Assembly: GCA_002256985.1 (NCBI GenBank) | Contig: NCGO01000014.1 | Location: 1 to 64,000 of the forward strand | Length of the DNA stretch: 64,000 nucleotides | Reading direction: 5' to 3' | From: Novosphingobium sp. 28-62-57 | GTDB lineage: Bacteria; Pseudomonadota; Alphaproteobacteria; Sphingomonadales; Sphingomonadaceae | Part shown: positions 1-64,000 of the stretch, one piece after another | Layout of the letters: every line of letters begins with the position of its first letter | Position numbering within the stretch: the first letter of the stretch is position 1 | Position numbers and translations under genes: made by a program | The notes under the pieces: generated by a model | Told to the model about the DNA's origin: nothing | Seen by the model: the letters and a program-made list of their open reading frames with translations, nothing else | The model's database searches: none

Positions 1-60
1 GAGGTCGGTGGTCAGCAACGGTCCTGGTAGAATCAATCAAGCGTTCAGTGTTCGTTCTTC

Positions 61-774
61 AACCTGGCCAAAATCGCAGCTTCGGGCCGACTGGGCCTGG
101 TAGGCAATCCCGCCCTGTTACGTGAAGGCGGCGTTGCGCTCACCGAGGCCATTGAGGATGCAGGCCGAACCCCGGTCCATGTCGCCGTGGACGGCAAGCT
201 CGTGGGCGTGATCTTCATTGCCGACACCTTGCGGCCGGGCGCCCGCGAAGCGCTGGCCGCGCTCAGGGAGAGCGGCGTCAAACGCATTGTCATGCTGACA
301 GGTGACAATGCAGCGACAGCAAACGCGATCGCGGCCGATCTGGGCGTGGACGAGATCAAGGCGGACCTCATGCCCGAGGACAAGGTCTCGGCCATTACCG
401 AGTTGCAACGGCAGGGCTATCGAGTCGCGATGATCGGCGATGGCGTGAACGACGCTCCGGCGCTCGCCCGCGCCGAGGTCGGCATCGCGATGGGCGGGGG
501 CGGCACGCAGGCCGCGCTTGAGGCGGCGGACATCGCGCTTATGACCGACGACCTCGGAAAGATCGTCGTTGCGCGCAACATCGCCAGGCGGGCCTATCGC
601 ACGATCCAGGAGAATCTTTGGGTGGGCGTCGGCGTAGTTCACGTTCTTGGGATAACCGCTGCCCTGATGGGTTGGATCGGACCGATCCAGGCCGCGTTCA
701 TTCATCTCGGGCCCGACGTCCTGGTGTTCGTGAATTCGGTGAAGATGCTGCGAGTGAAGATTGCGGGCGCGTGA
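61..774 (+). pseudogene. 3' fragment of a heavy-metal P-type ATPase
   Basis: Only the C-terminal third of a P1B metal-exporting ATPase remains. The frame is open back to a stop at 28-30, but recognisable ATPase sequence begins only around 61-95 (LVGNPALLREGG). The actuator domain, the metal-binding membrane helix and the DKTG phosphorylation site are therefore absent. What survives is the end of the nucleotide-binding domain with LTGDN, the hinge motif GDGVNDAPAL at 436-465, and the last two membrane helices ending in NSVKML. A GTG at 187 could start translation, but the product could not pump metal. The first 60 bases look unrelated to the ATPase, so the break is a rearrangement junction rather than just the window edge. 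The substrate cannot be inferred. Confidence 0.8.
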
Positions 775-921
775 AGCGCATAACGCCCTCCATCGACTGG
801 GCACTTGGGAGGAGATAAGCGGGCGCGGCGGGCAACCACGTCCGCTACCGCGTGTTCTGCATTCTTCGCGAAAAGCGCCGCCGTCGAGCCTTTTGAACCA
901 AATAGCGTATGAAAGCGATCC

Positions 922-2241
922 ATGGTACTTCGTCTCTCCGCCAGCGCCGCTGATTTCGAAACCGCCTTCGCGGCGCTCGTCGAGGCTCGTCGGGAAGCCG
1001 ACGAAGATGTCTCGCTCGTCGTGCGCGAGGTTATCAAAGCTGTCCGGCGGGATGGCGACATTGCCCTGCGCGCCTACACGCGCAAGTGGGATCGACACGA
1101 TCTCGACCGGACAGGATGGCAGATCGACCGGGACGACCTCGAAAAAGCCTTCCGCGAACTTGTCCCCGATCTGCGGGTGGCGCTGGAGCTCGCCTCCCGC
1201 AGGATCGCGGCCTATCATGAAAAGCAGCTCCCAACGGACAGCGAGGCGTTGGATGATGCGGGCGTGCGCCTTGGAGCACGCTGGCTGCCGATCGAGAGCG
1301 CCGGCATCTATGTTCCCGGCGGACGGGCGGCCTATCCGTCTTCGGTGCTGATGAACGCCATACCCGCAGCGGTTGCCGGGGTTAGCCGCGTCGTGATGAT
1401 GACCCCGATGCCGGACGGCGTTCCCAATCCGCTCGTGCTTGCAGCGGCATATCTGGCGAACGTCGACGAAGTCCGGCCGATCGGCGGAGCGCAGGCAATC
1501 GCGGCGCTCGCCTATGGCACCGAGACTATCCGTCGCGTGGACGTCGTCACCGGTCCCGGCAACGCGTGGGTCGCAGAGGCCAAGCGTCAAGTCTTTGGTG
1601 TCGTTGGTATCGACATGGTTGCCGGGCCCTCCGAGATAGTTATCGTGGCCGATGGGCAGAACGATCCTGACTGGATCGCCGCCGATCTGCTTAGCCAGTC
1701 TGAACACGACCCCACGAGCCAGTCGATTCTCATCACGGACGACGCAGGCTTCGCCGATCGCGCCTCCGCAGCGGTCCTCGCTCAGCTGGGTTCGCTCGCC
1801 ACTTCAGCGGTGGCAAGACTGGCTTGGGAGAACAACGGTGCGATCATCCTGGTAGATGCGCTGGAGGACGCGGTGCCACTCATCGATGCGCTCGCACCCG
1901 AACATCTCCAGATCGCGACCGAACGGCCGCGCGATCTCTTTGATCGGGTGGCTCATGCCGGATCGGTGTTCCTTGGCCGGCTCACGCCCGAAGCAATTGG
2001 CGATTATGTGGCGGGGCCCAATCACGTGTTGCCCACCGGGCGGCGGGCGCGCTTCTCTTCGGGTCTCTCCGTACTCAATTTCATGAAGCGCACCAGCTTC
2101 ATCGAACTCGACGACAAGGCCTTGCGCGAGATCGGTCGCGCCGCCGTCACGCTGGCCGAAGCGGAGGGGCTGCCGGCACATGCCGCCTCAGTCGCCCGTC
2201 GATTGAACTGGAACAGTCGATCCTGGGACGATGCAAACTGA
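922..2241 (+). CDS. hisD: Histidinol dehydrogenase
   Basis: This 439-residue protein matches full-length HisD, the zinc enzyme that oxidises L-histidinol to L-histidine with two NAD+ in the last two steps of histidine synthesis. The signature GGRAAYPSSVLMN, the catalytic pair Glu327-His328 in APEHLQ, the Gln and His zinc ligands in SQSEHDP, Asp in GDYVAGPNH and a C-terminal His (PAHAAS) are all present, so the enzyme should be active. No other his gene is nearby, which is unusual because hisD normally sits in a his operon. It lies 147 bp after a broken metal ATPase and ahead of a nickel/cobalt-type operon. Histidine chelates nickel and cobalt, so a metal-tolerance role is possible, but that is inference. 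A spare copy of a biosynthetic gene is the simpler view. Confidence 0.95.
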   Translation: MVLRLSASAADFETAFAALVEARREADEDVSLVVREVIKAVRRDGDIALRAYTRKWDRHDLDRTGWQIDRDDLEKAFRELVPDLRVALELASRRIAAYHEKQLPTDSEALDDAGVRLGARWLPIESAGIYVPGGRAAYPSSVLMNAIPAAVAGVSRVVMMTPMPDGVPNPLVLAAAYLANVDEVRPIGGAQAIAALAYGTETIRRVDVVTGPGNAWVAEAKRQVFGVVGIDMVAGPSEIVIVADGQNDPDWIAADLLSQSEHDPTSQSILITDDAGFADRASAAVLAQLGSLATSAVARLAWENNGAIILVDALEDAVPLIDALAPEHLQIATERPRDLFDRVAHAGSVFLGRLTPEAIGDYVAGPNHVLPTGRRARFSSGLSVLNFMKRTSFIELDDKALREIGRAAVTLAEAEGLPAHAASVARRLNWNSRSWDDAN

Positions 2242-2549
2242 GCCGGCCAAACCAGCTGGGTCCGCCTAGGACGACGGCCAGACTTCCCACGCCGACGGCC
2301 GCATAGGTGGGGACGTGCGCGTCCTAGTTGCGCCCCAGCGCCATCAACCTGCGAACGGTCAGCCCGTTGTGAGCGACGCTCCCGACGTTGGCCGGAATAA
2401 TCGATGCGCCAGACCTTGAACATAATAGGGTAGGGGGGTAGGGTAATATTCCGAGTCATTGTCGGATAATGAAAGCCGTCGATACCTCGTCCCCCTGCGC
2501 GACGCTGAGCCGATGATCGCTGTGTGTTTAATCGCGAAAGATACTGGAA
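2242..2549. other. Intergenic region ahead of the ATPase-FTR1 operon
   Basis: These 308 bases separate hisD from the downstream ATPase pseudogene. No convincing coding frame was seen. The notable content is the G-tract element at 2424-2450, listed separately, about 100 bp before the ATPase start. The region probably carries the promoter of the operon that runs to 6966. Confidence 0.5.
2424..2450. promoter_or_regulatory. Candidate RcnR/CsoR-family operator (TA-G6-TA)
   Basis: The core TAGGGGGGTA is flanked on both sides by AGGGTA/TAGGGTAAT and lies in an AT-richer stretch. Operators of the RcnR, DmeR, FrmR and InrS branch of this repressor family are A/T-rich arms around a run of G or C, typically TA-G6-TA. 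The last gene of the downstream operon (6691-6966) encodes an RcnR-like repressor, so this fits autoregulation of the operon. The assignment rests on similarity of pattern only. Confidence 0.5.
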
Positions 2550-4462
2550 ATGAGCATGGCGACAGAAATCATCTCTCGGGACAGCTTGGCTGACGCTGCG
2601 GCCGAACGCACGATTGCCCCTGCTGCCGAGGTCAAGCACGGCCATCACGATCACGATCACGATCACGATCACGATGACCACGACCATCCTCTCGAATGGC
2701 TGGAAGCTGTTCGTATCGGCATCGTCGCACTGGTCGCAGCGGCGGTCTGGTTCCGCGTCTGGGAGCCTTTCCCCTCCGTCAGTGTGCTCGGTGTCATCGG
2801 CCTAGCGATTGGCGGTTGGCCGATCTTCAAGGAAGCCTTCGAGAACATCCTCCAGCGTCGCATGACGATGGAGCTGTCGATGTCGATCGCCATCATTGCC
2901 GCCGGCGCGATCGGCGAATTCTTCACCGCGCTGGTCATTACCCTCTTCGTGCTGGTTGCCGAGGTACTCGAAGGGTTGACCGTCGGGCGTGGTCGCAAGG
3001 CGATCCGCGATCTTCTCGACTTCCTGCCGCGCGAGGTATCTGTCCGCCGAACCGGTGCTGTAACCACCATCTCGGCCGAAGAACTGGGGGTCGGCGACGC
3101 CATCCTGATCGCGCCTGGTGGTCGCATCCCCGTTGATGGCACCGTGCTTACGGGCAACTCATTTGTCGACGAGTCCCGCATCACCGGCGAATCGATGCCA
3201 GTCGAGAAGGTCGCAGGGGCAAACATTTTCGCCGGTTCGATCAACCAGTCGGGTGCATTGGAGGTGCGCGCCGAGCGGATCGGCCGCGATACCAGTTACG
3301 GCAAGATAATCGAGGCGGTGGAGCAGGCGGAGCGTTCGCGCGCGCCTGTTCAGCGTCTCGCCGACCGGCTGGCCGGTTATCTTGTCTATTTCGCACTTGG
3401 ATCGGCGCTGCTGACTTACATTATCACCCGCGATCTCTATGCGACGATTTCGGTCGTTATCGTCGCGGGCGCGTGCGGCATCGCCGCGGGCACGCCGCTG
3501 GCCATCCTTGGCGGTATCGGTCGGGCGGCGCGGCTCGGCGCGATCATCAAGGGCGGCGTCCATCTCGAAATGCTGGGCAAGGTAGATACTGTCGTCCTGG
3601 ACAAGACCGGCACGCTGACCTTCGGGCAACCCGAGGTTCAGGCGATCACCCCAGCAGATGGCGTGAGCGTCGAGGATGTTCTCGCTGCCGCGGCGACCGC
3701 CGAAATCCGCTCCGAACATCCACTCGGCAAGGCAATCATAGCGAAAGCCAAACAGGAAGGCCTCACCGTCGCTGAGCCAGAAGCCTTCAGCTACACACCG
3801 GGGCGCGGCATTGCCGCAGACGTCGCTGGAGGGCGGATCCTGGTCGGGAATAGCATTTGGCTGACCGATAATGGCATCGCTGTCCTGGTCGAATCGGGGA
3901 CGGATCGCGCGGCGGTTTCGGAGATACTAGTAGCTCGAGACGGCCGCTATCTCGGCTCAATTGCGGTCGCCGATACGATCCGTCCTGAGGCACGTGCGGC
4001 CATGCAGTCCCTCTTCCAGATGGGGATCAAGACCATCCTGCTGACCGGCGACGCGGCTGCTGTGGCGAACGCCGTTGGCCGCTCGCTGAACATTACGCAG
4101 ATCGAAGCGGGGTTGCTGCCCGAAGACAAGCTGTCGGCATAGCGATGGGTTCGGGCACCGACGTGGCGCAGGAGAGCGCCAACATCGTGCTCCTCGGCAA
4201 TGATCTCGTCCGCTTCGTGGAGACGCTGAAGGTCGCCCGTCGTACGCGGGGCATCATCTGGCAGAACTTTGCCGGCACGCTCGTGATTGATGCGGTCGGC
4301 ATCGGCCTTGCAGCCTTCGGGCTTCTCAATCCGTTGCTCGCCGCCTTTATCCACGTGGCGTCCGAGTTGACCTTCATCCTTAACTCAGCCCGTCTGCTTC
4401 CCCCACGCAGCCCCCGTGCCGATGGGGGCATTGGCCGCGCTATCCAGCAGGCGGCCGAGTGA
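2550..4462 (+). pseudogene. His-rich heavy-metal P-type ATPase, broken by a short out-of-frame deletion
   Basis: The first frame (2550-4142) encodes a P1B ATPase with a His/Asp-rich N-terminus (residues 32-47), actuator motif TGES near residue 212, and DKTGTLTF at about residue 351. It stops abruptly after LLPEDKLSA. The remaining C-terminus resumes in another frame at 4145 (MGSGTDVAQESANIVLLG) and runs to 4462. The stretch normally lying between them, including the essential GDGxNDxPAL hinge, is missing. The intact ancestor would have had roughly 30-35 more residues. The metal-site helix reads AGACGIAAGTP instead of the usual CPC or SPC motif, so substrate prediction is unsafe. The neighbouring RcnR-like gene suggests nickel or cobalt. 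Two separate polypeptides would not form a working pump. Confidence 0.85.
2643..2690 (+). repeat. CAC/GAT codon repeat encoding a His/Asp tract
   Basis: The hexamer GATCAC is repeated four times at 2649-2672 and continues imperfectly on either side. In frame it encodes alternating His and Asp at the N-terminus of the broken ATPase. Such tracts bind divalent metal ions in many zinc, nickel and cobalt transporters. The repetition probably arose by slippage. Confidence 0.8.
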
Positions 4463-4704
4463 GCATCAAGGACCCCTGCATTTCGGTCTGTCAGTTCGAG
4501 CGGCGCACCGGATGGTGTGCCGGCTGTGGTCGGACAATCCCCGAGGTGCGATCGTGGCGCAAGATGCAACCACAAGCTCGCGGCGCGGTCGAACGCGACC
4601 TTCCGCGACGCATGAAGCGGTTGGCGGACCGAGATGCCAAGGTTGCCAGATCCTGCACCGGCCGCTCGCGGTGCTCCCGCCCGATTCTATCGGAGGTCCC
4701 ATGA
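4459..4704 (+). CDS. DUF1289 family protein
   Basis: The 81-residue product begins with DPCISVCQF...GWCAGCGRT, the four-cysteine arrangement of the DUF1289 family, small proteins of unknown function that probably bind a metal ion. The GTG start overlaps the last codon and stop of the ATPase frame (GTGA), which points to translational coupling. Its own stop overlaps the ATG of the following cytochrome-FTR1 gene. The position inside a metal operon is consistent with a metal-related role, but none can be assigned. The C-terminal half is basic and shows no recognised motif. Confidence 0.75.
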   Translation: MSIKDPCISVCQFERRTGWCAGCGRTIPEVRSWRKMQPQARGAVERDLPRRMKRLADRDAKVARSCTGRSRCSRPILSEVP

Positions 4705-6626
4705 TGGCTAGCCTCGCGCGTGTTGTCCTTTCATCCTTGGCCGCCATGCTGCTGGCGGCGGTTCCAAGCATCGCGCGCGCGCAGGCCAACGACGTCGAGA
4801 CGGCCTGGCGGCTGCTGGATTACATCGCCGTCGATTACGCCGAAGCAGTTAAGAAGGGGCAGGTCACCAGCCCGACCGAATATGCCGAACAGAAGGAATT
4901 CGCCGCGACCGTTAGCGGCAAGATCGCCGCTCTTCCGGCAAAGCCCGAGCGCGGCGCGCTCGCAGCGCGTGCGGCGGATCTTCAGACTGCGATTGCGAAG
5001 AAGGCCCCGGCCACTAAGATCGCCGACCAGGCGCACGGATTGGCGACGGCATTACTAACTGCATATCCAGTTCCGCTGGCTCCGGGTGCGCCGCCATCCT
5101 TCGATCGCGGGCAGGCGCTCTACCGGGATAATTGCGCCTCATGCCACGGAATGTCCGGGGATGGGCGCGGGCCGGACGCCGCCAAGCTCGCCGTTCCACC
5201 GATAGCGTTCATCGATGCCGAACGGGCGCGCCAGCGCAGCGTCTTCGCGCTCTATCAAGTCATCACGCAGGGGCTGGATGGCACGCCGATGCGCAGCTTC
5301 GATGAACTATCGAGCGATGACCGCTGGGCCTTGGCCTTTTACGCCGGGCACTTCGCATTCTCCGATCAGACTGCCGCGGAAGGCGAGCGGCTGTGGAAAT
5401 CCGATCCCGGCGTCGGCCAGCTCGTTCCCGATCTGAAGACGCTCGTCGGCCTGACTCCGAATGCGCTCGCTGGCCGTGTCGGCCAAGCGAAGGCCGATGC
5501 CCTGGCAGCCTATCTCCGTCGTAACCCCGACGCCCTTGATCGTCAGACCTTTGCGTCACTCTCCGCAGTGCGCGAGCGCATGGCCGCCAGCCTCGCCGCA
5601 TCGCGATCAGGGGATCGCGCTCGCGCGAGCGAGCTTGCATTGTCGGCTTATCTCGATGGCTTTGAGCCGATCGAACCGACGCTGAGCGCACGCAACGGGA
5701 CGTTGATGAGACGCATCGAAGGCCTGATGATAGAGTACCGCGCAGCGGTGAAGACTGAAGACGTCGATCGTCTCGCCGATCGGCAGCGCGTTCTCGATAG
5801 CCTCTTCGATGATGCCGACGTTGCGCTTGGATCGGATGCGGGGAGTGCGACGTCAACTTTCGTCGGTGCTGCGACGATCCTTCTGCGGGAGGGGCTGGAG
5901 GCACTCCTGATCGTCGTCGCGATGATAGCGTTTCTCCGCAAGGCCGAGCGGACCGATGTCATGCGCTATGTTCATGGAGGTTGGATCGCTGCGCTCGCCG
6001 CGGGCTTCCTCACCTGGGTGGTGGCGACGTGGGCGATCGGGATCAGCGGCGCGAACCGAGAATTGACCGAGGGATTCGGGTCGATCCTCGCAGCGATGGT
6101 GCTGCTTTCAGTCGGCATCTGGATGCATGGCAAAGCGCAAGCGAACCAATGGCAGCGCTATATCCGCGAGCGGATGGCGAAAGCGCTGTCGGTGCGGTCG
6201 GCGTGGTTCCTGTTCGGTCTCGCCTTCGTCGTCGTCTATCGCGAAGTTTTCGAGACTATCCTGTTTTACGCAGCGCTGAGCGCACAAGGTAATGGCACGG
6301 CGATACTCGCCGGCGCAGCAAGTGCCTTAGCTGCTCTGGCTGTCATCGCCTGGGCAATGCTGCGCTACAGTCGCGAACTGCCGATCGCAAAGTTTTTCGT
6401 TTACAGTTCTTGGCTGATGGCGATCCTGACCGTTGTCCTTGCCGGCAAGGGGGTCGGCGCCCTTCAGGAGGCGGGCGTCGTCGGCATCGCATCACTGCCT
6501 TCGGTTCCTCGACTGGAATTGGTCGGACTTTTCCCGACGGTTCAGTCGATCGCTGCGCAGCTACTCGCAATCTTGGTTCTCGTAGTGGGATTCGGTTGGA
6601 ACAGGCATAAGGCCACGAAGATCTGA
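4701..6626 (+). CDS. Cytochrome c-FTR1 iron permease fusion
   Basis: The 641-residue product starts at ATG 4701, directly after CGGAGG, and has a signal peptide ending near ARAQA. A periplasmic domain carries one heme c site (NCASCH, about residue 146). The C-terminal membrane half is an FTR1-type high-affinity iron permease with two REXXE-type motifs, REGLE near residue 396 and REVFE near residue 514. FTR1 proteins import ferric iron that is oxidised and handed over at the membrane; PbrT relatives take up lead. The fused cytochrome could handle the electron that comes with metal oxidation, which is inference. Its place between a metal ATPase and an RcnR-like repressor suggests metal-dependent expression. 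Length and motifs look intact. Confidence 0.88.
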   Translation: MMASLARVVLSSLAAMLLAAVPSIARAQANDVETAWRLLDYIAVDYAEAVKKGQVTSPTEYAEQKEFAATVSGKIAALPAKPERGALAARAADLQTAIAKKAPATKIADQAHGLATALLTAYPVPLAPGAPPSFDRGQALYRDNCASCHGMSGDGRGPDAAKLAVPPIAFIDAERARQRSVFALYQVITQGLDGTPMRSFDELSSDDRWALAFYAGHFAFSDQTAAEGERLWKSDPGVGQLVPDLKTLVGLTPNALAGRVGQAKADALAAYLRRNPDALDRQTFASLSAVRERMAASLAASRSGDRARASELALSAYLDGFEPIEPTLSARNGTLMRRIEGLMIEYRAAVKTEDVDRLADRQRVLDSLFDDADVALGSDAGSATSTFVGAATILLREGLEALLIVVAMIAFLRKAERTDVMRYVHGGWIAALAAGFLTWVVATWAIGISGANRELTEGFGSILAAMVLLSVGIWMHGKAQANQWQRYIRERMAKALSVRSAWFLFGLAFVVVYREVFETILFYAALSAQGNGTAILAGAASALAALAVIAWAMLRYSRELPIAKFFVYSSWLMAILTVVLAGKGVGALQEAGVVGIASLPSVPRLELVGLFPTVQSIAAQLLAILVLVVGFGWNRHKATKI

Positions 6627-6690
6627 CCCCGTTTTTCGTTCTCTGAAAAGACGTGGGGTGATTCGTTGCCAAAGGATAGGTGAATTACCT

Positions 6691-6966
6691 GTGGCTCATA
6701 CGACTAAAGACAATGCCGATCTCGTTGCTCGTGTCCGGCGTATCGCCGGACAAGTGGGAGCGGTCGAACGCGCATTAGAAAGTAGTGCCAAGTGCAGCGA
6801 AGTGTTACATCTCGTGGCCGCCGTGCGCGGAGCAGTAAATGGGTTGCTCGACGAGATCATCGCCGAACATCTGGAGGCGCATGTGGCTCGGCCCGGTCTC
6901 GATGACGCCGACCGAGCGGCTGGCGCGGCCGATCTGCTGACCGTAATTCGCCGCTACTCGAAATAA
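6691..6966 (+). CDS. RcnR-like nickel/cobalt-responsive repressor (DUF156 family)
   Basis: The 91-residue all-helical protein belongs to the CsoR/RcnR family of metal-sensing repressors. Starting at GTG 6691, as homology to the RcnR N-terminus (xHTxxD) suggests, it has His3, Cys35, His60 and His64. These are the positions used by E. coli RcnR to bind Ni(II) and Co(II). The CsoR copper set is not present. A start at GTG 6658 would add eleven residues and displace His3, so it is less likely. It is the last intact gene of the operon beginning at 2550 and probably represses it through the G-tract site at 2424-2450, with release by nickel or cobalt. DmeR-type regulators of alphaproteobacteria are close alternatives. 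Confidence 0.88.
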   Translation: MAHTTKDNADLVARVRRIAGQVGAVERALESSAKCSEVLHLVAAVRGAVNGLLDEIIAEHLEAHVARPGLDDADRAAGAADLLTVIRRYSK

Positions 6967-7047
6967 CTGGTGTTCGCATGAGCGTCGCCTTGTCCGTTTT
7001 GCATGTCGAAACCAATGATGACGGCGGCAGTCATCGAGGAGGATGTG

Positions 7048-7127
7048 ATGATACCGAAACATGGGTCGAGAAGGGCGATCTTGGTGACCGTCCTCGTGAT
7101 CGCGGTGCTGATCGGCCTGGGCCTTTA
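7048..7127 (+). pseudogene. 5' stub of a membrane or secreted protein gene cut by the Tn3 element
   Basis: A strong ribosome site (GAGGAGG) precedes ATG 7048. Twenty-six residues follow: a short basic start (MIPKHGSRR) and one hydrophobic helix (ILVTVLVIAVLIGLGL). A TAG then overlaps the first base of the transposon. This looks like the N-terminus of an anchored protein whose remainder was lost when the transposon arrived. The sequence on the other side of the element belongs to a P-type ATPase, not obviously to the same gene. The original product cannot be named. Confidence 0.5.
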
Positions 7128-7165
7128 GGCGTCACCTCAAGGTTTGTGCGCCAGACAACGATTTG
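7128..7165 (+). repeat. Left terminal inverted repeat of the Tn3 element
   Basis: This 38-base sequence begins GGCGTCACCTCAAGG and is the exact reverse complement of 10915-10952. The match continues imperfectly for another 19 bases inward. Confidence 0.95.
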
Positions 7166-7189
7166 CCGGACATTGTGGGAACATAGGCG

Positions 7190-7750
7190 TCAGGCGGCGA
7201 CGCGGAGATACTGGTATAGGGTTTCACGGCTGATCCCCAGGTCGCGGGCGATTGTGGCCTTACGCTCGCCGGCGGCAATGCGGCGGAGCAGCTCGGCGAC
7301 CTTATCGTCAGAGAGGGACCGTTTCCGTCCGCGATAAGCGCCGCGTTGCCTGGCAAGCGCAATTCCTTCGCGCTGCCGTTCCCGGATCAAGGCACGCTCA
7401 AATTCGGCGAACGCGCCCATGACCGAAAGCATCAGATTGGCCATGGGGGAATCCTCGCCGGAAAAGGCAAGGCTCTCCTTCATGAACTCGATGCGGATGT
7501 CTCTCTTCGTGAGAGACTGGACCAGCTTGCGCAGATCGTCGAGATTGCGCGCCAGTCGATCCATGCTGTGCACCACGACGGTATCGCCCTCGCGGGCGAA
7601 GGCGAGCATGGCGTCGAGCTGGGGCCGATTGACGTCCTTGCCCGATGCTTTGTCGGTAAAGATCCGGTCGAGCGACTGACCTTCCAACTGGCGATCGACA
7701 TTCTGATCGAATGTGCTCACCCGGACGTAACCGATCCTCTGGCCTTTCAT
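7190..7750 (-). CDS. tnpR: Tn3-family resolvase (serine recombinase)
   Basis: The 186-residue serine recombinase resolves the cointegrate formed during replicative transposition. The N-terminal catalytic domain starts IGYVRVSTFDQN, where the Ser is the nucleophile, and continues with the conserved SMDRLARN and EFERALIRERQREGI helices. A helix-turn-helix (ATIARDLGISRETLYQYL) ends the protein and binds the res site. Length and motifs are typical of a functional TnpR. It is transcribed away from tnpA, and the shared 172-bp gap should hold res and both promoters. The stop lies 25 bp inside the left terminal repeat. Confidence 0.97.
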   Translation of the reverse strand: MKGQRIGYVRVSTFDQNVDRQLEGQSLDRIFTDKASGKDVNRPQLDAMLAFAREGDTVVVHSMDRLARNLDDLRKLVQSLTKRDIRIEFMKESLAFSGEDSPMANLMLSVMGAFAEFERALIRERQREGIALARQRGAYRGRKRSLSDDKVAELLRRIAAGERKATIARDLGISRETLYQYLRVAA

Positions 7751-7922
7751 CGCCGCCTCCGGTCAATTTGTCAGGTTGAAATCTATGACACCGCGCAACA
7801 GACGTCAACAAATGCGTTCACCAACTCTAATCTGACAGAATTGGAAGCACCGCCCTGACGTCCGGTTAGGCTATACTCCAGATTGACGCTAGCCTGCTGC
7901 TCAGGAGTCGGATGGAGGCAGC
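7751..7922. promoter_or_regulatory. Probable res site and divergent promoters of the Tn3 element
   Basis: In Tn3-type elements with divergent tnpR and tnpA, the recombination site res and both promoters lie in the gap between the genes. This AT-richer 172-bp gap fits. It contains several TGTCAG/CTGACA-like short repeats (for example near 7767 and 7841) of the kind bound by resolvase. Exact subsites were not resolved. Confidence 0.55.
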
Positions 7923-10892
7923 ATGGCGCGGCGGCGATTATTGACCGGGGAAGAACGGCGGCGCCTGTTCGATGCTCCCCATGACGAAACCGCGATCGTC
8001 AGCCACTATACTCTTGCCGTCAGGGATCTTGACCTGATCGGTCGCCGCTATCGACCCGCCAATCGCCTCGGCCTGGCTGCGCAGATCGCATTGATGCGGC
8101 ACCCTGGCTTCGGTTTGCAGCCCGACATCGGCGTGCCAAATGCGATCCTCCACTACCTTGCTGCCCAGATATTCGTCGATGCGGAGGCTTTCGGCGACTA
8201 TGGCCAGCGCGCCCAAACGCGCAACGATCACGCTGACATTGCCGCACAGCACCTCGGGTTACGCCCCTTCCGGCGAGGGGATATCCCACTCGCGCTCGAC
8301 CTGGCCGCGCGAGCCGCCGAACAGACCGACCGGGGCGAGCCCATTGTTCGCGCGTTGATGGAGGGATTGAAGCAGGAGCACTTCATTCTTCCATCGGCCG
8401 ACACGATCGAACGGGCCGGTCTCGCCGGCAGGGCGCGCGCCCGCAAAGCCGCGGCAGCAACCATCATCGAAAGCCTGGGTCATGCCGAACTGACCCGGAT
8501 CGACGATTTGATCGTCAACAGCAGCGACTTCGGCATGACGCCGCTGGCTTGGCTGCGCAATTTCGAGGAGGCGCCGACGACGGCAAATATCAACGGCCTG
8601 CTGGAACGGCTGCGCTATGCGCGCGGGGTCGGCATCGATCCGGCGATCGGCGCCAAAATTCCCGATTTCCGGTTCGCGCAATTCATGCGTGAAGGTAGCG
8701 CGGCACCGGCGTTTCTGCTTTCCGACTATAGCCTCAACAGGCGGCGCGCGACCCTGGTCGCGGCGGTGATCGACCTCGAGGCCCGGCTCGCCGATGCGGC
8801 GATCCAGATGTTCGACAGGCTTGTCGGCGGCCTGTTCACACGCGCGCGGCGCAGCCGTGAAAGACGCTATCAGGACAGCATCCGCTCGGTCGGCGAACTC
8901 ATGCGGTTGTTCGGCGCCACGATCGCGGCGCTGGGAGAGGCGGTCGAGCATGGCGGCAATCCGATGGAACTGATCGACGAGGCTGTGGGCTGGCACAGGC
9001 TGGTCGCGGTGAAGGCGCAGGTCGATGCGCTGGCTGATCTGGCGGGGGAAGATGCCCTTGTCGCGGCAACAGGGCGTTATGCGACCTTGCGCCGGTTCAG
9101 CCCAGCTTTCCTCGATGCATTCACGTTCAAGGCGACGGGAAGCGGGGTGCAACTGGTCAAGGCGATTGATGTCATCCGCGACGCCAATGCGCGCAAAACG
9201 CGCAACCTGCCCGATGGCGTTCCCCTGCCATTCGCCAACCGGCAGTGGAAGCGCCTCATCACCGAAGGCGGCCAGATTGACCGTCGGCGCTATGAAACAG
9301 CCGTCATGGCCACCCTGCGCGATCGGTTGCGCGCCGGCGACATATGGGTGGAGGGAACCCGGAACTATCGCCGCTTCGACACCTATCTGTTGAGCCGGCG
9401 CGATGCCGGGAAGGTGGCCGAAAACCTTGCATTCCCAAACGATGCTGCGGCCTATCTGGCCGATCGCGCGAGAATGCTCGATTGGCGGCTGCGCCGTTTC
9501 GCCAAGGAACTCAAGGCGAACCGGCTTGCAGGCGTGGCGCTCGAGCGCAATCGGCTCAAGCTGCAACCGATGCTGGCAATCACGCCGCCCGAGGCAGAGG
9601 CTCTCGATCGCAGGCTCGACGCGCTGTTACCGCGCGTGCGGATCACCGAACTCCTGGTCGAGGTAGCCGAGCGCACCGGCTTCCTGAGCGCGTTCCGCGA
9701 TCTTCGGTCCGGCAAAGAGCATGACAACCCGCATGCGATCCTTGCGGCCATTCTGGCCGATGGATCGAATCTGGGTCTGGAACGGATGGCCAATGCCAGC
9801 GACGGGGTAAGCTACGCCCAGCTTGCCTGGACGCACAATTGGTATCTGTCGCCCGAAAACTACCAGGCTGCGCTGGCCATGATCGTTGCCGCGCACCATG
9901 ATTTGCCGTTCACGCATCATTGGGGCGCCGGAACCAGTTCATCCTCCGATGGGCAGTTCTTCCGCTCAGGCCGCAGCCGATCCGCAGCTGCCGACATCAA
10001 CGCCAAATATGGCGGCGAGCCCGGCCTGAAGATCTACTCCCACTTGTCCGATCATTTTGCCTCCTTCGGGTCGCGGATCATGTCGGCCACCGCCGGAGAG
10101 GCGCCTTATGTGCTCGACGGCCTCATGTTGGGCGCCGGCGCGCTGCCGCTGCATGAACATTACACCGATACCGGCGGCGCGACTGACCATGTCTTTGCTC
10201 TCTGCCATCTTCTCGGCTTCCGCTTCGTACCCCGGTTGCGCGACATCGCCGACCGGAAACTCGGCTCGATCGCTCCACCCTCGACCTACAAGGGCCTCGA
10301 AAGCCTCATGGGGCGAACGGTCAAGACCGCCGCGATCGAAGCCGACTGGGAGGACATCGTCAGGATTGTCGCCACCATCAAGGAGGGAGCCGTCGCGCCG
10401 TCTGCGATCCTGCGCAAGCTCGCCGCCTACAAGCGCCAGAACAGGCTGGATTTCGCCCTGGCGGAACTTGGTCGCATCGAACGGACGCTGTTCACGCTCG
10501 ACTGGCTTGAACAGCCCGACTTGCGGCGGGCCTGCCAGGCCGGCCTCAACAAGGGCGAGGCACGTCATACCCTCGCCGCCGCCATCTACACCAACCGGCA
10601 GGGCCGGTTCACGGATCGTTCGATCGAGAATCAGGAATATCGGGCATCGGGCCTGAACCTGCTGATCGCGGCGATAGCCTATTGGAACACCATCTATATG
10701 GACAGGGCCGCCCAGCACATCAAAGCATCCGGCGTCAGCTTCGACGACGCGCTCCTCGCTCACCTTTCCCCCATGGGCTGGGCGCATATCAGCTTGACGG
10801 GAGATTATCTCTGGCACCGGGCAAAACCGCTCTCCCCCGGCGAATTCCGCGCTCTCAACGATCCCATGGCTCGCCTCAAACTCGTGGCATAG
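7923..10892 (+). CDS. tnpA: Tn3-family transposase
   Basis: The 989-residue protein has the size and architecture of a complete Tn3-family TnpA. The N-terminal part is the terminal-repeat DNA-binding region (MARRRLLTGEERRRLFD). The C-terminal DDE domain contains the conserved SSSDGQFF and HYTDTGGATDHVFALCHLLGF segments with the two catalytic Asp residues, and the terminal IENQEYRASGLNLLIAAI block with the catalytic Glu. It carries out replicative transposition, giving cointegrates that TnpR resolves. No frameshift or stop interrupts it, so the transposon is likely competent. Confidence 0.97.
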   Translation: MARRRLLTGEERRRLFDAPHDETAIVSHYTLAVRDLDLIGRRYRPANRLGLAAQIALMRHPGFGLQPDIGVPNAILHYLAAQIFVDAEAFGDYGQRAQTRNDHADIAAQHLGLRPFRRGDIPLALDLAARAAEQTDRGEPIVRALMEGLKQEHFILPSADTIERAGLAGRARARKAAAATIIESLGHAELTRIDDLIVNSSDFGMTPLAWLRNFEEAPTTANINGLLERLRYARGVGIDPAIGAKIPDFRFAQFMREGSAAPAFLLSDYSLNRRRATLVAAVIDLEARLADAAIQMFDRLVGGLFTRARRSRERRYQDSIRSVGELMRLFGATIAALGEAVEHGGNPMELIDEAVGWHRLVAVKAQVDALADLAGEDALVAATGRYATLRRFSPAFLDAFTFKATGSGVQLVKAIDVIRDANARKTRNLPDGVPLPFANRQWKRLITEGGQIDRRRYETAVMATLRDRLRAGDIWVEGTRNYRRFDTYLLSRRDAGKVAENLAFPNDAAAYLADRARMLDWRLRRFAKELKANRLAGVALERNRLKLQPMLAITPPEAEALDRRLDALLPRVRITELLVEVAERTGFLSAFRDLRSGKEHDNPHAILAAILADGSNLGLERMANASDGVSYAQLAWTHNWYLSPENYQAALAMIVAAHHDLPFTHHWGAGTSSSSDGQFFRSGRSRSAAADINAKYGGEPGLKIYSHLSDHFASFGSRIMSATAGEAPYVLDGLMLGAGALPLHEHYTDTGGATDHVFALCHLLGFRFVPRLRDIADRKLGSIAPPSTYKGLESLMGRTVKTAAIEADWEDIVRIVATIKEGAVAPSAILRKLAAYKRQNRLDFALAELGRIERTLFTLDWLEQPDLRRACQAGLNKGEARHTLAAAIYTNRQGRFTDRSIENQEYRASGLNLLIAAIAYWNTIYMDRAAQHIKASGVSFDDALLAHLSPMGWAHISLTGDYLWHRAKPLSPGEFRALNDPMARLKLVA

Positions 10893-10914
10893 CCAATGTT
10901 CTCATGATGTCCGC

Positions 10915-10952
10915 CAAATCGTTGTCTGGCGCACAAACCTTGAGGTGACGCC
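10915..10952 (-). repeat. Right terminal inverted repeat of the Tn3 element
   Basis: Exact 38-base reverse complement of the left end. It supplies the TGA that closes the P-type ATPase reading frame upstream of 10983. Confidence 0.95.
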
Positions 10953-10982
10953 TTCAACCCGGGTGCGCTGTCACTGCCCCAG

Positions 10983-13226
10983 GTGCGCTCGGTCATCGAG
11001 GCTGCGGGCGCGGATATTTCGGCGCGTTTTGGCCATGTCGGATGGGAGCTGGGCGAGACCATCCGCCCGCGAGAAGCAAGCAGGATCGGCGAACAACTCG
11101 GCAAGATTTCTGGCGTCCTCGAAGCCGGGGTCAGCCCGGCGGGTTTCGTGCGGGTCGAGTTCGACCGAAATCAGATCGACGAACCGGCAGTCCTGACGGC
11201 TTTAGAGAGGCTGGGCCTGCGACAGAAGAACGCGGCCGAACATGACCACGGTCCTGGCGAGCATGACCATGGCCACGGCGGAATTTTTGGTTCGTGGACC
11301 GAACTGATCTTCGCGCTCGGCTGTGGACTCGTGCTCGCGATCGGATTTGCCATCGAGAAGCTGGGCGGTTCACCTGGTTGGATTCCACTGGGTTGCTACA
11401 TTGTCGCCTATGGGCTCGGCGGCTTCTTCACGCTGCGCGAGGCGATCGAGAACCTTAAGGCCCGGCGGTTCGAGATCGACACGCTGATGCTGGTCGCAGC
11501 TGTCGGCGCCGCGGCGCTTGGCGCATGGGCGGAAGGCGCATTGCTGCTGTTCCTGTTCAGCCTTGGTCATGCCCTTGAACACTATGCGATGGGTCGGGCA
11601 AAGCGCGCCATCAAGGCGCTGTCGAAACTAGCCCCTCGCACAGCGATGGTGCGCCAGAGCGACGGATCGACGCGCGAAGTGCCGGTGGAGGAACTCGCGC
11701 TCGGCGACGTCCTCGCCGTGAAACCTGACGAGCGCATTCCGGCCGACGGCTTTGTCGTCAAGGGCTCGAGCGCGGTCAACCAGGCTCCGGTGACCGGTGA
11801 GAGCATGCCGGTCGACAAGCGGGCGGTAATGGATGACGATGCCGCGCGCGCCAATCCAGACCGGCTCGAGTCCGCCCATCGGGTTTTTGCTGGAACGATC
11901 AACGGCAGCGGTGCTCTCGAGATCGAAGTCACCAAGCTCGCCAGCGAGTCCACGCTCGCCAAAGTCATCAAGCTTGTCAGCGAAGCAGAGACGCAGAAAT
12001 CGCCGACCCAGCGCTTCACCGACAAATTCGAACGCTACTTCGTGCCGACAGTACTGGGCCTGACGGTCCTGCTGCTCTTCGCCTGGGTCGTGGTCGACGA
12101 ACCGTTCCGCGCCAGTTTCTACCGGGCGATGTCGGTGCTTGTCGCGGCCAGCCCCTGCGCGCTCGCTATCGCGACGCCCAGCGCGGTGCTTTCCGGCGTG
12201 GCTCGCGCCGCGCGCGGCGGTGTCCTGATCAAGGGGGGCGCGCCGCTCGAACTGCTTGGTTCACTGGATGCGATCGCATTCGACAAGACTGGCACTCTGA
12301 CCAAGGGCGCGCCGCGTATCCAGGAGATCGTGGCCGCGCCTGGCATCGACAAGGAGGACTTGGTAGCGGTCGCGATTGCGGTCGAGAGCCTGAGCGACCA
12401 TCCGCTCGCGCAGGCGATAGCCCGTGATGGAAGGGACCATATTGGCGATCGTTCGATTCCCGAGGCGATCAACATTGAGAGTCTGACCGGGCGCGGCGTG
12501 ACCGCCGAAGTGGGTAGTGAACGGGTGCTGATCGGCAAGGCTGAGATGTTCGGCACCGAGGGGATCGACCCCTTGTCCGCCCCGATGGCTGCCGCGATCG
12601 AAAAATTGAGGGCGGGCGGCTTTACCACCATGGTCGTGCGCCGCGGCGATAGTGACCTTGGTGCCATTGGTCTCCTCGACACGCCGCGGGAAAGCGCGCG
12701 CGACGCACTCGCTCAGCTGCGGAAACTCGGTATTAAGCGCATGGTCATGCTCTCGGGCGACCACCAGAGCGTCGCCGATGCTGTCGCCCGCCAGGTTGGG
12801 CTCGATGAGGCCTGGGGCGATCTCATGCCAGAAGACAAGGTCGTTACGATCAAGAAGCTGCGTAGCGAGGCGCAGGTTGCGATGGTCGGCGACGGGGTCA
12901 ACGATGCGCCTGCCATGGCGAGTGCTACCGTCAGCATCGCGATGGGGGCGGCAGGTTCCGATGTGGCCCTCGAAACCGCAGATGTGGCACTTATGGCGGA
13001 CGACCTGTCTCACCTGCCGTTCGCGGTGGGGCTCAGCCGCAGCACGCGTCGGATCATCCGCCAGAACGTGTTTGTCAGCCTTGGCGTCGTCGCGCTGCTC
13101 GTACCGGCGACTATTCTGGGTCTTGGGATCGGGCCGGCGGTTGCCATGCACGAAGGTTCAACGCTGATCGTCGTGTTCAACGCCCTGCGATTGCTTGCCT
13201 ACCGTGATCGCACGGCCAGCAGCTAA
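10983..13226 (+). CDS. P1B-4-type heavy-metal ATPase, 5' end probably lost to the Tn3 element
   Basis: The 747-residue pump has an N-terminal ferredoxin-like metal-binding domain, a His-rich linker (EHDHGPGEHDHGHGG, residues 87-101) and a complete catalytic core. TGES, the SPC motif of the metal-site helix (near residue 390), DKTGTLT (near residue 433), GDGVNDAP and a final-helix HEGST are all present. SPC with HEGxT is the signature of P1B-4 ATPases, which export Co(II), Zn(II), Fe(II) or Ni(II). The frame upstream of GTG 10983 closes within the transposon's right repeat. The N-terminal domain starts in mid-sequence (LPQVRSVIEAAG), so the original start was probably removed. No good ribosome site precedes GTG 10983, so expression is uncertain. 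Confidence 0.85.
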   Translation: MRSVIEAAGADISARFGHVGWELGETIRPREASRIGEQLGKISGVLEAGVSPAGFVRVEFDRNQIDEPAVLTALERLGLRQKNAAEHDHGPGEHDHGHGGIFGSWTELIFALGCGLVLAIGFAIEKLGGSPGWIPLGCYIVAYGLGGFFTLREAIENLKARRFEIDTLMLVAAVGAAALGAWAEGALLLFLFSLGHALEHYAMGRAKRAIKALSKLAPRTAMVRQSDGSTREVPVEELALGDVLAVKPDERIPADGFVVKGSSAVNQAPVTGESMPVDKRAVMDDDAARANPDRLESAHRVFAGTINGSGALEIEVTKLASESTLAKVIKLVSEAETQKSPTQRFTDKFERYFVPTVLGLTVLLLFAWVVVDEPFRASFYRAMSVLVAASPCALAIATPSAVLSGVARAARGGVLIKGGAPLELLGSLDAIAFDKTGTLTKGAPRIQEIVAAPGIDKEDLVAVAIAVESLSDHPLAQAIARDGRDHIGDRSIPEAINIESLTGRGVTAEVGSERVLIGKAEMFGTEGIDPLSAPMAAAIEKLRAGGFTTMVVRRGDSDLGAIGLLDTPRESARDALAQLRKLGIKRMVMLSGDHQSVADAVARQVGLDEAWGDLMPEDKVVTIKKLRSEAQVAMVGDGVNDAPAMASATVSIAMGAAGSDVALETADVALMADDLSHLPFAVGLSRSTRRIIRQNVFVSLGVVALLVPATILGLGIGPAVAMHEGSTLIVVFNALRLLAYRDRTASS

Positions 13227-13242
13227 TGAAGGAGGTGACAAA

Positions 13243-13638
13243 ATGACCAACGGAAGATGGAGATTTCGCGGCCTGCCACTTGGAGCCGCTATATTTCTGG
13301 CAGGAGGATGTGCGACACTTCCACCTGTCCCAGCGCCGCTTACCGCGAAAGCCAACTCGCGGGTCGAAATCCGTTCGGTCTATGCTCACGCGGCAAAGGA
13401 TGACGTGACCGTGGGCGGATTTGCCCGTCGGCGGGGCTTCGGTTTTCTGCCAGGGGGAAGTCATCTTCACGTGACGGCGTTCAGGAAAGATGGGACCAAG
13501 CCTGTCGAAGGGGATGCGTTCTGGCATCCGCCGGTGCACCATCGAACGCTGATATCATCTTATCAGGCAAGACTGCACGGCATCACATCCGAAGAGATTG
13601 CACGGATCGAGGTCGAATTTCGAGAAATTCGCGACTAG
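13243..13638 (+). CDS. Putative lipoprotein of unknown function
   Basis: The 131-residue product starts at ATG 13243 after a strong GGAGGTGA site, 16 bp behind the P1B-4 ATPase, and is probably co-transcribed with it. The signal peptide ends in a lipobox (LAGGC), so the mature protein should be anchored to the membrane through Cys. The rest has several His residues (SHLHV, FWHPPVHHRT) that might bind metal. No family is recognised. It is intact. Confidence 0.75.
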   Translation: MTNGRWRFRGLPLGAAIFLAGGCATLPPVPAPLTAKANSRVEIRSVYAHAAKDDVTVGGFARRRGFGFLPGGSHLHVTAFRKDGTKPVEGDAFWHPPVHHRTLISSYQARLHGITSEEIARIEVEFREIRD

Positions 13639-13797
13639 TCTTGAAGACTCAACTTAATTCTAACCCGAACTGGTATCAGGAGAGAGCCGGCAAGGGCTTT
13701 GCTAAGAAGTCGGGGCATCGGCACCGGTCAAATTCTAAGGGTGGCATGCGACCCGTTGGCCTTGACCCCAGATCGCATGCTGGCGTTAAAACCCTTT

Positions 13798-14169
13798 TCA
13801 ACAGCAATCTGCACTACCCTTGCGCAATTTCGTGACTGTGCCTTGTTTGCCATCCCAATCGACTTCAAACGATACGTGATCCCCCGCCTTAAATCCTTGA
13901 AGAATTTCCGGATTGGCGGAGAATCCCATTTTCATTGCCGACCATTGTAGAGTCGGAATTTCCTTATGGTCGAGCGTGATTGTCCCTTTGGCGGGATCGA
14001 CCGCAGTGATAGTTCCGGTGCTGGCGCCATGAACAATCGCAACTGGATCGACAGTGCTCTTGCTGCTCGCTGGCGCAGTTGTGGGATTCGGCGCTTCGGG
14101 TTGCTTGTTGCAAGCGGCAAGCGCGGCCAACAGTGCGAGACTGGAGGTGATGATCAAGCCTGACTTCAT
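13798..14169 (-). CDS. cusF: CusF-like periplasmic copper-binding lipoprotein
   Basis: The 123-residue protein has a signal peptide with lipobox LAAC and a C-terminal OB-fold like CusF, which hands Cu(I)/Ag(I) to the Cus efflux pump. The metal site is exact: His in DHKEIP, Trp eight residues later, and Met at +11 and +13 ([16 protein letters not shown]), as in E. coli CusF. The lipid anchor and the C-terminal DCC are additions not found in the E. coli protein. Its start overlaps the stop of cusA by 4 bp, so it is the last gene of a cusC-B-A-F operon. Confidence 0.92.
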
Positions 14170-17100
14170 AGTGCTTCTCCTTCGGGTTGATTGCGAAATT
14201 GGGTGCGTCGGCGCATCAGTAGGTAGGCCGCAGGGATGATCAGCATCGACAGGAGGGGCGCCGTCAGCATGCCGCCGACCATCGGTGCGGCGATCCGGCT
14301 CATCACTTCCGAACCTGTTCCGCCACCTGCCAGGACGGGGAGCAGGCCGGCGAGGATCACTGCGACCGTCATGGCTTTGGGCCGGACGCGCATCACAGCG
14401 CCATCGCGGACCGCCCCCACTACGTCGTCATCGCTGTGCGCCTCCAGCGCGTGTTTGAGGTAAATCAGCATGACGACCCCGAACTCGGCCGCGACGCCCG
14501 CGAGCGCAATGAACCCCACAGCGGTCGCTACCGACTGGTTGTAGCCGAGCCAATAGAGCAACCACAGACCGCCGGTGAGGGCAAAGGGCAAAGTGCCCAT
14601 GATCAGCAGCGCTTCATCCCAGCGCCGGAAAGTCAGGTACAAAAGCCCCAGAATGATCGCGAGCGTCACCGGGATTACCAGCTTCATCCGCTCCTTGGCG
14701 CGGATGAGAAACTCGTACTGACCAGTATAGGAAACGCTGACGCCGGGGGGCAGCTTGACCTGCACGGTAATGGCGCGCTGGATGTCGCCCACCATGGTCT
14801 GCATGTCGCTGCCCCGACCATCGACATAAATCCAGGTCACCGGTCTGCCGTTCTCGCTGCGAAGCATGGGCGGCCCGTCGCTGATATCGATCCGGGCTAC
14901 ACTGCCGAGAGTGATTTGCTGGCCGGCAGGAGTCAGCACCGGCAGGCTTGCCAGTTTGTCCGGACTGTCGCGGATTTCGCGGGGGTAGCGGACCTGGATC
15001 GGGTAGCGCGCCAGCCCTTCGACTGTCTGGCCGACCGTTTCGCCGCCAATCGCGCCCGACACCACCGACTGGACATTGGCCACATTGAGCCCGTAGCGGG
15101 CGGCGGCGGCGCGATCGACCGTGACGTCGATGTAGCGCCCTCCGGTCAGCCGCTCGGCCAGCGCCGAGGCGACACCCGGCACCGTCCGGACGACCTGCTC
15201 GATCTGCCTTGCAGTGCGATCGATCTCGGCGAGGTTCGAACCGGCGACCTTGATCCCGACCGGGCTCTTGATCCCGGTCGCCAGCATGTCGATGCGGTTG
15301 CGGATCGGCGGGATCCAGAAGTTGGCAAGGCCCGGCACCTTGACCCGCGCATCGAGCTCCTCGACCAACTTCTCGGGGGTCATGCCGGATCGCCATTGCT
15401 CTCGTGGCTTGAAGCGGATGGTCGTCTCGAACATCTCAAGCGGGGCAGGATCGGTTGCGCTCTCGGCGCGTCCGGATTTACCGAATACGCTCTGAACTTC
15501 AGGCACGGTCTTGATCAGCCGATCGGTCTGCTGAAGCAGGCGCCCGGCCTCGGCTGGCGAAATGCCCGGCAGCGCCGACGGCATGTAGAGCAGGTCGCCT
15601 TCGTTCATCTGCGGCAGGAACTCTCCGCCAATCCGCGACATCGGCCACAAGGTGGTCGCGAAGATCAGGGCTGCGATCACGAGCGTGCGCTTGGGGTGAA
15701 CGAGCACCCAGTCGATCGCCGGACGGTAAATCCGCGTGAGCCAGCGACTGATCGGATTGGCCTCCTCGCTGGGTATGCGTCCCCGGATCAGGAGTCCCAT
15801 CAGCACCGGAATGAGCGTGATCGAGAGCAGCGCCGCGGCCGCCATGGCATAGGTCTTGGTAAAGGCAAGCGGCGAAAACAGCCGTCCTTCCTGTCCCTGA
15901 AGCGTGAAGATCGGCAGGAACGAGAAGGTAATGATCAAGAGGCTGAGAAACAGCGCCGGGCCTACCTCGGCCGCAGCCTGCGTGACCAGGCGCCATCGCG
16001 TCGCCGTGTCCAGTTCGCTATCGGGATGCTCGTGCTGCCAGCGTTCGAGGTGCTTGTGCGCATTCTCGATCATCACGACCGCCCCATCTACCATCGCCCC
16101 GATGGCGATGGCGATGCCGCCGAGCGAGAGGATATTCGCGTTGAGGCCCTGCAACCGCATGACGATGAAGGCCATTAGGATGCCGAGCGGAAGCGTCAGG
16201 ATCGCGACGAGCGCCGAGCGGGCGTGCCAGAGGAACAATGCGCAGACGAGCGCGACGATGACGAACTCTTCGAGGAGCTTGTGTCCGAGGTTCTCCACTG
16301 CCCGGTCGATCAACCCCGAGCGGTCGTAGGTCGGCACTATCTCGACGCCCGGCGGCAAGCTTCTTTTCAGTTCATCGAGCTTGGCCTTGACCCCGTCGAT
16401 GACCGCGCGGGCGTTCTGCCCCTGGCGCATGACGATGACCCCGCCAGCTACTTCGCCGTCCCCGTTCAATTCGGCAATGCCGCGACGCATTTCCGGGCCA
16501 ATCTGGACCGTCGCGACATCGCCCAGCGTCACGGGAACGCCTCCATCGGCGCGCAGCGGAACCGCACGGAAGTCGTCGAGCGTCTTGAGATAGCCGCTGG
16601 CACGAACCGTATATTCGGCGCCGGCCATTTCCACGCTGGACCCGCCAGTCTCCTGATTGGCGCGCTTGAGCGCCTCAGTGACCTGCTCGGTGGTAACCGC
16701 ATAAGCCGCCAGCTTCTGCGGATCGACGATCACCTGGTACTGCTTGACCATGCCGCCGATGCTGGCGACCTCGGCCACCCCCGGCACAGTCTTCAACTCA
16801 TAGCGCAGGAACCAATCCTGCAAGCTTCTGAGCTGGGCAAGGTCATGGCCGCCCGACCTGTCAACCAGCGCATATTCAAAGATCCAGCCCACCCCCGTGG
16901 CGTCGGGCCCCAGAGCCGGCTTGGCCCCCTCGGGTAGACGGCCTTGCACTTGGCTCAGATACTCAAGAACGCGGCTGCGCGCCCAATAAAGGTCGGTGCC
17001 GTCGTCAAACAGCACGTAGACAAAGCTGTCGCCGGTGAACGAATAGCCGCGCACGACGCGCGCACCGGGCACCGACAACATGGTCGAGGCGATCGGGTAT

Positions 17101-17297
17101 GTAACCTGGTTTTCGACGATCTGCGGCGCCTGACCGGGATAGTTGGTGCGAATGATGACCTGCACATCGGAGAGATCGGGCAAGGCATCGACCGGCGTAG
17201 TCCGGACCGCGTAAAAGCCGAGAACACTCAGCACTGCTGCCACAACAAGCACCAGATTACGCCAGCGGACAGAGCCGCGGATGATCGCGGCGATCAT
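14166..17297 (-). CDS. cusA: RND-family copper/silver efflux pump CusA
   Basis: The 1043-residue inner-membrane proton antiporter exports Cu(I)/Ag(I) through CusC. Length and the conserved segments match heavy-metal RND pumps: N-terminal [16 protein letters not shown], the proton-relay helix [19 protein letters not shown], and a repeated 12-helix plan with two large periplasmic loops. The relay segment is closer to CusA than to CzcA, and the adjacent cusF supports copper/silver specificity. The gene overlaps cusB and cusF by 4 bp each, so translation is coupled. No defects are seen. Confidence 0.95.
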
Positions 17298-18526
17298 CGC
17301 ACATCTCCGATCGGCCGTGCCGGAACACCGCTCAGGCTTGCTTCGGAATCAAGCAGGAACTGCCCCGATGCCGCCACCTTCTCGCCTGGCGCAAGCCCGG
17401 TAAGGATTTCTGTTCTGCCCCCGCCCTCGCGGCCAAGCCGGACCTCCGCTGGCCGATAGCGTCCGTCGGCGAGGGCAAGAATGACGAGATTGCGCGCGCC
17501 GGTGCGGATGACCGCCTCGCTCGGCACCAACAATCCGGGTTGGCCTTCGTCGCCGAGCGCCACGGTGGCGAACATGCCGGGGCGCAGCAGGCTGCCGCTG
17601 TTGGCCAGTTCGATCCGCACCGTGAGAGTCCGGCTTTCGGCCTGCGCTGTCGGCAGGATCGCAATCACGCGGCCCGCGAGGTTTTGGCCGGGAAGAGCGG
17701 CCAGCGTCACGTTTGCGCGCTGCCCGACCCGAACAAGGCCCGCCTGCGCCTGCGGCACGGCGGCATTGACCCAGACCGTTCCGATCCCGTTGACCTGTGC
17801 AAGGGTCTGGCCTGCCACGAGCGTCATTCCCTGCCGTGCATCCAGCGTCTGGATGACCCCGCCGATTGGCGACGTGATGGTGAGGACGCCGCTCGTTCGC
17901 CCGCTGCGCTCCACTTGCGCGATGAGTTGCTCGGGCATGCCCAGTAATCTCAGCCGCTGACGGGCCGCTGTGGTGAGGTCGAGGCGGCCAAGACGGCGGA
18001 CCGCGAGATACTCGCCCTGCGCGCCGCCCCATTCGGGCAATTGCAGGTCCGCAATGGGCGCGCCCGCACCGATCACGTCGCCCGGCGCCCTGCCATAGAC
18101 ACGGGTGACAAAACCGCCCGAGCGCGCCTGGATGATGGCGACATTGCGCTGGTTGAAGTCGATCGTGCCGGTGACCGTGACCGATGAAGGCAGTGTGCCA
18201 ATCTCCGCCGTGACCACACGCAGGCCAAGGCTCTGCCGGACAGCCGGGTCGATGCTGACCCCCGGGGCCGTGGCGGTTGCAGCCCCTTCGTCGGCATATT
18301 TTGGGATGGTTTTCATCCCCATCGACGACAGTGAATTGGGGTTGTCGTAGTGCTCGGCGGGTACCATCGGATCGTACCAGTAAAGGATCTTGCGCTCCGA
18401 TCCGGCGCCCGTCACGGTACCGGGACTGCTGCTATGACCGAGCCAATACCCGCCCGTGCCTGCCGCCAGGGCGATCGCCAAGATGCCTGCGCCCCAACGC
18501 GCGGTCTGCTTCGCGTGCCAGTTCAT
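17294..18526 (-). CDS. cusB: Periplasmic adaptor subunit CusB
   Basis: The 410-residue membrane-fusion protein links CusA to the outer-membrane channel. It begins with an N-terminal anchor helix, followed by a heavy-metal-binding segment ([14 protein letters not shown]...[11 protein letters not shown]) whose Met residues can take Cu(I) from CusF. Barrel-sandwich and helical-hairpin regions follow, with the typical RSGFV-like lipoyl motif ([11 protein letters not shown]). It overlaps cusA and cusC by 4 bp each in a single operon. Confidence 0.94.
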
Positions 18527-19755
18527 GGCCGCACCTCCATGTATGTGTAATTGATCCGGACCGCGTCGCGCGCGACATCAGCTTCGCGGGCGAGTGCATC
18601 GACTTCAGCTTCGGCAAGAGCGAGGCTCGAGAGGAGCGCGCTGCCGAGATCGAGCTTGCCTGCGGCATAACTCGCCATATCCAGCTCGGCCCGCCGCTTG
18701 GCGAGCGGCACGAGTGTAGCCCTGGCGTTGTCCAACTGCCGGCGATGCATGTCGTAATCGGCAAGATCAGACGTGAGCCCCGCATCCAGATCGCGTTCAC
18801 CCGAAGCGCGGCTGAACCGTGCGCGTTCCGTATCGGCCTCGCGGGCTGCAATCAGCGGATCCTGTCGTTTACGCGAGAACAGCGGCAGATCGATACTGAC
18901 GCCGACGGACACCATGTCGCCATAGGCTGGATCGCGTCGACCGTAGCTGGTGCTGACCCGCCAGTCTGGCCGCTTTGCCGCGCGGGCAAAATCTGTCTCT
19001 GCCTCGGCGGCAGCGACATCGGCATCAAGAGCGGTCAGGCGCGGGGTTGCGCCAATACCACTTCTCAGCCGTTCGCGGTCGATCATTAACAAGGGCGAAT
19101 CGCCGCTGACATCGGCATGGGGATCGCCGGTCAGGCGCGCGAGCCGAGCCTGCGCCTTGACCACCTCGGCCTCAAGCTGAGCTCGCCGGTCGCTTACGGC
19201 TGCGCGCAACTGCTCGGGTTCATAGGCCTGGCTTGGCCGGGCGGAGCCCGAGGCAAGCCGCGCCGAAACCGTAGCCTGTAAATCGCCGAGGCTGACATCA
19301 AGGTGCTGCAATTGGCCAAGGCGGCGCCTGGCGTAGTAAAGATCGATCCAGGCAAGCGCCGTTTCCAGGCGGACGTCTTGCGCCGTGACCGCTTGTCCTG
19401 CTTCCGCCGCGCCGATCGCAGCCCGCGCGCGGGTTTGCTCCGCGCGCCGCTTGGCCGGGTTGGGGAATGCTTGTTCGACGCCGATCCGTGCGGTGGTCAT
19501 GCTTTCATCCCGCGGACGAAAGGCTGGCGGGCCCGAAATCGGAAAATTATCGATGCCAACGGACAAGGTGGGATCAGGAAGCTGGCCGGCAGCAATCGCA
19601 CGAGCGCGCGATGCGCGGACGCTGGCCTCACTGGCCTTGAGCGCAGGTGCTGCGTTTGCCGCTCGTTCGAGCGCGGCTTCGAAAGTCAGTGGTTCCGCAC
19701 CTGCCGTACAAGGCAGCGCAGTGGCCAAGGCCGGTGCTAGGAATAGTATACGCAT
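18523..19755 (-). CDS. cusC: Outer-membrane efflux channel CusC (TolC family)
   Basis: The 410-residue outer-membrane factor has a signal peptide (ending near GAEPL) and two TolC-type repeat domains with long helices rich in Ala, Arg and Glu. It forms the exit duct of the Cus pump. It is the first gene of the cusCBAF operon and overlaps cusB by 4 bp. A strong hairpin lies 62-95 bp upstream of its start. No lipobox was seen. Confidence 0.92.
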   Translation of the reverse strand: MRILFLAPALATALPCTAGAEPLTFEAALERAANAAPALKASEASVRASRARAIAAGQLPDPTLSVGIDNFPISGPPAFRPRDESMTTARIGVEQAFPNPAKRRAEQTRARAAIGAAEAGQAVTAQDVRLETALAWIDLYYARRRLGQLQHLDVSLGDLQATVSARLASGSARPSQAYEPEQLRAAVSDRRAQLEAEVVKAQARLARLTGDPHADVSGDSPLLMIDRERLRSGIGATPRLTALDADVAAAEAETDFARAAKRPDWRVSTSYGRRDPAYGDMVSVGVSIDLPLFSRKRQDPLIAAREADTERARFSRASGERDLDAGLTSDLADYDMHRRQLDNARATLVPLAKRRAELDMASYAAGKLDLGSALLSSLALAEAEVDALAREADVARDAVRINYTYMEVRP

Positions 19756-20107
19756 GCAATTGTCTTCCGGTTTGCACCTGCGAGGCCGATTGCGACAGGT
19801 TGGCTTTGGCGGATCGGGCGCCGGTGAAGCGAGGGAACTTCACCGGCGCCACGTGCCCGGCCGTCGTGTCTTATCGCTATCGGCCAGGCAATTGCTCAAC
19901 CTGCCTGCGGCGATCCGGTCCTGTCACAGTCATGCGGCAGCCGGCTCACCAGGTTTTTGGGGGGCGCCAGTCGGATATCCATTTCGCGTAAACCATCTTG
20001 AGGGGGGGCCCCAAGTGGATGCATCGCGGGCGCGGATTGACGTGGACCCTTCGGTCCGATGGGCAGAAGCTACGGGGTCGGCAAAGCCGACGTAGCCCGC
20101 TCAGCGA
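19756..20107. other. Intergenic region upstream of cusC
   Basis: This 352-bp gap lies between the small secreted protein gene and cusC on the minus strand. No coding frame is convincing. Apart from the hairpin at 19817-19850 nothing specific is visible. It presumably holds the cus promoter or leader. Confidence 0.5.
19817..19850 (-). promoter_or_regulatory. Long perfect hairpin upstream of cusC
   Basis: GGCGCCGGTGAA (19817-19828) and TTCACCGGCGCC (19839-19850) form a perfect 12-bp stem with a 10-base loop. No U-run follows on either strand, so a simple intrinsic terminator is unlikely. A terminator for the gene at 20108-20470, or an mRNA leader structure or attenuator for cusC, are the main options. 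Confidence 0.5.
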
Positions 20108-20470
20108 TCAGCCGATGTGCGCCGGAGGCTCAGGCTCGGGCGGAACCGTACGTCCCCACAGTGCCGCAACAGGGGACACGACAGGTTGGAAAAGCGTCAG
20201 GGCCTGAACGTCATCAACAACCTTGCCGGGGAGTAAAGCCAAGGGCACGGTGCAACCCATTTTTGCGATGCATTCCGGGGTCATCCCTTGGCAGGGTTGG
20301 TCATCCGATGATGGCTGAACGGTAATCCCCATTGCTTTGGCGCAGTCGGGGTCCATTTGGGTCGTTTCGGATTGTACCGGTTTGAGGGTCATCTGCGCGA
20401 AAGCTGATTCCTGCCCCAGAAGGCCAAGGATTGCTCCAATAAGAAGCAGGAAGGCGAGCCGACGATCCAC
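20108..20470 (-). CDS. Small secreted protein of unknown function upstream of cus
   Basis: The 120-residue product from GTG 20470, which is preceded by AGGA, has a clear signal peptide (FLLLIGAILGLLGQESAFAQ). The mature part has four Cys and several Met residues (MDPDCAKAM, DQPCQGMTPECIAKMGC), which hints at disulfides or metal binding. An upstream ATG in the same frame (20512) would add a Cys-rich extension before the signal peptide and is less likely. It precedes the cus operon on the same strand. No known family is recognised. Confidence 0.65.
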   Translation of the reverse strand: MDRRLAFLLLIGAILGLLGQESAFAQMTLKPVQSETTQMDPDCAKAMGITVQPSSDDQPCQGMTPECIAKMGCTVPLALLPGKVVDDVQALTLFQPVVSPVAALWGRTVPPEPEPPAHIG

Positions 20471-20924
20471 GTTATGTCCTGTCTGGCAGGAACAGCACAG
20501 CATGGGAAGCAAAAATTACCAATGACGGGGCATTCCTGCATGCTGCTATGTCCATGATTAAATCGTATCGCGCAACACGCTGCAGGAATAATCATCAATT
20601 CCAACAGTTCGCTCGCGCTTGGGATTGGCCGTTATGGCCGGGTAGTCTGCCGTTGCGCAGCACCCTGCAACACCACCTACTGGTTGTATGAACCAGGGAC
20701 CACGGGCGAGGTGCTTGGCATCAACAACGGCCTGGTTTGCCGCCGCAGCAGCCCAGCGGATCACGGCAACACGGTTGGCGGCCTCTTTTCGTCCTGTGTC
20801 CCTGCAACAGGGTGGCCAAGCCGCAGTAGCTTTTAGTCTGTTGAGTTATGGTCTTTGGAAGCATGCCGCTTGTCGCATAAGGCGTTGGGCTTGCAATCTT
20901 AAGGCGTGGAAAGATCGTTTGTAT
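20471..20924. other. Gene-poor stretch
   Basis: No supported gene was found here. Open frames exist on both strands but lack ribosome sites, signal sequences or recognisable motifs. The stretch leads into the decayed GHxWFMRG-family remnant at 20925. Confidence 0.45.
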
Positions 20925-21055
20925 AGATGCGGGCGGATTGTCGCGTGCCTCGGCAAGGCCGATGGAGCGCAGGTCGACCGTGTCGAGGTTCATCAAATTT
21001 TCTGCGGTCATTCTGCGCATTTTAAGGTTACGTATGTCGCTTCACCGAAGGGTGA
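20925..21055 (+). pseudogene. Remnant of a GHxWFMRG-family gene
   Basis: Read on the plus strand, this stretch gives a GATGCGGGCGG start matching the VDxGG segment of the paralogue at 61910. It continues with VACLGKADGAQ, and after a deletion VDRVEVHQIF followed by a HxAHFKVTYV segment. These match, in order, VVCIGKADGAE and HVRIDHIFDDHFAHVTVV in the intact paralogues at 58900-59256, 59355-59711 and 61910-62269. The start with its signal peptide and the middle are missing. It is a fossil fourth copy. Confidence 0.6.
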
Positions 21056-21391
21056 CCGCCACGCGCGGTCGGCTCGAATTGATAAGAGCCTCGACCGTGG
21101 ATTGAGCGTGCCGGCAATTCGTTTGTCTGCCTGCCCCAAACATCTTCGATATCCCCTAATAAATAATCGTCTGCACTTCCGACGAAATTGATGGCTTATC
21201 TTAAAGAGGAGTATGCCCGACAGGGAAAGCTGGCTTCTGCGGAATTTACTTATAGGCCCCCACAGCACAGGGCTTACAGGCAGATTTCTGGGCAAGGGTC
21301 GCCTTTCCGACCACAATCCCGCGAACGGAATCTACTCAGAATACCATAGTCGGTTGCGATACGCTTCCCAACGAGGAGCGGCAGTGTTGAA
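21056..21391. other. Region upstream of the GH130 gene
   Basis: No supported gene is seen in these 336 bases. The A/T-rich part around 21158-21205 (including CCCCTAATAAATAATCG) may be a promoter area for the gene at 21392. A short frame from 21191 has an AAAGAGGAG-like stretch inside it rather than before it, so it was not accepted. Confidence 0.4.
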
Positions 21392-22711
21392 ATGCAGGAA
21401 CGCACAGGTGAGCCGGTCAGTATGATCCAACGCGCAAAACTTAACTTCTATGATCGCGTTCTTCGACCCGATCCATCGCGGACCGTCGTTCGGCCATTCG
21501 ATCCGCACTACCCACGAGACTTCGCCGGCGGCACGTCACGTGCCCAAGAGACCGTGGACCTGATCGTGGCGCTTGACGAGGCTGAGTTGGCGCGCCAGCT
21601 AAAAGGCGTCTCATTGTCTCTGGATGAAAACCACCGTGACGTGGATACGATGCTGCTTCGGCGGTTCGAGGAGGTCGCTGGCGGCATCGAGGGTGTGGGT
21701 CGTATCAACGCCAAGCAGCGGCGGTTGATCGGCGCCTACTTCAGCGAAGAATTTGCTTACGAGGCCGCGGCCTTGTTCAATCCAAGCGTGGTACTCCATC
21801 CCGACCAGTCGGGGCTCCCGGAGGGAACCATCCGTTTCGTGATGTCGCTGCGGGGAATTGGCGAGGGACATGTGTCTTCCGTGACCTTCCGGACCGGCAC
21901 CTGGGCATCAGGCGGCGCACTTTTGATCGATGATCCCAGCCCGACATCGGTATCGCCACTTATCGATACGTGCGGGAAAGGAGAGGGCGTAGCAGCGCGC
22001 CTGTGCTGCGCCGGCAGTCGCACGATCTCGGAGACGGTGCTTTTTCCGGTCCTGCCGAGCCAGAGGCAGGGCATCGAGGATACGCGCCTTGTGCGCTTCT
22101 GCGAGGATGACGGCAGCATAATCTATCATGGAACATATACCGCTTTTAGCGGTGGCGAAGTGCGATCGGAATTGCTGAGCACCACCGATTTCCGATCGTT
22201 CGAAATGCGCGTTCTGATTGGCCAGGCCTCTAGCGGAAAGGGCATGGCCCTTTTCCCTCGCCGCATTGAGGGCAAATACGCCATGCTTGGACGTCAGGAC
22301 GGCAAGAATATCTGGCTTCATTTCTCCGATTCATTGCTCAACTGGGAAGGGGGCACAAAGCTCATTACGCCAAAATACCCCTGGGAATTCGTCCAGATGG
22401 GCAATTGCGGATCGCCGATCGAAATCGACGAAGGATGGTTGGTGATGACCCACGGCGTCGGCACGGTGCGTAATTATTGCATTGGCGCATGCCTCCTCGA
22501 CAAGAATGATCCGTCAAAGCTGTTGGCGCGAACACCGCGCCCGGTCCTGGCGCCCAGCCCGCACGAACGGGACGGATACGTACCCAATGTCGTCTATAGC
22601 TGCGGTGCGCTTGTTCAGGATCGGACCATGCTTCTGCCATATGCGATTGCTGACAGCTTCACTGCTTTCGCTACGGTCTCGATCGATAACCTCCTGAGCG
22701 TGATGGAGTAA
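21392..22711 (+). CDS. GH130-family beta-mannoside phosphorylase-like protein
   Basis: The 439-residue protein looks like glycoside hydrolase family 130, enzymes that phosphorolyse beta-1,4- or beta-1,2-mannosides in the cytoplasm. The family's GxEDxR-type motif with the catalytic Asp is present (QGIEDTRLVRF). Other five-bladed propeller landmarks include HGTYTAFSG, KGMALFPRRIEGKYAMLGRQD and MGNCGSPIEIDEGWLVMTHGVG. ATG 21422 is an equally good start and would shorten it by ten residues. GH130 genes are often paired with a glycosyltransferase like the one at 31032-33455 in stress or low-oxygen gene sets. It is convergent with the oleate hydratase gene. Confidence 0.88.
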   Translation: MQERTGEPVSMIQRAKLNFYDRVLRPDPSRTVVRPFDPHYPRDFAGGTSRAQETVDLIVALDEAELARQLKGVSLSLDENHRDVDTMLLRRFEEVAGGIEGVGRINAKQRRLIGAYFSEEFAYEAAALFNPSVVLHPDQSGLPEGTIRFVMSLRGIGEGHVSSVTFRTGTWASGGALLIDDPSPTSVSPLIDTCGKGEGVAARLCCAGSRTISETVLFPVLPSQRQGIEDTRLVRFCEDDGSIIYHGTYTAFSGGEVRSELLSTTDFRSFEMRVLIGQASSGKGMALFPRRIEGKYAMLGRQDGKNIWLHFSDSLLNWEGGTKLITPKYPWEFVQMGNCGSPIEIDEGWLVMTHGVGTVRNYCIGACLLDKNDPSKLLARTPRPVLAPSPHERDGYVPNVVYSCGALVQDRTMLLPYAIADSFTAFATVSIDNLLSVME

Positions 22712-22880
22712 GCTACTTCAGTTGATGAGAATTGATGACCGTTTGGATAGTGGATAGCCGTCCGGGAGAACTACTCCAATTCAGAACGGGTGGGTGGTGA
22801 CGAGCATTCCGCAAGAGTTCATCATTTTGTCACAGCCCTTGAACCCGGCAGTGCCCACCGGCCATCCATCGTCCCAACCT

Positions 22881-24473
22881 TCAATCGTTCATGTCATGCA
22901 AGGCGCGGAACGCCTTGTAGAGGTTGCGCGGATCGAGTTGTCCCTTGAACACTGCGGGCGGGGTCCGGTCGATATCGAGCAGCGCATAGACAGCCGACAT
23001 AGCAGACCGCACCGAGTATTCGACTGTGAAGACGACGTCATCGGGCTGTTCGCAGAACTGTCCCGTGATGGCGAAGTTGGCATAGCCCTTGGGGTGGACC
23101 TGCGGCCGGTCGCCCTTGGCGCGATTGAGGAACTGGCTGGTAATGAAGGGCATCATGCATGGCAGGCAGATCATGCCCTCGAGGCTGGTCTGCGCCTGGT
23201 CGATCTCTCCCAAGTGGCCGAGCAATTCTTGCATCAATTCGCGCCCGGTGCAGGCCGACATCGGCTTGGCGACGTAATTGCCGGGAGCATCGACGCTGAG
23301 GCCATAGCCCCAGAACACTTGCACGTTGTCGGGCTGGCCAATGAAGTGTGGCTGGTGCGGCAGCACGATTGACATCAGCCAATTGGAATCGACGAAGGTG
23401 ATGAGGCCACCTTCGCCCGGAACGTTGCCAGTGAAATCGCGGATCCGGTCGAACAGCGCCGAGTCCTTCAGCGTGGTGGTGAAGGAGAGCCATTTCGATT
23501 CATCGACATAGTCGGTGAATTTGGCGGGCCGGCCCAATTCGGGGCGGCCGGCGGCGATCTTGTCCCACAGGGCCCAGGCCCCACCGACGCTTTTGTCGTT
23601 AAGCGCCGCAGGGCTATCCATCCCGCCGATCGCGGCGCCTTCGGTCATCGATCCCAACGTCGCGATCACCAGGTCGCTGGGCGCGACTTCGACTTGCTCG
23701 GTCGTGCCGCCACTTTCGCAGGTCAGGCTCTCGACAAAATTCGTGCCGTCGCGGTCGGCAAACGCGATGTCGGTCACCTTGCTGCCGAGGCGAAACACCA
23801 CGCCGCGCTCGTTGAGCCATTTGCGCAGCGGCAGCACCGGCGAGTCATATTGATTGTAAAGCGTCCGCATGATGCCGTGCAGTTCGTTGAACCCGGCGAC
23901 CATGTGGGTGAAGCGCACGAGGTAGCGTTTCAGCTCGATCGCGCTGTGCCATGGCTGGAAGGCGAAGGTTGTGCACCACATGAACCAGAAATTGGTCTTG
24001 AAGAACGCTTGGTCGAAATGGTCGGAAATCCGGCTGTCGCCGAGCAGCGTCTCGGGTTCGATCGCCAGCTTCTCGATCGTCAGGATGTGGCGCTCTGACA
24101 GGCCGAATTCGGGCGCATCGATCTTGTTAGCGCCGCGCACTAGACGTGACTTGGAACCGGTCTTGATGACCTCGTTCCATTCGAAGATTTCCTGCGTGAC
24201 GGTCTGCTTCCCGTCGAGCGTCGGAATTGAGGAGAACAGGTCGTAGGTGCACAGATATTTGCTTTCCATCATCCGCCCGCCGCGGACCATGTAGCCCGTG
24301 TGCGGGTCGCCCGACCCGTCGAGACTGCCGCCGACCCGGTCGAGCTCCTCATAAACGGTGATGGTGTGCCCCGACAGTCCGCCGTCGCGGATCAGTAAGG
24401 TGGCTGCCGCCAGCGAAGCGATCCCGCCACCGACGAGGTGGGCGCGGGTGTGGCTGCGATCGGGCTTTGTCAT
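22881..24473 (-). CDS. ohyA: Oleate hydratase (FAD-dependent, MCRA family)
   Basis: The 530-residue flavoenzyme adds water to the cis-9 double bond of oleic acid to give 10-hydroxystearate. It has the N-terminal nucleotide-binding motif VGGGIASLAAA, the family's GGRMMESKYLCTYDLF segment and the conserved C-terminal INxNPTPPAVFKGQ-like block. ATG 24473 is preferred because AGAGG precedes it; a longer frame begins at 24533. It lies 56 bp downstream of the ATPase gamma gene on the same strand and could be read from that operon. A role in membrane or fatty-acid stress is known for the family; a link to the sodium ATPase is inference. Confidence 0.93.
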   Translation of the reverse strand: MTKPDRSHTRAHLVGGGIASLAAATLLIRDGGLSGHTITVYEELDRVGGSLDGSGDPHTGYMVRGGRMMESKYLCTYDLFSSIPTLDGKQTVTQEIFEWNEVIKTGSKSRLVRGANKIDAPEFGLSERHILTIEKLAIEPETLLGDSRISDHFDQAFFKTNFWFMWCTTFAFQPWHSAIELKRYLVRFTHMVAGFNELHGIMRTLYNQYDSPVLPLRKWLNERGVVFRLGSKVTDIAFADRDGTNFVESLTCESGGTTEQVEVAPSDLVIATLGSMTEGAAIGGMDSPAALNDKSVGGAWALWDKIAAGRPELGRPAKFTDYVDESKWLSFTTTLKDSALFDRIRDFTGNVPGEGGLITFVDSNWLMSIVLPHQPHFIGQPDNVQVFWGYGLSVDAPGNYVAKPMSACTGRELMQELLGHLGEIDQAQTSLEGMICLPCMMPFITSQFLNRAKGDRPQVHPKGYANFAITGQFCEQPDDVVFTVEYSVRSAMSAVYALLDIDRTPPAVFKGQLDPRNLYKAFRALHDMND

Positions 24474-24529
24474 GCGGACCTCTTTGGCTGGGGGAGTTCG
24501 GTTTGGGCGATGGGCTTGGTTGACCAACG

Positions 24530-25402
24530 TCATCGATATTTGTCGCGGGCAGCCTGTCGATGCCGTCGCGAGCGAACGCCCGACGCCAGTTCTACCACCT
24601 CGGCGGTAACCGCCTCCTGGCGTGTCATCCGCTCGAGCCCTTGCAGCGTCTCGAGCTTAGCGGCGATATTGGTGCTAGCGGATGCCATCGTCGAGACACG
24701 CGCTTCATTCTCGGCGGCGAAGCATTCGGTGGCGGCTTCGCAGATCTGCGCGAAGACATATTCCTCGGTCAGACAATCGAGCAATTTTGGCAGAGGTAGC
24801 TGGATCAGCGGTGGCGTGGAGGTGACACTGCTAAATCTGGCAAAATCGAGCGGCAACAGGCGGCGCTGCGTGACCTTTAAGCCCTTCCCGGGGGTCCAGA
24901 CCGGGAATATCAAGTCGATCCGGCTCGCTCCGCTGGTGTCGAGATAGGTCGTGACCGCCTCGATCAGCACTGCGGCCACCTCGATGATGGCGGCAGCGCG
25001 CAACGGTGCCGCGAAGGTGGCGGCGAGGGGCAGCCCGCGTTCGCGCGCCAGCGACGCGGTGCGGTCGCCGACCAGGAAAACATGCGAATTTGCCAACGCG
25101 GAAGTGGCACTGTCGAGCACGCGATCGGCAAAGGTGCCCGCGAAGCCCTGCTCGGCGCCGAACACGATCACGCCTGGCGGCGCGGTCCGGTGCGACATCG
25201 GCGTGACGGGTGACGTGTCGTCGAGCAGCAGCGCCTGCTCGATCGCGCGCGCCGCGACATCGCCGTAAGCACGTGCCGCTGGCAGCAGCGCGCGACCCTG
25301 TTGCGCGCGGGCAGCGGCGATACCCCGCATCGCGTTGACCACCGCGCCGAGCTGCCTGACGGTCGCGATTTGGGCGCTGATATCGGCGAGCTGCTCGGTC
25401 AT
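24530..25402 (-). CDS. atpG: N-ATPase gamma subunit
   Basis: The 290-residue product is the central-stalk gamma subunit of an F-type ATPase. The N-terminal helix ([22 protein letters not shown]) and C-terminal helix ([19 protein letters not shown]) match the coiled-coil rotor shaft. It is the last ATPase gene and overlaps atpA by 4 bp. As usual for N-ATPases, it diverges more from textbook gamma than alpha and beta do. Confidence 0.9.
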
Positions 25403-26916
25403 GGCGTGGTCTGTCCCACGCTATTGGTCAGTCGGCCCACTGCTGCGATCAGCGCTGCACGATCGGGCTCGCTCAGTGTGCCGCTTTTCTCGACCGATGC
25501 GACCGTCTCCGCCGCCTGCGCGTCAAGCCAGGCGGGCAAGCGCGCGCGTAGCTCAGCGACCGTCTCTACGGCGATTGCGTCGAAAGCTCCCTGTGTCAGT
25601 GCCAGCGCCAGCGCAGTCTGGTCGACGACGCGCAATGGCTGGAACTGGGGTTGGTTGAGCAAGGCGCGCAGCCTTTGCCCACGGTCAATTTGCGCCTTCA
25701 CGCGCGCTTCGGGCTGCTCGCCGAAGCGCGTGAACATCTCCAGCTCGAGGAATTGCGCGTAATCCAGGCGCAGCTTGCCCGAAACGTCGCGCAGTGCGCG
25801 CGCCTGGGTTTTGCCACCTACGCGGCTGACGCTGATGCCGACATCGACCGCGGGCTTTTGCCCTTGCGCGAACAGCTTGGCGTCGAGCGCAATCTGCCCG
25901 TCGGTGATCGAGATGAGATTGGTTGGAATATAGGCGCTCAAATTTCCCGCATCGGTCTCGGCGATAGGCAGCGCGGTGAGCGAGCCGCCGCCCTTGGCGG
26001 GCGAAAGCTTGGCAGCGCGCTCCAGCAAGCGGCTGTGGAGATAGAAGACGTCGCCGGGATAGGCCTCGCGCCCCGGAGGCTGACCAGTGAGCAAGGCGAT
26101 CTCGCGGTGCGTGGCCGCATGCTTGGTGAGATCATCGACAACGATCAGCACATGACCGCCGCGATCGCGGAAATATTCGCCCATGGTGAAGGCGGCGAAC
26201 GGAGCGATCCATTGCAGCCCAGGCGCCTGTGCGGGGCTCGCCACCACGAAGATGCATCGCTCGGGCGCGCCGTGACGACGGACTTGTTCGATTGCCCGCG
26301 CGACACTCGACGATTTCTGCCCGATCGCGACGTAGATGCAGATGACGTCGCTGGAGCGCTGGTTGACGATCGCATCGACCGCGAGCGCGGTCTTGCCGGT
26401 CGCGCGGTCGCCGACGATCAATTCGCGCTGGCCGCGGCCGAGCGCGAACAGTGCGTCGATCACGAAGGTCCCCGTTTGCACCGGCTGGACAACCAGGTCG
26501 CGGTCGATGATTGCGGGCGCGGCGCGTTCGATCGGTTCGAAGCTTTCGGCGGCGATGGCCGCACCGCTATCGAGCGGCCGACCGAGCGGATCGACGACCC
26601 GGCCGAGGAGCCCTGGTCCGACCGGCGTGCGGACAACCGCGCTGGTGCCGGTCACCATGGCACCCGCTTTCACGCCGTCGGCATCGTCGAGCAGCACGCA
26701 GCCAAGAGTTTCGCCGTCGAGCGTCTGGACGAAGCCCGCCTGGCCACCGTCGAAGTGCAGCAGTTCGTCGAGCCGGGCGTTAGGCAGGCCGGAAATCATA
26801 GCGACGCCGTCACCGATCGAGTCGATGCGGCCTATCTGGCGCAGTTCGGGGGCGAGGACGGTCGCCGCGACGCTCTGGCGCGCGCGCTCCAGCCAGCTCT
26901 CAGGCGTCTCGGGCAT
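25399..26916 (-). CDS. atpA: N-ATPase alpha subunit
   Basis: The 505-residue non-catalytic nucleotide-binding subunit of the F1 head has an intact P-loop (GDRATGKTA), the signature block [17 protein letters not shown] and the conserved [11 protein letters not shown] stretch. The start overlaps the end of the b-subunit gene by 17 bp. It forms the alpha3beta3 head with AtpD. Confidence 0.96.
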
Positions 26917-27652
26917 CGTTTCCGTCTTTCGCGAGGTGGCCGAGCATATCGTCCAGATCGGCGCGCCAGCTGTTGCGGAGGTGGACGTGCGCGCCGCGCA
27001 ATTCGCAGCCGCCGATCAGATCCGGTTCCTCCTCGAACGCGAGGTCGAGTGGCAGCGGAAGGAGCTTCGCCAAGGCGTCGCGGCAGCGTGCGCGTTCACT
27101 GTCGTGGAGCGGGGTGGGCGTGACGAGGGTCAGCGCGATGCCGTCAAAGCTTCTGGCGCGGTCCACTTCGAGCATGGCGGCGAGCTGGTCGGTCAACTTC
27201 TGGAACATTGCCTCGTGGATCACGGCCGACGGCAAGTGCTGGACAAGCTTTGCGGCCAAGTCACCCGCAAGCGTTGCCGCTTGAGTCTCCAGCGCCTTGC
27301 GCATGGCGTCGCGTTCGGCGGCGATACCAGCCTTGGCCGCTTCGCCCATCTTTTCGGCATCGGTCTGGGCCGTTTCGAGCAATCGGACGCGGTCGGCGTC
27401 GGCGGCGGTGCGAACTTCGGCGCGAAGCCGTTCCGCATCGGCCGCAAGAGCGGTGTTGCTGGCTTTGAGGGCCGCCGCCTCGGTCTCCGCTTGCGCCTTC
27501 GCCGCCGCCGCATCGGCGAGCAGAGCGTCGGCCGCCGCCTGACGCGCTGCGATCGCCGCCACCACCGGCCGGTAGAGGAAGCGGCTAAGCAGCCAGATCA
27601 GGACAAGGACGTTGATCGCCTGGAGCGCTAGCGTCCACCAGTTGATATGCAC
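26900..27652 (-). CDS. atpF: N-ATPase b subunit (extended stator)
   Basis: The 250-residue protein has one N-terminal membrane helix ([21 protein letters not shown]) and a long Ala/Glu-rich coiled coil. A globular C-terminal part follows. No separate delta gene exists in the operon, and in N-ATPases the b subunit is longer and is thought to replace delta. It lies 9 bp after the c-subunit gene. Confidence 0.9.
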
Positions 27653-27661
27653 TGTTCTGGG

Positions 27662-27904
27662 TCAGGCGAACGGGTTGGCGAAGAGCAGCAGCAATGCGAC
27701 GACCAGGCAGTAGATCGCCATGGTCTCGATCATCGCCAGGCCCACGAACAGCGTGCGCGAAACGGTGGCCGCAGCCTCTGGCTGTCGTGCGATAGCGTCC
27801 ATCGCAGCGGCGACGGCCTTTCCTTGCGCCAGCGCGGGGGCGATCGCGCCGAGCGAGATCGCGAGCGCAGCGCCCATGATGCTTATCAAATGGATCCAAT
27901 TCAT
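27662..27904 (-). CDS. atpE: N-ATPase c subunit with sodium-type ligands
   Basis: This 80-residue two-helix hairpin forms the membrane rotor ring. Aligned on the ARQPEA loop with the Ilyobacter sodium-binding c subunit, it keeps Gln at position 32 (AQGK), Glu at 65, Thr at 66 and Tyr at 70 (IETMAIY). This pattern is expected for Na+ rather than only H+ binding. Unlike the Ilyobacter protein, position 67 is Met. The start overlaps the a-subunit stop by 4 bp. Sodium transport is inferred from sequence. Confidence 0.93.
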   Translation of the reverse strand: MNWIHLISIMGAALAISLGAIAPALAQGKAVAAAMDAIARQPEAAATVSRTLFVGLAMIETMAIYCLVVALLLLFANPFA

Positions 27905-28590
27905 GTCATTGCCTTTTGCTGGATGGAAGTGGTTTCGCTGACCGCACCGCCGATGAAGACCATCGCCAGAGCGCCGAAAATATAGGCCTGTACCGCGCCG
28001 GTCAGCAGTTCGAGCGCCATGAGCGGGATCGGCACGAGCAACCCTGCCAGGCTGAGTACGATGCCGATCACGAATACCCCGCTCATCATGTTGCCGAACA
28101 GGCGAACGGTCAGCGACAGGCTGCGCGTGAACAGTTCGATCAGGTTGAGCGGCGCGAGCAGGATCGAAGGCTGGGCGAAGCTGCGGACATAGCCGTTAAC
28201 GCCCAGCGCGCGGATCCCGAACCAGAGCGTCGCGCCGAACACGATCAGCGCGAGCGCGATATCGGTCTCCAGCGTCGCGGTCGGGGGCTCGACGCCGGGG
28301 ATCAGCGACGACCAGTTGGCGACGAGCAGGTAAAGGAAGAACGTCCCGATCAGCGGAAGATACGGGGCCGGGGCGACTCCCATAGTCTCGCGGATCTGGA
28401 CTGAAAACATATCGACGACGAGCTCGAGCGCGGCTTGCGCTCGCGACGGCTTGAGCGCGAGGCGACGCGTGATCAGCCATGATCCTACGCTCAAGAGCAG
28501 TATGATTCCCCAGGTGGTGACGACCGGCGTCGTAATCGGTACCGGACCGACCATGAGCAGGACTTGCGTGTCGAACGGCGAGCTGATCAT
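27901..28590 (-). CDS. atpB: N-ATPase a subunit
   Basis: The 229-residue membrane subunit forms the ion half-channels next to the c-ring. It begins at ATG 28590 (MISSPFDTQ), overlapping the atpR stop. The essential Arg lies in SLTVRLFGNMMSG of the penultimate helix region, and the final GAVQAYIFGALAMVFI helix is conserved. About five hydrophobic segments are visible. Confidence 0.93.
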   Translation of the reverse strand: MISSPFDTQVLLMVGPVPITTPVVTTWGIILLLSVGSWLITRRLALKPSRAQAALELVVDMFSVQIRETMGVAPAPYLPLIGTFFLYLLVANWSSLIPGVEPPTATLETDIALALIVFGATLWFGIRALGVNGYVRSFAQPSILLAPLNLIELFTRSLSLTVRLFGNMMSGVFVIGIVLSLAGLLVPIPLMALELLTGAVQAYIFGALAMVFIGGAVSETTSIQQKAMT

Positions 28591-28853
28591 GATGGCAGCC
28601 TTAGTCGGGGGAGGATCAGGTGCCGCGCGAGCAGGAACCCGCCTGCTGCTGCCACGAGCGCGGGCGCTCCTTGCGTTGCTGCCCAAACGAGCGTCCCGAT
28701 CGTGACCGCCAGGCGTCCGAGCCGCCAGCCCAGTGCCGCGAAGGTGGAGCCGCCGACGACCACGAGGTTGACATCCTTGCGCAGGGACAGGAAATGGATC
28801 GCGCCTGCGGCCATGCCGAGGCACCCGAAAGCCGGAATGGCGACCGCCATCAT
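28587..28853 (-). CDS. atpR: N-ATPase accessory membrane protein AtpR
   Basis: The 88-residue protein has three hydrophobic helices. In N-ATPase operons a small gene atpR always lies between atpQ and atpB; this position, size and hydrophobicity fit. AtpR is thought to help assemble the c-ring or supply an Arg for its Glu residues. The start ATG 28853 overlaps the atpQ stop. Sequence motifs alone would not identify it. Confidence 0.82.
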   Translation of the reverse strand: MMAVAIPAFGCLGMAAGAIHFLSLRKDVNLVVVGGSTFAALGWRLGRLAVTIGTLVWAATQGAPALVAAAGGFLLARHLILPRLRLPS

Positions 28854-29133
28854 CGCCTGTTGATCCAGCGCCATGCCGACCAACCGCCGAACACTGCGCC
28901 GATCATTATCAACGGCGCCGTCCAGAACACTCCGCTGGCGAAATGATGGTCGAGCCAACGCCCGGCGGCGAGGCAAATCAGGATCGGCACGGTGATCGTC
29001 CAGCCAAGCGCGCCGATCTGGCCGAGATTGCGCGCCAGCGACGGGGCGCCGTCGCGCGCCCATGCCTTGCGGCGATCGGCGCGCACGCGTACCGCCTTGG
29101 TCAGCCGGGTTTCGCGGTCGGGCAGGGGGTCGC

Positions 29134-29137
<4 letters not shown>
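28850..29137 (-). CDS. atpQ: N-ATPase accessory membrane protein AtpQ (AtpI-like)
   Basis: The 95-residue protein has a basic N-terminus and two hydrophobic helices (WTITVPILICLAAGRWLDHHF and FWTAPLIMIGAVFGGWSAWRW), like AtpI/AtpQ, which may carry magnesium or aid c-ring assembly. The GTG start overlaps the epsilon stop (GTGA). Position after beta-epsilon is diagnostic of N-ATPase operons. Confidence 0.85.
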
Positions 29138-31031
<1,894 letters not shown>

Positions 31032-33455
31032 TCAATTGGCTGTCGCCAGCTGCGTCGTGGATCGAGCGCCCAATTCAACGTCCGGCATAAGCCAGCTACC
31101 AGCCGCGCCGGTATCGATTGGATCCTCGCTGGCTCCGCCGAGGTGGCATGTACATCGTGCGGTCGTCATTTCCGAAATACGTGGCAAGTCAGGCTGGGCA
31201 AACGGAGTGCGCCGCATCGCGGTCAACGCCGCGATATAAGCCAGCGTCGATTCCGCGCCCTGATTGGCGTTGCGCCGGTCGGGATGTAATCCATCGAAGC
31301 AGGCGCCGCGCTCGATATCCACCACTAGAACGCGAAGATCGTTTTGGCCAAGGAACCAGGCAAAGGCACGGCTCGCTTCACCTTGCCAGACGGCGTCTCC
31401 AGTGACACGCGCCGCGGTCAAACAGGCACTGACGGCCGCCCAGGCTTCCAGTGGCTGTTGATCGAAGGGTTGCGGATGCCGATGATCGGCACCGAAAGTT
31501 TCTGTTCCGATGGGCCGGAAATGACCGCGTTCGGCTGTTTGCAGTTTCATCAGCCAGCGTAGCGAATCAAGGCCTGCATCGAGATAGTGCTCCTTGCCGG
31601 TGTCATGGCCGCTGACAATCAGCGCCTCGCACAAACGGGCATTATCGTAGCCCAGCCTATCCTCGAACCAGATCCAATCAGGCCTGGCAGCGTCGGACCA
31701 GCGCTGGAAAAGCCGATTGGCTAGCTCGCCCCTGAGGCGCTCAAATCCGCGATGGCCTGGAAAGCGTTCCAGGAACGCAGATATGCCGAGCAAACCATAG
31801 GCCCAGGCGCGCGGCGATGTACACGCCATCAAGACGGGCGCGATCTCCAGCACCCGGGCTGCGGCCCAGCCATCCAGCGAACGGGCGTCTTTGTGCCGAG
31901 CAACGGTGCCTAGCGCCCAAATCGTGCGGCCCAGAGCGTCATCCGCACCATCGCTCTCCAACCACGTCCGATCGAAATTCATGAAGTTATGGACCCGGTT
32001 GGTCTGTGGTGACCAGGCGCTCTCGACAAAGGCTGCGTATGTGAGGTGCAACTGTTCCTCTTGCGCCGTCAAAGGGCGCAATGCCGCGAGTTCGGTGAAG
32101 ACGAGCAGCGCGCGCGCATTATCGTCTAGGCAATAGCCATGTCTTCGATCGGGCACCGCAAATTTGGTGTGCTGCATCAGACCGACCGAATCGGTGAGAG
32201 CAGCGAGATGGGCCGTCGAGACATGTGGCAATGGGGTGTTGCCTGGTTGGATCGGTGGAAAGCCGATGATGGTTGCGCCTGCCGAACGCCGCTCCAATCG
32301 GACGGTTGAAAATACTTCGAGATACTGTTCCGCCACTCTCGGCCAGATCATTGCCCGACCACGAGCATAGGCGTTCGTCCGAATTTCGCTTCGCAATGTA
32401 TCGTCGTCGATCAATCTGCGAATGGCCGTTGCGAACCCGTCTGCCTGCTCGAACGGGACGAGCAAGCCGCAATTGTCTGCCAGCAGCTCCTGCGCGTACC
32501 AGAACGGCGTTGAGACAACGGCTTTGCCGAGCGCAATCGCATAGGCCAGCGTCCCGGAAACGATCTGTGCCTCGTTGGGGTAGGGTGACAGATAGATGTC
32601 ACATGCGGCCAAATAATCCAGCAACGCGTCAAGCGAGAGGTATCTGTCCACGAACTGGACATGTTCGCTAACGCCCAACTCGCTGGCGAGTGCTGTTAGG
32701 CTCTCTCGGTAGAGCTCGCCCTCGTCCCGCACCAGATTGGGATGGGTCGCGCCGACGATCATGTAGAGGAGTTTGGGGTTTTCCTGAACGAGGGCGGGCA
32801 GCGCGCGAATAGCTGTCTCGATACCCTTGCCCGGCCCAAGCAGTCCGAAGGTCATCAGCAAGGTCCGCTCTGCCAAGCCTAGATCGTGCTTCGCCATAGC
32901 TGGATCCAGAAAGGGACGATCCGGTACGCCGTGGGGTATCACGGCGATTTGATCGGCCGAGACGCCATAGACATCCTGCAGGATCTGGCGCCCCTTATCA
33001 GCCATCACGATCAGGCGGGCAGAGCTTGCAATGAGTTCGTCCATAACACGGCGCTGAGACGGATTGGGTGTGGCAAGGACCGTGTGCAACGTCGTGACCA
33101 GTGGCGCTTTCAGGCCGCGCACCAGGCCGAGGACATGCTCACCCGCCTCACCGCCGAAAATCCCGAATTCATGTTGCAGCGAGACTATCTCGATATCTGC
33201 AACATTCAGAAAGTCCGCCGCCACTTCATAGGAGGCGGGGTCTGCGTGTTGAATCTCCAGCGGGACCCGATCGGGATAGGCGTATGCATTCTTGTCGTCG
33301 GTCATGGCAATTGTCATCGCGGCCACGTTCGGATCGGCAGTGCTCAGCGCCTGCTGGAGATCATTCGTGAAAGTTGCGATACCGCAATGTCGCGGCACGC
33401 ATGTCCCGATAAGAGCGATGCGGCTGGGCCGGGGAGTGAGGACGGGACCGTTCAT
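31032..33455 (-). CDS. GT4 glycosyltransferase with C-terminal six-hairpin-like domain
   Basis: The 807-residue product starts at ATG 33455, six bases after AGAGG. Residues 1-400 form a GT-B (family 4) glycosyltransferase: N-terminal LIGTCVPRHCGIATF, the mid motif HGVPD, TFGLLGPGKGIETA, and YPNEAQIVSGTLAYAIALGKAVVST with the donor-binding Glu region. Residues 420-790 resemble an alpha/alpha-barrel (PDRRHGYCLDDNARALL, WAYGLLGISAFL, NANQGAESTLAYI) found fused to or beside such transferases and GH130 enzymes. It probably builds or remodels a mannose-containing polymer or glycan; the substrate is unknown. A CANTACGTATR-type site lies about 140 bp upstream. Confidence 0.85.
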   Translation of the reverse strand: MNGPVLTPRPSRIALIGTCVPRHCGIATFTNDLQQALSTADPNVAAMTIAMTDDKNAYAYPDRVPLEIQHADPASYEVAADFLNVADIEIVSLQHEFGIFGGEAGEHVLGLVRGLKAPLVTTLHTVLATPNPSQRRVMDELIASSARLIVMADKGRQILQDVYGVSADQIAVIPHGVPDRPFLDPAMAKHDLGLAERTLLMTFGLLGPGKGIETAIRALPALVQENPKLLYMIVGATHPNLVRDEGELYRESLTALASELGVSEHVQFVDRYLSLDALLDYLAACDIYLSPYPNEAQIVSGTLAYAIALGKAVVSTPFWYAQELLADNCGLLVPFEQADGFATAIRRLIDDDTLRSEIRTNAYARGRAMIWPRVAEQYLEVFSTVRLERRSAGATIIGFPPIQPGNTPLPHVSTAHLAALTDSVGLMQHTKFAVPDRRHGYCLDDNARALLVFTELAALRPLTAQEEQLHLTYAAFVESAWSPQTNRVHNFMNFDRTWLESDGADDALGRTIWALGTVARHKDARSLDGWAAARVLEIAPVLMACTSPRAWAYGLLGISAFLERFPGHRGFERLRGELANRLFQRWSDAARPDWIWFEDRLGYDNARLCEALIVSGHDTGKEHYLDAGLDSLRWLMKLQTAERGHFRPIGTETFGADHRHPQPFDQQPLEAWAAVSACLTAARVTGDAVWQGEASRAFAWFLGQNDLRVLVVDIERGACFDGLHPDRRNANQGAESTLAYIAALTAMRRTPFAQPDLPRISEMTTARCTCHLGGASEDPIDTGAAGSWLMPDVELGARSTTQLATAN

Positions 33456-33724
33456 GTTCAACCTCTAACCAAATGGATCTCTTTCGAGTCGGCAACACGA
33501 ACGCGGCGGCGCGTATTGCCATTGCGCAATGCGTCCAGGCTTGCCTGTCGAAGTTCGATGAGGCATTTGCATGGCGAATATCGCGGTTGCCGCACTATAC
33601 GTATTGTCCGTGGAACGCGCTGCCCTTGTAGGAAGGCGGCCACATTGCGGGTCAGGGCATCGTTGGCTTCCTGTGAAGCTTGCCAGCACTGACCGTCGTC
33701 AGAACATTCGGCGCAACTCGCGGT
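33456..33724. other. Upstream region of the glycosyltransferase/N-ATPase unit
   Basis: This 269-bp stretch has no supported gene. It contains the palindrome CATTGCGCAATG near 33520 and the TATACGTATTGTCCGTG element at 33596-33612, which differs at one base from the element upstream of the Met-rich gene at 43756. It likely contains the promoter for the minus-strand unit. Confidence 0.45.
33596..33612 (-). promoter_or_regulatory. CANTACGTATR-type element upstream of the GT4/N-ATPase unit
   Basis: In the gene's orientation the site reads CACGGACAATACGTATA. Sixteen of 17 bases match the element at 43839-43855. It is about 140 bp from the start codon. The binding factor is unknown. Confidence 0.5.
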
Positions 33725-33889
33725 TTAGATTGGCGGGATGCGGGCGTCTCGTGGCCGGCTCTCTTGGTAACGCTGGTGCTTGTAATGCTCGCCGGTCTCG
33801 TCGATCTGGGCATCGAGGTCGCCGGACAAGAAGTTGTTCTTCAGGGTGTGGTGCCAGCGCTCGATCCTGGGTTTGCTGGTGCACCGGCT
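33725..33889 (-). pseudogene. IS3-family transposase fragment (C-terminal)
   Basis: About 50 codons match the end of an IS3-family OrfB integrase: PRIERWHHTLKN, then FLSGDLDAQID and EHYKHQRYQESR. In intact relatives these read IERWHQTLKN, YFLPGDLEAQI and EHYNHQRYHES. A few residues are missing and the final Glu-containing catalytic region is cut. It is joined in frame to a reductase remnant, showing a past rearrangement. Confidence 0.75.
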
Positions 33890-34114
33890 CCGCGCACTAA
33901 GATCCCGCCCTTCGATCATGCCGAAAACAACGAACATGTCGCTGATCGTCGTTTTCTGATGTTCATGGATGAGGATGCAGCCCGAATGCCCCAAATCGGC
34001 ACCAATCATCCTTGCCAAGTCCGATTGAGCTGTCGTGCCGAGGCCCACATAGAGCGTGTCGAAGCGCAAGGATCGGCCATCGGCCAGCTTTACATTGAGA
34101 TCCTGATCGGTGAG
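33890..34114 (-). pseudogene. Thioredoxin-reductase-like C-terminal fragment
   Basis: Read on the minus strand after a TAG, the stretch encodes a thioredoxin-reductase-like FAD/NAD(P)H oxidoreductase tail: LRFDTLYVGLGTTAQSDLA, GADLGHSGCILIHEHQKTT and SDMFVVFGMIEG. The corresponding family pattern is YPxLG...SxLA, GxxVDxHQRTT and GxFAAGDVVEG. The FAD-contact Gly-Asp is degraded to Phe-Gly. The N-terminal FAD and NADPH domains are gone. It runs straight into an IS3 fragment. Confidence 0.6.
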
Positions 34115-34185
34115 CTACAAACCGTGAATAGGGGAGGGCTGCCTCGAAAGCTTGCCGGCCTCAATTTTGACACCGACTGGAGCGG

Positions 34186-34494
34186 AACGGCGACCGGGTC
34201 GCTGCATCCTTTAAAGTCGAACATTCGACATCCATTTATTCGGGCATTGTCTGGATATTCGATCTTGCCCTGAGCAGCACCGAACTTCATGCCACCGACG
34301 GATTGTTCCTTGTATCTCGCGACGCTTGCGAAAGCGAAGTGCGCGCGTAAAAAGCAAGGCTGGCGTCCAGCCGGATCGCGGACCTAGAGATCGCCTATCT
34401 ACCTTGTGGCGAGATCGAACGACACAGAGAGGCGATTTCCCGGTTTGGCCCGGCCCTTAAAGTAATCAAGGCCATATCGTGCGCACTTCCGTGA
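34186..34494 (+). pseudogene. C-terminal fossil of a second copy of the nuclease-like gene at 53936-55255
   Basis: The plus-strand frame encodes [19 protein letters not shown], then LHATDGLFLVSRDA, a TAA in place of a Gln codon, then SRIADLEIAYLPCGEIERH and ALKVIKAIS. Every segment aligns without gaps to the C-terminus of the intact protein at 53936-55255 ([40 protein letters not shown]). The copy has a nonsense mutation, lacks the N-terminal three quarters and is in the opposite orientation to the intact gene. Confidence 0.8.
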
Positions 34495-34567
34495 AGACGA
34501 ATTACATTCCCGAGGATGGCGGGGGCAAAAGCCCCAACCATGCAACGAGGACTAGAGCGTTTTCCGA

Positions 34568-35131
34568 TCATGCTGGATCATAGCCACATGAGCTGAAGTA
34601 GTTGGCGCATTCGTCGGGCTTGAAGATGTCGACGAGCATTCCGATGAGGTTCCAGAGGCCAGAGACGGTTCGTTCGCCTGCCTTGCGGAGCATGGCCTTG
34701 AGCCGCGAGAACGCTTTTTCGATTGGGTTGAAGTCGGGGCTGTAGGGCGGCAGGAAGCACAGCGTCGCACCGACCGCCTCGATCTTTTCGCGCACCGAGG
34801 CGCGCTTGTGGCTCGACAGATTATCCATGATCACGACGTCGCCGGGGCGAAGTTCCGGTATGAGCACCTGCGTCACATAGGCTTCGAACCAGTCGCCATT
34901 GATTGGACCATCAAGGACCATCGGCGCGACCATGCCGGTCATCCGCAGCCCAGCGACCAGCGTGGTCGTCTTGCGGTGGCCGTGGGGGAAGCCCATCCTC
35001 AGACGCTCACCTCGGGCGCACCGCCCGTGGCTGCGGGTCATGTTCGTCGCGGTCCAGGTCTCGTCGATGAACACGAGACGTTCGGGTTCCAGATCGAGCT
35101 GGCCGTCGAACCAGTGCTGGCGTTGCCTCAA
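34568..35131 (-). CDS. IS630 transposase, catalytic part (OrfB)
   Basis: The 187-residue frame contains the DDE triad of IS630/Tc1-like transposases: Asp in VFIDETW, Asp in VIMDNLSSHK and Glu in PDFNPIEKAFSRLK. It has no good start of its own, and is probably made as a fusion with OrfA by slippage on the A7 run. The catalytic residues are intact. Confidence 0.93.
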   Translation of the reverse strand: MRQRQHWFDGQLDLEPERLVFIDETWTATNMTRSHGRCARGERLRMGFPHGHRKTTTLVAGLRMTGMVAPMVLDGPINGDWFEAYVTQVLIPELRPGDVVIMDNLSSHKRASVREKIEAVGATLCFLPPYSPDFNPIEKAFSRLKAMLRKAGERTVSGLWNLIGMLVDIFKPDECANYFSSCGYDPA

Positions 35132-35514
35132 GACGTCGGGACGGTCCTGCTCGATCGCGTGCCCGGTCTTTTTTTGCGTGTGATGCCGCGGCGATCAAAG
35201 AACCGCCACAAGGTCCCGATCCCGATGTGAACGCCTTGCGCTGCAAGGCCCGACTGGATCTCGGCCAGCGTGATGTCGCCGTTCTCGGCCAGCATCGCCG
35301 TAATTCGGTCTGCATGAACATCGGTTTTCGACGAGCGCTGATCGCCACCGGGCTTGCCTGCAATAGCGCGACCATTTTGGCGGGCCATCTGTCGCCAACG
35401 GATCGCCGTGGCGACACCAACCCCAAACCGAGCTGCAGCCGCCCGGCAACTTATGCCATCGTCCGTCGCCGCAACGACACGATCCCGCAAATCCTGAGAT
35501 AAAGCTCTGGCCAT
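35128..35514 (-). CDS. IS630 transposase, DNA-binding part (OrfA)
   Basis: The 128-residue frame has the N-terminal helix-turn-helix pair of IS630 transposases (MARALSQDLRDRVVAA, SCRAAAARFGVGVATAIRW) and a second winged region (LAEIQSGLAAQGVHIGIGTLWRFF). It diverges from the family after GITRKK, just at the A7 slip site, where a frameshift would continue into OrfB. Confidence 0.93.
   Translation of the reverse strand: MARALSQDLRDRVVAATDDGISCRAAAARFGVGVATAIRWRQMARQNGRAIAGKPGGDQRSSKTDVHADRITAMLAENGDITLAEIQSGLAAQGVHIGIGTLWRFFDRRGITRKKRPGTRSSRTVPTS
35169..35175 (-). promoter_or_regulatory. A7 slippery site for transposase frameshifting
   Basis: Seven consecutive A residues on the coding strand (CGC AAA AAA AGA) lie at the end of OrfA. 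Sliding by one base continues translation into OrfB with ...RKKTGHAIEQDRPDV, which matches the uninterrupted family sequence. Programmed frameshifting is known in several IS630 members. Confidence 0.7.
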
Positions 35515-35556
35515 CCATGCTGGCCTCCTGCCCAGCCAGCAGGATGAATCAGATTT

Positions 35557-36489
35557 TCAAAGCCGCTGGAATCCCTCGCGATTCAGCGGCTGTGGAAAAC
35601 GCTCTAGAATGGCAAGTGCACATCCGGTTTCGATGACGAAACTGCGCCGGAGCGCCTTTATCGCCGAGGATGTGTTGCCCGTCTCAATGGTCGCAGCCAG
35701 GTATGGCGTCAGGAAGAAGCGATTGGCGGCGGCCAGCATCAGCATGACGCCGAACAGTATCAGCTTCGCAACCAGCAAAAGGCCGCAAAGACTGGTAAAA
35801 AGGGAACCGAGCCTAGACGGTCCGATCAGTATCCAACTGTTGATGACCCCCGACAGGATAAGCAGTCCCACGAGTGCCGCTTCGACCTTAGAAAAGCCAT
35901 CCAACGCCCGGTGATAGAGATGAATATGATCTATCGTCATGCGGGCGGTAGGTCGGAAAATGAGAAAACAAAGGGCGAATAATGCTCCTACCCATATACC
36001 CGCGGCCCAGAGATGGGTGGTGTCGGCCCCAAGATGGACCCATCCTTGCAAGCCTTCACCGGTCGCTCCATGGCCGGTCCAGGCCAAGGTTGCCAGAGCG
36101 ACAGCGGCGGTGACCGCCAGCGACCACAGGGCGAAAGCGGGGCGGCGCCATCCGACGACGGAAAAATACAGCACAAGCAAGAGTGCCGCGACCCGCACTT
36201 GCCAGACCGTGCCAATCGTGGTGCTCGATATCAAATGATTGACAGTTGCGCGGTCTACCTGATTGATCGGCAGGCCACCCATCGAGGCCGCCAAAACCAT
36301 CATGTCCAGCATCGACAAGCCAACGCCGACGAGCGCCATCGTCGCCAATACCGAACGGAAGCGCAGGACCGAGCCCGATGCTCTCTCTGCCCCGCGTAAC
36401 GTGTAGAGGCCAAACATAGGCAGCCCGAAGAGAGGCATCAGATCAAGATAAAGACCCAATCTGACGGCGATTGCCACCATGTCCGACAT
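35557..36489 (-). pseudogene. copD: Copper resistance membrane protein CopD, 3' end replaced by IS630
   Basis: From ATG 36489 the frame encodes the multi-helix CopD inner-membrane protein, which together with CopC imports or relays copper. Conserved His residues lie in membrane segments (AWTGHGATGEGLQGWVHLGADTTHLWAAGIWVGA), as expected. The sequence is normal up to FVIETGCALAILE, then reads into the IS630 element at 35604 and stops after 16 foreign residues. Only a last helix portion is lost, so partial function is conceivable. It starts 5 bp after copC's stop. Confidence 0.85.
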
Positions 36490-36493
36490 GGTC

Positions 36494-36874
36494 TCACTTG
36501 ACCTTAAACGTGTAGCTGCCTTGGATCCGATGGGTATCGGTCGAGATAACATGATAATCGAGCATGTAGGTTCCGGTTGCCAGCGGGTTGGCGAGCGGGG
36601 CGCCGAGCGTCTTGCCGTTAGGTGCCACGGTCGCCTTGACGCCATTCACCTTCATGGGGCCCATCTTCATGCTAGGCATCTCAGTCATCGTCAGGTCGAT
36701 TCCGGAGAACTGCGCGACGAGCGCTTCGGAAAAGATCAGCTGTATCTTGGTCGGCGCTGTAACGACAGTGTCTGCTGCTGGTGTGGCACTGCTGAGCTTG
36801 GAATGGGCCTGGACGGGCGTAGCAGCGAAGACAGAAACCGCCATGGCGACGGCCAACAATGTTTTACGATACAT
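36494..36874 (-). CDS. copC: Periplasmic copper-binding protein CopC
   Basis: The 126-residue protein starts at ATG 36874 after GGAG and has a signal peptide ending at VQA. The mature N-terminus begins with His (HSKLSSATPAAD), the Cu(II) ligand of CopC, and the C-terminal DTHRIQGSYTFKV with the second His is conserved. A Met-rich loop (TEMPSMKMGPMK) may bind Cu(I). It heads a copC-copD pair. The 210-bp gap to the divergent cytochrome gene should hold the promoters. Confidence 0.93.
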   Translation of the reverse strand: MYRKTLLAVAMAVSVFAATPVQAHSKLSSATPAADTVVTAPTKIQLIFSEALVAQFSGIDLTMTEMPSMKMGPMKVNGVKATVAPNGKTLGAPLANPLATGTYMLDYHVISTDTHRIQGSYTFKVK

Positions 36875-37084
36875 TGATTTCTCCATAGGCGTCGACACAG
36901 TTAATACGCACCGCACGGCACAACCCCTCATCGACGTTGCGATATTTTTAAGCGTCCCACGACGTTCAACTCGCGCATAAGATAAAGATTTCTGATGAGG
37001 GGTAAGGGCGACCCGCGCGTATTATAAATTGGACGGGTGCGAAAACACTGACTGACCAAAAGCTTTTCAGCTGAGGAGGACGCG

Positions 37085-37681
37085 ATGCAAGATTCTAAAA
37101 CGGCATGGCTTCGAAGGCATTTGCCAAGCGTAGGCTTCATTGCGGTGACGGCACTGGTCGGTGGCGCGCTTGCTGGCGCGGTCATGTATGTTGGCGTCTA
37201 TGACATCGGCGCTGATGCGCCTCACACCAAGCCGGTTTATTGGCTCATAGAGCAGCTTCGTGATCGTTCGATCGCCGTCCGGTCTCGCAATGTGAGTGTG
37301 CCTGCCAACCTGATGGATTTAAAACGGTTGCAGAGCGGCGCGGGGCTTTACACTGAGATGTGCAGTGGCTGCCATCTCGGGCCGGGACTGGAGAAGTCGG
37401 AGATCAGCCAGGGACTCTACCCCAGGGCCCCGGAGCTTTTTCGGGAGCAGCAGAGATCGGCAAAGGAGCAATTCTGGATCATCAAGCATGGGGTCAAGAT
37501 GACCGCGATGCCTGCCTGGGGTAAAACCCATAGCGATGAACTGATCTGGGACATGGTCGCTTTCGTGCGTCAACTTCCACGTATGACGCCCGCCCAGTAT
37601 CAGGCGGCGATTGCCAGTGCGCCGGAAGACCATGACGCGATGATGAAGGATATGCCTGGCATGACGAAGGCGATGCCCTAG
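37085..37681 (+). CDS. Membrane-anchored monoheme cytochrome c
   Basis: The 198-residue protein has an N-terminal anchor helix (VGFIAVTALVGGALAGAVMYV), one heme c site (CSGCH near residue 96) and the axial Met in MTAMPAWG. The C-terminus is Met-rich (MMKDMPGMTKAMP). GAGGAGGACGCG directly precedes the ATG. It is divergent from copC. Cytochromes of this type accompany copper operons in many alphaproteobacteria and may accept electrons during Cu(I) oxidation; that link is inference. Confidence 0.88.
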   Translation: MQDSKTAWLRRHLPSVGFIAVTALVGGALAGAVMYVGVYDIGADAPHTKPVYWLIEQLRDRSIAVRSRNVSVPANLMDLKRLQSGAGLYTEMCSGCHLGPGLEKSEISQGLYPRAPELFREQQRSAKEQFWIIKHGVKMTAMPAWGKTHSDELIWDMVAFVRQLPRMTPAQYQAAIASAPEDHDAMMKDMPGMTKAMP

Positions 37682-37717
37682 TGATGTCGCCTTTGCCCGA
37701 TCCGTGGCCGATCCGGG

Positions 37718-37912
37718 TCGCTGGAGAAGATCATCTGGGACGATGGTGTGGGGATGTCGATGTATGCTAAGCGGCTCGTGAAGGGACGCTTCATCTGGCC
37801 GTCCGCGAAGGACGGGGCCGTCTCTCTGACGAGCTCTCAACTGGCTTGCCTGTTGAACGGGATCTACTGCCGCTACCCGCAGTATTCCTGGCGTCCGCAG
37901 AGCGCAGGATAG
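37718..37912 (+). pseudogene. IS66 TnpB fragment
   Basis: The segment SLEKIIWDDGVGMSMYAKR, RGR-like KGRFIWPSAKDG and LTSSQLACLLNGI match the C-terminal half of IS66 TnpB (LVWDGxGxxLxxKRLExGRFxWP...LTxxQLxxLLxGI). The N-terminal half is absent. Confidence 0.85.
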
Positions 37913-37970
37913 CCGTAGCGTCAGGCAGTTTTGGCTTGATCCGAGGGCTTGGTGATAATTCACTTCGCCC

Positions 37971-39120
37971 ATGGCAGGCGCCGTTTCACCCTTTCCGGAT
38001 GATACCGATGCGCTCAAGGCGCTGCTGACGCAGGCGCTTCAGAAGGCCGATGATGCCGAGCAACGCGTCGCCGCCGTCGAGGCTGAGTTGGCCAACGCAC
38101 GGGCTCTGGCCAGCGCCACCGAAGCGATGATCGCGCATCTCAAGCTACAGAACGCCAAGCTACGCGGTGAGCAGCACGGCCCCAGTTTCCTCGCCGTGTT
38201 GGTGTTCGACACGTACGGCCAGTATCATCCGCTCCACCGCCAGGCCGAGCGTTTTGCCTGCGAAGGTGCCCTGCTCAGTGTGTTGACGCTGGCCGATCAG
38301 ATCGGGACTGCGTGCCACGCGCTTATGCGGATCTACCGGATGATCGAGGCACACGTCCTTGTGCCGAGCGCGTTCATGGCGATGACACCACCGTGCTGGT
38401 CATGGCCAAAGGCAAGACCGATATCGGCCGTTCGGCGGTTCCGATCCACCGGCAGTCGTCTTCCACTACTCGCGTGACCGGCGCGGCGAATATCCCCGAG
38501 CTCATTTCGCATCCAGGTCAGGGATACTGCAGGCCGATGATATGCTGTCTTCGTAGAGCTATACGCTGTCGATCGACAGCCCGGCTTCATCCTGGAAGCC
38601 GGGTGCTTTGCACACGCGCGCCGGAAGTTCTTCGAACTCGCCGATGTCGAGGGCGCCGCTCGGAAGAAGAGCCGCGGCGAGAAGGCATCGATCATTCACC
38701 CGATCGCGCTGGAGGTTGTACCAAAGCTCGACGCCCTGTTCGCGATCGAGCGCGACATCAATGGCAAGAACCCGGCCGAGCGTCTCGCTGTCCGTCGGGA
38801 GTTGGCGCGCAGTTCGCTAAAATCTCCCGCAACCACGATGTCGCCAAAGCCATCATCTACATACTGCGCCGCTGGAACGCGTTAACCCGCTTCCTCAACG
38901 ATGGCAGGGTCTGCCTCTCGAACAACGCTGCCGAAAGGTCGCTGCGCTGCGTGCCCCTCGGGCGTAAGTCGTGGCTATTTTCCGGTTCTGACCGCAGCGG
39001 CCAGCGCGCGGCGATCGCCTCCTGCATTGGAATTGGTGCACCAATCTGCACGAAATCGCAGCCTGTTCGAACCGCGTCACGGCCTTCGGCGTATGCTTAC
39101 TGTAGTTCTACTGAGAAGTA
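37971..39120 (+). pseudogene. IS66 TnpC (transposase) remains
   Basis: The first frame begins with the leucine-zipper-like N-terminus (LKALLTQALQKADDAEQR) and LKLQNAKLRGEQ. It then jumps, by a deletion of the zinc-finger part, to YGQYHPLHRQAERF. Other frames carry DDTTVLVMAKGKTDIGR, FFELADVEGAARKKSRGEK, and LSNNAAERSLRCVPLGRKSWLFSGSDRSGQRA. Several frameshifts separate them, so no transposase is made. Confidence 0.88.
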
Positions 39121-39225
39121 AATTGAAGCGTAATTAACATTGATCCTTCATGCTTCTGCTATGACAAAAGAGAGAGCTGAGCGCACTATGCAGATTAAAT
39201 TCGGAAGAACCGCGCTGCGTCGGTC

Positions 39226-39780
39226 ATGATTGCTACCGCTTCAGGTTGCTTGGCACTTTTGTGCATCATCGGCTGGCCATTTTTCAGTAATTATCGAACT
39301 GTGGTCAAAATCCAGAGCGTGGGTGCTGCCGCATTCACGCTCTATTTTCTTACGCTAGGTTCTCCCACAGCTGCGATGGCGTGCCTCATTTCATGCTCAC
39401 AACTCCTCATCTCTGCATCGGTGCGAGATCGCTACGTGGTCACAAGGCTCTATGGAGCGAGTTTCATTTTGTTGGTCTTTCTTTCTGTTGTGACGTGGCA
39501 TGGCATCCCGTCCGCTCTGGCGCTTACCGGCAGCTCGTTGGGCAGCCTTGCGCGATTGCAAACCTCGACTTCGCGAATGAAGGGTCTGTTTCTCGTTGGC
39601 GCACCGTTCTGGCTCGCCCATAATCTAATGGTCGGAGCCGTCTTTGCATTGGGTACGGATCTGGTCTCATTGGCTTCGAACTTGGCGAGCTTAGCGAAAT
39701 TTCTTGTGCGGCGGGGCGCTTCAGCGCGTGCGTCAAACCTAATCCCGTCGATAACCGAACCTGTCTCGATCTTAGCTTGA
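39226..39780 (+). CDS. YgjV-like inner-membrane protein
   Basis: The 184-residue protein has about five to six hydrophobic helices and resembles the YgjV family of inner-membrane proteins of unknown function (ALLCIIGWPFFSNYRTVVKIQ, GSSLGSLARLQTSTSRMKGLFLVGAPFWLAHN). It stands alone between the decayed IS66 element and the convergent cytochrome operon. Lower GC content in this region suggests a different origin. The start has no strong ribosome site. Confidence 0.65.
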   Translation: MIATASGCLALLCIIGWPFFSNYRTVVKIQSVGAAAFTLYFLTLGSPTAAMACLISCSQLLISASVRDRYVVTRLYGASFILLVFLSVVTWHGIPSALALTGSSLGSLARLQTSTSRMKGLFLVGAPFWLAHNLMVGAVFALGTDLVSLASNLASLAKFLVRRGASARASNLIPSITEPVSILA

Positions 39781-40004
39781 TTCGGATACCCACGGCCTGG
39801 TCGTCGTGAACTTGCCAGGGTGAATGTGTTCGACGCGCGCTCAAGCGGCTCGTCCCGTTGCGTCTCATGGATTGTCTGATCGCAGTTCATTGCGCAATCT
39901 TGGCGAACGGGCTCAAAGTACGCTGCGCGCCGGTGGTGTAAAAACCGATCATTGCTTGGGCCACAGAGTCACGAAGCGCCAAATTATCTTTGCGAAATGA
40001 TCGC

Positions 40005-40700
40005 TCAATGCACCTTGACCATACCGACGCCCTTGATGTTGTTGAACGAGTCGGTCTGGTGACAGCTGAAGCACTGATCAACGCGCGCCCGTTTTTCGCC
40101 GCTGATCATCTTGTCCATCATCTCGAAGTGCATCATGTAATGGCTCGGCGGTGCCTTGTGACATTGTGAGCATTCGGTCGATTTCGGACTTGGATGCAAG
40201 AAGCCGCTGATTTTCCAGCTTGCCGTAGTGTGGCAGCTTGCGCACTCAGGTCCAAAGAATCCCTTATGGATATCCCGAGGCGTGTGGCAGGATTGGCAGT
40301 CGAGTTTTGCAACTTGCCCTGTAGCGCGCTTCGCAATCTTCTCGAGGACCAGGTGATCCATCCTGACCGGACGAAGAGTGCGGCCCTGATGCTCGATGTG
40401 GCAACCCCCGCACTCCTTTAGGTTGGCGTGGAAGGCGGTCGCGGGTTTCATCAGGAGTTCAGGCGCAGAGGCGTGGCATGCGATACAGGTTTCGGCCTTG
40501 ATGCCCTGGTTGGGAGTATGGCAGCTCTCGCATTTGCCTTCGAGCAATGCGTGGGCGCTCGACAAGGGCCCGGGACGGACTGCCGATGACCATTGGGGTA
40601 GCGCAGTGCTTCCCGAACGGTAGACTGTGAAGGGGACCACGATGGCTGCGAGCAGCGCGATCGTCGCAAGCACCAGGTAAAGGATTGTGGTTCGCTTCAC
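40005..40700 (-). CDS. Heptaheme c-type cytochrome
   Basis: The 231-residue protein starts at GTG 40700, overlapping the upstream stop (GTGA). It has an N-terminal anchor helix (ILYLVLATIALLAAIVVPF) and seven CxxCH heme sites: CESCH, CIACH, CGGCH, CQSCH, CASCH, CSQCH and CFSCH. Additional His residues (IEHQGR, MDHLV, DIHKG) could be distal ligands. It belongs broadly to the cytochrome c3/NapC-NrfH-like multiheme group but matches no named enzyme subunit. It is the last of four coupled genes and should take electrons from the b-type cytochrome at 40697-41380 to a periplasmic acceptor. The acceptor is unknown; copper or iron ions are candidates. Confidence 0.88.
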   Translation of the reverse strand: MKRTTILYLVLATIALLAAIVVPFTVYRSGSTALPQWSSAVRPGPLSSAHALLEGKCESCHTPNQGIKAETCIACHASAPELLMKPATAFHANLKECGGCHIEHQGRTLRPVRMDHLVLEKIAKRATGQVAKLDCQSCHTPRDIHKGFFGPECASCHTTASWKISGFLHPSPKSTECSQCHKAPPSHYMMHFEMMDKMISGEKRARVDQCFSCHQTDSFNNIKGVGMVKVH

Positions 40701-41380
40701 GGCAGCCACCGAAGGCCGTAATAGTAGCCGCCCCAAATGTGCAATGCCATCAGGCCATACATCACAATCGCAACCGCGACATGGAACACCGTCCACCGCG
40801 CGAGGGTGCGCTTGATCGCATCCCGTGCCATTATTGTAAATTCGAGATCCGAAATGGCACCGAGCAGATGATCGAGACTAAGTCCTGACGGGTCGATGAC
40901 GCTTTCGCGATTCCAGACTACGGAAACTGTGGCCAACCCATCGTAGCGGTCGCGAAGCAGCTTGAGCTCTTTTTGCTGAAGCCGGAGATCCTGGCTGACC
41001 TGCGCAAGATAATATCGCCCGATGAATCCGCTCGCGACGACCGCGAGCATCGATATCACAAGGCTCACACCGAGCGGACTCTGAAACTTGTGGCCGGAGT
41101 GAATGATGCCGAGCAATGCCCCGATTGCGCCGGCGTAGACGTGAAACCCCATTAGCGCCCCAAGCGAGATGGAGCCTTTGGTCCGCTCCTTGATCCAGGC
41201 CTGCCGCTTCACCGCCGTGTAGGACAGCAGGAGCAGGAACAGAAGCGCGGCGGCGATCCCGAACATGCTCCCGGCAAGGCTGCCCGGGAAGCGGGGCGCG
41301 GAATGGATAAGAAATCCGGGGACGATCAGCGTTAGCACACTGACCAGGCCTCCGACCGTGATTTTTTCGGTTTCGGTCAT
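40697..41380 (-). CDS. Five-helix b-type cytochrome membrane protein
   Basis: The 227-residue protein has five predicted membrane helices. Helices 3 and 5 each carry two His residues spaced for bis-His heme b binding (MGFHVYAG...GIIHSGH and FHVAVAIVMYGLMALHIWGG). A soluble loop of about 60 residues follows helix 4. The pattern resembles ferric-reductase or cytochrome b561-type electron carriers without being a clear member. Starts and stops overlap those of both neighbours, so it is made together with the flavoprotein and the heptaheme cytochrome. It probably moves electrons across the membrane between them. Confidence 0.8.
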   Translation of the reverse strand: MTETEKITVGGLVSVLTLIVPGFLIHSAPRFPGSLAGSMFGIAAALLFLLLLSYTAVKRQAWIKERTKGSISLGALMGFHVYAGAIGALLGIIHSGHKFQSPLGVSLVISMLAVVASGFIGRYYLAQVSQDLRLQQKELKLLRDRYDGLATVSVVWNRESVIDPSGLSLDHLLGAISDLEFTIMARDAIKRTLARWTVFHVAVAIVMYGLMALHIWGGYYYGLRWLP

Positions 41381-43371
41381 CAGGCCTCCACCACCAGGTC
41401 ACCGGTCGATTTTGCCTGACAGGCGAGGATGATTCCCGCTGCCTTCTCATCCGCGGCGAGCGCGTCCTCGACCTCCATGGTTGCCTGACCCTGGCGGAGT
41501 GGCACTTTGCACCGACCGCAGGTGCCAGCTCGGCAATCATAATCAATCGCTACGCCAATCGCCTCGGCGGCTTCGAGCACCGACTGGTCCGGCGCGAGGG
41601 GGCCTGCCTTGCCGGACTTTGAGAATGTGATGGTGGCGTGTGCAGACGGGATCGGCACGGCCTGATCAGCGGTGAATGCCGGTGTCGCAACAGGTTCCGA
41701 GGGTTCGGCTTCCATGACTGGGCCACCCTTGAGCGGAGCGAACTCTTCGGTTTTAACCTGGTCTGATGGGACTTGGAGCTGCGCGAGCGCTTCTTTCACT
41801 GCAGCCATCATGGGGGGTGGGCCGCACAAGTGGACTCGTCGTTTCGCAATGTCGGGTACCGAGGCCGCTATGAAATCTGCCGTCATGTAGCCCACCTGGC
41901 CTTGCCAATCGGTGCCTTCGGCTTTGGCGACGGTATACGCGACGTGAAGCTTGGGATGGCGACGTGCCAGATGATCGCACTCATCGCGGAAAATGAGATC
42001 TTCTGGTGTATTCACGCCGTAAAGTAGAAAAATGTCGTGCTCGTAGGACCGGTCTGTGAGACTTCGCAGAACGCTCATCATTGGCGTGATGCCAACGCCG
42101 CCGGCGATCAGAACGATGCCGTCGGCTTCCTTCCCCGTGAAGAAGAACCTGCCGGCGGGGGCAGATATTTCAAGGAGATCGCCGGTATCGGCATGATCGT
42201 GAAGATGACGCGACTCCAGGCCATATTGTTCACGCTTGATCGTGAGTTCGATATAGTCGCGCTGGGTGGGGGATGATGAGATCGTGTAGGATCGACGGAC
42301 TTTCTGTCCGTCGATTTCCGAAGTGATTGTTGCGTATTGCCCCGGCAGGAAAGTGAACGGGATGGGACCGCCGTTCGCCTCCATTAAGCGGAACGTTTTC
42401 ACGTTCGGCGTTTCGTCGAAGATCGCCTTGATGCGCAGCACCCCCTTCCAAGGGCGTTGAGCGGGCGGCGGAGCATTAGTCTCGGCAGACACCTGTGGGA
42501 CGCCCGCGAGAACAGCGGGCTGTGCCATTGCCGTGGGTGCAGCCGGAGCGCCAATTGCAGTTTGTGCTGTGGGCGACCCTGGCATCAGTCGCTCGACAAG
42601 GCTCGCGATGCGACGAAGCCGAGCCTGCCGCAAGAGCAGGGCGGCAAGGAGTGCCGCCGCGAGCAGTACCATTCCAATGATGTGCCACCAGGAAAGGCCG
42701 CTATCCGTCGCCATTTGTTCAGCTCCGCCTATTCCATTTTGGTTCTTGAACCATGTGAGAGCGATCTCGCGGGGTGCCTTGCCTTCCTCCAGTCCCTTGA
42801 GGGCGCTCACGCCGCTGTCGGCTTGGGCAAGGCCTTCGCGAGCCCCCTTGATGGCGTCACCGGCAGCTACGAAGTCGTTGGACGCAAGCGCGTGATGGAG
42901 TCGGGATTGCTCGGCAGTCAGCACTTCGGTCCCCGAGCCGAGGCGCTTTAGCGCTTCGGCTCGAACGGCCCGCCGCGCTTCGTCGGTCAGCGCTGGCCAT
43001 TGCATCAGCGAGGGGTAGAAGGGTTTGGCACCCATTGGCCCGCAACAGCCGGAGGGCGCGGCTGTGCCACCCATACCTCCCGGCCCGGCAGATCCGGCCG
43101 ACGGTGACATCATCTGCTTCATCATGGCGGCCATTGGGTCAGTGCCCGAGCCTCCCATGGGTTGTGTTGCAGGCATGTCGGTGCCGCTGGCTGCGGCAGG
43201 CATGGCTGGAGCTGCCCCGCCTCCGCCTGGATGATGCGAAGCGTGCTCGTCAGCGGTTTGCGCCACGACCGACGGTGATGTGAGCATCACCGTCAGTGCG
43301 ATCAGAACCCGGTAGCCAATCCGACTCCAGAGAGTTCGGTGAGTAGTGATTTGATGGAGCGGACGCTTCAT
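41380..43371 (-). CDS. Membrane-anchored FAD/[2Fe-2S] reductase with Met-rich periplasmic domain
   Basis: The 663-residue protein is a fusion. After a signal peptide comes a Met/His/Gly-rich, probably metal-binding stretch (residues 43-115, with SGCCGPMG), then a helical domain and one membrane helix near residues 226-250. The cytoplasmic half is a ferredoxin-NADP reductase module with FAD motif RSYTISSSP and nucleotide motif GGVGITPMMSVLRSL, followed by a plant-type [2Fe-2S] domain (CRAGTCGRCKVPL and a later Cys in LACQAKS). It should take electrons from NAD(P)H and pass them to the adjacent b-type cytochrome. It lies 10 bp after the Met-rich gene. The periplasmic metal-binding head fused to a cytoplasmic reductase is unusual. 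Confidence 0.85.
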   Translation of the reverse strand: MKRPLHQITTHRTLWSRIGYRVLIALTVMLTSPSVVAQTADEHASHHPGGGGAAPAMPAAASGTDMPATQPMGGSGTDPMAAMMKQMMSPSAGSAGPGGMGGTAAPSGCCGPMGAKPFYPSLMQWPALTDEARRAVRAEALKRLGSGTEVLTAEQSRLHHALASNDFVAAGDAIKGAREGLAQADSGVSALKGLEEGKAPREIALTWFKNQNGIGGAEQMATDSGLSWWHIIGMVLLAAALLAALLLRQARLRRIASLVERLMPGSPTAQTAIGAPAAPTAMAQPAVLAGVPQVSAETNAPPPAQRPWKGVLRIKAIFDETPNVKTFRLMEANGGPIPFTFLPGQYATITSEIDGQKVRRSYTISSSPTQRDYIELTIKREQYGLESRHLHDHADTGDLLEISAPAGRFFFTGKEADGIVLIAGGVGITPMMSVLRSLTDRSYEHDIFLLYGVNTPEDLIFRDECDHLARRHPKLHVAYTVAKAEGTDWQGQVGYMTADFIAASVPDIAKRRVHLCGPPPMMAAVKEALAQLQVPSDQVKTEEFAPLKGGPVMEAEPSEPVATPAFTADQAVPIPSAHATITFSKSGKAGPLAPDQSVLEAAEAIGVAIDYDCRAGTCGRCKVPLRQGQATMEVEDALAADEKAAGIILACQAKSTGDLVVEA

Positions 43372-43381
43372 GCTGATACTC

Positions 43382-43756
43382 TTACATATCGTCCTGCATG
43401 GGCATTGGCTTGTCGGCGGGCATCGGTGCAGGCTTTGCGGCGGCCGGCTTGGCGTGCCTGCGATGTCTGGGGCTGTGCTTCGACCTTCCCATAGTTTTCA
43501 TCTTCTTGGCGCAGCATCCTGACTTGTCCTGTGCCATAACGGGTTTAGGCATTTGCATGCCGCCTTGCATGCCGGGCATCGCGTCATGACCTTCCATCAT
43601 CCCACCGGACGGCATTGCACTGCCGTTGGGAGACATGGGGGGCTGGGTTGAGGCCTGTCCTGTTCCTTGGCTCTGGGCCGCAGCAAGGCTGGGAGACAGA
43701 AGAACGCCGCCTATCAATGCCAGCGAATAAAGATAGGAAGTGCGACTTTTCATCAT
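43382..43756 (-). CDS. Met-rich secreted protein, probably copper-binding
   Basis: The 124-residue protein has a signal peptide (LALIGGVLLSPSLAAAQ) and a Met-rich mature region (PSGGMMEGHDAMPGMQGGMQM), a Cys pair (SGCCAKK) and the ending PADKPMPMQDDM. Nearly the same ending (PADKPMPMSDM) closes the protein at 61430-61798. Such proteins bind Cu(I) or Ag(I). GGAGG precedes the ATG. It is the first gene of the reductase-cytochrome operon and has a CANTACGTATR element about 85 bp upstream. Confidence 0.82.
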   Translation of the reverse strand: MMKSRTSYLYSLALIGGVLLSPSLAAAQSQGTGQASTQPPMSPNGSAMPSGGMMEGHDAMPGMQGGMQMPKPVMAQDKSGCCAKKMKTMGRSKHSPRHRRHAKPAAAKPAPMPADKPMPMQDDM

Positions 43757-43838
43757 GATCTTTCCTCCGTTGAAAAACGACCGGCGATAATTTGGCGAGC
43801 CGCGATGCCCCTGATGGACGACTCCTCAAACTGGCTGA

Positions 43839-43855
43839 TATACGTAGTGTCCGTG
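43839..43855 (-). promoter_or_regulatory. CANTACGTATR-type element upstream of the reductase-cytochrome operon
   Basis: In gene orientation the site reads CACGGACACTACGTATA and lies about 85 bp before the ATG at 43756. It matches the element at 33596-33612 at 16 of 17 bases and shares the TACGTAT core with sites upstream of 56122, 57295, 58900 and 61430. It may be an activator site for a metal-responsive regulator. Confidence 0.5.
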
Positions 43856-43953
43856 AACCCAAAAAAGTGGGGCACGGAGCGGCCGATGGATGCGCGCTGG
43901 CGGTAGAGCGACGACTGTGTGATTGGGTGCATGTGCTAAAACCGAACTGTTAT

Positions 43954-44325
43954 TCAGTCATCGCGGTGGACTCCTGTTGCCCTTTGCCAAGGCCAACGGC
44001 CCTTAATCTCAACTTCAAGAGAGAAGCTCAGAAATGTCCTTATAAGCACAATGCCCGCAAGAACGGCCAAACTGTTCAGCGTTGGCTGAATAGCTATGGT
44101 ATTGATTATGTCCGCTGCAACCAGGAATTCGAGACCCAAGAGGATGGCTTCCCCCAGATTTGAGCGGAAACTTCCAACAGAACCTTCATCGGTCAAGCCC
44201 TTTGCCGCTGTCAGTAGGAATCTGAGAAGCGAGTAACCCGCACCGACGACAATGATCGCCGTACCCGTGATTTCTATCGCACGCGTGATCCAGTGGATAG
44301 CCTCGATGAGAATGCTGTCCATCAA
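43954..44325 (-). CDS. DUF1622 membrane protein
   Basis: The 123-residue protein has three to four hydrophobic helices and matches the DUF1622 family, with unknown function (ITGTAIIVVGAGYSLLRFL, GEAILLGLEFLVAADIINTI, LAVLAGIVLIRTFLSFSLEVEIKGRWPW). The start codon is followed by a second ATG-like codon; the first is used here. It appears to be a single-gene unit. Confidence 0.82.
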   Translation of the reverse strand: MMDSILIEAIHWITRAIEITGTAIIVVGAGYSLLRFLLTAAKGLTDEGSVGSFRSNLGEAILLGLEFLVAADIINTIAIQPTLNSLAVLAGIVLIRTFLSFSLEVEIKGRWPWQRATGVHRDD

Positions 44326-44430
44326 ACTACCCCCCCGTTACCACCGGCATTGCCGGGCCATTTAGGTTATAACTTTCCGTCTAGGAACGAGTTTTTCTTC
44401 TCAAATCGAGATATAATGCTCATGCAGGGA

Positions 44431-44817
44431 TCAAGGGCATCGGTGCATTACATGCCGGACCCTTCGTCCGGTAATGGCAACAATCCGTTTGGGGCTATGT
44501 TCAATTATATCCATGCGCTTCGTTAACGGCCCTGCAATTGATCCCTTCGGCAATGCCAATGAGTAGAATAACGTGTTCCCTCGCAGGACCCATTTGCCAT
44601 CACCCTGCGCTGTGAAATCGGGCAGCATAATCTCACTGTAGCTTCCGTCGGACATGAATATCCATGCGTTGCCAACCTTGCACTCAGAGCGTCCATTGAA
44701 TGCCCAGACACCTTCCATGTCGATTTTGGCATTTTCTGGCGTTTCGTTCCTGATTTTTGCCATCAGGGGACTGATTGAGCTTCCGGCCAGGAGAAAGACC
44801 ACTAGAGTTTGCCGCAT
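44431..44817 (-). CDS. Small secreted protein of unknown function
   Basis: Starting at ATG 44817, the 128-residue product has a short signal peptide (TLVVFLLAGSSISPLMA). The mature part may be a small beta-barrel, with segments such as MEGVWAFNGRSECKVGNAWIFMSDGSYSE. The frame is open further upstream, but that part lacks a signal sequence and ribosome site. No family is recognised and there is no obvious partner. Base composition is lower in GC than in the metal genes. Confidence 0.55.
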   Translation of the reverse strand: MRQTLVVFLLAGSSISPLMAKIRNETPENAKIDMEGVWAFNGRSECKVGNAWIFMSDGSYSEIMLPDFTAQGDGKWVLRGNTLFYSLALPKGSIAGPLTKRMDIIEHSPKRIVAITGRRVRHVMHRCP

Positions 44818-45167
44818 TAGGAGAGGCGTGGGTGTTGACAAATTTGTGTGGCTACGCACATTCCAGATGGCTAGGCGACGCCCGAGAATACTGAAATGCA
44901 CAAGCTTTTGGGCCCACATGACGCAAGTGCGCCGCCCAAATGCTTCAAAAAGCGGCAGAAGCAGAAACGAGCGAAGTCTGTTCATCATAATAGTGTGCCC
45001 ATCGTTCACCAAAGGATCAGATCCTGGCTGGTTCTTGCTGAAATTCCACTCGCGCATGATTGCAATTGTTACAATTTCCAATATTATAACGTGATTTGAG
45101 TTTGATCCGCCAAGGCCTTTTATCTCCATGGGTCTAACCGCAGATTGCGCGGATGCATTCTCGAACT
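44818..45167. other. Gene-poor stretch between the small secreted protein and the HAD genes
   Basis: These 350 bases contain no supported gene. The region is relatively A/T-rich around 44985-45100. One frame remains open on the minus strand, as an upstream extension of the 44431-44817 gene, but shows no motif. Confidence 0.4.
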
Positions 45168-45914
45168 CTACGGCTTTGTGAAAGCAATGAGTGCGAGAAG
45201 AGCAGTGTTGGTCTCGGCAGGATCGCGTACAGCAATCGTGTCGATTCCCGCTTCGCGGACAGGATCATCGTTGCCGCCTGGATAGATTGCATCGCCGAAG
45301 AACAGCATGGCTGAAAAGGGAATGCCTGTATGTTCGGCAAGCTTGCGCATGCCGTAGGCCTTGTCGATGCCCTGGCGCGTGATGTCGATTGAGGTCGACC
45401 CGCCGATGTTCACGGACAGATCCGGCAGCATGCGGCGAAGTGACAACTGGAGCAGCTTGCGTTTGGCGAAGTCTGGATCCCAAGCCGTCTTGGCCGCAAG
45501 TGGCGCGAGCTGACCGAGCCCGGAAAAGGTGATCTGGCTGCCGCGGTCTTCCACCCGATCGCCCCAAATCTGCTTCTCGTGGAGTTGGTTTCCGTCAATA
45601 GCGGCATCAATCGCTTCGCCGATACGGCGGCGCTCATGGGGCGTGAAAATGTCAGCGTAAATCGCCTGCCAGCCATTGTCGAAACGATAGAGCTTGGTCC
45701 CAGTGGTCGGCAGGATGAACAGGTTCTGGAGAGCCGCGCTGCGGGGCAAGCGAGAGACGACCTGAGTCTCAAATTGCGGCCAGTCGCCTCCCGAGATCAC
45801 CGCAACGGTTGCGACACCGAGCAATGCACTGAGTAACTCGGCAGTCGCCTGGCTGATCGGCTGTTTGCTCTCGGCAAGCGTGCCGTCGAGGTCGAAAGCG
45901 ATGAGGCGCTTCAT
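45168..45914 (-). CDS. HAD-IIB phosphatase (phosphomannomutase/sugar-phosphatase-like)
   Basis: The 248-residue product from ATG 45914 has the HAD core: DLDGTLAESK with the nucleophile Asp, ISGGDW, a conserved Lys and the acidic motif FFGDAIYPGGNDDPV. The cap domain and the last motif resemble eukaryotic-type phosphomannomutase and sucrose-phosphate phosphatase relatives. It probably acts on a sugar phosphate. It lies downstream of the pentose-phosphate genes, 198 bp after the next HAD gene. The exact substrate is unknown. Confidence 0.82.
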   Translation of the reverse strand: MKRLIAFDLDGTLAESKQPISQATAELLSALLGVATVAVISGGDWPQFETQVVSRLPRSAALQNLFILPTTGTKLYRFDNGWQAIYADIFTPHERRRIGEAIDAAIDGNQLHEKQIWGDRVEDRGSQITFSGLGQLAPLAAKTAWDPDFAKRKLLQLSLRRMLPDLSVNIGGSTSIDITRQGIDKAYGMRKLAEHTGIPFSAMLFFGDAIYPGGNDDPVREAGIDTIAVRDPAETNTALLALIAFTKP

Positions 45915-46112
45915 CTGAGAAATCCTATCGGAAGCCTGCCCGACGCGGGCAGTGGTGGTCGCTTGGGCGTTTTCCTCGTCATCGGGAATAGCCCATTCGG
46001 TGCGGGCCAAACGAATTCCGTGTTCCATGGTCCGCGGAACGGCCGAGCTCAGCTCCCTCCGGTCGCGTGAAATGTGCCCAGCACGACGATTGAACCAGAG
46101 GCGGCCGGTGGC

Positions 46113-46928
46113 TCACCTTACGACCTTGGCCAAGATGAACGAGTCGATGGCATGGGCAACGCCATCCTTTTCGTTCGAAAGGGTCACTAGGCTTGCGGCC
46201 GTGCGGACGGCAGCCGGTGCTTGCCCCATCGCGATCGACAGGCCGGCACGCGCAAACATCGGCATATCGTTGCGTTGGTCACCGATTACAGCGACGTCGT
46301 CGAGCGGCACTCCAGCTGCACCAGCCAATGCAGAAAGGCCATCGCCCTTGTTGGCACCGGGCGCCGTGATGTCGAGATAGTAGGGTTGGGAACGGCCGAC
46401 CGTTGCCGCCGCGCCAAGTGCGGATGAAATTTCTTTGTCGAGGCGGGCCAGAAGCTCGCGGTCGCCGCTGACTCCAACGATCTTGTCAACCCGTGCCAGC
46501 AATCTGTTAAAATGGCTCCGGAGCACTGGTTCAATGTTGGCGGCATGCCGTTCAAGAGGGACGTAGACCTCGTCGATCGTTTGGGCAAACCAATGGCCGT
46601 CGGCGAACAACCACAGGGTGACCGCTGGGTGGTCCAATAAGGCAATCGCCCGCGCCGCACAGTTTGGCTCGATATGCTCAGCCAATACTATCTTTCCGTC
46701 GGGGCGCATGACTGTTCCTCCGTTGAATGCGCCCATGACATCGGAGATTTGCAGCCTTTTCGCGATCCACAACATGCCGCTTGGGGGACGGGCGCTGATC
46801 AGGCTCATTGCAAGACCAGCGTTCCGGACCCGTTCGACTGCGGCGATCACGCCGTCCGACAGGCTTTTGTCATCGCGGACCAGCGTACCGTCGATGTCAC
46901 ACACAAGGAGGCGTATGCGCCCGCTCAT
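46113..46928 (-). CDS. Cof-type HAD-IIB phosphatase
   Basis: The 271-residue product from ATG 46928 overlaps the zwf stop by 4 bp. It has DIDGTLVRDD with the nucleophile, ISARPPSG and the C-terminal GDQRNDMPMF motif of Cof-type phosphatases, which hydrolyse sugar phosphates and nucleotide-related phosphates. Coupling to zwf suggests a sugar phosphate from the pentose-phosphate route; the substrate is not known. Confidence 0.88.
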   Translation of the reverse strand: MSGRIRLLVCDIDGTLVRDDKSLSDGVIAAVERVRNAGLAMSLISARPPSGMLWIAKRLQISDVMGAFNGGTVMRPDGKIVLAEHIEPNCAARAIALLDHPAVTLWLFADGHWFAQTIDEVYVPLERHAANIEPVLRSHFNRLLARVDKIVGVSGDRELLARLDKEISSALGAAATVGRSQPYYLDITAPGANKGDGLSALAGAAGVPLDDVAVIGDQRNDMPMFARAGLSIAMGQAPAAVRTAASLVTLSNEKDGVAHAIDSFILAKVVR

Positions 46929-48355
46929 CCCAGACGGTGCCAGCGCCGGTGCGCGCGATGCATCAGCGCGTCGGCGCTTTCGGGGCCGGCGCTGCCTGCA
47001 GGATATTCCTCGGGCGAACCCTGCTGCCACATTTCGAGCAGCGGTTGCACCGCGCGCCATCCGGCTTCGATCTGGTCGGCCCGCTGGAAAAGCGTCTGGT
47101 CGCCAGTCAGCACATCATAGAGCAGTGTCTCGTAGCCAGTCTGATGTTGGAGCTCAAAATGGTCTGCATAGCTGAAATCCATGCTGACCGGCGCCGTGTT
47201 CACTGCGGGGCCTGGCTGTTTGACCACGAATTCGAGGCTGATTGCCTCGTCAGGCTGGATTTGGATGACGAGCCGGTTAGGCGGGAGCCGGTCGACCACC
47301 GTCTCCCTGAAAAGAGAGAGCGGTACATCCCGAAACTGGATCACGATCTCGGTATCGCGCGCCGCCAGCGCCTTGCCCGTGCGCAGGTAGAAAGGGACCC
47401 CCGTCCAACGCCAGGTTTCGACGTGTACCTTCATTGCGACGAATGTCTCGGTTCGACTGAGTGGATCGACAGCGGGCTCCGTGAGGTAGGCAGAAACTGG
47501 TTCGCCCGCGACCGCGCCGGTGCCATATCGGCCGCGAATGGCCTCCTGGGGGTCGATCGGGCAAATAGCACAGATGACCTTCGCTTTCTCGGTGCGGATC
47601 GCCGCAGCATCGAAACTTACCGGCGGCTCCATGCCGATCATGGCGAGAAGCTGAAACAGATGGTTGGGCACCATGTCACGCAGCGCGCCGGTGGCATCGT
47701 AGAACTTGCCACGGCTGCCGATGGTTACGGCTTCTGCGGCCGTGATCTGGACGTGATCGATGTAACGGTTGTTCCAGACAGATTCGAGCAAGGTGTTGCC
47801 GAAGCGCGCTACCATGATGTTCTGGACCGTTTCCTTGCCGAGGAAATGGTCGATCCGGTAGATCTGGTCCTCTTTGGCGCGGGCAAGGACCTGGCGGTTG
47901 AGCGCCTGTGCGGTAGTGAGATCGGTGCCAAACGGCTTTTCGATTACCACCCGCCGAAAGCCCCGGGATTCGTCGAGCAGACCCGCATCACCTAAAGCAT
48001 CGACGATGGGGCCGAAAAAGCCTGGACCAGTGGCGAGGTAGAAAACAGTGTTCCCCTTGAGCTCGCCCGCCAACGACGTGAACGTTTTTGAATCACGGAA
48101 GTCGCCCTTCCGGTAATGGACGTGGCTCCGGATGTTCTCCCAACTGGGCCTCTCTTTCAGGAAGTCATCGAGAGCGCGACGCAGCCCGTCGTCATCACAG
48201 TCATGATGACTAATGCCAAGCAGCTCGGTCTCAGGCGCCAGAAGCCCGGCTTCCGCGAGATTGACGAGCGCCGGGAAAAGCAGTCGACGTGTGAGATCAC
48301 CCAACGCGCCGAAGATGACGAACGTCGCTGCCGGGGAGACCGGAGCCTTATTCAT
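46925..48355 (-). CDS. zwf: Glucose-6-phosphate 1-dehydrogenase
   Basis: The 476-residue enzyme oxidises glucose-6-phosphate to 6-phosphogluconolactone and makes NADPH (or NADH). The coenzyme site [10 protein letters not shown], the substrate/catalytic motif RIDHFLGKE and the EKPFGTDL segment are intact, and the length is normal. It overlaps gnd and the following HAD gene by 4 bp each. It is probably a second zwf, since sphingomonads usually also carry one with the Entner-Doudoroff genes; that is inference. Confidence 0.97.
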
Positions 48356-49338
48356 TGCGGCATTTCGACGTGCCCGCCGAACCCGAATCGCATCGCCGAT
48401 AGCACCTGGTCGCCGAAAGTATGGTCGACCCGGCTGCGATAGCGGGCGAACAGCGCAGCGGACAGGACGTAGACGGGGACAGACTCCTCCATTGCCGCCT
48501 CGATCGTCCAGTGACCCTCTCCCGAGTCGGCGACTCGTCCGGAAAATTGGCTGAGCATCTGGTCATTCGCCAGCGCATCGGCAGTCAGATCGAGCAGCCA
48601 AGAGGAGATGACGCTGCCACGCCGCCACACTTCGGCTATGTCGGTCAGATTGAGGTCGAAGCGCTCATCCTCCGGCAGCTTGTCCGACTTTTTGCTCTTG
48701 AGAATATCGAAACCCTCAGCGTAAGCCTGCATCAGCCCGTACTCGATGCCATTATGGATCATCTTGACGAAGTGGCCTGCACCTGCCGGCCCTGCGTGGA
48801 TGTATCCCTGCTCGGCGCGCGGATCTTCGCCCTCTTGCTCCATACGGTTGGCGGTACGCGGGATCGTTCCGAGCCCCGGCGCCAGCGCTGCGAAGATCGG
48901 GTCAAGCAGATCGACTATCGCCTTGTCCCCGCCGACCATCATGCAATAGCCGCGCTCCAGTCCCCAGACCCCGCCGGATGTGCCGACGTCCACATAATGG
49001 ATGTTCATCTCTCGCAGGGAACGTGCCCGTCGGATGTCATCCTTGTAAAAACTGTTGCCGCCATCGATGATTATGTCGCCCGGCCTGGCGAGGCCCTTGA
49101 GCGTCTCAATCGTGTCCTCGGTAGGCGAGCCGGCGGGGAGCATCACCCAAAAGATGCGTGGTGATGTCAGCGCGTTGGCGGCGGCTTCCAACGACGAGGC
49201 CGCGATCGCACCCTCTGCGGCAAGGTCTTCGACGAGGGGGGGATTGCGGTCGAAGGCCACGACTTCATGTTCGCGGCGCATCAGTCGGCGCGCGATATTG
49301 GAGCCCATCCGCCCCAGACCAATGATTGCAATTCGCAT
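48352..49338 (-). CDS. gnd: 6-phosphogluconate dehydrogenase, short decarboxylating type
   Basis: The 328-residue enzyme oxidises and decarboxylates 6-phosphogluconate to ribulose-5-phosphate. It has the coenzyme motif [17 protein letters not shown], the signature [20 protein letters not shown] and the catalytic Lys region [13 protein letters not shown]. The short form is typical of the GndA branch and often prefers NAD+. It overlaps zwf by 4 bp and follows tal-pgi by 4 bp. Confidence 0.96.
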
Positions 49339-49342
49339 AGAG

Positions 49343-52162
49343 TTAGGTTCCCTGATGGTCGCGTGCGGCAGCGACCACCGCTGCGCGCAACGCTTCGATG
49401 CCGCCGCCGTCCCCCTTTAAGTTGACACGCAGTACATGCCGACCGCGCGAGGCCAGAACGGCCATGTCACCGCGGGCCTGTGCAAGCTGGATCGTCCCGA
49501 AGCTCGCTTTGTGACCGGGGATGGCTAGATCGGCATCGGAATCGCGCGTGATGACCAAGAATGAGCCGCTCGCCGGGCCGCCTTTATAGACCTGCCCGGT
49601 CGAGTGGAGGTAGCGGGGTCCAAACCCGGCAACGGTCGCCACGGTGTTGGCATCGCGGAGCGCTTGGCGCATTGTCGTGACAGCCTTTTCATTGGCCTCG
49701 TTCCGCTCGATGTAGGCGAGAAGTCCCGCATATGTACCATGTGTTAGGCTAGCGAAGTGCAGTCGTAGCAACGCGACTGGATCGGCAGAGCGCGGGCCGT
49801 CATCATCCGAGGCATACACGGAAAAGTCGGCATTTTCTGCGATCGGTTTTTCCTGCCCGAGAGCGCCCGTCGCCTCGAACGAGTCGACCAGTGCGCGCGT
49901 CGCGATCTTGGCGTCCTCGACATCGGGTTGGTCGAACGGGTTGATGCCGATTACCGCACCGGCGATCGCGGTCGCGACCTCCCACCGGAAGAATTCCTGA
50001 CCAATCAGGTCACGGCTAGCGACGTGGATCGTAACTAGCGGCTGGCCGGCGGCCACGAGTGCCTCGAGCTTCAATTCAAGTGCGTCGTCGTCGTCGCCCT
50101 GCAGGTGCAAATGGACGAACATCCGATCGTTCGCATAGCTTTCCGGTGAGCCGACGGGCTCCAGGTCGACGGGAACAACACCCTTTCCCTGCTTGCCTGT
50201 GGATTCGGCTATGAGCTGTTCCAGCCAGGCACCGAACGGCTCCAACCCCTTCGACGGCAGGATGGTAAGCTTGTCCCGCCCGGCCAATGCCGCCTCGCCG
50301 ATAATCGCCCCAAGGCGCATGCCGGGGTTGTGTGTGGGAGGCACATCGGCACCGCATGCAGATATCATCGCCGCGGTCGCCGCATAGATGGCGCTTGTGT
50401 CGAGCCCCATTACGGCCGCGGGCACCATACCGAATGCCGATAGCACGGAGTAGCGCCCGCCAATGGCCGGGTCGCCGGCGACGATCATCGTGAAACCGTC
50501 CCGCTTGGCAGAAGCCTCAAGCTTTGAACCTGGATCAGTGACCGCGATAAAATGGTTGCCATCCTTGCCCGACAGTTCCCAGAAATAGGCGCGCAACAAC
50601 TCTGGCTCCATGGTCGAGCCCGATTTGGATGAGACGATGAACAGGGTGTTTGCTGGATTTATCTCGGCCGCCACTGCCGCAATCTGGTCTGGATCCGTGG
50701 TGTCGAGCACGTGGAAGCGTGGATGGGTTTGGCGGCTGCCCAGGATCAGCGAGAGCACTTCCGGACCGAGGCTCGACCCACCCATGCCGAGCAGGACCGC
50801 GTCCTTATAGCCTCTGGCCTTTGTGGTTAGTGACTTCAGCGCATCGCCATCGACCTGCTGACCCCGAGCCGCCGCGAGCCAACCGAGCCAGTTGGCTTCC
50901 CCCCGGTCGGTCCACAGCGTCGCCTCATGCTGCCACAGACGGCGCACCCAGCCGTCCACACGCGCCGACTCCAAACGGGCCTCGACCGCCTGTCGGAGCC
51001 CCTCGGGAAGGGTGACTTCCATTCCGTTCTGGCGGTCGCCCAGATATGCCTCGCGCTTGGCCGCGACGCCGCCAAGCAGCGCGTCGGCGGCGTCTGCGAA
51101 CAGTCTCACGCCTTCTTCGACGAGGCCGGTGGTGACAACGTCCAACGCCAGGCCGAGCCGTCGCGCCTCTGCGAGGACGTGACGGGCATCGTCAAGCTGC
51201 TGGGTCAGGGTCAGTTGAATGGTGCCGTGGTCGCGGAAGGCATCCATCGTCTTGGGCGGTATCGTGGTGATCGTGTCCGGGCCGATCAGCGCGTCGACAT
51301 AAAGCGTGTCCGGGTAGGCGGGATCCTTGGCCCCGGTTGAAGCCCACAGCAGTCGCTGCGGCATTGCGCCTTTTGCAGCGAGGGCTTGCCAGCGAGCGCT
51401 GGCAATCATGTCCTCGTACCAAACGTAAGCCAACTTGGCGTTGGCGATCGCAACTTTTCCTCGGATGGCGAGCAACGCGTCGCTCTCGGCATCGCCGGCT
51501 TTCACCCGTTCGTCGATTGCCTTGTCAATTTGCGCATCGATGCGGCTAACAAAGAAACTGGCGACGCTCGCCACCCTGTCAATCGGTTCGCCAGCCTCTG
51601 CCCGTGCCTCGAGTCCATCCAGATAAGCTTCGGCAACCAACTGATAAGCTTTGAGCGAGAAAAGCAAGGTCACGTTGATATTGAGCCCATCCCTGATCAA
51701 CGGAGCGATCGCGCGGACGCCGGCTTTTGTGCCGGGCACCTTCACCATCAGGTTGGGCTCATTCACAGCTGCCCACAGGCGCCTTGCTTCCGCAACCGTG
51801 ACATCGGTGTCGTTCGCGACATAAGGCGAAATCTCGAGGCTGACGTAGCCGTCTTTGCCGTCGAGTAGGTCATATACTTCGCGCAGATCGGTCGCGGCCG
51901 CCTTGATGTCCGCGATAGCCTGGATTTCGTAAATATCCTGAACACTTGCATCGGCATTACCAAGGATCGACTGAAATCCGGCCTCATAGGTATCGCCGTG
52001 GCCCATCGCCTTCTCGAAGATAGACGGATTGGAGGTGACGCCAGTTAGGCCGTCCTCGCCGACAAGCTTGCGCAGCCCGCCGTCTGCGAGGAACTTGCGG
52101 TCAACGAAATCGAGCCATACTGCCTGGCCCATTCCGCGAAGCTCGTTCAAGCGGCTGGTCAT
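49343..52162 (-). CDS. tal-pgi: Bifunctional transaldolase/glucose-6-phosphate isomerase
   Basis: The 939-residue fusion begins at ATG 52162 after GAGGAG. Residues 1-370 are transaldolase ([24 protein letters not shown] with the Schiff-base Lys, and [10 protein letters not shown]). Residues 400-939 are phosphoglucose isomerase ([52 protein letters not shown]). Tal moves a dihydroxyacetone unit between sugar phosphates and Pgi interconverts glucose-6-P and fructose-6-P, so the fusion joins two recycling steps of an oxidative pentose-phosphate cycle. The gene leads the operon with gnd, zwf and a HAD phosphatase. Confidence 0.97.
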
Positions 52163-52333
52163 CTGTAGCTCCTCTCGATCAGACGCCCCGAATGGCGCTC
52201 TTATTATTGAGAATGACGCATGATATCTCACTAAGCTGAGCGTATTGGCTAAGGCTCTGAGGCTACCCAACGTGATCGGGCTGACGTTCCGGCCGACACA
52301 AAGACCCAGGACACTTGGCCCAGCTTCTCAGTT

Positions 52334-52615
52334 TTATGCACTCCTCGAGGCCAGAAAATTGTAAAGCGGCCCGAAGACGAGCGCGATGTACCAACCCCAG
52401 CCAAATGCCTCGCCAAGGCCGAGCAGAAAGGTCTTCCAACTCAGCAACTGGAACCCCGGCAGAAAGATGGCGAGGGCGGAATGCTGCACCGGTAGGCCGG
52501 GCAGGAAAAGGTAACCCAAGATGCACAGAATGTAGCTCACCGAAAAGAACAGGCTCAGTGCAAACCCACTGGTGAAAACCGGGATCAAAGCCGGCTGATG
52601 GCGATCATGCGGCAT
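52334..52615 (-). CDS. DUF5676 membrane protein
   Basis: The 93-residue product from ATG 52615 has two hydrophobic helices (FALSLFFSVSYILCILGYLFLPG and FGWGWYIALVFGPLYNFLA) and a His-containing N-terminus (MPHDRHQP). It matches the DUF5676 family, small membrane proteins often placed beside YHS and copper-resistance genes. Its start overlaps the YHS gene's end by 11 bp. Function unknown. Confidence 0.82.
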   Translation of the reverse strand: MPHDRHQPALIPVFTSGFALSLFFSVSYILCILGYLFLPGLPVQHSALAIFLPGFQLLSWKTFLLGLGEAFGWGWYIALVFGPLYNFLASRSA

Positions 52616-52919
52616 GGCGTGGTTCTCCTGATGGCGCGATATTGCCAGGCGCCGCATAGAGCTGCGGGTTGGCTTCGAACTTGTCACGGCATGCCCCCGA
52701 GCAGAAATGCCATACCCGGCCTCCGATCGCGGCGGTCTTGGCGCTGGCTGTATCCACAGCCATGCCGCATACCGGATCGACAGCTTGTGCCGTATGATCC
52801 TGCATGTCGTTGTCATTCCGGTGATGTCTATGGTGCCCCATAACGTGCGCACCGCAGCCGAAGCGCATCATGAACATGAAGAGCAGGCCCCAGACGAGAA
52901 GGTATGCGACAGTTCCCAC
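52605..52919 (-). CDS. YHS-domain membrane protein
   Basis: The 104-residue product has an N-terminal membrane helix (VAYLLVWGLLFMFMMRF), a His-rich patch (HVMGHHRHHRND) and a C-terminal YHS domain (DPVCGMAVD...WHFCSGACRDKF). YHS domains bind copper or other soft metals through Cys residues and often help deliver metal to P-type ATPases. It is coupled to the DUF5676 gene. No defect is visible. Confidence 0.9.
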   Translation of the reverse strand: MGTVAYLLVWGLLFMFMMRFGCGAHVMGHHRHHRNDNDMQDHTAQAVDPVCGMAVDTASAKTAAIGGRVWHFCSGACRDKFEANPQLYAAPGNIAPSGEPRHAA

Positions 52920-52943
52920 GACACGCTCCTCTTAATTGCTGCG

Positions 52944-53606
52944 CTAGCGACCGCTTGGACTGCGATCGCGGTATCCAAGTCTCGGAATGAAACCGGGCAC
53001 GAGTGCCATGTATTGCCGGTATTGGTCGCCAAATTCGCGGATTGCATCACGCTCTTCATGGCGGGCGAGGCGCACATACATAACGACCAGAACTGGAAAC
53101 ATCGCGAGCGTTAGCAAGGTCGGCCACTGCAGCAGGAAGCCGAACATCACTGCGATGAACCCTGTATATTGGGGGTGCCGCATCCGTGCATAGAGACCGG
53201 TAGTGGCCAGTGCATGATGCTGTTGGGCGGAATGCAGAGCCTTCCAGCCAGATGAAATCAGCATAAAACCACCGCCAATGAAGACGAAGCTGGCAATATG
53301 GAATGGACCGAAATGCGGATTTACGCGCCACCCGAACATCATTTCGAGAAGGTGTCCGGCGTCATGTGAGAACCAGTCGATCCCTGGAAAGCGCGATTGC
53401 AGCCAGCCTGACAAAATATAGATCGTCAGAGGGAATCCGTACATTTCTGCAAATAGCGCTACGAGAAAGGCGCTGAACGCACCAAAACTGCGCCAATCGC
53501 GCTTGGTTTCAGGCTTGAAGAAACTGAAAGCAAAGAAAATGAAGATCGCCGCGTTGACGAATGCTAGTCCCCAAAGGCCATAAGCCGGAGTGTCAGAGTG
53601 GGTCAT
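52944..53606 (-). CDS. Isoprenylcysteine methyltransferase-like membrane protein
   Basis: The 220-residue protein has five or six helices and the ICMT/PEMT-type C-terminal motif (TTGLYARMRHPQYTGF, then RLARHEERDAIREFGDQYRQY), which binds S-adenosylmethionine. Members occur next to heavy-metal RND pumps and copper genes in many Gram-negative bacteria, but their substrate is unknown. It overlaps the DUF2933 gene by 4 bp. Confidence 0.87.
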   Translation of the reverse strand: MTHSDTPAYGLWGLAFVNAAIFIFFAFSFFKPETKRDWRSFGAFSAFLVALFAEMYGFPLTIYILSGWLQSRFPGIDWFSHDAGHLLEMMFGWRVNPHFGPFHIASFVFIGGGFMLISSGWKALHSAQQHHALATTGLYARMRHPQYTGFIAVMFGFLLQWPTLLTLAMFPVLVVMYVRLARHEERDAIREFGDQYRQYMALVPGFIPRLGYRDRSPSGR

Positions 53607-53845
53607 TTCCCATCTCCACTGCTACGGTGATGCCCTTTGTGCATGAACAAGTGCATGATCGGGCAAATCAACAATATGGCGTACGGTAGAAAACCAAACA
53701 GGTGAGCACGATGCTCGGTCACAAGGTAATATCCACCGACGAGAAAAAACGTCAGGAACGCGAGTTTCTCGAACCACCAACGGCCATTCCGCACTGATTT
53801 CGGCGCAGCATTTTTCCTCTTATTGTCATTGCCGCAACAATCCAT
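53603..53845 (-). CDS. DUF2933 membrane protein
   Basis: The 80-residue product from ATG 53845 has a Cys pair (MDCCGN), two helices (FLTFFLVGGYYLVTEH and LFGFLPYAILLICPIMHLFMH) and a His-rich end (MHKGHHRSSG). It matches DUF2933, typically the first gene of a DUF2933-ICMT-YHS-DUF5676 group near copper resistance loci. Function unknown; membrane metal binding is plausible. Confidence 0.84.
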   Translation of the reverse strand: MDCCGNDNKRKNAAPKSVRNGRWWFEKLAFLTFFLVGGYYLVTEHRAHLFGFLPYAILLICPIMHLFMHKGHHRSSGDGK

Positions 53846-53935
53846 GGCACGTCCCGCATTTAATAGGAGTGGCCATGGTGGCTCGCCAACCTCGATCCCT
53901 CCATCCGTAAACACCACATTTTGACAAGCTTTTGG

Positions 53936-55255
53936 TCAGGTCCGACCGAGCGGGCTGGCGATAGCCTTGATCCCCTTGAGACCCGAGCCGAAGCGCGCAA
54001 TGGCATCCCGATGTCGAGCAAGTTCGCCATACGGAAGGTAGGCAATATCCAGATCGCCGATGCGGCTGAATGCAGGGCGCTGGAGCTGCGCTCGCACGTC
54101 GCCTTCGCGCGCGTCAGGTGCGACCAGAAACAAGCCTGCCGTAGCGTGAAGGCTGTCGCCACTCAGCGCCAGGTCGAGCATGCGGACGATACCCGAATAG
54201 ATTGACGTCGTATGCTCGACCTCGAAGGCGGCGGCGACAGACTGATTGGCTTCGTCGATCCATAAGACATCGATCAGACGAATGGCATCTGCTCCTGGAC
54301 AACTCATCAGGTTCGGGGGCAGTTGGTCCAAGCATCCTTTCGACAAAGGCGCGTTTTGGTAAAGGCGCCCCCGGTCATTGGCGGCAATCCAGACGCTAAA
54401 CCCCAGGGACTTGCCAAGATCGCGCAGCCAGGCCTGGACCTCCGTATGCGTGCGGTCGCTCTCCTGGTTGGATAGCGATAGCTTGTTCAAGCTTTCGGCT
54501 TCGGATCGTGCAGCCTGCAGTCGCGCATTCCAGTCGGTGACGCTGGAGGCATCGGTCGTTTGGGGCGGCACTGGGTAGCGTCCTGAACCGACGTCAAACA
54601 GAAACCCGCCGATCGCGCCGAGATCGTTCGAAAGCAGATCGCGATAGCGGTCATTGAATTCGATGACCCCGCTTCGCATTGCGAGGAAGTGCGGCCAGCT
54701 CCCAAGCTTCACGTTTGCGTTTGCTAGGGCGTTATAACCCTTCACGATTGCTGTATTGAACGGCGGGATGAGCGTTGGGTGCAGAAAATAAAGCAGGTTG
54801 GCCACCGCAGGGCCCAGGCCCTTGATCTTCCTGCGGTCGATTGCGTGGATGTGGTTGATGATCGCATCAGCGGTGTCGCAACAGGCGCAGTTGGCGAGCA
54901 GTTGACCAAATGCTCTCTGGTTCGCGGCGTCTTCGTAGATATCGGGTATGCGTAGTTTGGGCTTCCAGAGGAAAGCGTGATCCGCGCCCCGAAAAATCTG
55001 TCGCTGTTCGGCAATCGAGTGAACGACCGTTTCCAGCGAGGAGTTGCGGTAGGTCACGCCAAATGTGCCTTGCTCGATCTCAGATACGACTTGTGCTATG
55101 CTGCGGCGAATTGAGCGGAAGTTCTTCAGGCGCTCCTCCCAGAGGAACCAACCCCTGTAAGTCGCACCGGGATCTTCGCGCCACTGCAGGATCAATTGGC
55201 GCACCAAGGCATTCGGAACGCAGGATTGATCATTCGTTTCGATTACTTGGCTCAT
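53936..55255 (-). CDS. Type II restriction-endonuclease-like protein
   Basis: The 439-residue product from ATG 55255 has a central helix-hairpin-helix-like segment ([18 protein letters not shown]) that suggests DNA binding. The C-terminal domain has Asp in RLIDVLWID and Glu-x-Glu in [16 protein letters not shown], a possible PD-(D/E)xK-type nuclease core. Proteins like this are usually annotated as type II restriction endonucleases, but no methyltransferase gene is adjacent. A longer GTG start at 55303 adds 16 residues. A decayed C-terminal copy lies at 34186-34494 in the opposite orientation. The role (defence, DNA repair or element maintenance) is open. Confidence 0.65.
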
Positions 55256-55448
55256 GGCCGCAGGGATGCGATTGTGCCTTCGAAAGCGCAAGGAGTTTCC
55301 CACTCCCCGCCTTCATTGGTGATATAATTGCATCAGGCTATCCGTCTCACACAGCCGAGTTGGTTGACTGACATTTGGATCGGCGCCATTATGAAATGGT
55401 AAAGATCTGCCCGCAGGAGGAACACCTTGTTCATGATGGGACGGATCT

Positions 55449-55667
55449 ATGAAAAAATACATTCCAATTGCAGCCATGATCACGATGGCTTTGGGGGCCT
55501 GTGCTTCTGTTCCCGCTACCTCGGCTGAGGTGGAAAGCTGCCGGAAGATGGAAAGTGATATGGGTCTCGGGACCCGGCATGACCATCAGGAGATGAAAGG
55601 CTTGGGGTTGAATCCCATGAACATATCGCATTCTCGGTGCATGGAAATCCTCGGCAGGACGCAATAG
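55449..55667 (+). CDS. Small lipoprotein of unknown function
   Basis: The 72-residue product has a signal peptide with lipobox LGAC and a mature part with two further Cys and several Met and His residues (SCRKMESDMGLGTRHDHQEM, ISHSRCMEIL). GGAGGAA lies about 25 bp upstream. It stands alone and ends shortly before a strong hairpin terminator. A metal-binding role is possible from composition and context only. Confidence 0.7.
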   Translation: MKKYIPIAAMITMALGACASVPATSAEVESCRKMESDMGLGTRHDHQEMKGLGLNPMNISHSRCMEILGRTQ

Positions 55668-55707
55668 ATTGCGCGCCCAAAGGATGGAAGCTTATCTGGA
55701 AACGATA

Positions 55708-55739
55708 AAGGTCCGCCACCCATCGAGGCGGCGGACCTT
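55708..55739. terminator. Bidirectional hairpin terminator between convergent genes
   Basis: AAGGTCCGCC (55708-55717) and GGCGGACCTT (55730-55739) form a perfect 10-bp stem with a 12-base loop. It has short A and T flanks and lies between the convergent genes ending at 55667 and 55787. Confidence 0.75.
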
Positions 55740-55756
55740 CGAAGCATAAGGTACCT

Positions 55757-55781
55757 GCGATAACTCCGAGAGAGTTATCGC
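55757..55781. promoter_or_regulatory. Second perfect palindrome (terminator or operator)
   Basis: GCGATAACTC (55757-55766) and GAGTTATCGC (55772-55781) pair perfectly around a 5-base loop, six bases from the stop of the gene at 55787. It may be the terminator of that minus-strand gene. The symmetry would also suit a protein site. Confidence 0.55.
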
Positions 55782-55786
55782 GGTAT

Positions 55787-56122
55787 TCAGCAGCCGCCGC
55801 CGCCTGATTTCTTGGGAGCAGGCGAAGTCGTCGGCGCGGTCATGGGCATCTGCCCCCCCTGCATCATGTGTCCGCCTTTCATCATACTCCCTCCGGACAT
55901 CATGCTCCCTCCGGACATCATGTGACCACCGGACATTTTATGTCCGCCCGTCTGGCCCGCCGAACGGTGCTGATGCCCTGCAGAGTGCTTGGGCTTCGGC
56001 TTTGCAGGATGTTTGTGAGCGGGCAAATCCTTCATGCCAGGGGGCATTTGATCGGCTAATGCCGGAGCGGTGCCGGAAGCCAGCAACCCCAGGGCGGCAA
56101 TAATCATCGTTGTCTTGCGCAT
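55787..56122 (-). CDS. Met/His-rich secreted protein with GGxMM repeats
   Basis: The 111-residue protein has a signal peptide ending near LADQ and then MPPGMK, a motif also found at the mature N-terminus of the protein at 61430 (DELPPGMK). A His-rich stretch (KHPAKPKPKHSAGHQH) is followed by MSGGHMMSGGSMM repeats and a C-terminal GGGGC. Such Met and His arrays bind Cu(I), Cu(II) or Ag(I). A CTACGTATAT element lies about 75 bp upstream. Confidence 0.78.
   Translation of the reverse strand: MRKTTMIIAALGLLASGTAPALADQMPPGMKDLPAHKHPAKPKPKHSAGHQHRSAGQTGGHKMSGGHMMSGGSMMSGGSMMKGGHMMQGGQMPMTAPTTSPAPKKSGGGGC
55857..55930 (-). repeat. Tandem repeats encoding (M)SGGxMM
   Basis: The plus strand shows CATCATGCTCCCTCCGGA-type units repeated imperfectly at roughly 18-bp spacing. 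They encode five copies of a GGxMM module. The pattern points to expansion by slippage within the metal-binding region. Confidence 0.75.
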
Positions 56123-56197
56123 ACAGCGGTCCTCTCCTTGGCAGCCTTGATTAGGCCAGCCTCAGGCCCCCTATGTCGCGATCTAGATTGGCGTCGA

Positions 56198-56207
56198 TAT
56201 ACGTAGA
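56198..56207 (-). promoter_or_regulatory. CANTACGTATR-type element upstream of the Met/His-rich gene
   Basis: In gene orientation the sequence is CATTCGTTATCTACGTATAT, containing a CTACGTATAT core about 75 bp before the ATG at 56122. A similar half (CATTCGTTAT) precedes it. It matches the group of elements listed at 33596, 43839, 57224, 58792 and 61337. Confidence 0.4.
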
Positions 56208-56268
56208 TAACGAATGCCTCGGCACCGCAGCGGAATCTCCTGCAGGTCGGGTAGGGCCGAGCAGGGGT

Positions 56269-57081
56269 TTAGCCAGCAATAGCCGGACTAAGCCCCTGGT
56301 CGATCAGGGTTGCCCATAGTGCCTCGGCGCTATCGGCATACGAAAACAAGTCGCGGTCTTCGCTGTCGATCATGCCATTCTCGGCGAAAACATCCAAATT
56401 GATGGCGCTTTGCCAATAGTCTCGATCAAACAGGATGATAGGGACTTTGGGAGCCTTGCCGGTCTGCCGCAGTGTCAGAATTTCGAACATCTCGTCCAGG
56501 GTTCCAAATCCCCCTGGGAAGACCACCAGAGCACTGGCGCGCATGGCCAGATGCATCTTGCGGATCGCGAAATAGTGAAAACGGAATGTGAGTTCGGGCG
56601 TCGTGTAAGGATTTGGGACCTGTTCGCGAGGGAGCGTGATATTGAAGCCGATAGAAGGCGCGCAGACGTCATGGGCGCCGCGGTTGGCCGCCTCCATGAT
56701 CCCTGGTCCTCCTCCTGTGGCGATCACGTTCATGCGTTTGCCACCATTGCGGGTCAGCGCGCCTCCCCGCTCGGAGGCGAGCCGGCCGAACTTGCGGGCT
56801 TCGTCATACCAGGCGCCCCTCCTGCCTGGCTGCGCCTCTCGGACGCGAGCACTCCCAAATACGACAATGGTTGAAAGGACGCCCCATTCGCGCAACGCTT
56901 CCTCCACCTTCTCGTATTCGAGCATGAAGCGAACTCCACGCATGGAGTCCCCAAGAATGAAGTCCTGATCCAAGGCGGCGAGCCTGTAAGATGGCAAGTC
57001 CGCTGCGTTGTGGCTGGGGAAGCAATGCTCACAGGGATGTGGCGTTAGAGCGCTGCAGAAAGGGGTGTCATTTGAAGTCAC
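56269..57081 (-). CDS. LOG-family (TIGR00730) Rossmann-fold protein
   Basis: The 270-residue protein starts at GTG 57081, after GGGAGG. It has the LOG-family motif PGGFGTLDE and GGGPGIMEAANRGA, the nucleotide-binding loop. Family members are cytokinin riboside 5'-monophosphate phosphoribohydrolases or nucleotide monophosphate hydrolases. The N-terminal 60 residues, with Cys and His residues (PHPCEHCFPSH), are not typical. It is divergent from the beta-CASP hydrolase gene. Confidence 0.82.
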   Translation of the reverse strand: MTSNDTPFCSALTPHPCEHCFPSHNAADLPSYRLAALDQDFILGDSMRGVRFMLEYEKVEEALREWGVLSTIVVFGSARVREAQPGRRGAWYDEARKFGRLASERGGALTRNGGKRMNVIATGGGPGIMEAANRGAHDVCAPSIGFNITLPREQVPNPYTTPELTFRFHYFAIRKMHLAMRASALVVFPGGFGTLDEMFEILTLRQTGKAPKVPIILFDRDYWQSAINLDVFAENGMIDSEDRDLFSYADSAEALWATLIDQGLSPAIAG

Positions 57082-57223
57082 ATGTTTCCTCCCGTTCAAA
57101 GCATAAATCTTGTGATCATTGGTGTTTTTTTGGCTGCGTTCGCGAAACTGTCTCAGTGCTGGCGCGACGAATGCCGCGCCATATGTAAACATCACATGCT
57201 CCCGCCTGCGTCCCGTCTGCGAT

Positions 57224-57234
57224 CATTACGTATG
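57224..57234 (+). promoter_or_regulatory. CANTACGTATR-type element upstream of the beta-CASP hydrolase gene
   Basis: CATTACGTATG lies 61 bp before the preferred start at 57295, between divergent genes. It is identical to the core upstream of 58900 (CATTACGTATG) and one base from that upstream of 61430. Confidence 0.45.
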
Positions 57235-57294
57235 GTCGCAGACCAATCGGCTGGCCAATCCATGCAGAAATCCACAAGCGCGGGAGCGATGGCC

Positions 57295-58782
57295 ATGCAC
57301 GGGCACAAGAATCGACACCAAAAGGACAAAGCCCGGAGCCATTTCGTGCCGAGCGGGGCCCCTCATGCCACGTTTGAGGTTGAGCCAAGACCTGCTGGAG
57401 GAGGATTGGCGATCGGGTTCTTCGGGGCGAGCGGCACCGTCACCGGATCGCGCTATCTCCTCGAGGATGACAGCACGCGCTTGTTGGTGGATAGTGGACT
57501 GTTCCAGGGCGGTCGCGATTTACGCAACCTCAACTGGGCTCCCCCTCCGCCAGAAATTGCAGGGGTAGAGACGATCCTGCTGACGCACGCGCATCTCGAT
57601 CATTCCGGTGCCATTCCGCGTTTGGTCCGTGATGGTTGGAGGGGCCGGGTTCTCACCACCCGGGCAACAGCCGAGCTTTGTGAACTACTTCTGCCGGACA
57701 GCGGCCACCTGCAAGAAAAGGATGCCCAGTTCGCAAACCGTCGAGGATATTCGCGGCATCAACCTGCGCTGCCACTATATACCCAGAACGATGCGTTGAA
57801 TGCGCTGGAGCACTTTCAGGGCGTCAGATTCGATGAGTCCATCGAAGTTGCCCCGGGTGTTTCGGCCCGCTTCCACCGCGCCGGGCATATTCTCGGAGCA
57901 GCTTCGATCGAGATCGACTGGAAAGGAACCAAGGTCGTCTTTTCGGGCGACCTTGGGCGTTATGACGACGCTGTGATGTTTGATCCCGCACCTCCGCCAT
58001 TGGCTGACTTTCTAATCGTCGAGTCTACCTATGGCGATCGGGAGCATGACGCTGTTTCGCCTGAAGTAGCCTTGGGTGAGTGTATTGAGCGATGCGTAGC
58101 GCGTGGTGGGACGGTCGTAATCCCGGCCTTCGCGGTGGGTCGGGCCCAATCGCTCCTCTATTACCTGTCCCTCTTGAAGAAGGCCGGCCGCCTTCAGGGC
58201 GTGCCTGTCTACCTCGACAGCCCGATGGCAATCGACGCCAGCGGCATCATGTGCGCTAACTCAGGGGATCATCGCCTGTCGCATGATGAATGCAAAGCCG
58301 CGTGCGCCGTAGCGCACTATGTACGCGATGCCGAAGAGTCGAAGGCGCTGACGGCGGATAGCAATCCCAAGGTCATCATTTCGGCAAGTGGCATGGCGAC
58401 TGGCGGACGTGTCCTTCACCACCTTGCACAGTTTGCCCCGGATCCGAAGAACCTGCTGCTTTTTGCAGGCTTCCAGGCAGCCGGCACCCGAGGCGCGGCG
58501 CTTGTCGCTGGCGCGACCTCGGTAAAGATTTATGGCGAGGTTGTGCCGGTTTTTGCCGAAGTAACCAATCTTTCGATGCTGTCGGCCCATGCTGATTGCA
58601 ACGAGATCTTGCGTTGGCTTTCTGGCATGCCGCAAGCACCGAAAATGACGTTCGTCACGCACGGAGAGGCGAGTGCCTCTGCCAGTCTGGCCGAACGGAT
58701 TCGGCACGAACTGGATTGGACATGTACCACGCCTGCTCTCGGAAGCTGGGGCGATCTCACCTCCCGCGCGCATGGCTCATGA
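57295..58782 (+). CDS. Beta-CASP metallo-beta-lactamase-fold hydrolase
   Basis: The 495-residue protein from ATG 57295, with GGGAG eight bases upstream, is a beta-CASP family metallo-hydrolase, enzymes that cleave RNA. The zinc motif LTHAHLDHSG, the GTVTGSRYLL start, FSGDLGRYDD, ESTYGDREHD and the C-terminal LSAHADCNEILRWL with the last His are present, so it is probably active. The frame is open to 57082, but the upstream part lacks a ribosome site. The closest relatives are bacterial and archaeal CPSF-like ribonucleases. Its presence in a metal region is unexplained. Confidence 0.88.
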   Translation: MHGHKNRHQKDKARSHFVPSGAPHATFEVEPRPAGGGLAIGFFGASGTVTGSRYLLEDDSTRLLVDSGLFQGGRDLRNLNWAPPPPEIAGVETILLTHAHLDHSGAIPRLVRDGWRGRVLTTRATAELCELLLPDSGHLQEKDAQFANRRGYSRHQPALPLYTQNDALNALEHFQGVRFDESIEVAPGVSARFHRAGHILGAASIEIDWKGTKVVFSGDLGRYDDAVMFDPAPPPLADFLIVESTYGDREHDAVSPEVALGECIERCVARGGTVVIPAFAVGRAQSLLYYLSLLKKAGRLQGVPVYLDSPMAIDASGIMCANSGDHRLSHDECKAACAVAHYVRDAEESKALTADSNPKVIISASGMATGGRVLHHLAQFAPDPKNLLLFAGFQAAGTRGAALVAGATSVKIYGEVVPVFAEVTNLSMLSAHADCNEILRWLSGMPQAPKMTFVTHGEASASASLAERIRHELDWTCTTPALGSWGDLTSRAHGS

Positions 58783-58791
58783 AAATGTGAC

Positions 58792-58802
58792 CATTACGTA
58801 TG
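58792..58802 (+). promoter_or_regulatory. CANTACGTATR-type element upstream of the first GHxWFMRG gene
   Basis: CATTACGTATG lies 97 bp before the ATG at 58900, immediately after the preceding gene. It is identical over 11 bases to the site at 57224-57234. Confidence 0.5.
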
Positions 58803-58899
58803 TTGAGCTTGGAGCTTGGTCCTTACTCCGGACTTTGAAGAACAGCTCTTCCCCATAAGGCCTGGGGGCGGCCTTAAAAAGTTCACGAAGGAGTCGAAG

Positions 58900-59256
58900 A
58901 TGATCAAGAAGTCTCTCATGGTTGCGATTGCAGGCATATCGATGCTTGGAGCTGCACCGGTCCTCGCTCAAGGTATCGGCCACACCTGGTTCATGCGCGG
59001 TACTGTTGTCGCCGTCGACAAGACCGGCACTGTCGTCTGCATCGGCAAGGCCGATGGCGCGGAGGTTGGGCAGACCCTCGACGTGGTCCGTGCCGTCTAC
59101 CATCCGGGGCCGAGCAAAGCGGGTACGGGCTATCACCGGCAAAATGTTGGCCACGTTCGCATCGACCACATTTTCGATGACCATTTTGCCCATGTCACTG
59201 TCGTCGACGGCCGTGTGGCAAAGAACGACATCGTCGAACTGGCTCGCAGCCACTGA
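58900..59256 (+). CDS. GHxWFMRG-family secreted protein, copy 1
   Basis: The 118-residue product has a signal peptide (VAIAGISMLGAAPVLAQ) and a compact mature domain beginning GIGHTWFMRGTVVAVD. It continues with VVCIGKADGAEVGQTLDVVR, a variable Tyr/His loop, and HVRIDHIFDDHFAHVTVVDG...KNDIVELARSH. GAAGGAG precedes the ATG. Two further full copies lie at 59355-59711 and 61910-62269, and a fossil at 20925-21055. The repeated short strands and Gly turns suggest a small beta barrel with conserved His, Met and one Cys. No known family is recognised. A periplasmic copper-related role is inferred from location. Confidence 0.75.
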   Translation: MIKKSLMVAIAGISMLGAAPVLAQGIGHTWFMRGTVVAVDKTGTVVCIGKADGAEVGQTLDVVRAVYHPGPSKAGTGYHRQNVGHVRIDHIFDDHFAHVTVVDGRVAKNDIVELARSH

Positions 59257-59288
59257 TCCCTCGTGGTCATGACCGACGCCTGAACGCG

Positions 59289-59320
59289 CTGCCGGAGCCT
59301 CCGCACGGAGGTGCCGGCAG
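59289..59320 (+). terminator. Hairpin downstream of copy 1
   Basis: CTGCCGG and CCGGCAG at the ends, with CCTCCG and CGGAGG inside, give a long nearly continuous stem (59289-59320). There is no clear T-run. It lies 33 bp after the stop of copy 1 and 35 bp before copy 2. It may end the transcript or set relative expression of the two copies. Confidence 0.6.
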
Positions 59321-59354
59321 TAGTCGTCGCTCGTGACAAGAACTGGAGGATTGC

Positions 59355-59711
59355 GTGGCCAAGTTTCACATGGCGGTGGCATTTGCAGCGTCCCTCTTTA
59401 CAGCAAGCGCACCGGTAAGTGCACAGGGCATAGCTCACACCTGGTTCATGCGAGGATCGATTGTCGGAATTGACTATCGCGGGCCCGTTGTTTGCATTGG
59501 CCGTGTTGATGGAGCCGAAGCCGGGCAGGTACTCGAAGTTTATCGCCCAGCGCCCGTTTACTTGCGAAGGCGGGGGTCAAACCACTACCGCAAGAAATTG
59601 ATCGCACATGTCGCAGTCGATCAGATTATAAATGACCACTACGCTCATGTAACGGTGATTGATGGAGAACCACGCAAGGGCGACATTGTAGAATTACAAC
59701 GACACCATTGA
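59355..59711 (+). CDS. GHxWFMRG-family secreted protein, copy 2
   Basis: The 118-residue product starts at GTG 59355 after GGAGGA. It has a signal peptide (AFAASLFTASAPVSAQ), then GIAHTWFMRGSIVGID, VVCIGRVDGAEAGQVLEVYR, a basic Arg/Tyr-rich loop (VYLRRRGSNHYRKK) and HVAVDQIINDHYAHVTVIDG...KGDIVELQRHH. It is clearly paralogous to copies 1 and 3; the loop length differs. Function unknown. Confidence 0.75.
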   Translation: MAKFHMAVAFAASLFTASAPVSAQGIAHTWFMRGSIVGIDYRGPVVCIGRVDGAEAGQVLEVYRPAPVYLRRRGSNHYRKKLIAHVAVDQIINDHYAHVTVIDGEPRKGDIVELQRHH

Positions 59712-59843
59712 TCGGTCAGCGAAAGGCGCAGCGTTACCTGGCGACGACAATCCAAAGAAGGTGGCGATCGGCAAGGGTGAACCTCATTGGCTGCAGGTAC
59801 AAATGAAGAATAAGCTTGGGCCTGTGGATTGGAGACGGATGCT

Positions 59844-60296
59844 ATGGCCAATTTCAAGATTGGCGAACTCGCTGCTGCAGCGGAGGTGGGTCGCGACACG
59901 ATCCGCTACTATGAAAGGCTTGGCCTTCTCCAGGCTTCCTCGCGAAGTCAGGCAGGATACCGCTTGTACAATGACGATGAACTCGCCCGTCTGAAATTCA
60001 TTCGGTCGGTGCAGGATCTCGGTTTCACGCTCGAGCAGACGCGAGACCTGCTCGAAGCATCCGCAGCTGCTCCGTCGCGCGTCGAAGATTTGCTGGCTGT
60101 AACCCGCGGAAAACTGATCGCCGCAGAGAGCAACATCGGCCGCTTAAGGCAAGTTGAGCAGTTGCTTGCAGATCAATCAAGCGCTTCCCAAGCTTCCTGT
60201 TCGCAACCCCTCTGGATGAGGCTGAGAACCGAGAAGAGTTCTGCCGAGCACTTGAGCAGTGATTTGACAGAATGCCCAGTGGACCAACTCGTGTGA
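59844..60296 (+). CDS. MerR-family heavy-metal-type transcriptional regulator
   Basis: The 150-residue product from ATG 59844 has the MerR winged helix (FKIGELAAAAEVGRDTIRYYERLGLL, SQAGYRLYNDDELARLKFI) and a dimer helix. The C-terminal part has two Cys about 30 residues apart (QASCSQP and LTECPVD) rather than the compact CueR copper loop. This resembles zinc/cadmium/lead-type or atypical MerR sensors, so the inducer is uncertain. It is followed 11 bp later by a small Met-rich lipoprotein gene. Confidence 0.85.
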   Translation: MANFKIGELAAAAEVGRDTIRYYERLGLLQASSRSQAGYRLYNDDELARLKFIRSVQDLGFTLEQTRDLLEASAAAPSRVEDLLAVTRGKLIAAESNIGRLRQVEQLLADQSSASQASCSQPLWMRLRTEKSSAEHLSSDLTECPVDQLV

Positions 60297-60307
60297 AAGG
60301 ATCGATC

Positions 60308-60667
60308 ATGACCAATTGGAATCGTAAGGCTCGGTGGATGACCGGCAGTCTGGTAGTGGCAGGCACCCTTGTGCTTGCCGGCTGTAACAGCAAGGATAAG
60401 GGGACCACGCCGACCCCAACGTCCAACGCGGCAACAAATGCTACAGATAGCCAGACATCATCTGTGCGTGATGACGCCGCAGCTGCAAGCGCCACAGCAG
60501 CTGCAGAAGATATGCACAATCGCATGGAAACAGATCAGCGGCAGAGGATGGATCACGACAACATGCGGATGGGGCCAGGCATGAACCATCCTGCTTCACC
60601 AGCCCCCAGCACCCCGCCGGCAGATCCTGCCGCGGGCATGCAGGGCGGGGGAATGAAAGATATGTGA
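60308..60667 (+). CDS. Met-rich lipoprotein of unknown function
   Basis: The 119-residue product starts at ATG 60308 after AAAGGA. It has a lipobox (LAGC) at the end of the signal peptide. The mature part is rich in Ala, Thr and Asp, then Met (MHNRMETDQRQRMDHDNM, then MQGGGMKDM at the end). It is probably co-transcribed with merR. Copper or silver binding is likely from composition. Confidence 0.72.
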   Translation: MTNWNRKARWMTGSLVVAGTLVLAGCNSKDKGTTPTPTSNAATNATDSQTSSVRDDAAAASATAAAEDMHNRMETDQRQRMDHDNMRMGPGMNHPASPAPSTPPADPAAGMQGGGMKDM

Positions 60668-60709
60668 TCAGGATGGGCGGAGGAGAGCCCACGGTGTCAC
60701 CTTGACTGG

Positions 60710-60736
60710 CCGCGAGCCGACGCTGTCGGCTCGCGG
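60710..60736 (+). terminator. Strong hairpin after the Met-rich lipoprotein gene
   Basis: CCGCGAGCCGAC (60710-60721) and GTCGGCTCGCGG (60725-60736) form a perfect 12-bp stem with a 3-base loop. No T-run follows. The position 42 bp after a stop suits a terminator. Confidence 0.65.
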
Positions 60737-60881
60737 TCGGCTGGGACGATAGTGTCCTGGCATGCCACAGTCTCGCGGGCTTCAGATTTTTCTGCAAGTA
60801 GCGTGGGTTCCAATTAAGGCATTACAGGCGAATAGATCCAGTGTCTGGATGAGTGCTTTTACCTTGCTCCGGAGAAAATGT

Positions 60882-61319
60882 ATGTTGGAAAGACGCAAAC
60901 TACTTGGAGGGGGAGCTGTTCTGCTAGTGGCAGGTGTTGCTGGCCAGGCCAGTGGCAAGAATGATGGCGAACGCGGCATGCCTATGCCAATGCCGATGAA
61001 GGATTGCATCGATCTGTGCTGGGCGTCGCATGTGATGTGCCTGGAGACAGTCGCTGGCCTTACCGTGATGGGGGCCAGCGCCACTGCATTGCAACTCGCT
61101 GCAATGTTGAGCGATTGTGCGGAGATCTGCCAAACTACGGCAAACTCGATGATCAGGCGCTCGCCCTTGCATACGGTGCTCTGTCAGGCTTGTGCCGAGG
61201 TTTGCGAGAGGTGTGCCCGCGCCTGTGGCCAACAAGGTAGCAACCCCTCTCTGGCACGTTGTGTGGAGAGTTGTCGGAGCTGTTCGGAAAGCTGCAGGCA
61301 CATGGCGACGATGGGATAA
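60882..61319 (+). CDS. Csp-like four-helix-bundle copper-storage protein with Tat signal
   Basis: The 145-residue product from ATG 60882, after GGAG, has a twin-arginine signal (LERRKLLGGGAVLLVAG). The mature domain is a DUF326-type four-helix bundle with about 13 Cys, mostly in CxxxC spacings (DCIDLC, DCAEIC, LCQACAEVCERCARAC, CVESCRSCSESC). In Csp1-type proteins such Cys residues line the inside of the bundle and store many Cu(I) ions. Export by Tat means it folds in the cytoplasm first. The frame extends upstream without a signal, so this start is preferred. Confidence 0.9.
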   Translation: MLERRKLLGGGAVLLVAGVAGQASGKNDGERGMPMPMPMKDCIDLCWASHVMCLETVAGLTVMGASATALQLAAMLSDCAEICQTTANSMIRRSPLHTVLCQACAEVCERCARACGQQGSNPSLARCVESCRSCSESCRHMATMG

Positions 61320-61336
61320 TAGGATCTAGCTTCGCA

Positions 61337-61347
61337 CATTACGTATA
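61337..61347 (+). promoter_or_regulatory. CANTACGTATR-type element upstream of the Met-rich gene at 61430
   Basis: CATTACGTATA lies 82 bp before the ATG at 61430, and 17 bp after the stop of the Csp-like gene. It has the same core as the sites at 57224 and 58792. Confidence 0.5.
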
Positions 61348-61429
61348 CCGATACGGATGCCAGCATTGCATCAACGTGGTCTCAATTTGGTGTTCACGAA
61401 GTAACGCAGCAATGGCTGGAGATCGGATT

Positions 61430-61798
61430 ATGCGTAGGTCAGCAATTTATCTTGCTCTTTTGGGGCTGGCTGTGGCCGGATCCGGCTACGTGTTGGCCGA
61501 TGAACTTCCTCCCGGCATGAAAGTGGTGCAGGCGCCAAAGCCCAAGGCTACACCAACTCCGCCAGCTCCAAGTCAGGAGCACATGCAGGGCATGGATCAT
61601 GGCGCGCAGCAGATGCATGATCGGATGATGCATGATCATCAAATGGGCATGCAGAACATGCAGCAATCTTCTGGAGGCGGAATGGCACCCGATGCTGCAC
61701 AAAGCCAGACACCGATGCCCATGCCATCGGGAAAAGCTTGTTGCCCACCCAAAAGCATGAAGCCGGCGGATAAGCCTATGCCAATGAGCGACATGTAG
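61430..61798 (+). CDS. Met/His-rich secreted protein (mosaic of two others)
   Basis: The 122-residue product has a signal peptide and a mature N-terminus ADELPPGMK, matching that of the protein at 55787-56122. The middle is Met/His-rich (HMQGMDHGAQQMHDRMMHDHQMGMQNM). The C-terminus (KACCPPKSMKPADKPMPMSDM) matches the end of the protein at 43382-43756. It probably binds copper. GGAG precedes the ATG. Confidence 0.78.
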   Translation: MRRSAIYLALLGLAVAGSGYVLADELPPGMKVVQAPKPKATPTPPAPSQEHMQGMDHGAQQMHDRMMHDHQMGMQNMQQSSGGGMAPDAAQSQTPMPMPSGKACCPPKSMKPADKPMPMSDM

Positions 61799-61830
61799 AG
61801 TTCGGCTCACGGAAATGTCCGGGGCTGGGC

Positions 61831-61858
61831 GGCCCGCCGCGCGCCCCTGCGGCGGGCC
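61831..61858 (+). terminator. GC-rich hairpin terminator
   Basis: GGCCCGCCGC (61831-61840) and GCGGCGGGCC (61849-61858) make a perfect 10-bp stem with an 8-base loop, followed by CTTCAT. It lies 33 bp after the stop of the Met-rich gene. Confidence 0.7.
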
Positions 61859-61909
61859 CTTCATGCATCGCCGCACCATGTCACCAGATAGCCAAATGAG
61901 AGAAATGCC

Positions 61910-62269
61910 ATGATGCGGAAGGTTCTTGCGACAGTTTCAATGGCCGCACTAGTCGTTGCAGTATCGCCAGCATATGCGCTTGGCATCGGCCATAGCTTCT
62001 TCATGCGTGGTGAGGTCGTCCGTGTCGATTCTGGCGGGGCGGTGGTCTGCCTCGGAAGGCTTAATGGAGCGCATCAGGGCCAAGTTTTGGAGGTATATCG
62101 GCAGGCGCACCGATATCGCAAATTGGTCGGACATGTGGAAGTCGATCAGATATTCGACGAGCATTTTGCCCATGTTCATATAGTAGAAGGCAATCTTAAG
62201 AAAAGCTATTGGGTTAGTCTTCCGCGACATCACAATAGTACTACGGACAAGTCTCCTAAAAGTCAGTAG
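61910..62269 (+). CDS. GHxWFMRG-family secreted protein, copy 3
   Basis: The 119-residue product has a signal peptide (VSMAALVVAVSPAYA) and LGIGHSFFMRGEVVRVD, VVCLGRLNGAHQGQVLEVYR and HVEVDQIFDEHFAHVHIVEG...SLPRHH, aligned with copies 1 and 2. The Trp of the GHTWF motif is Phe here. The gene ends 46 bp before copA, so the family is placed next to the copper oxidase. The C-terminus has an extra short tail (STTDKSPKSQ). Confidence 0.75.
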   Translation: MMRKVLATVSMAALVVAVSPAYALGIGHSFFMRGEVVRVDSGGAVVCLGRLNGAHQGQVLEVYRQAHRYRKLVGHVEVDQIFDEHFAHVHIVEGNLKKSYWVSLPRHHNSTTDKSPKSQ

Positions 62270-62315
62270 TTCGCAAACCCAACGTCAATTATATAAGGCT
62301 CTCCTTCTCGTGAAT

Positions 62316-64000
62316 ATGCCATTCGTTATGCCTGCAATTGGACGTCGACGGTTTGTTCAAGGCCTCCTTGTTGGAGGGGTGGCCTCCAGTCTTGCGTTGC
62401 CCGCCTGGGCCTCCGGATCAGACGGCGGCGCCGCGCTTTCGGGTACGGAATTCGATCTCGAGATTGCAGGTTTGCCCGTAAATTATACGGGCAAACGTCG
62501 TATTGCGACGGCAGTGAATGGCCGCGTTCCCGCGCCGACGTTGCGCTTCCGAGAGGGCGATACCGTGACGCTGCGAGTCCACAACAAGCTGGACGAAATG
62601 ACAAGCGTGCACTGGCATGGCCTGATCGTACCGGCCGAGATGGACGGAGTACCGGGCATCAGCTTTGGCGGGATCGCACCGGGTGAAACCTTCACGTACT
62701 GCTTCCCCATCCGTCAGTCTGGCACGTTCTGGTACCATGCACATACACTCGCGGAGCAGACTGGGCTTTTTGGGGCCATCGTGATCGAGCCACGGGAAAG
62801 ACAGGTCAGGCGTCCAGACCGAGACTATGTCGTGATGCTGAGCGACTGGACCGATGAGCCGCCCTTGCAGGTGTTCCTTAATCTCAAGAAGCAGAGCAAT
62901 TACTATAATTTCGGACAGCCCACTGTCGGCGACTTCGTCAAGGATGCCGGGGAAATCGGACTCGCGGCGGCGATCAAGAAGCGGCAGATGTGGAATGCGT
63001 CGCGGATGAACCCGACTGACTACAGCGACGTTTCGGCTGCTACCTATACCTATCTTCTGAACGGAACGACGGCGGCAGGCAATTGGACTGGGGTGGCCAG
63101 CCCCGGCGAGCGGGTACGCTTACGCTTTGTCGGTGCCGGCACCGCAACGTTCTTCGACGTTCGCATTCCGGGATTGCCCCTGACGATCGTTGCAACGGAT
63201 GGACAGGATGTGGAGCCGGTCACGGTCGACGAATTCCGGATCGCGCCGGGCGAGACCTATGATGTCGAATTTACCATGCCCGATGCCAAGCCTTACACGA
63301 TCTTCGCGCAATCGATGGACCGGACAGGTTTTGCGCGGGGCACGATCGCGCCCTCACCGGGCATGACCGGCCCGATTCCTGCCCTAGATCAGCGCCCTTG
63401 GTTGGAACCTATCGATATGATGGGCGCGATGGCGGCAATGGCAGGCGGACACACTGGTCACGGCATGATGGAGATGCCGCCGCTGGCGAAGCATGCGCGC
63501 ACCGAGTATGGCGCCAACAATGACATGCGGGTGGATTATCCGCGTACCAATCTCGACGATCCCGGCGCTGGATTGCGCGGTCGTCCATGGCGCGTGCTCT
63601 CTTATGCCGACCTCAAGAGCCCGAATGGAGACCCTGATCCCCGCGAGCCTGAACGTGATATCGAATTGCACCTGACGGGTAACATGGAGCGGTTCATTTG
63701 GTCGCTTGATGGGATCAAGCTCAACGATTCCAAGCCATTGCATTTCCGGCCAAACGAGCGCCTGCGGGTCACCTTCGTGAACGACACGATGATGTCCCAC
63801 CCCATGCATCTTCACGGGATGTGGAGTGACCTGGAGGACGCGGCGGGCATGTTCCAGGTGCGCAAGCACACGATCGTTGTGCAGCCTGCGCAGCGCCTGA
63901 GCTTTCGCGTAACCGCAGACGCCATGGGCCGATGGGCATTCCATTGCCATCTGCTTTACCACATGGCTGCCGGCATGTTCCGCGAGGTTGTCGTCGCATG
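62316..64000 (+). CDS. copA: Multicopper oxidase CopA (runs to the right edge)
   Basis: The product of 561 residues so far is a periplasmic copper oxidase exported by Tat (GRRRFVQGLLVGG). It oxidises Cu(I) and sequesters copper. All four copper-binding blocks are present: HWHG, WYHAHT, HPMHLHG and HCHLLYHMAAGMFR. A Met/His-rich loop (MMGAMAAMAGGHTGHGMMEM) is typical of CopA. It ends REVVVA followed by TG at the window edge, so the next base is probably A, giving a stop that would overlap a copB start (ATGA). GTG 62310 and ATG 62328 are alternative starts. Confidence 0.95.
   Translation, partial: MPFVMPAIGRRRFVQGLLVGGVASSLALPAWASGSDGGAALSGTEFDLEIAGLPVNYTGKRRIATAVNGRVPAPTLRFREGDTVTLRVHNKLDEMTSVHWHGLIVPAEMDGVPGISFGGIAPGETFTYCFPIRQSGTFWYHAHTLAEQTGLFGAIVIEPRERQVRRPDRDYVVMLSDWTDEPPLQVFLNLKKQSNYYNFGQPTVGDFVKDAGEIGLAAAIKKRQMWNASRMNPTDYSDVSAATYTYLLNGTTAAGNWTGVASPGERVRLRFVGAGTATFFDVRIPGLPLTIVATDGQDVEPVTVDEFRIAPGETYDVEFTMPDAKPYTIFAQSMDRTGFARGTIAPSPGMTGPIPALDQRPWLEPIDMMGAMAAMAGGHTGHGMMEMPPLAKHARTEYGANNDMRVDYPRTNLDDPGAGLRGRPWRVLSYADLKSPNGDPDPREPERDIELHLTGNMERFIWSLDGIKLNDSKPLHFRPNERLRVTFVNDTMMSHPMHLHGMWSDLEDAAGMFQVRKHTIVVQPAQRLSFRVTADAMGRWAFHCHLLYHMAAGMFREVVVA

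Follow-up and report, generated by a model that had tools for sequence, protein, structure and literature searches.

A conserved reductase, cytochrome b and heptaheme cytochrome c gene triplet of plasmids and islands, a candidate transmembrane electron conduit at copper loci

In the Fre/NOX/STEAP superfamily, electrons pass from NAD(P)H through FAD to a stack of two hemes b that spans the membrane, with histidine pairs 14 residues apart on two helices. In bacteria, the membrane protein CcoG has been proposed to supply Cu(I), and its loss raises copper sensitivity, according to the available part of a review (PMC7558416). The deep ecotype of Alteromonas macleodii carries, beside a [NiFe] hydrogenase, two genes termed orf1 and cyt to which the available part of the source assigns no function; HynSL needed neither Orf1 nor Cyt to be fully active in E. 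coli, in an assay with an artificial dye (PMC3102683). The A. macleodii hydrogenase itself likely returns to the cytoplasm, as stated in the accessible portion of PMC4070099.

We analysed a stretch of 64,000 nucleotides from Novosphingobium sp. 28-62-57 (the window), whose minus strand carries the genes of Table 1. An initial annotation had described a four-gene run in one direction, and its coordinates and junctions were all verified: a 10-bp gap separates the Met-rich gene from the reductase gene, the reductase and cytochrome b genes overlap by 1 bp, and the cytochrome b and c genes share a 4-bp ATGA overlap, the c gene starting at the ATG at 40700. The DUF1622 gene points the same way and is found upstream of the Met-rich gene, at a distance of 197 bp. 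This gene, the invariant cytochrome b histidines H26 and H97, the reductase histidine H230 and the hydrogenase-linked relatives are observations beyond that annotation. The two upstream gaps of the operon held no inverted repeat suggestive of a MerR-type operator. Copper-type genes elsewhere in the window encode CusABC-like proteins (14166-19755), P-type ATPases, MerR, a DUF326 four-helix protein and a multicopper oxidase, and the host encodes cytochrome c assembly proteins.

Table 1. Genes of the operon and its upstream neighbour in the window
Feature	Position	Strand	Basis
Met-rich secreted protein, 124 aa	43382..43756	-	ORF, hydropathy
Membrane-anchored FAD/NAD/[2Fe-2S] reductase, 663 aa	41380..43371	-	Pfam domains over cut-off, hydropathy
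Five-helix cytochrome b, 227 aa	40697..41380	-	Invariant His, hydropathy
Heptaheme cytochrome c, 231 aa	40005..40700	-	Seven CxxCH, Pfam matches
DUF1622 small membrane protein	43954..44325	-	PF07784

The reductase, b and c genes are a conserved unit, which plasmids and islands carry in widely differing bacteria. Next to the c gene (92 copies in 90 loci, not all of them independent, L033 being either the locus of the window itself or its twin, and L028 and L069 one plasmid) the b gene was present in 91 of the 92 cases and the reductase gene in 89. The loss of synteny in relatives that would have told against the initial annotation did not occur; the triplet order is kept in 89/92. All adjacency exceptions are cut at an end: the reductase of L105 falls off its contig, while L069.1 and L028.1 both stand for one second copy on the Bradyrhizobium plasmid pBBta01, whose complete record has an IS3 element next to b, c and a fragment of the reductase gene. 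A few copies are seemingly broken or cut, with the reductase frame split in L036, L050 and L051 and the b frame short in L051. The distance matrices of the reductase, b and c proteins are correlated (r 0.86-0.93), a level that none of 1000 permutations attained. The four-base b-c overlap recurs in 88/91, a count biased by choosing start codons nearest the b stop; most annotated plasmid records have the same overlap, with Variovorax (+1) and Spirosoma (-13) as exceptions.

Three domains of the reductase exceed their Pfam cut-offs, FAD_binding_6 (PF00970), NAD_binding_1 (PF00175) and the [2Fe-2S] domain Fer2 (PF00111), while no 4Fe-4S family does. By hydropathy its N-terminus resembles a signal peptide, a strong helix at 229-247 is followed by five Lys/Arg, and a third, weak helix candidate at 417-435 falls within the NAD-binding domain. 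The predicted layout is a signal peptide, a periplasmic head with HxxHH and Met-rich motifs, one transmembrane helix and a cytoplasmic FAD-NAD-[2Fe-2S] module. Among the 82 aligned reductases (only those over 550 aa), H230, which opens the transmembrane helix, is kept in 82/82 and M234 in 81/82; the head residues H43, H46 and H47 are kept in 95-98%, and the cluster cysteines C613, C618, C621 and C651 in 99-100%. The best NCBIfam score, to GbcB (230.6, cut-off 500), and that to PaaE (166.7, cut-off 420.8) are too low; oxygenase reductases of these types have the same FAD-NAD-[2Fe-2S] order, but the operon's reductase adds the N-terminal periplasmic head and the transmembrane helix.

The cytochrome b has five predicted helices, two of which carry H80-x13-H94 and H200-x13-H214. 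Such pairs 14 apart on two helices are what we take to be the bis-heme pattern of Fre/NOX. The side of the Lys/Arg-rich loops puts H80 and H200 inside and H94 and H214 outside, and H26 and H97 are placed near the outer face; all six histidines are invariant in 88/88 sequences. No Pfam or NCBIfam model scores the family above its cut-off, Ferric_reduct (PF01794) giving 14.1 bits where 28 are required; among 11 members, Ferric_reduct matches 3 within E 0.1 (0.012 for the best) and DUF4405 appears in 7. An AlphaFold2 model (mean pLDDT 86.6) gave no Foldseek match to solved folds at E 0.001, the best structural match having E 0.17 and a cytochrome b6 chain ranking 40th at E 1.3, and the family profile found nothing but unrelated weak matches among sequences of solved structures. 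Within the host's family, 96 of 298 genomes have a match at E 0.001, and 15, the host's own included, have one above 100 bits. The many weak matches (~30% identity, residues 10-140) were set aside as unrelated membrane proteins.

The cytochrome c has one N-terminal membrane anchor by hydropathy and seven CxxCH motifs, and matches Cytochrom_c3_2, Paired_CXXCH_1 and Cytochrome_C7 over their Pfam cut-offs. Exactly seven hemes are encoded in 91 of 92 c proteins, the remaining one being cut by the locus end. Nine further histidines are conserved at 98-100% (91 sequences), a number sufficient for bis-His ligation of every heme c. The protein scored 19.2 bits with the NrfH model of the NrfH/NapC quinol dehydrogenases (cut-off 134.2), and its sole profile match to a solved structure at 0.01 was the membrane-bound cytochrome c domain 2a3m (E 0.0003); the structure model was poor (pLDDT 60.3) and unusable. 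The heptaheme profile also gave weak matches in 6 of 398 Pseudomonadota genomes. These were rejected as triplet members, the five of the six that were inspected being frames with 21-24 CxxCH; proteins of 21 to 24 hemes are matched with E values from 1e-17 to 1e-26.

The Met-rich protein has a signal peptide, CC and Met-rich motifs and 17 Met in 124 aa. It matches no Pfam or NCBIfam family and is likely a periplasmic binder of Cu(I) or another metal. Its homologues occur in 14 of 77 loci, and a protein of LTXXQ (Spy/CpxP-like) or metal-sensor type in 39/77, against 0/20 control windows; one or the other is present in 53/77. The DUF1622 protein (PF07784, 82.8 bits, cut-off 24) has counterparts in 34/77 loci, or 23/53 without close relatives, and in 0/20 controls, and is a probable accessory.

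Genes of copper families are no more than 10 kb away in 46 of 77 loci (35/53 without close relatives), a tally based on the best 80 of 393 relatives, and in 1/20 control windows. The Fisher p of 7e-6 is optimistic, as the copper labels came from system-bearing loci and the window, the controls from four genomes, and the loci are related. The remaining 31/77 are without the listed copper families in their fetched flanks; some are on short contigs, and several Bradyrhizobium loci among them have full 10-kb flanks. The metal setting from which the initial annotation argued stands as an association, not as a function, and is not exclusive, the direct neighbours in Alteromonas and Glaciecola being hydrogenase genes instead. 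Its remark that no terminal enzyme is present is true of the operon; a multicopper oxidase frame that starts at 62310 is the candidate lying closest to it in the window.

Our proposal, to which we give a little less than an even chance, is that the three proteins form a transmembrane conduit with a metal-binding periplasmic front end, here probably reducing Cu(II) to Cu(I). The chain that the initial annotation had laid out, from NAD(P)H through FAD, 2Fe2S and heme b to seven hemes c, is supported by domain matches, topology and invariant cofactor residues (82-91 sequences); it most likely includes two hemes b, the wiring being read from cofactor motifs. The three proteins would form a complex with outward electron flow, NADH or NADPH as donor and copper as acceptor. 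The cytoplasmic FAD/[2Fe-2S] module would take two electrons from NAD(P)H and release them singly to the inner heme of cytochrome b, whence they would cross the membrane to the outer heme b and reach the anchored heptaheme c. This cytochrome could store and distribute up to seven electrons in the periplasm. At copper loci the most likely destination of the electrons would be Cu(II) bound by the Met-rich protein and by the His/Met-rich head of the reductase; Met sites would keep the Cu(I) product until exporters of Cu(I) (CusCBA, P-type ATPases) take it over. A reductase at such a locus is counter-intuitive, since copper resistance as a rule involves the oxidation of Cu(I) in the periplasm. Flow in the opposite direction, in which oxidised Cu(I) would supply electrons to NAD+, was dismissed because of the redox potentials.

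An unlikely but still appreciable alternative is that the triplet is a general hub between NAD(P)H and the periplasm, its heptaheme c serving any redox partner borne by the island, be it a multicopper oxidase with O2, a cytochrome c, metals or thiols. All-bis-His wiring fits a relay, and partners do vary: multicopper oxidases in 24 loci, small c-type cytochromes on Alteromonas and Acetobacter plasmids carrying the triplet, and hydrogenase. The His/Met-rich head and the LTXXQ or Met-rich companions described above, however, point to a metal-related role and not to a neutral relay. Where hydrogenase is the neighbour, the heptaheme c might accept electrons from H2 and send them inward to reduce NAD(P)+, or the flow might go the other way. 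The triplet stands directly upstream of hynD-hupH-hynS on Alteromonas pAM1A3 and Glaciecola pGLAAG01; on pAM1A3 the reductase gene and a Met-rich LTXXQ-like gene precede b and c. The HOT1A3 pAM1A3 proteins match by tblastn, and their c has seven CxxCH and follows in tandem with b behind the reductase. The b and c genes appear, as matched by gene order, to correspond to orf1 and cyt in the hydrogenase cluster of AltDE. A hydrogenase small subunit lies within 10 kb in 6/80 genome loci (the best 80 of 393 relatives) and in 0/20 controls. Yet most loci show no hydrogenase, the host genome (100% complete) has no match to a NiFe hydrogenase large subunit, and both the dispensability of Orf1 and Cyt (PMC3102683, available part) and the likely cytoplasmic site of the A. 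macleodii enzyme, away from a periplasmic c (PMC4070099, likewise), make this partner improbable.

We regard as equally doubtful a ferric (or Mn) reductase for uptake, in which the conduit would turn periplasmic Fe(III) into Fe(II) for import through neighbouring carriers of the Nramp or FTR1 type. The b protein is labelled 'iron reductase' by NCBI on several plasmids, a Nramp gene lies downstream in Rhizorhabdus and in 10/77 loci, and the window encodes an FTR1-cytochrome c fusion. The Nramp loci are closely related, however (2/53 without close relatives, and 1/20 controls also has Nramp), the Ferric_reduct score is well short of its cut-off, and copper families are far commoner. Least probable is reductive repair of oxidised periplasmic Met-rich proteins, in which the conduit would feed a methionine sulfoxide reductase in the manner of MsrPQ. 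MsrQ too is a two-heme b protein, and the Met-rich companion and reductase head would suit such a role, but the tallied neighbour families included no recognisable MsrP-like protein or other reductase.

Returning to the copper-reducing conduit, we suggest more tentatively that the triplet is a mobile, cross-phylum counterpart of the eukaryotic Fre/STEAP metalloreductases, that is, an NAD(P)H-driven periplasmic cupric reductase with a heptaheme outlet, the same conduit having been re-used as [NiFe] hydrogenase wiring in Alteromonadaceae. If true, a widespread plasmid-borne conduit from NAD(P)H to the periplasm, equipped with a metal-binding head, would explain quinone-free transfer of reducing power across the membrane in metal-stressed cells. 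It would also suggest a function, open to experiment, for a b family that stays below all Pfam and NCBIfam cut-offs, for DUF1622, and for orf1 and cyt, so far unexplained, of a much-engineered O2-tolerant hydrogenase cluster.

That the set is not a named system, as first supposed, agrees with the open-licence literature, where no description turned up beyond orf1 and cyt of the hydrogenase cluster; papers on copper in Alteromonas (PMC8478169), Methylorubrum (PMC9948745) and Cupriavidus (PMC10304878) do not describe it in their available parts. By gene order orf1 and cyt match the b and c genes; they stand beside a hydrogenase (PMC3102683, available part). CcoG has two [4Fe-4S] clusters and neither heme nor flavin, where the triplet reductase has [2Fe-2S] instead. 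The 21- to 24-heme proteins matched by the heptaheme profile relate the c protein to the PCC3 periplasmic multiheme cytochromes of iron oxidisers; on the accessible portion of PMC10734462, the latter have three times the hemes plus a porin and an extracellular cytochrome, neither of which is seen in the triplet (in Glaciecola a porin O/P gene lies upstream of it and none within). The triplet shares the predicted path and the His-pair spacing of the Fre/NOX/STEAP superfamily. Its b protein scores below the PF01794 cut-off, its b model matched no solved fold at E 0.001, and it differs in being built of separate polypeptides, with an extra [2Fe-2S] domain and a heptaheme c as its outlet.

The four-gene minus-strand run claimed in the initial annotation was recovered in full, every gene lying where it had been placed, and the spacing is as tight as was claimed, with junctions of +10, −1 and −4 bp from the Met-rich gene through the reductase and cytochrome b genes to the cytochrome c gene. 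Novosphingobium sp. NDB2Meth1 encodes the identical cytochrome c on contig NZ_FPEH01000026.1. The pentose-phosphate genes nearby are a possible NADPH source for the operon.

Features of the window discussed in the text
Feature	Coordinates	Strand	Length	Remarks
FTR1 iron-permease domain behind cytochrome c domain	4416-6626	+	736 aa	single frame
Extra F-type ATPase operon	24530-30998	-		N-ATPase-like order (named by inspection); adjoins oleate-hydratase-like gene
Heptaheme cytochrome c	40005-40700	-	231 aa	last of four genes; ATG at 40700
Cytochrome b	40697-41380	-	227 aa	third of four
Reductase	41380-43371	-	663 aa	second of four
Met-rich secreted protein	43382-43756	-	124 aa	first of four
DUF1622 gene	43954-44325	-		ahead of the four genes; 82.8 bits (cut-off 24)
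G6PDH, 6-phosphogluconate dehydrogenase, transaldolase/glucose-6-phosphate isomerase-like fusion	46925-52270	-		upstream of operon, codirectional (named by inspection)
Small secreted tandem family, three members	58816-59256, 59355-59711, 61910-62269	+		around MerR/copper genes; mutual identity 42-50%
Second Met/His-rich secreted protein	61259-61798	+		flanked by DUF326 four-helix gene and multicopper oxidase frame
Multicopper oxidase frame	from 62310			leaves window

The reductase, cytochrome b and heptaheme c genes form a triplet that stays together elsewhere. When 84,980 species genomes were scanned, 414 matched the pattern and 393 were confirmed as relatives; the genome loci fetched were the best 80 of these 393, so the set leans to Alphaproteobacteria. 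Synteny is conserved: among 92 c genes in 80 genome and 10 plasmid loci, b adjoins 91 and the reductase 89, the exceptions being locus or contig ends and one IS3-interrupted copy on pBBta01. Pairwise distances of the three proteins correlate (r 0.86–0.93, 64 loci), a level reached in none of 1000 permutations. From adjacency and correlation together we conclude that the three proteins move and evolve together. The b stop and c start codons overlap by 4 bp in 88 of 91 pairs, a count that leans to overlap because starts were picked nearest the b stop; this overlap suggests that the stoichiometry is fixed.

Among 72,556 plasmids searched at the protein level, 52 records contain b and 53 contain c; of the 52 with b, 26 are of conjugative type. 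Carriers include Sphingobium, Rhizorhabdus, Sphingomonas, Novosphingobium, Bradyrhizobium, Methylocystis, Acetobacter, Variovorax, Alteromonas, Legionella, Methylophaga, Spirosoma, Pontibacter and others. Occurrence in sampled genomes is patchy: 15 of 298 genomes of the host family have b above 100 bits, 7 of 398 in the host phylum (own genome counted) match the c profile at E < 1e-80, and 1 of 369 was positive in the class of one gamma/betaproteobacterial genome. Bradyrhizobium pBBta01 (record L158, 6103–8257) holds two triplet copies, the second with a shortened reductase adjoining an IS3 element. A Legionella fallonii plasmid, like the window, pairs extra ATPase genes with the triplet.

The reductase matches FAD_binding_6, NAD_binding_1 and Fer2 (Pfam) above cut-off. 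By hydropathy it begins like a signal peptide; a head of about 190 residues follows, then a single helix (229–247) with five Lys/Arg behind it. Given these charges, the positive-inside rule would put the flavin and cluster domains on the cytoplasmic side and leave the head periplasmic. Across 82 aligned reductases longer than 550 aa, the HxxHH of the head is kept (H43, H46 and H47 at 95–98%), as are Met83/Met84 (88–89%), H230 (82/82) and M234 (81/82) at the helix start, and the four [2Fe-2S] cysteines (99–100%). Met makes up 5.2% of the heads versus 2.2% of the remainder.

Cytochrome b has five helices by hydropathy and six His invariant in all 88 sequences. H80/H94 and H200/H214, spaced by 14 within each pair, would fit two stacked hemes; H26 and H97, towards the outer face, may be ligands of a metal or of a third heme. 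No Pfam or NCBIfam family scored above cut-off, the nearest Pfam entries being DUF4405 (18.7 bits, cut-off 26.7) and Ferric_reduct (14.1, cut-off 28). Of 11 diverse members tested against each family, 7 matched DUF4405, 3 Ferric_reduct and 1 prokaryotic b561, all at E 0.0005–0.1, and NCBIfam against 46 members returned weak scattered names only. At E 0.001, Foldseek matched an AlphaFold2 model (mean pLDDT 86.6) to no solved structure.

The seven CxxCH motifs claimed for cytochrome c occur, exactly seven, in 91 of 92 copies, the remaining copy being cut. Nine extra His are kept at 98–100% (91 sequences), enough to ligate every heme twice, and for this reason the protein looks like a relay, not an enzyme. 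Its structure model is poor (pLDDT 60.3).

Neighbours were counted within 10 kb per side at 77 loci (the 80 genome loci minus the window's twin pair and a pBBta01 duplicate), at 53 non-redundant loci (one per 10% c divergence) and in 20 controls, each a 20-kb window, from four genomes of which two carry the system. Triplet settings are most often copper-resistance ones. Copper families (multicopper oxidases, CopB, CopC, CusF, DUF411, DUF305, four-helix copper proteins) flank 46/77 loci versus 1/20 controls (Fisher p 7e-6; the query families were drawn from system-bearing loci, and the loci share ancestry) and 35/53 non-redundant loci. LTXXQ/metal-sensor genes (39/77, 35/53, 0/20) and DUF1622 (34/77, 23/53, 0/20) also recur, while pentose-phosphate/phosphoketolase genes (19/77, just 6/53, 1/20) and Nramp (10/77, 2/53, 1/20) thin out on redundancy reduction. 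The other 31/77, including several full-length Bradyrhizobium loci, have no strict copper family in the fetched flanks; recurring neighbours at the copper-less Bradyrhizobium loci are an LTXXQ protein, an ECF sigma factor and OpgC. In 17 loci (e.g. L097, at 11539–12333) the triplet is followed by the ECF-type gene, and the LTXXQ periplasmic gene lies upstream, an arrangement possibly reflecting envelope-stress or metal-sensing regulation. The small secreted tandem family (representative without Pfam family) has a homologue, labelled hyp_8494, in 14/77 loci. The second Met/His-rich protein shares its C-terminus, PADKPMPM, with the operon's Met-rich protein, and 34 of 125 aligned positions are identical.

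Some loci place the triplet beside hydrogenase genes. Alteromonas pAM1A3 and Glaciecola pGLAAG01 carry reductase, b, heptaheme c, a 407-aa membrane protein, hynD, hupH, hynS, large subunit and hyp genes, preceded by a Met-rich protein gene on pAM1A3 and an exported protein gene on pGLAAG01. PMC3102683 gives the Alteromonas macleodii deep-ecotype order as orf1/cyt/orf2/hynD/hupH/hynS/hynL; matched by gene order, orf1 is the triplet b and cyt the triplet c. According to the same paper (also PMC4307346), HynSL reaches maximal activity in E. coli without needing Orf1 and Cyt. Of the genome loci, 6/80 have a hydrogenase small subunit no further than 10 kb away (0/20 controls); five hydrogenase-linked loci are among the 77, three of them also with copper families. 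No [NiFe] large subunit matched in the window's genome, while the same search was positive in 5 control genomes out of 14; H2 is therefore excluded as the partner in this host, provided that the assembly has not lost the gene. Resistance to copper, zinc and mercury at deep-ecotype levels comes with the HOT1A3 plasmid (PMC4781885), which says nothing specific about the triplet since the plasmid also carries cop and czc genes.

The triplet is a real, mobile three-protein unit and most likely a redox conduit; we found no description of it in open-licence full-text literature, which does not establish absence from print overall. Cofactor motifs, membrane pattern, gene order and conservation have direct sequence support. 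Electrons would pass from NAD(P)H to FAD, [2Fe-2S], inner heme b, outer heme b and heptaheme c. Redox potentials favour outward flow if the acceptor is copper. We propose that Cu(II) would be reduced to Cu(I): the neighbouring genes are often copper-related, the head is rich in His and Met, and exporters are known to prefer Cu(I) (PMC7558416). Reduction may seem out of place next to multicopper oxidases, which oxidise Cu(I); yet CcoG, in that review the sole accepted cupric reductase of bacteria, gives protection against copper.

Weak c homologues at loci L127–L131 have 21 to 24 hemes and more multiheme frames behind them, an arrangement like the PCC3 sets of iron oxidisers. With Fre/NOX proteins the cytochrome b shares the His arrangement for two stacked hemes, and the architecture is a variation on the theme of NAD(P)H transmembrane oxidoreductases.
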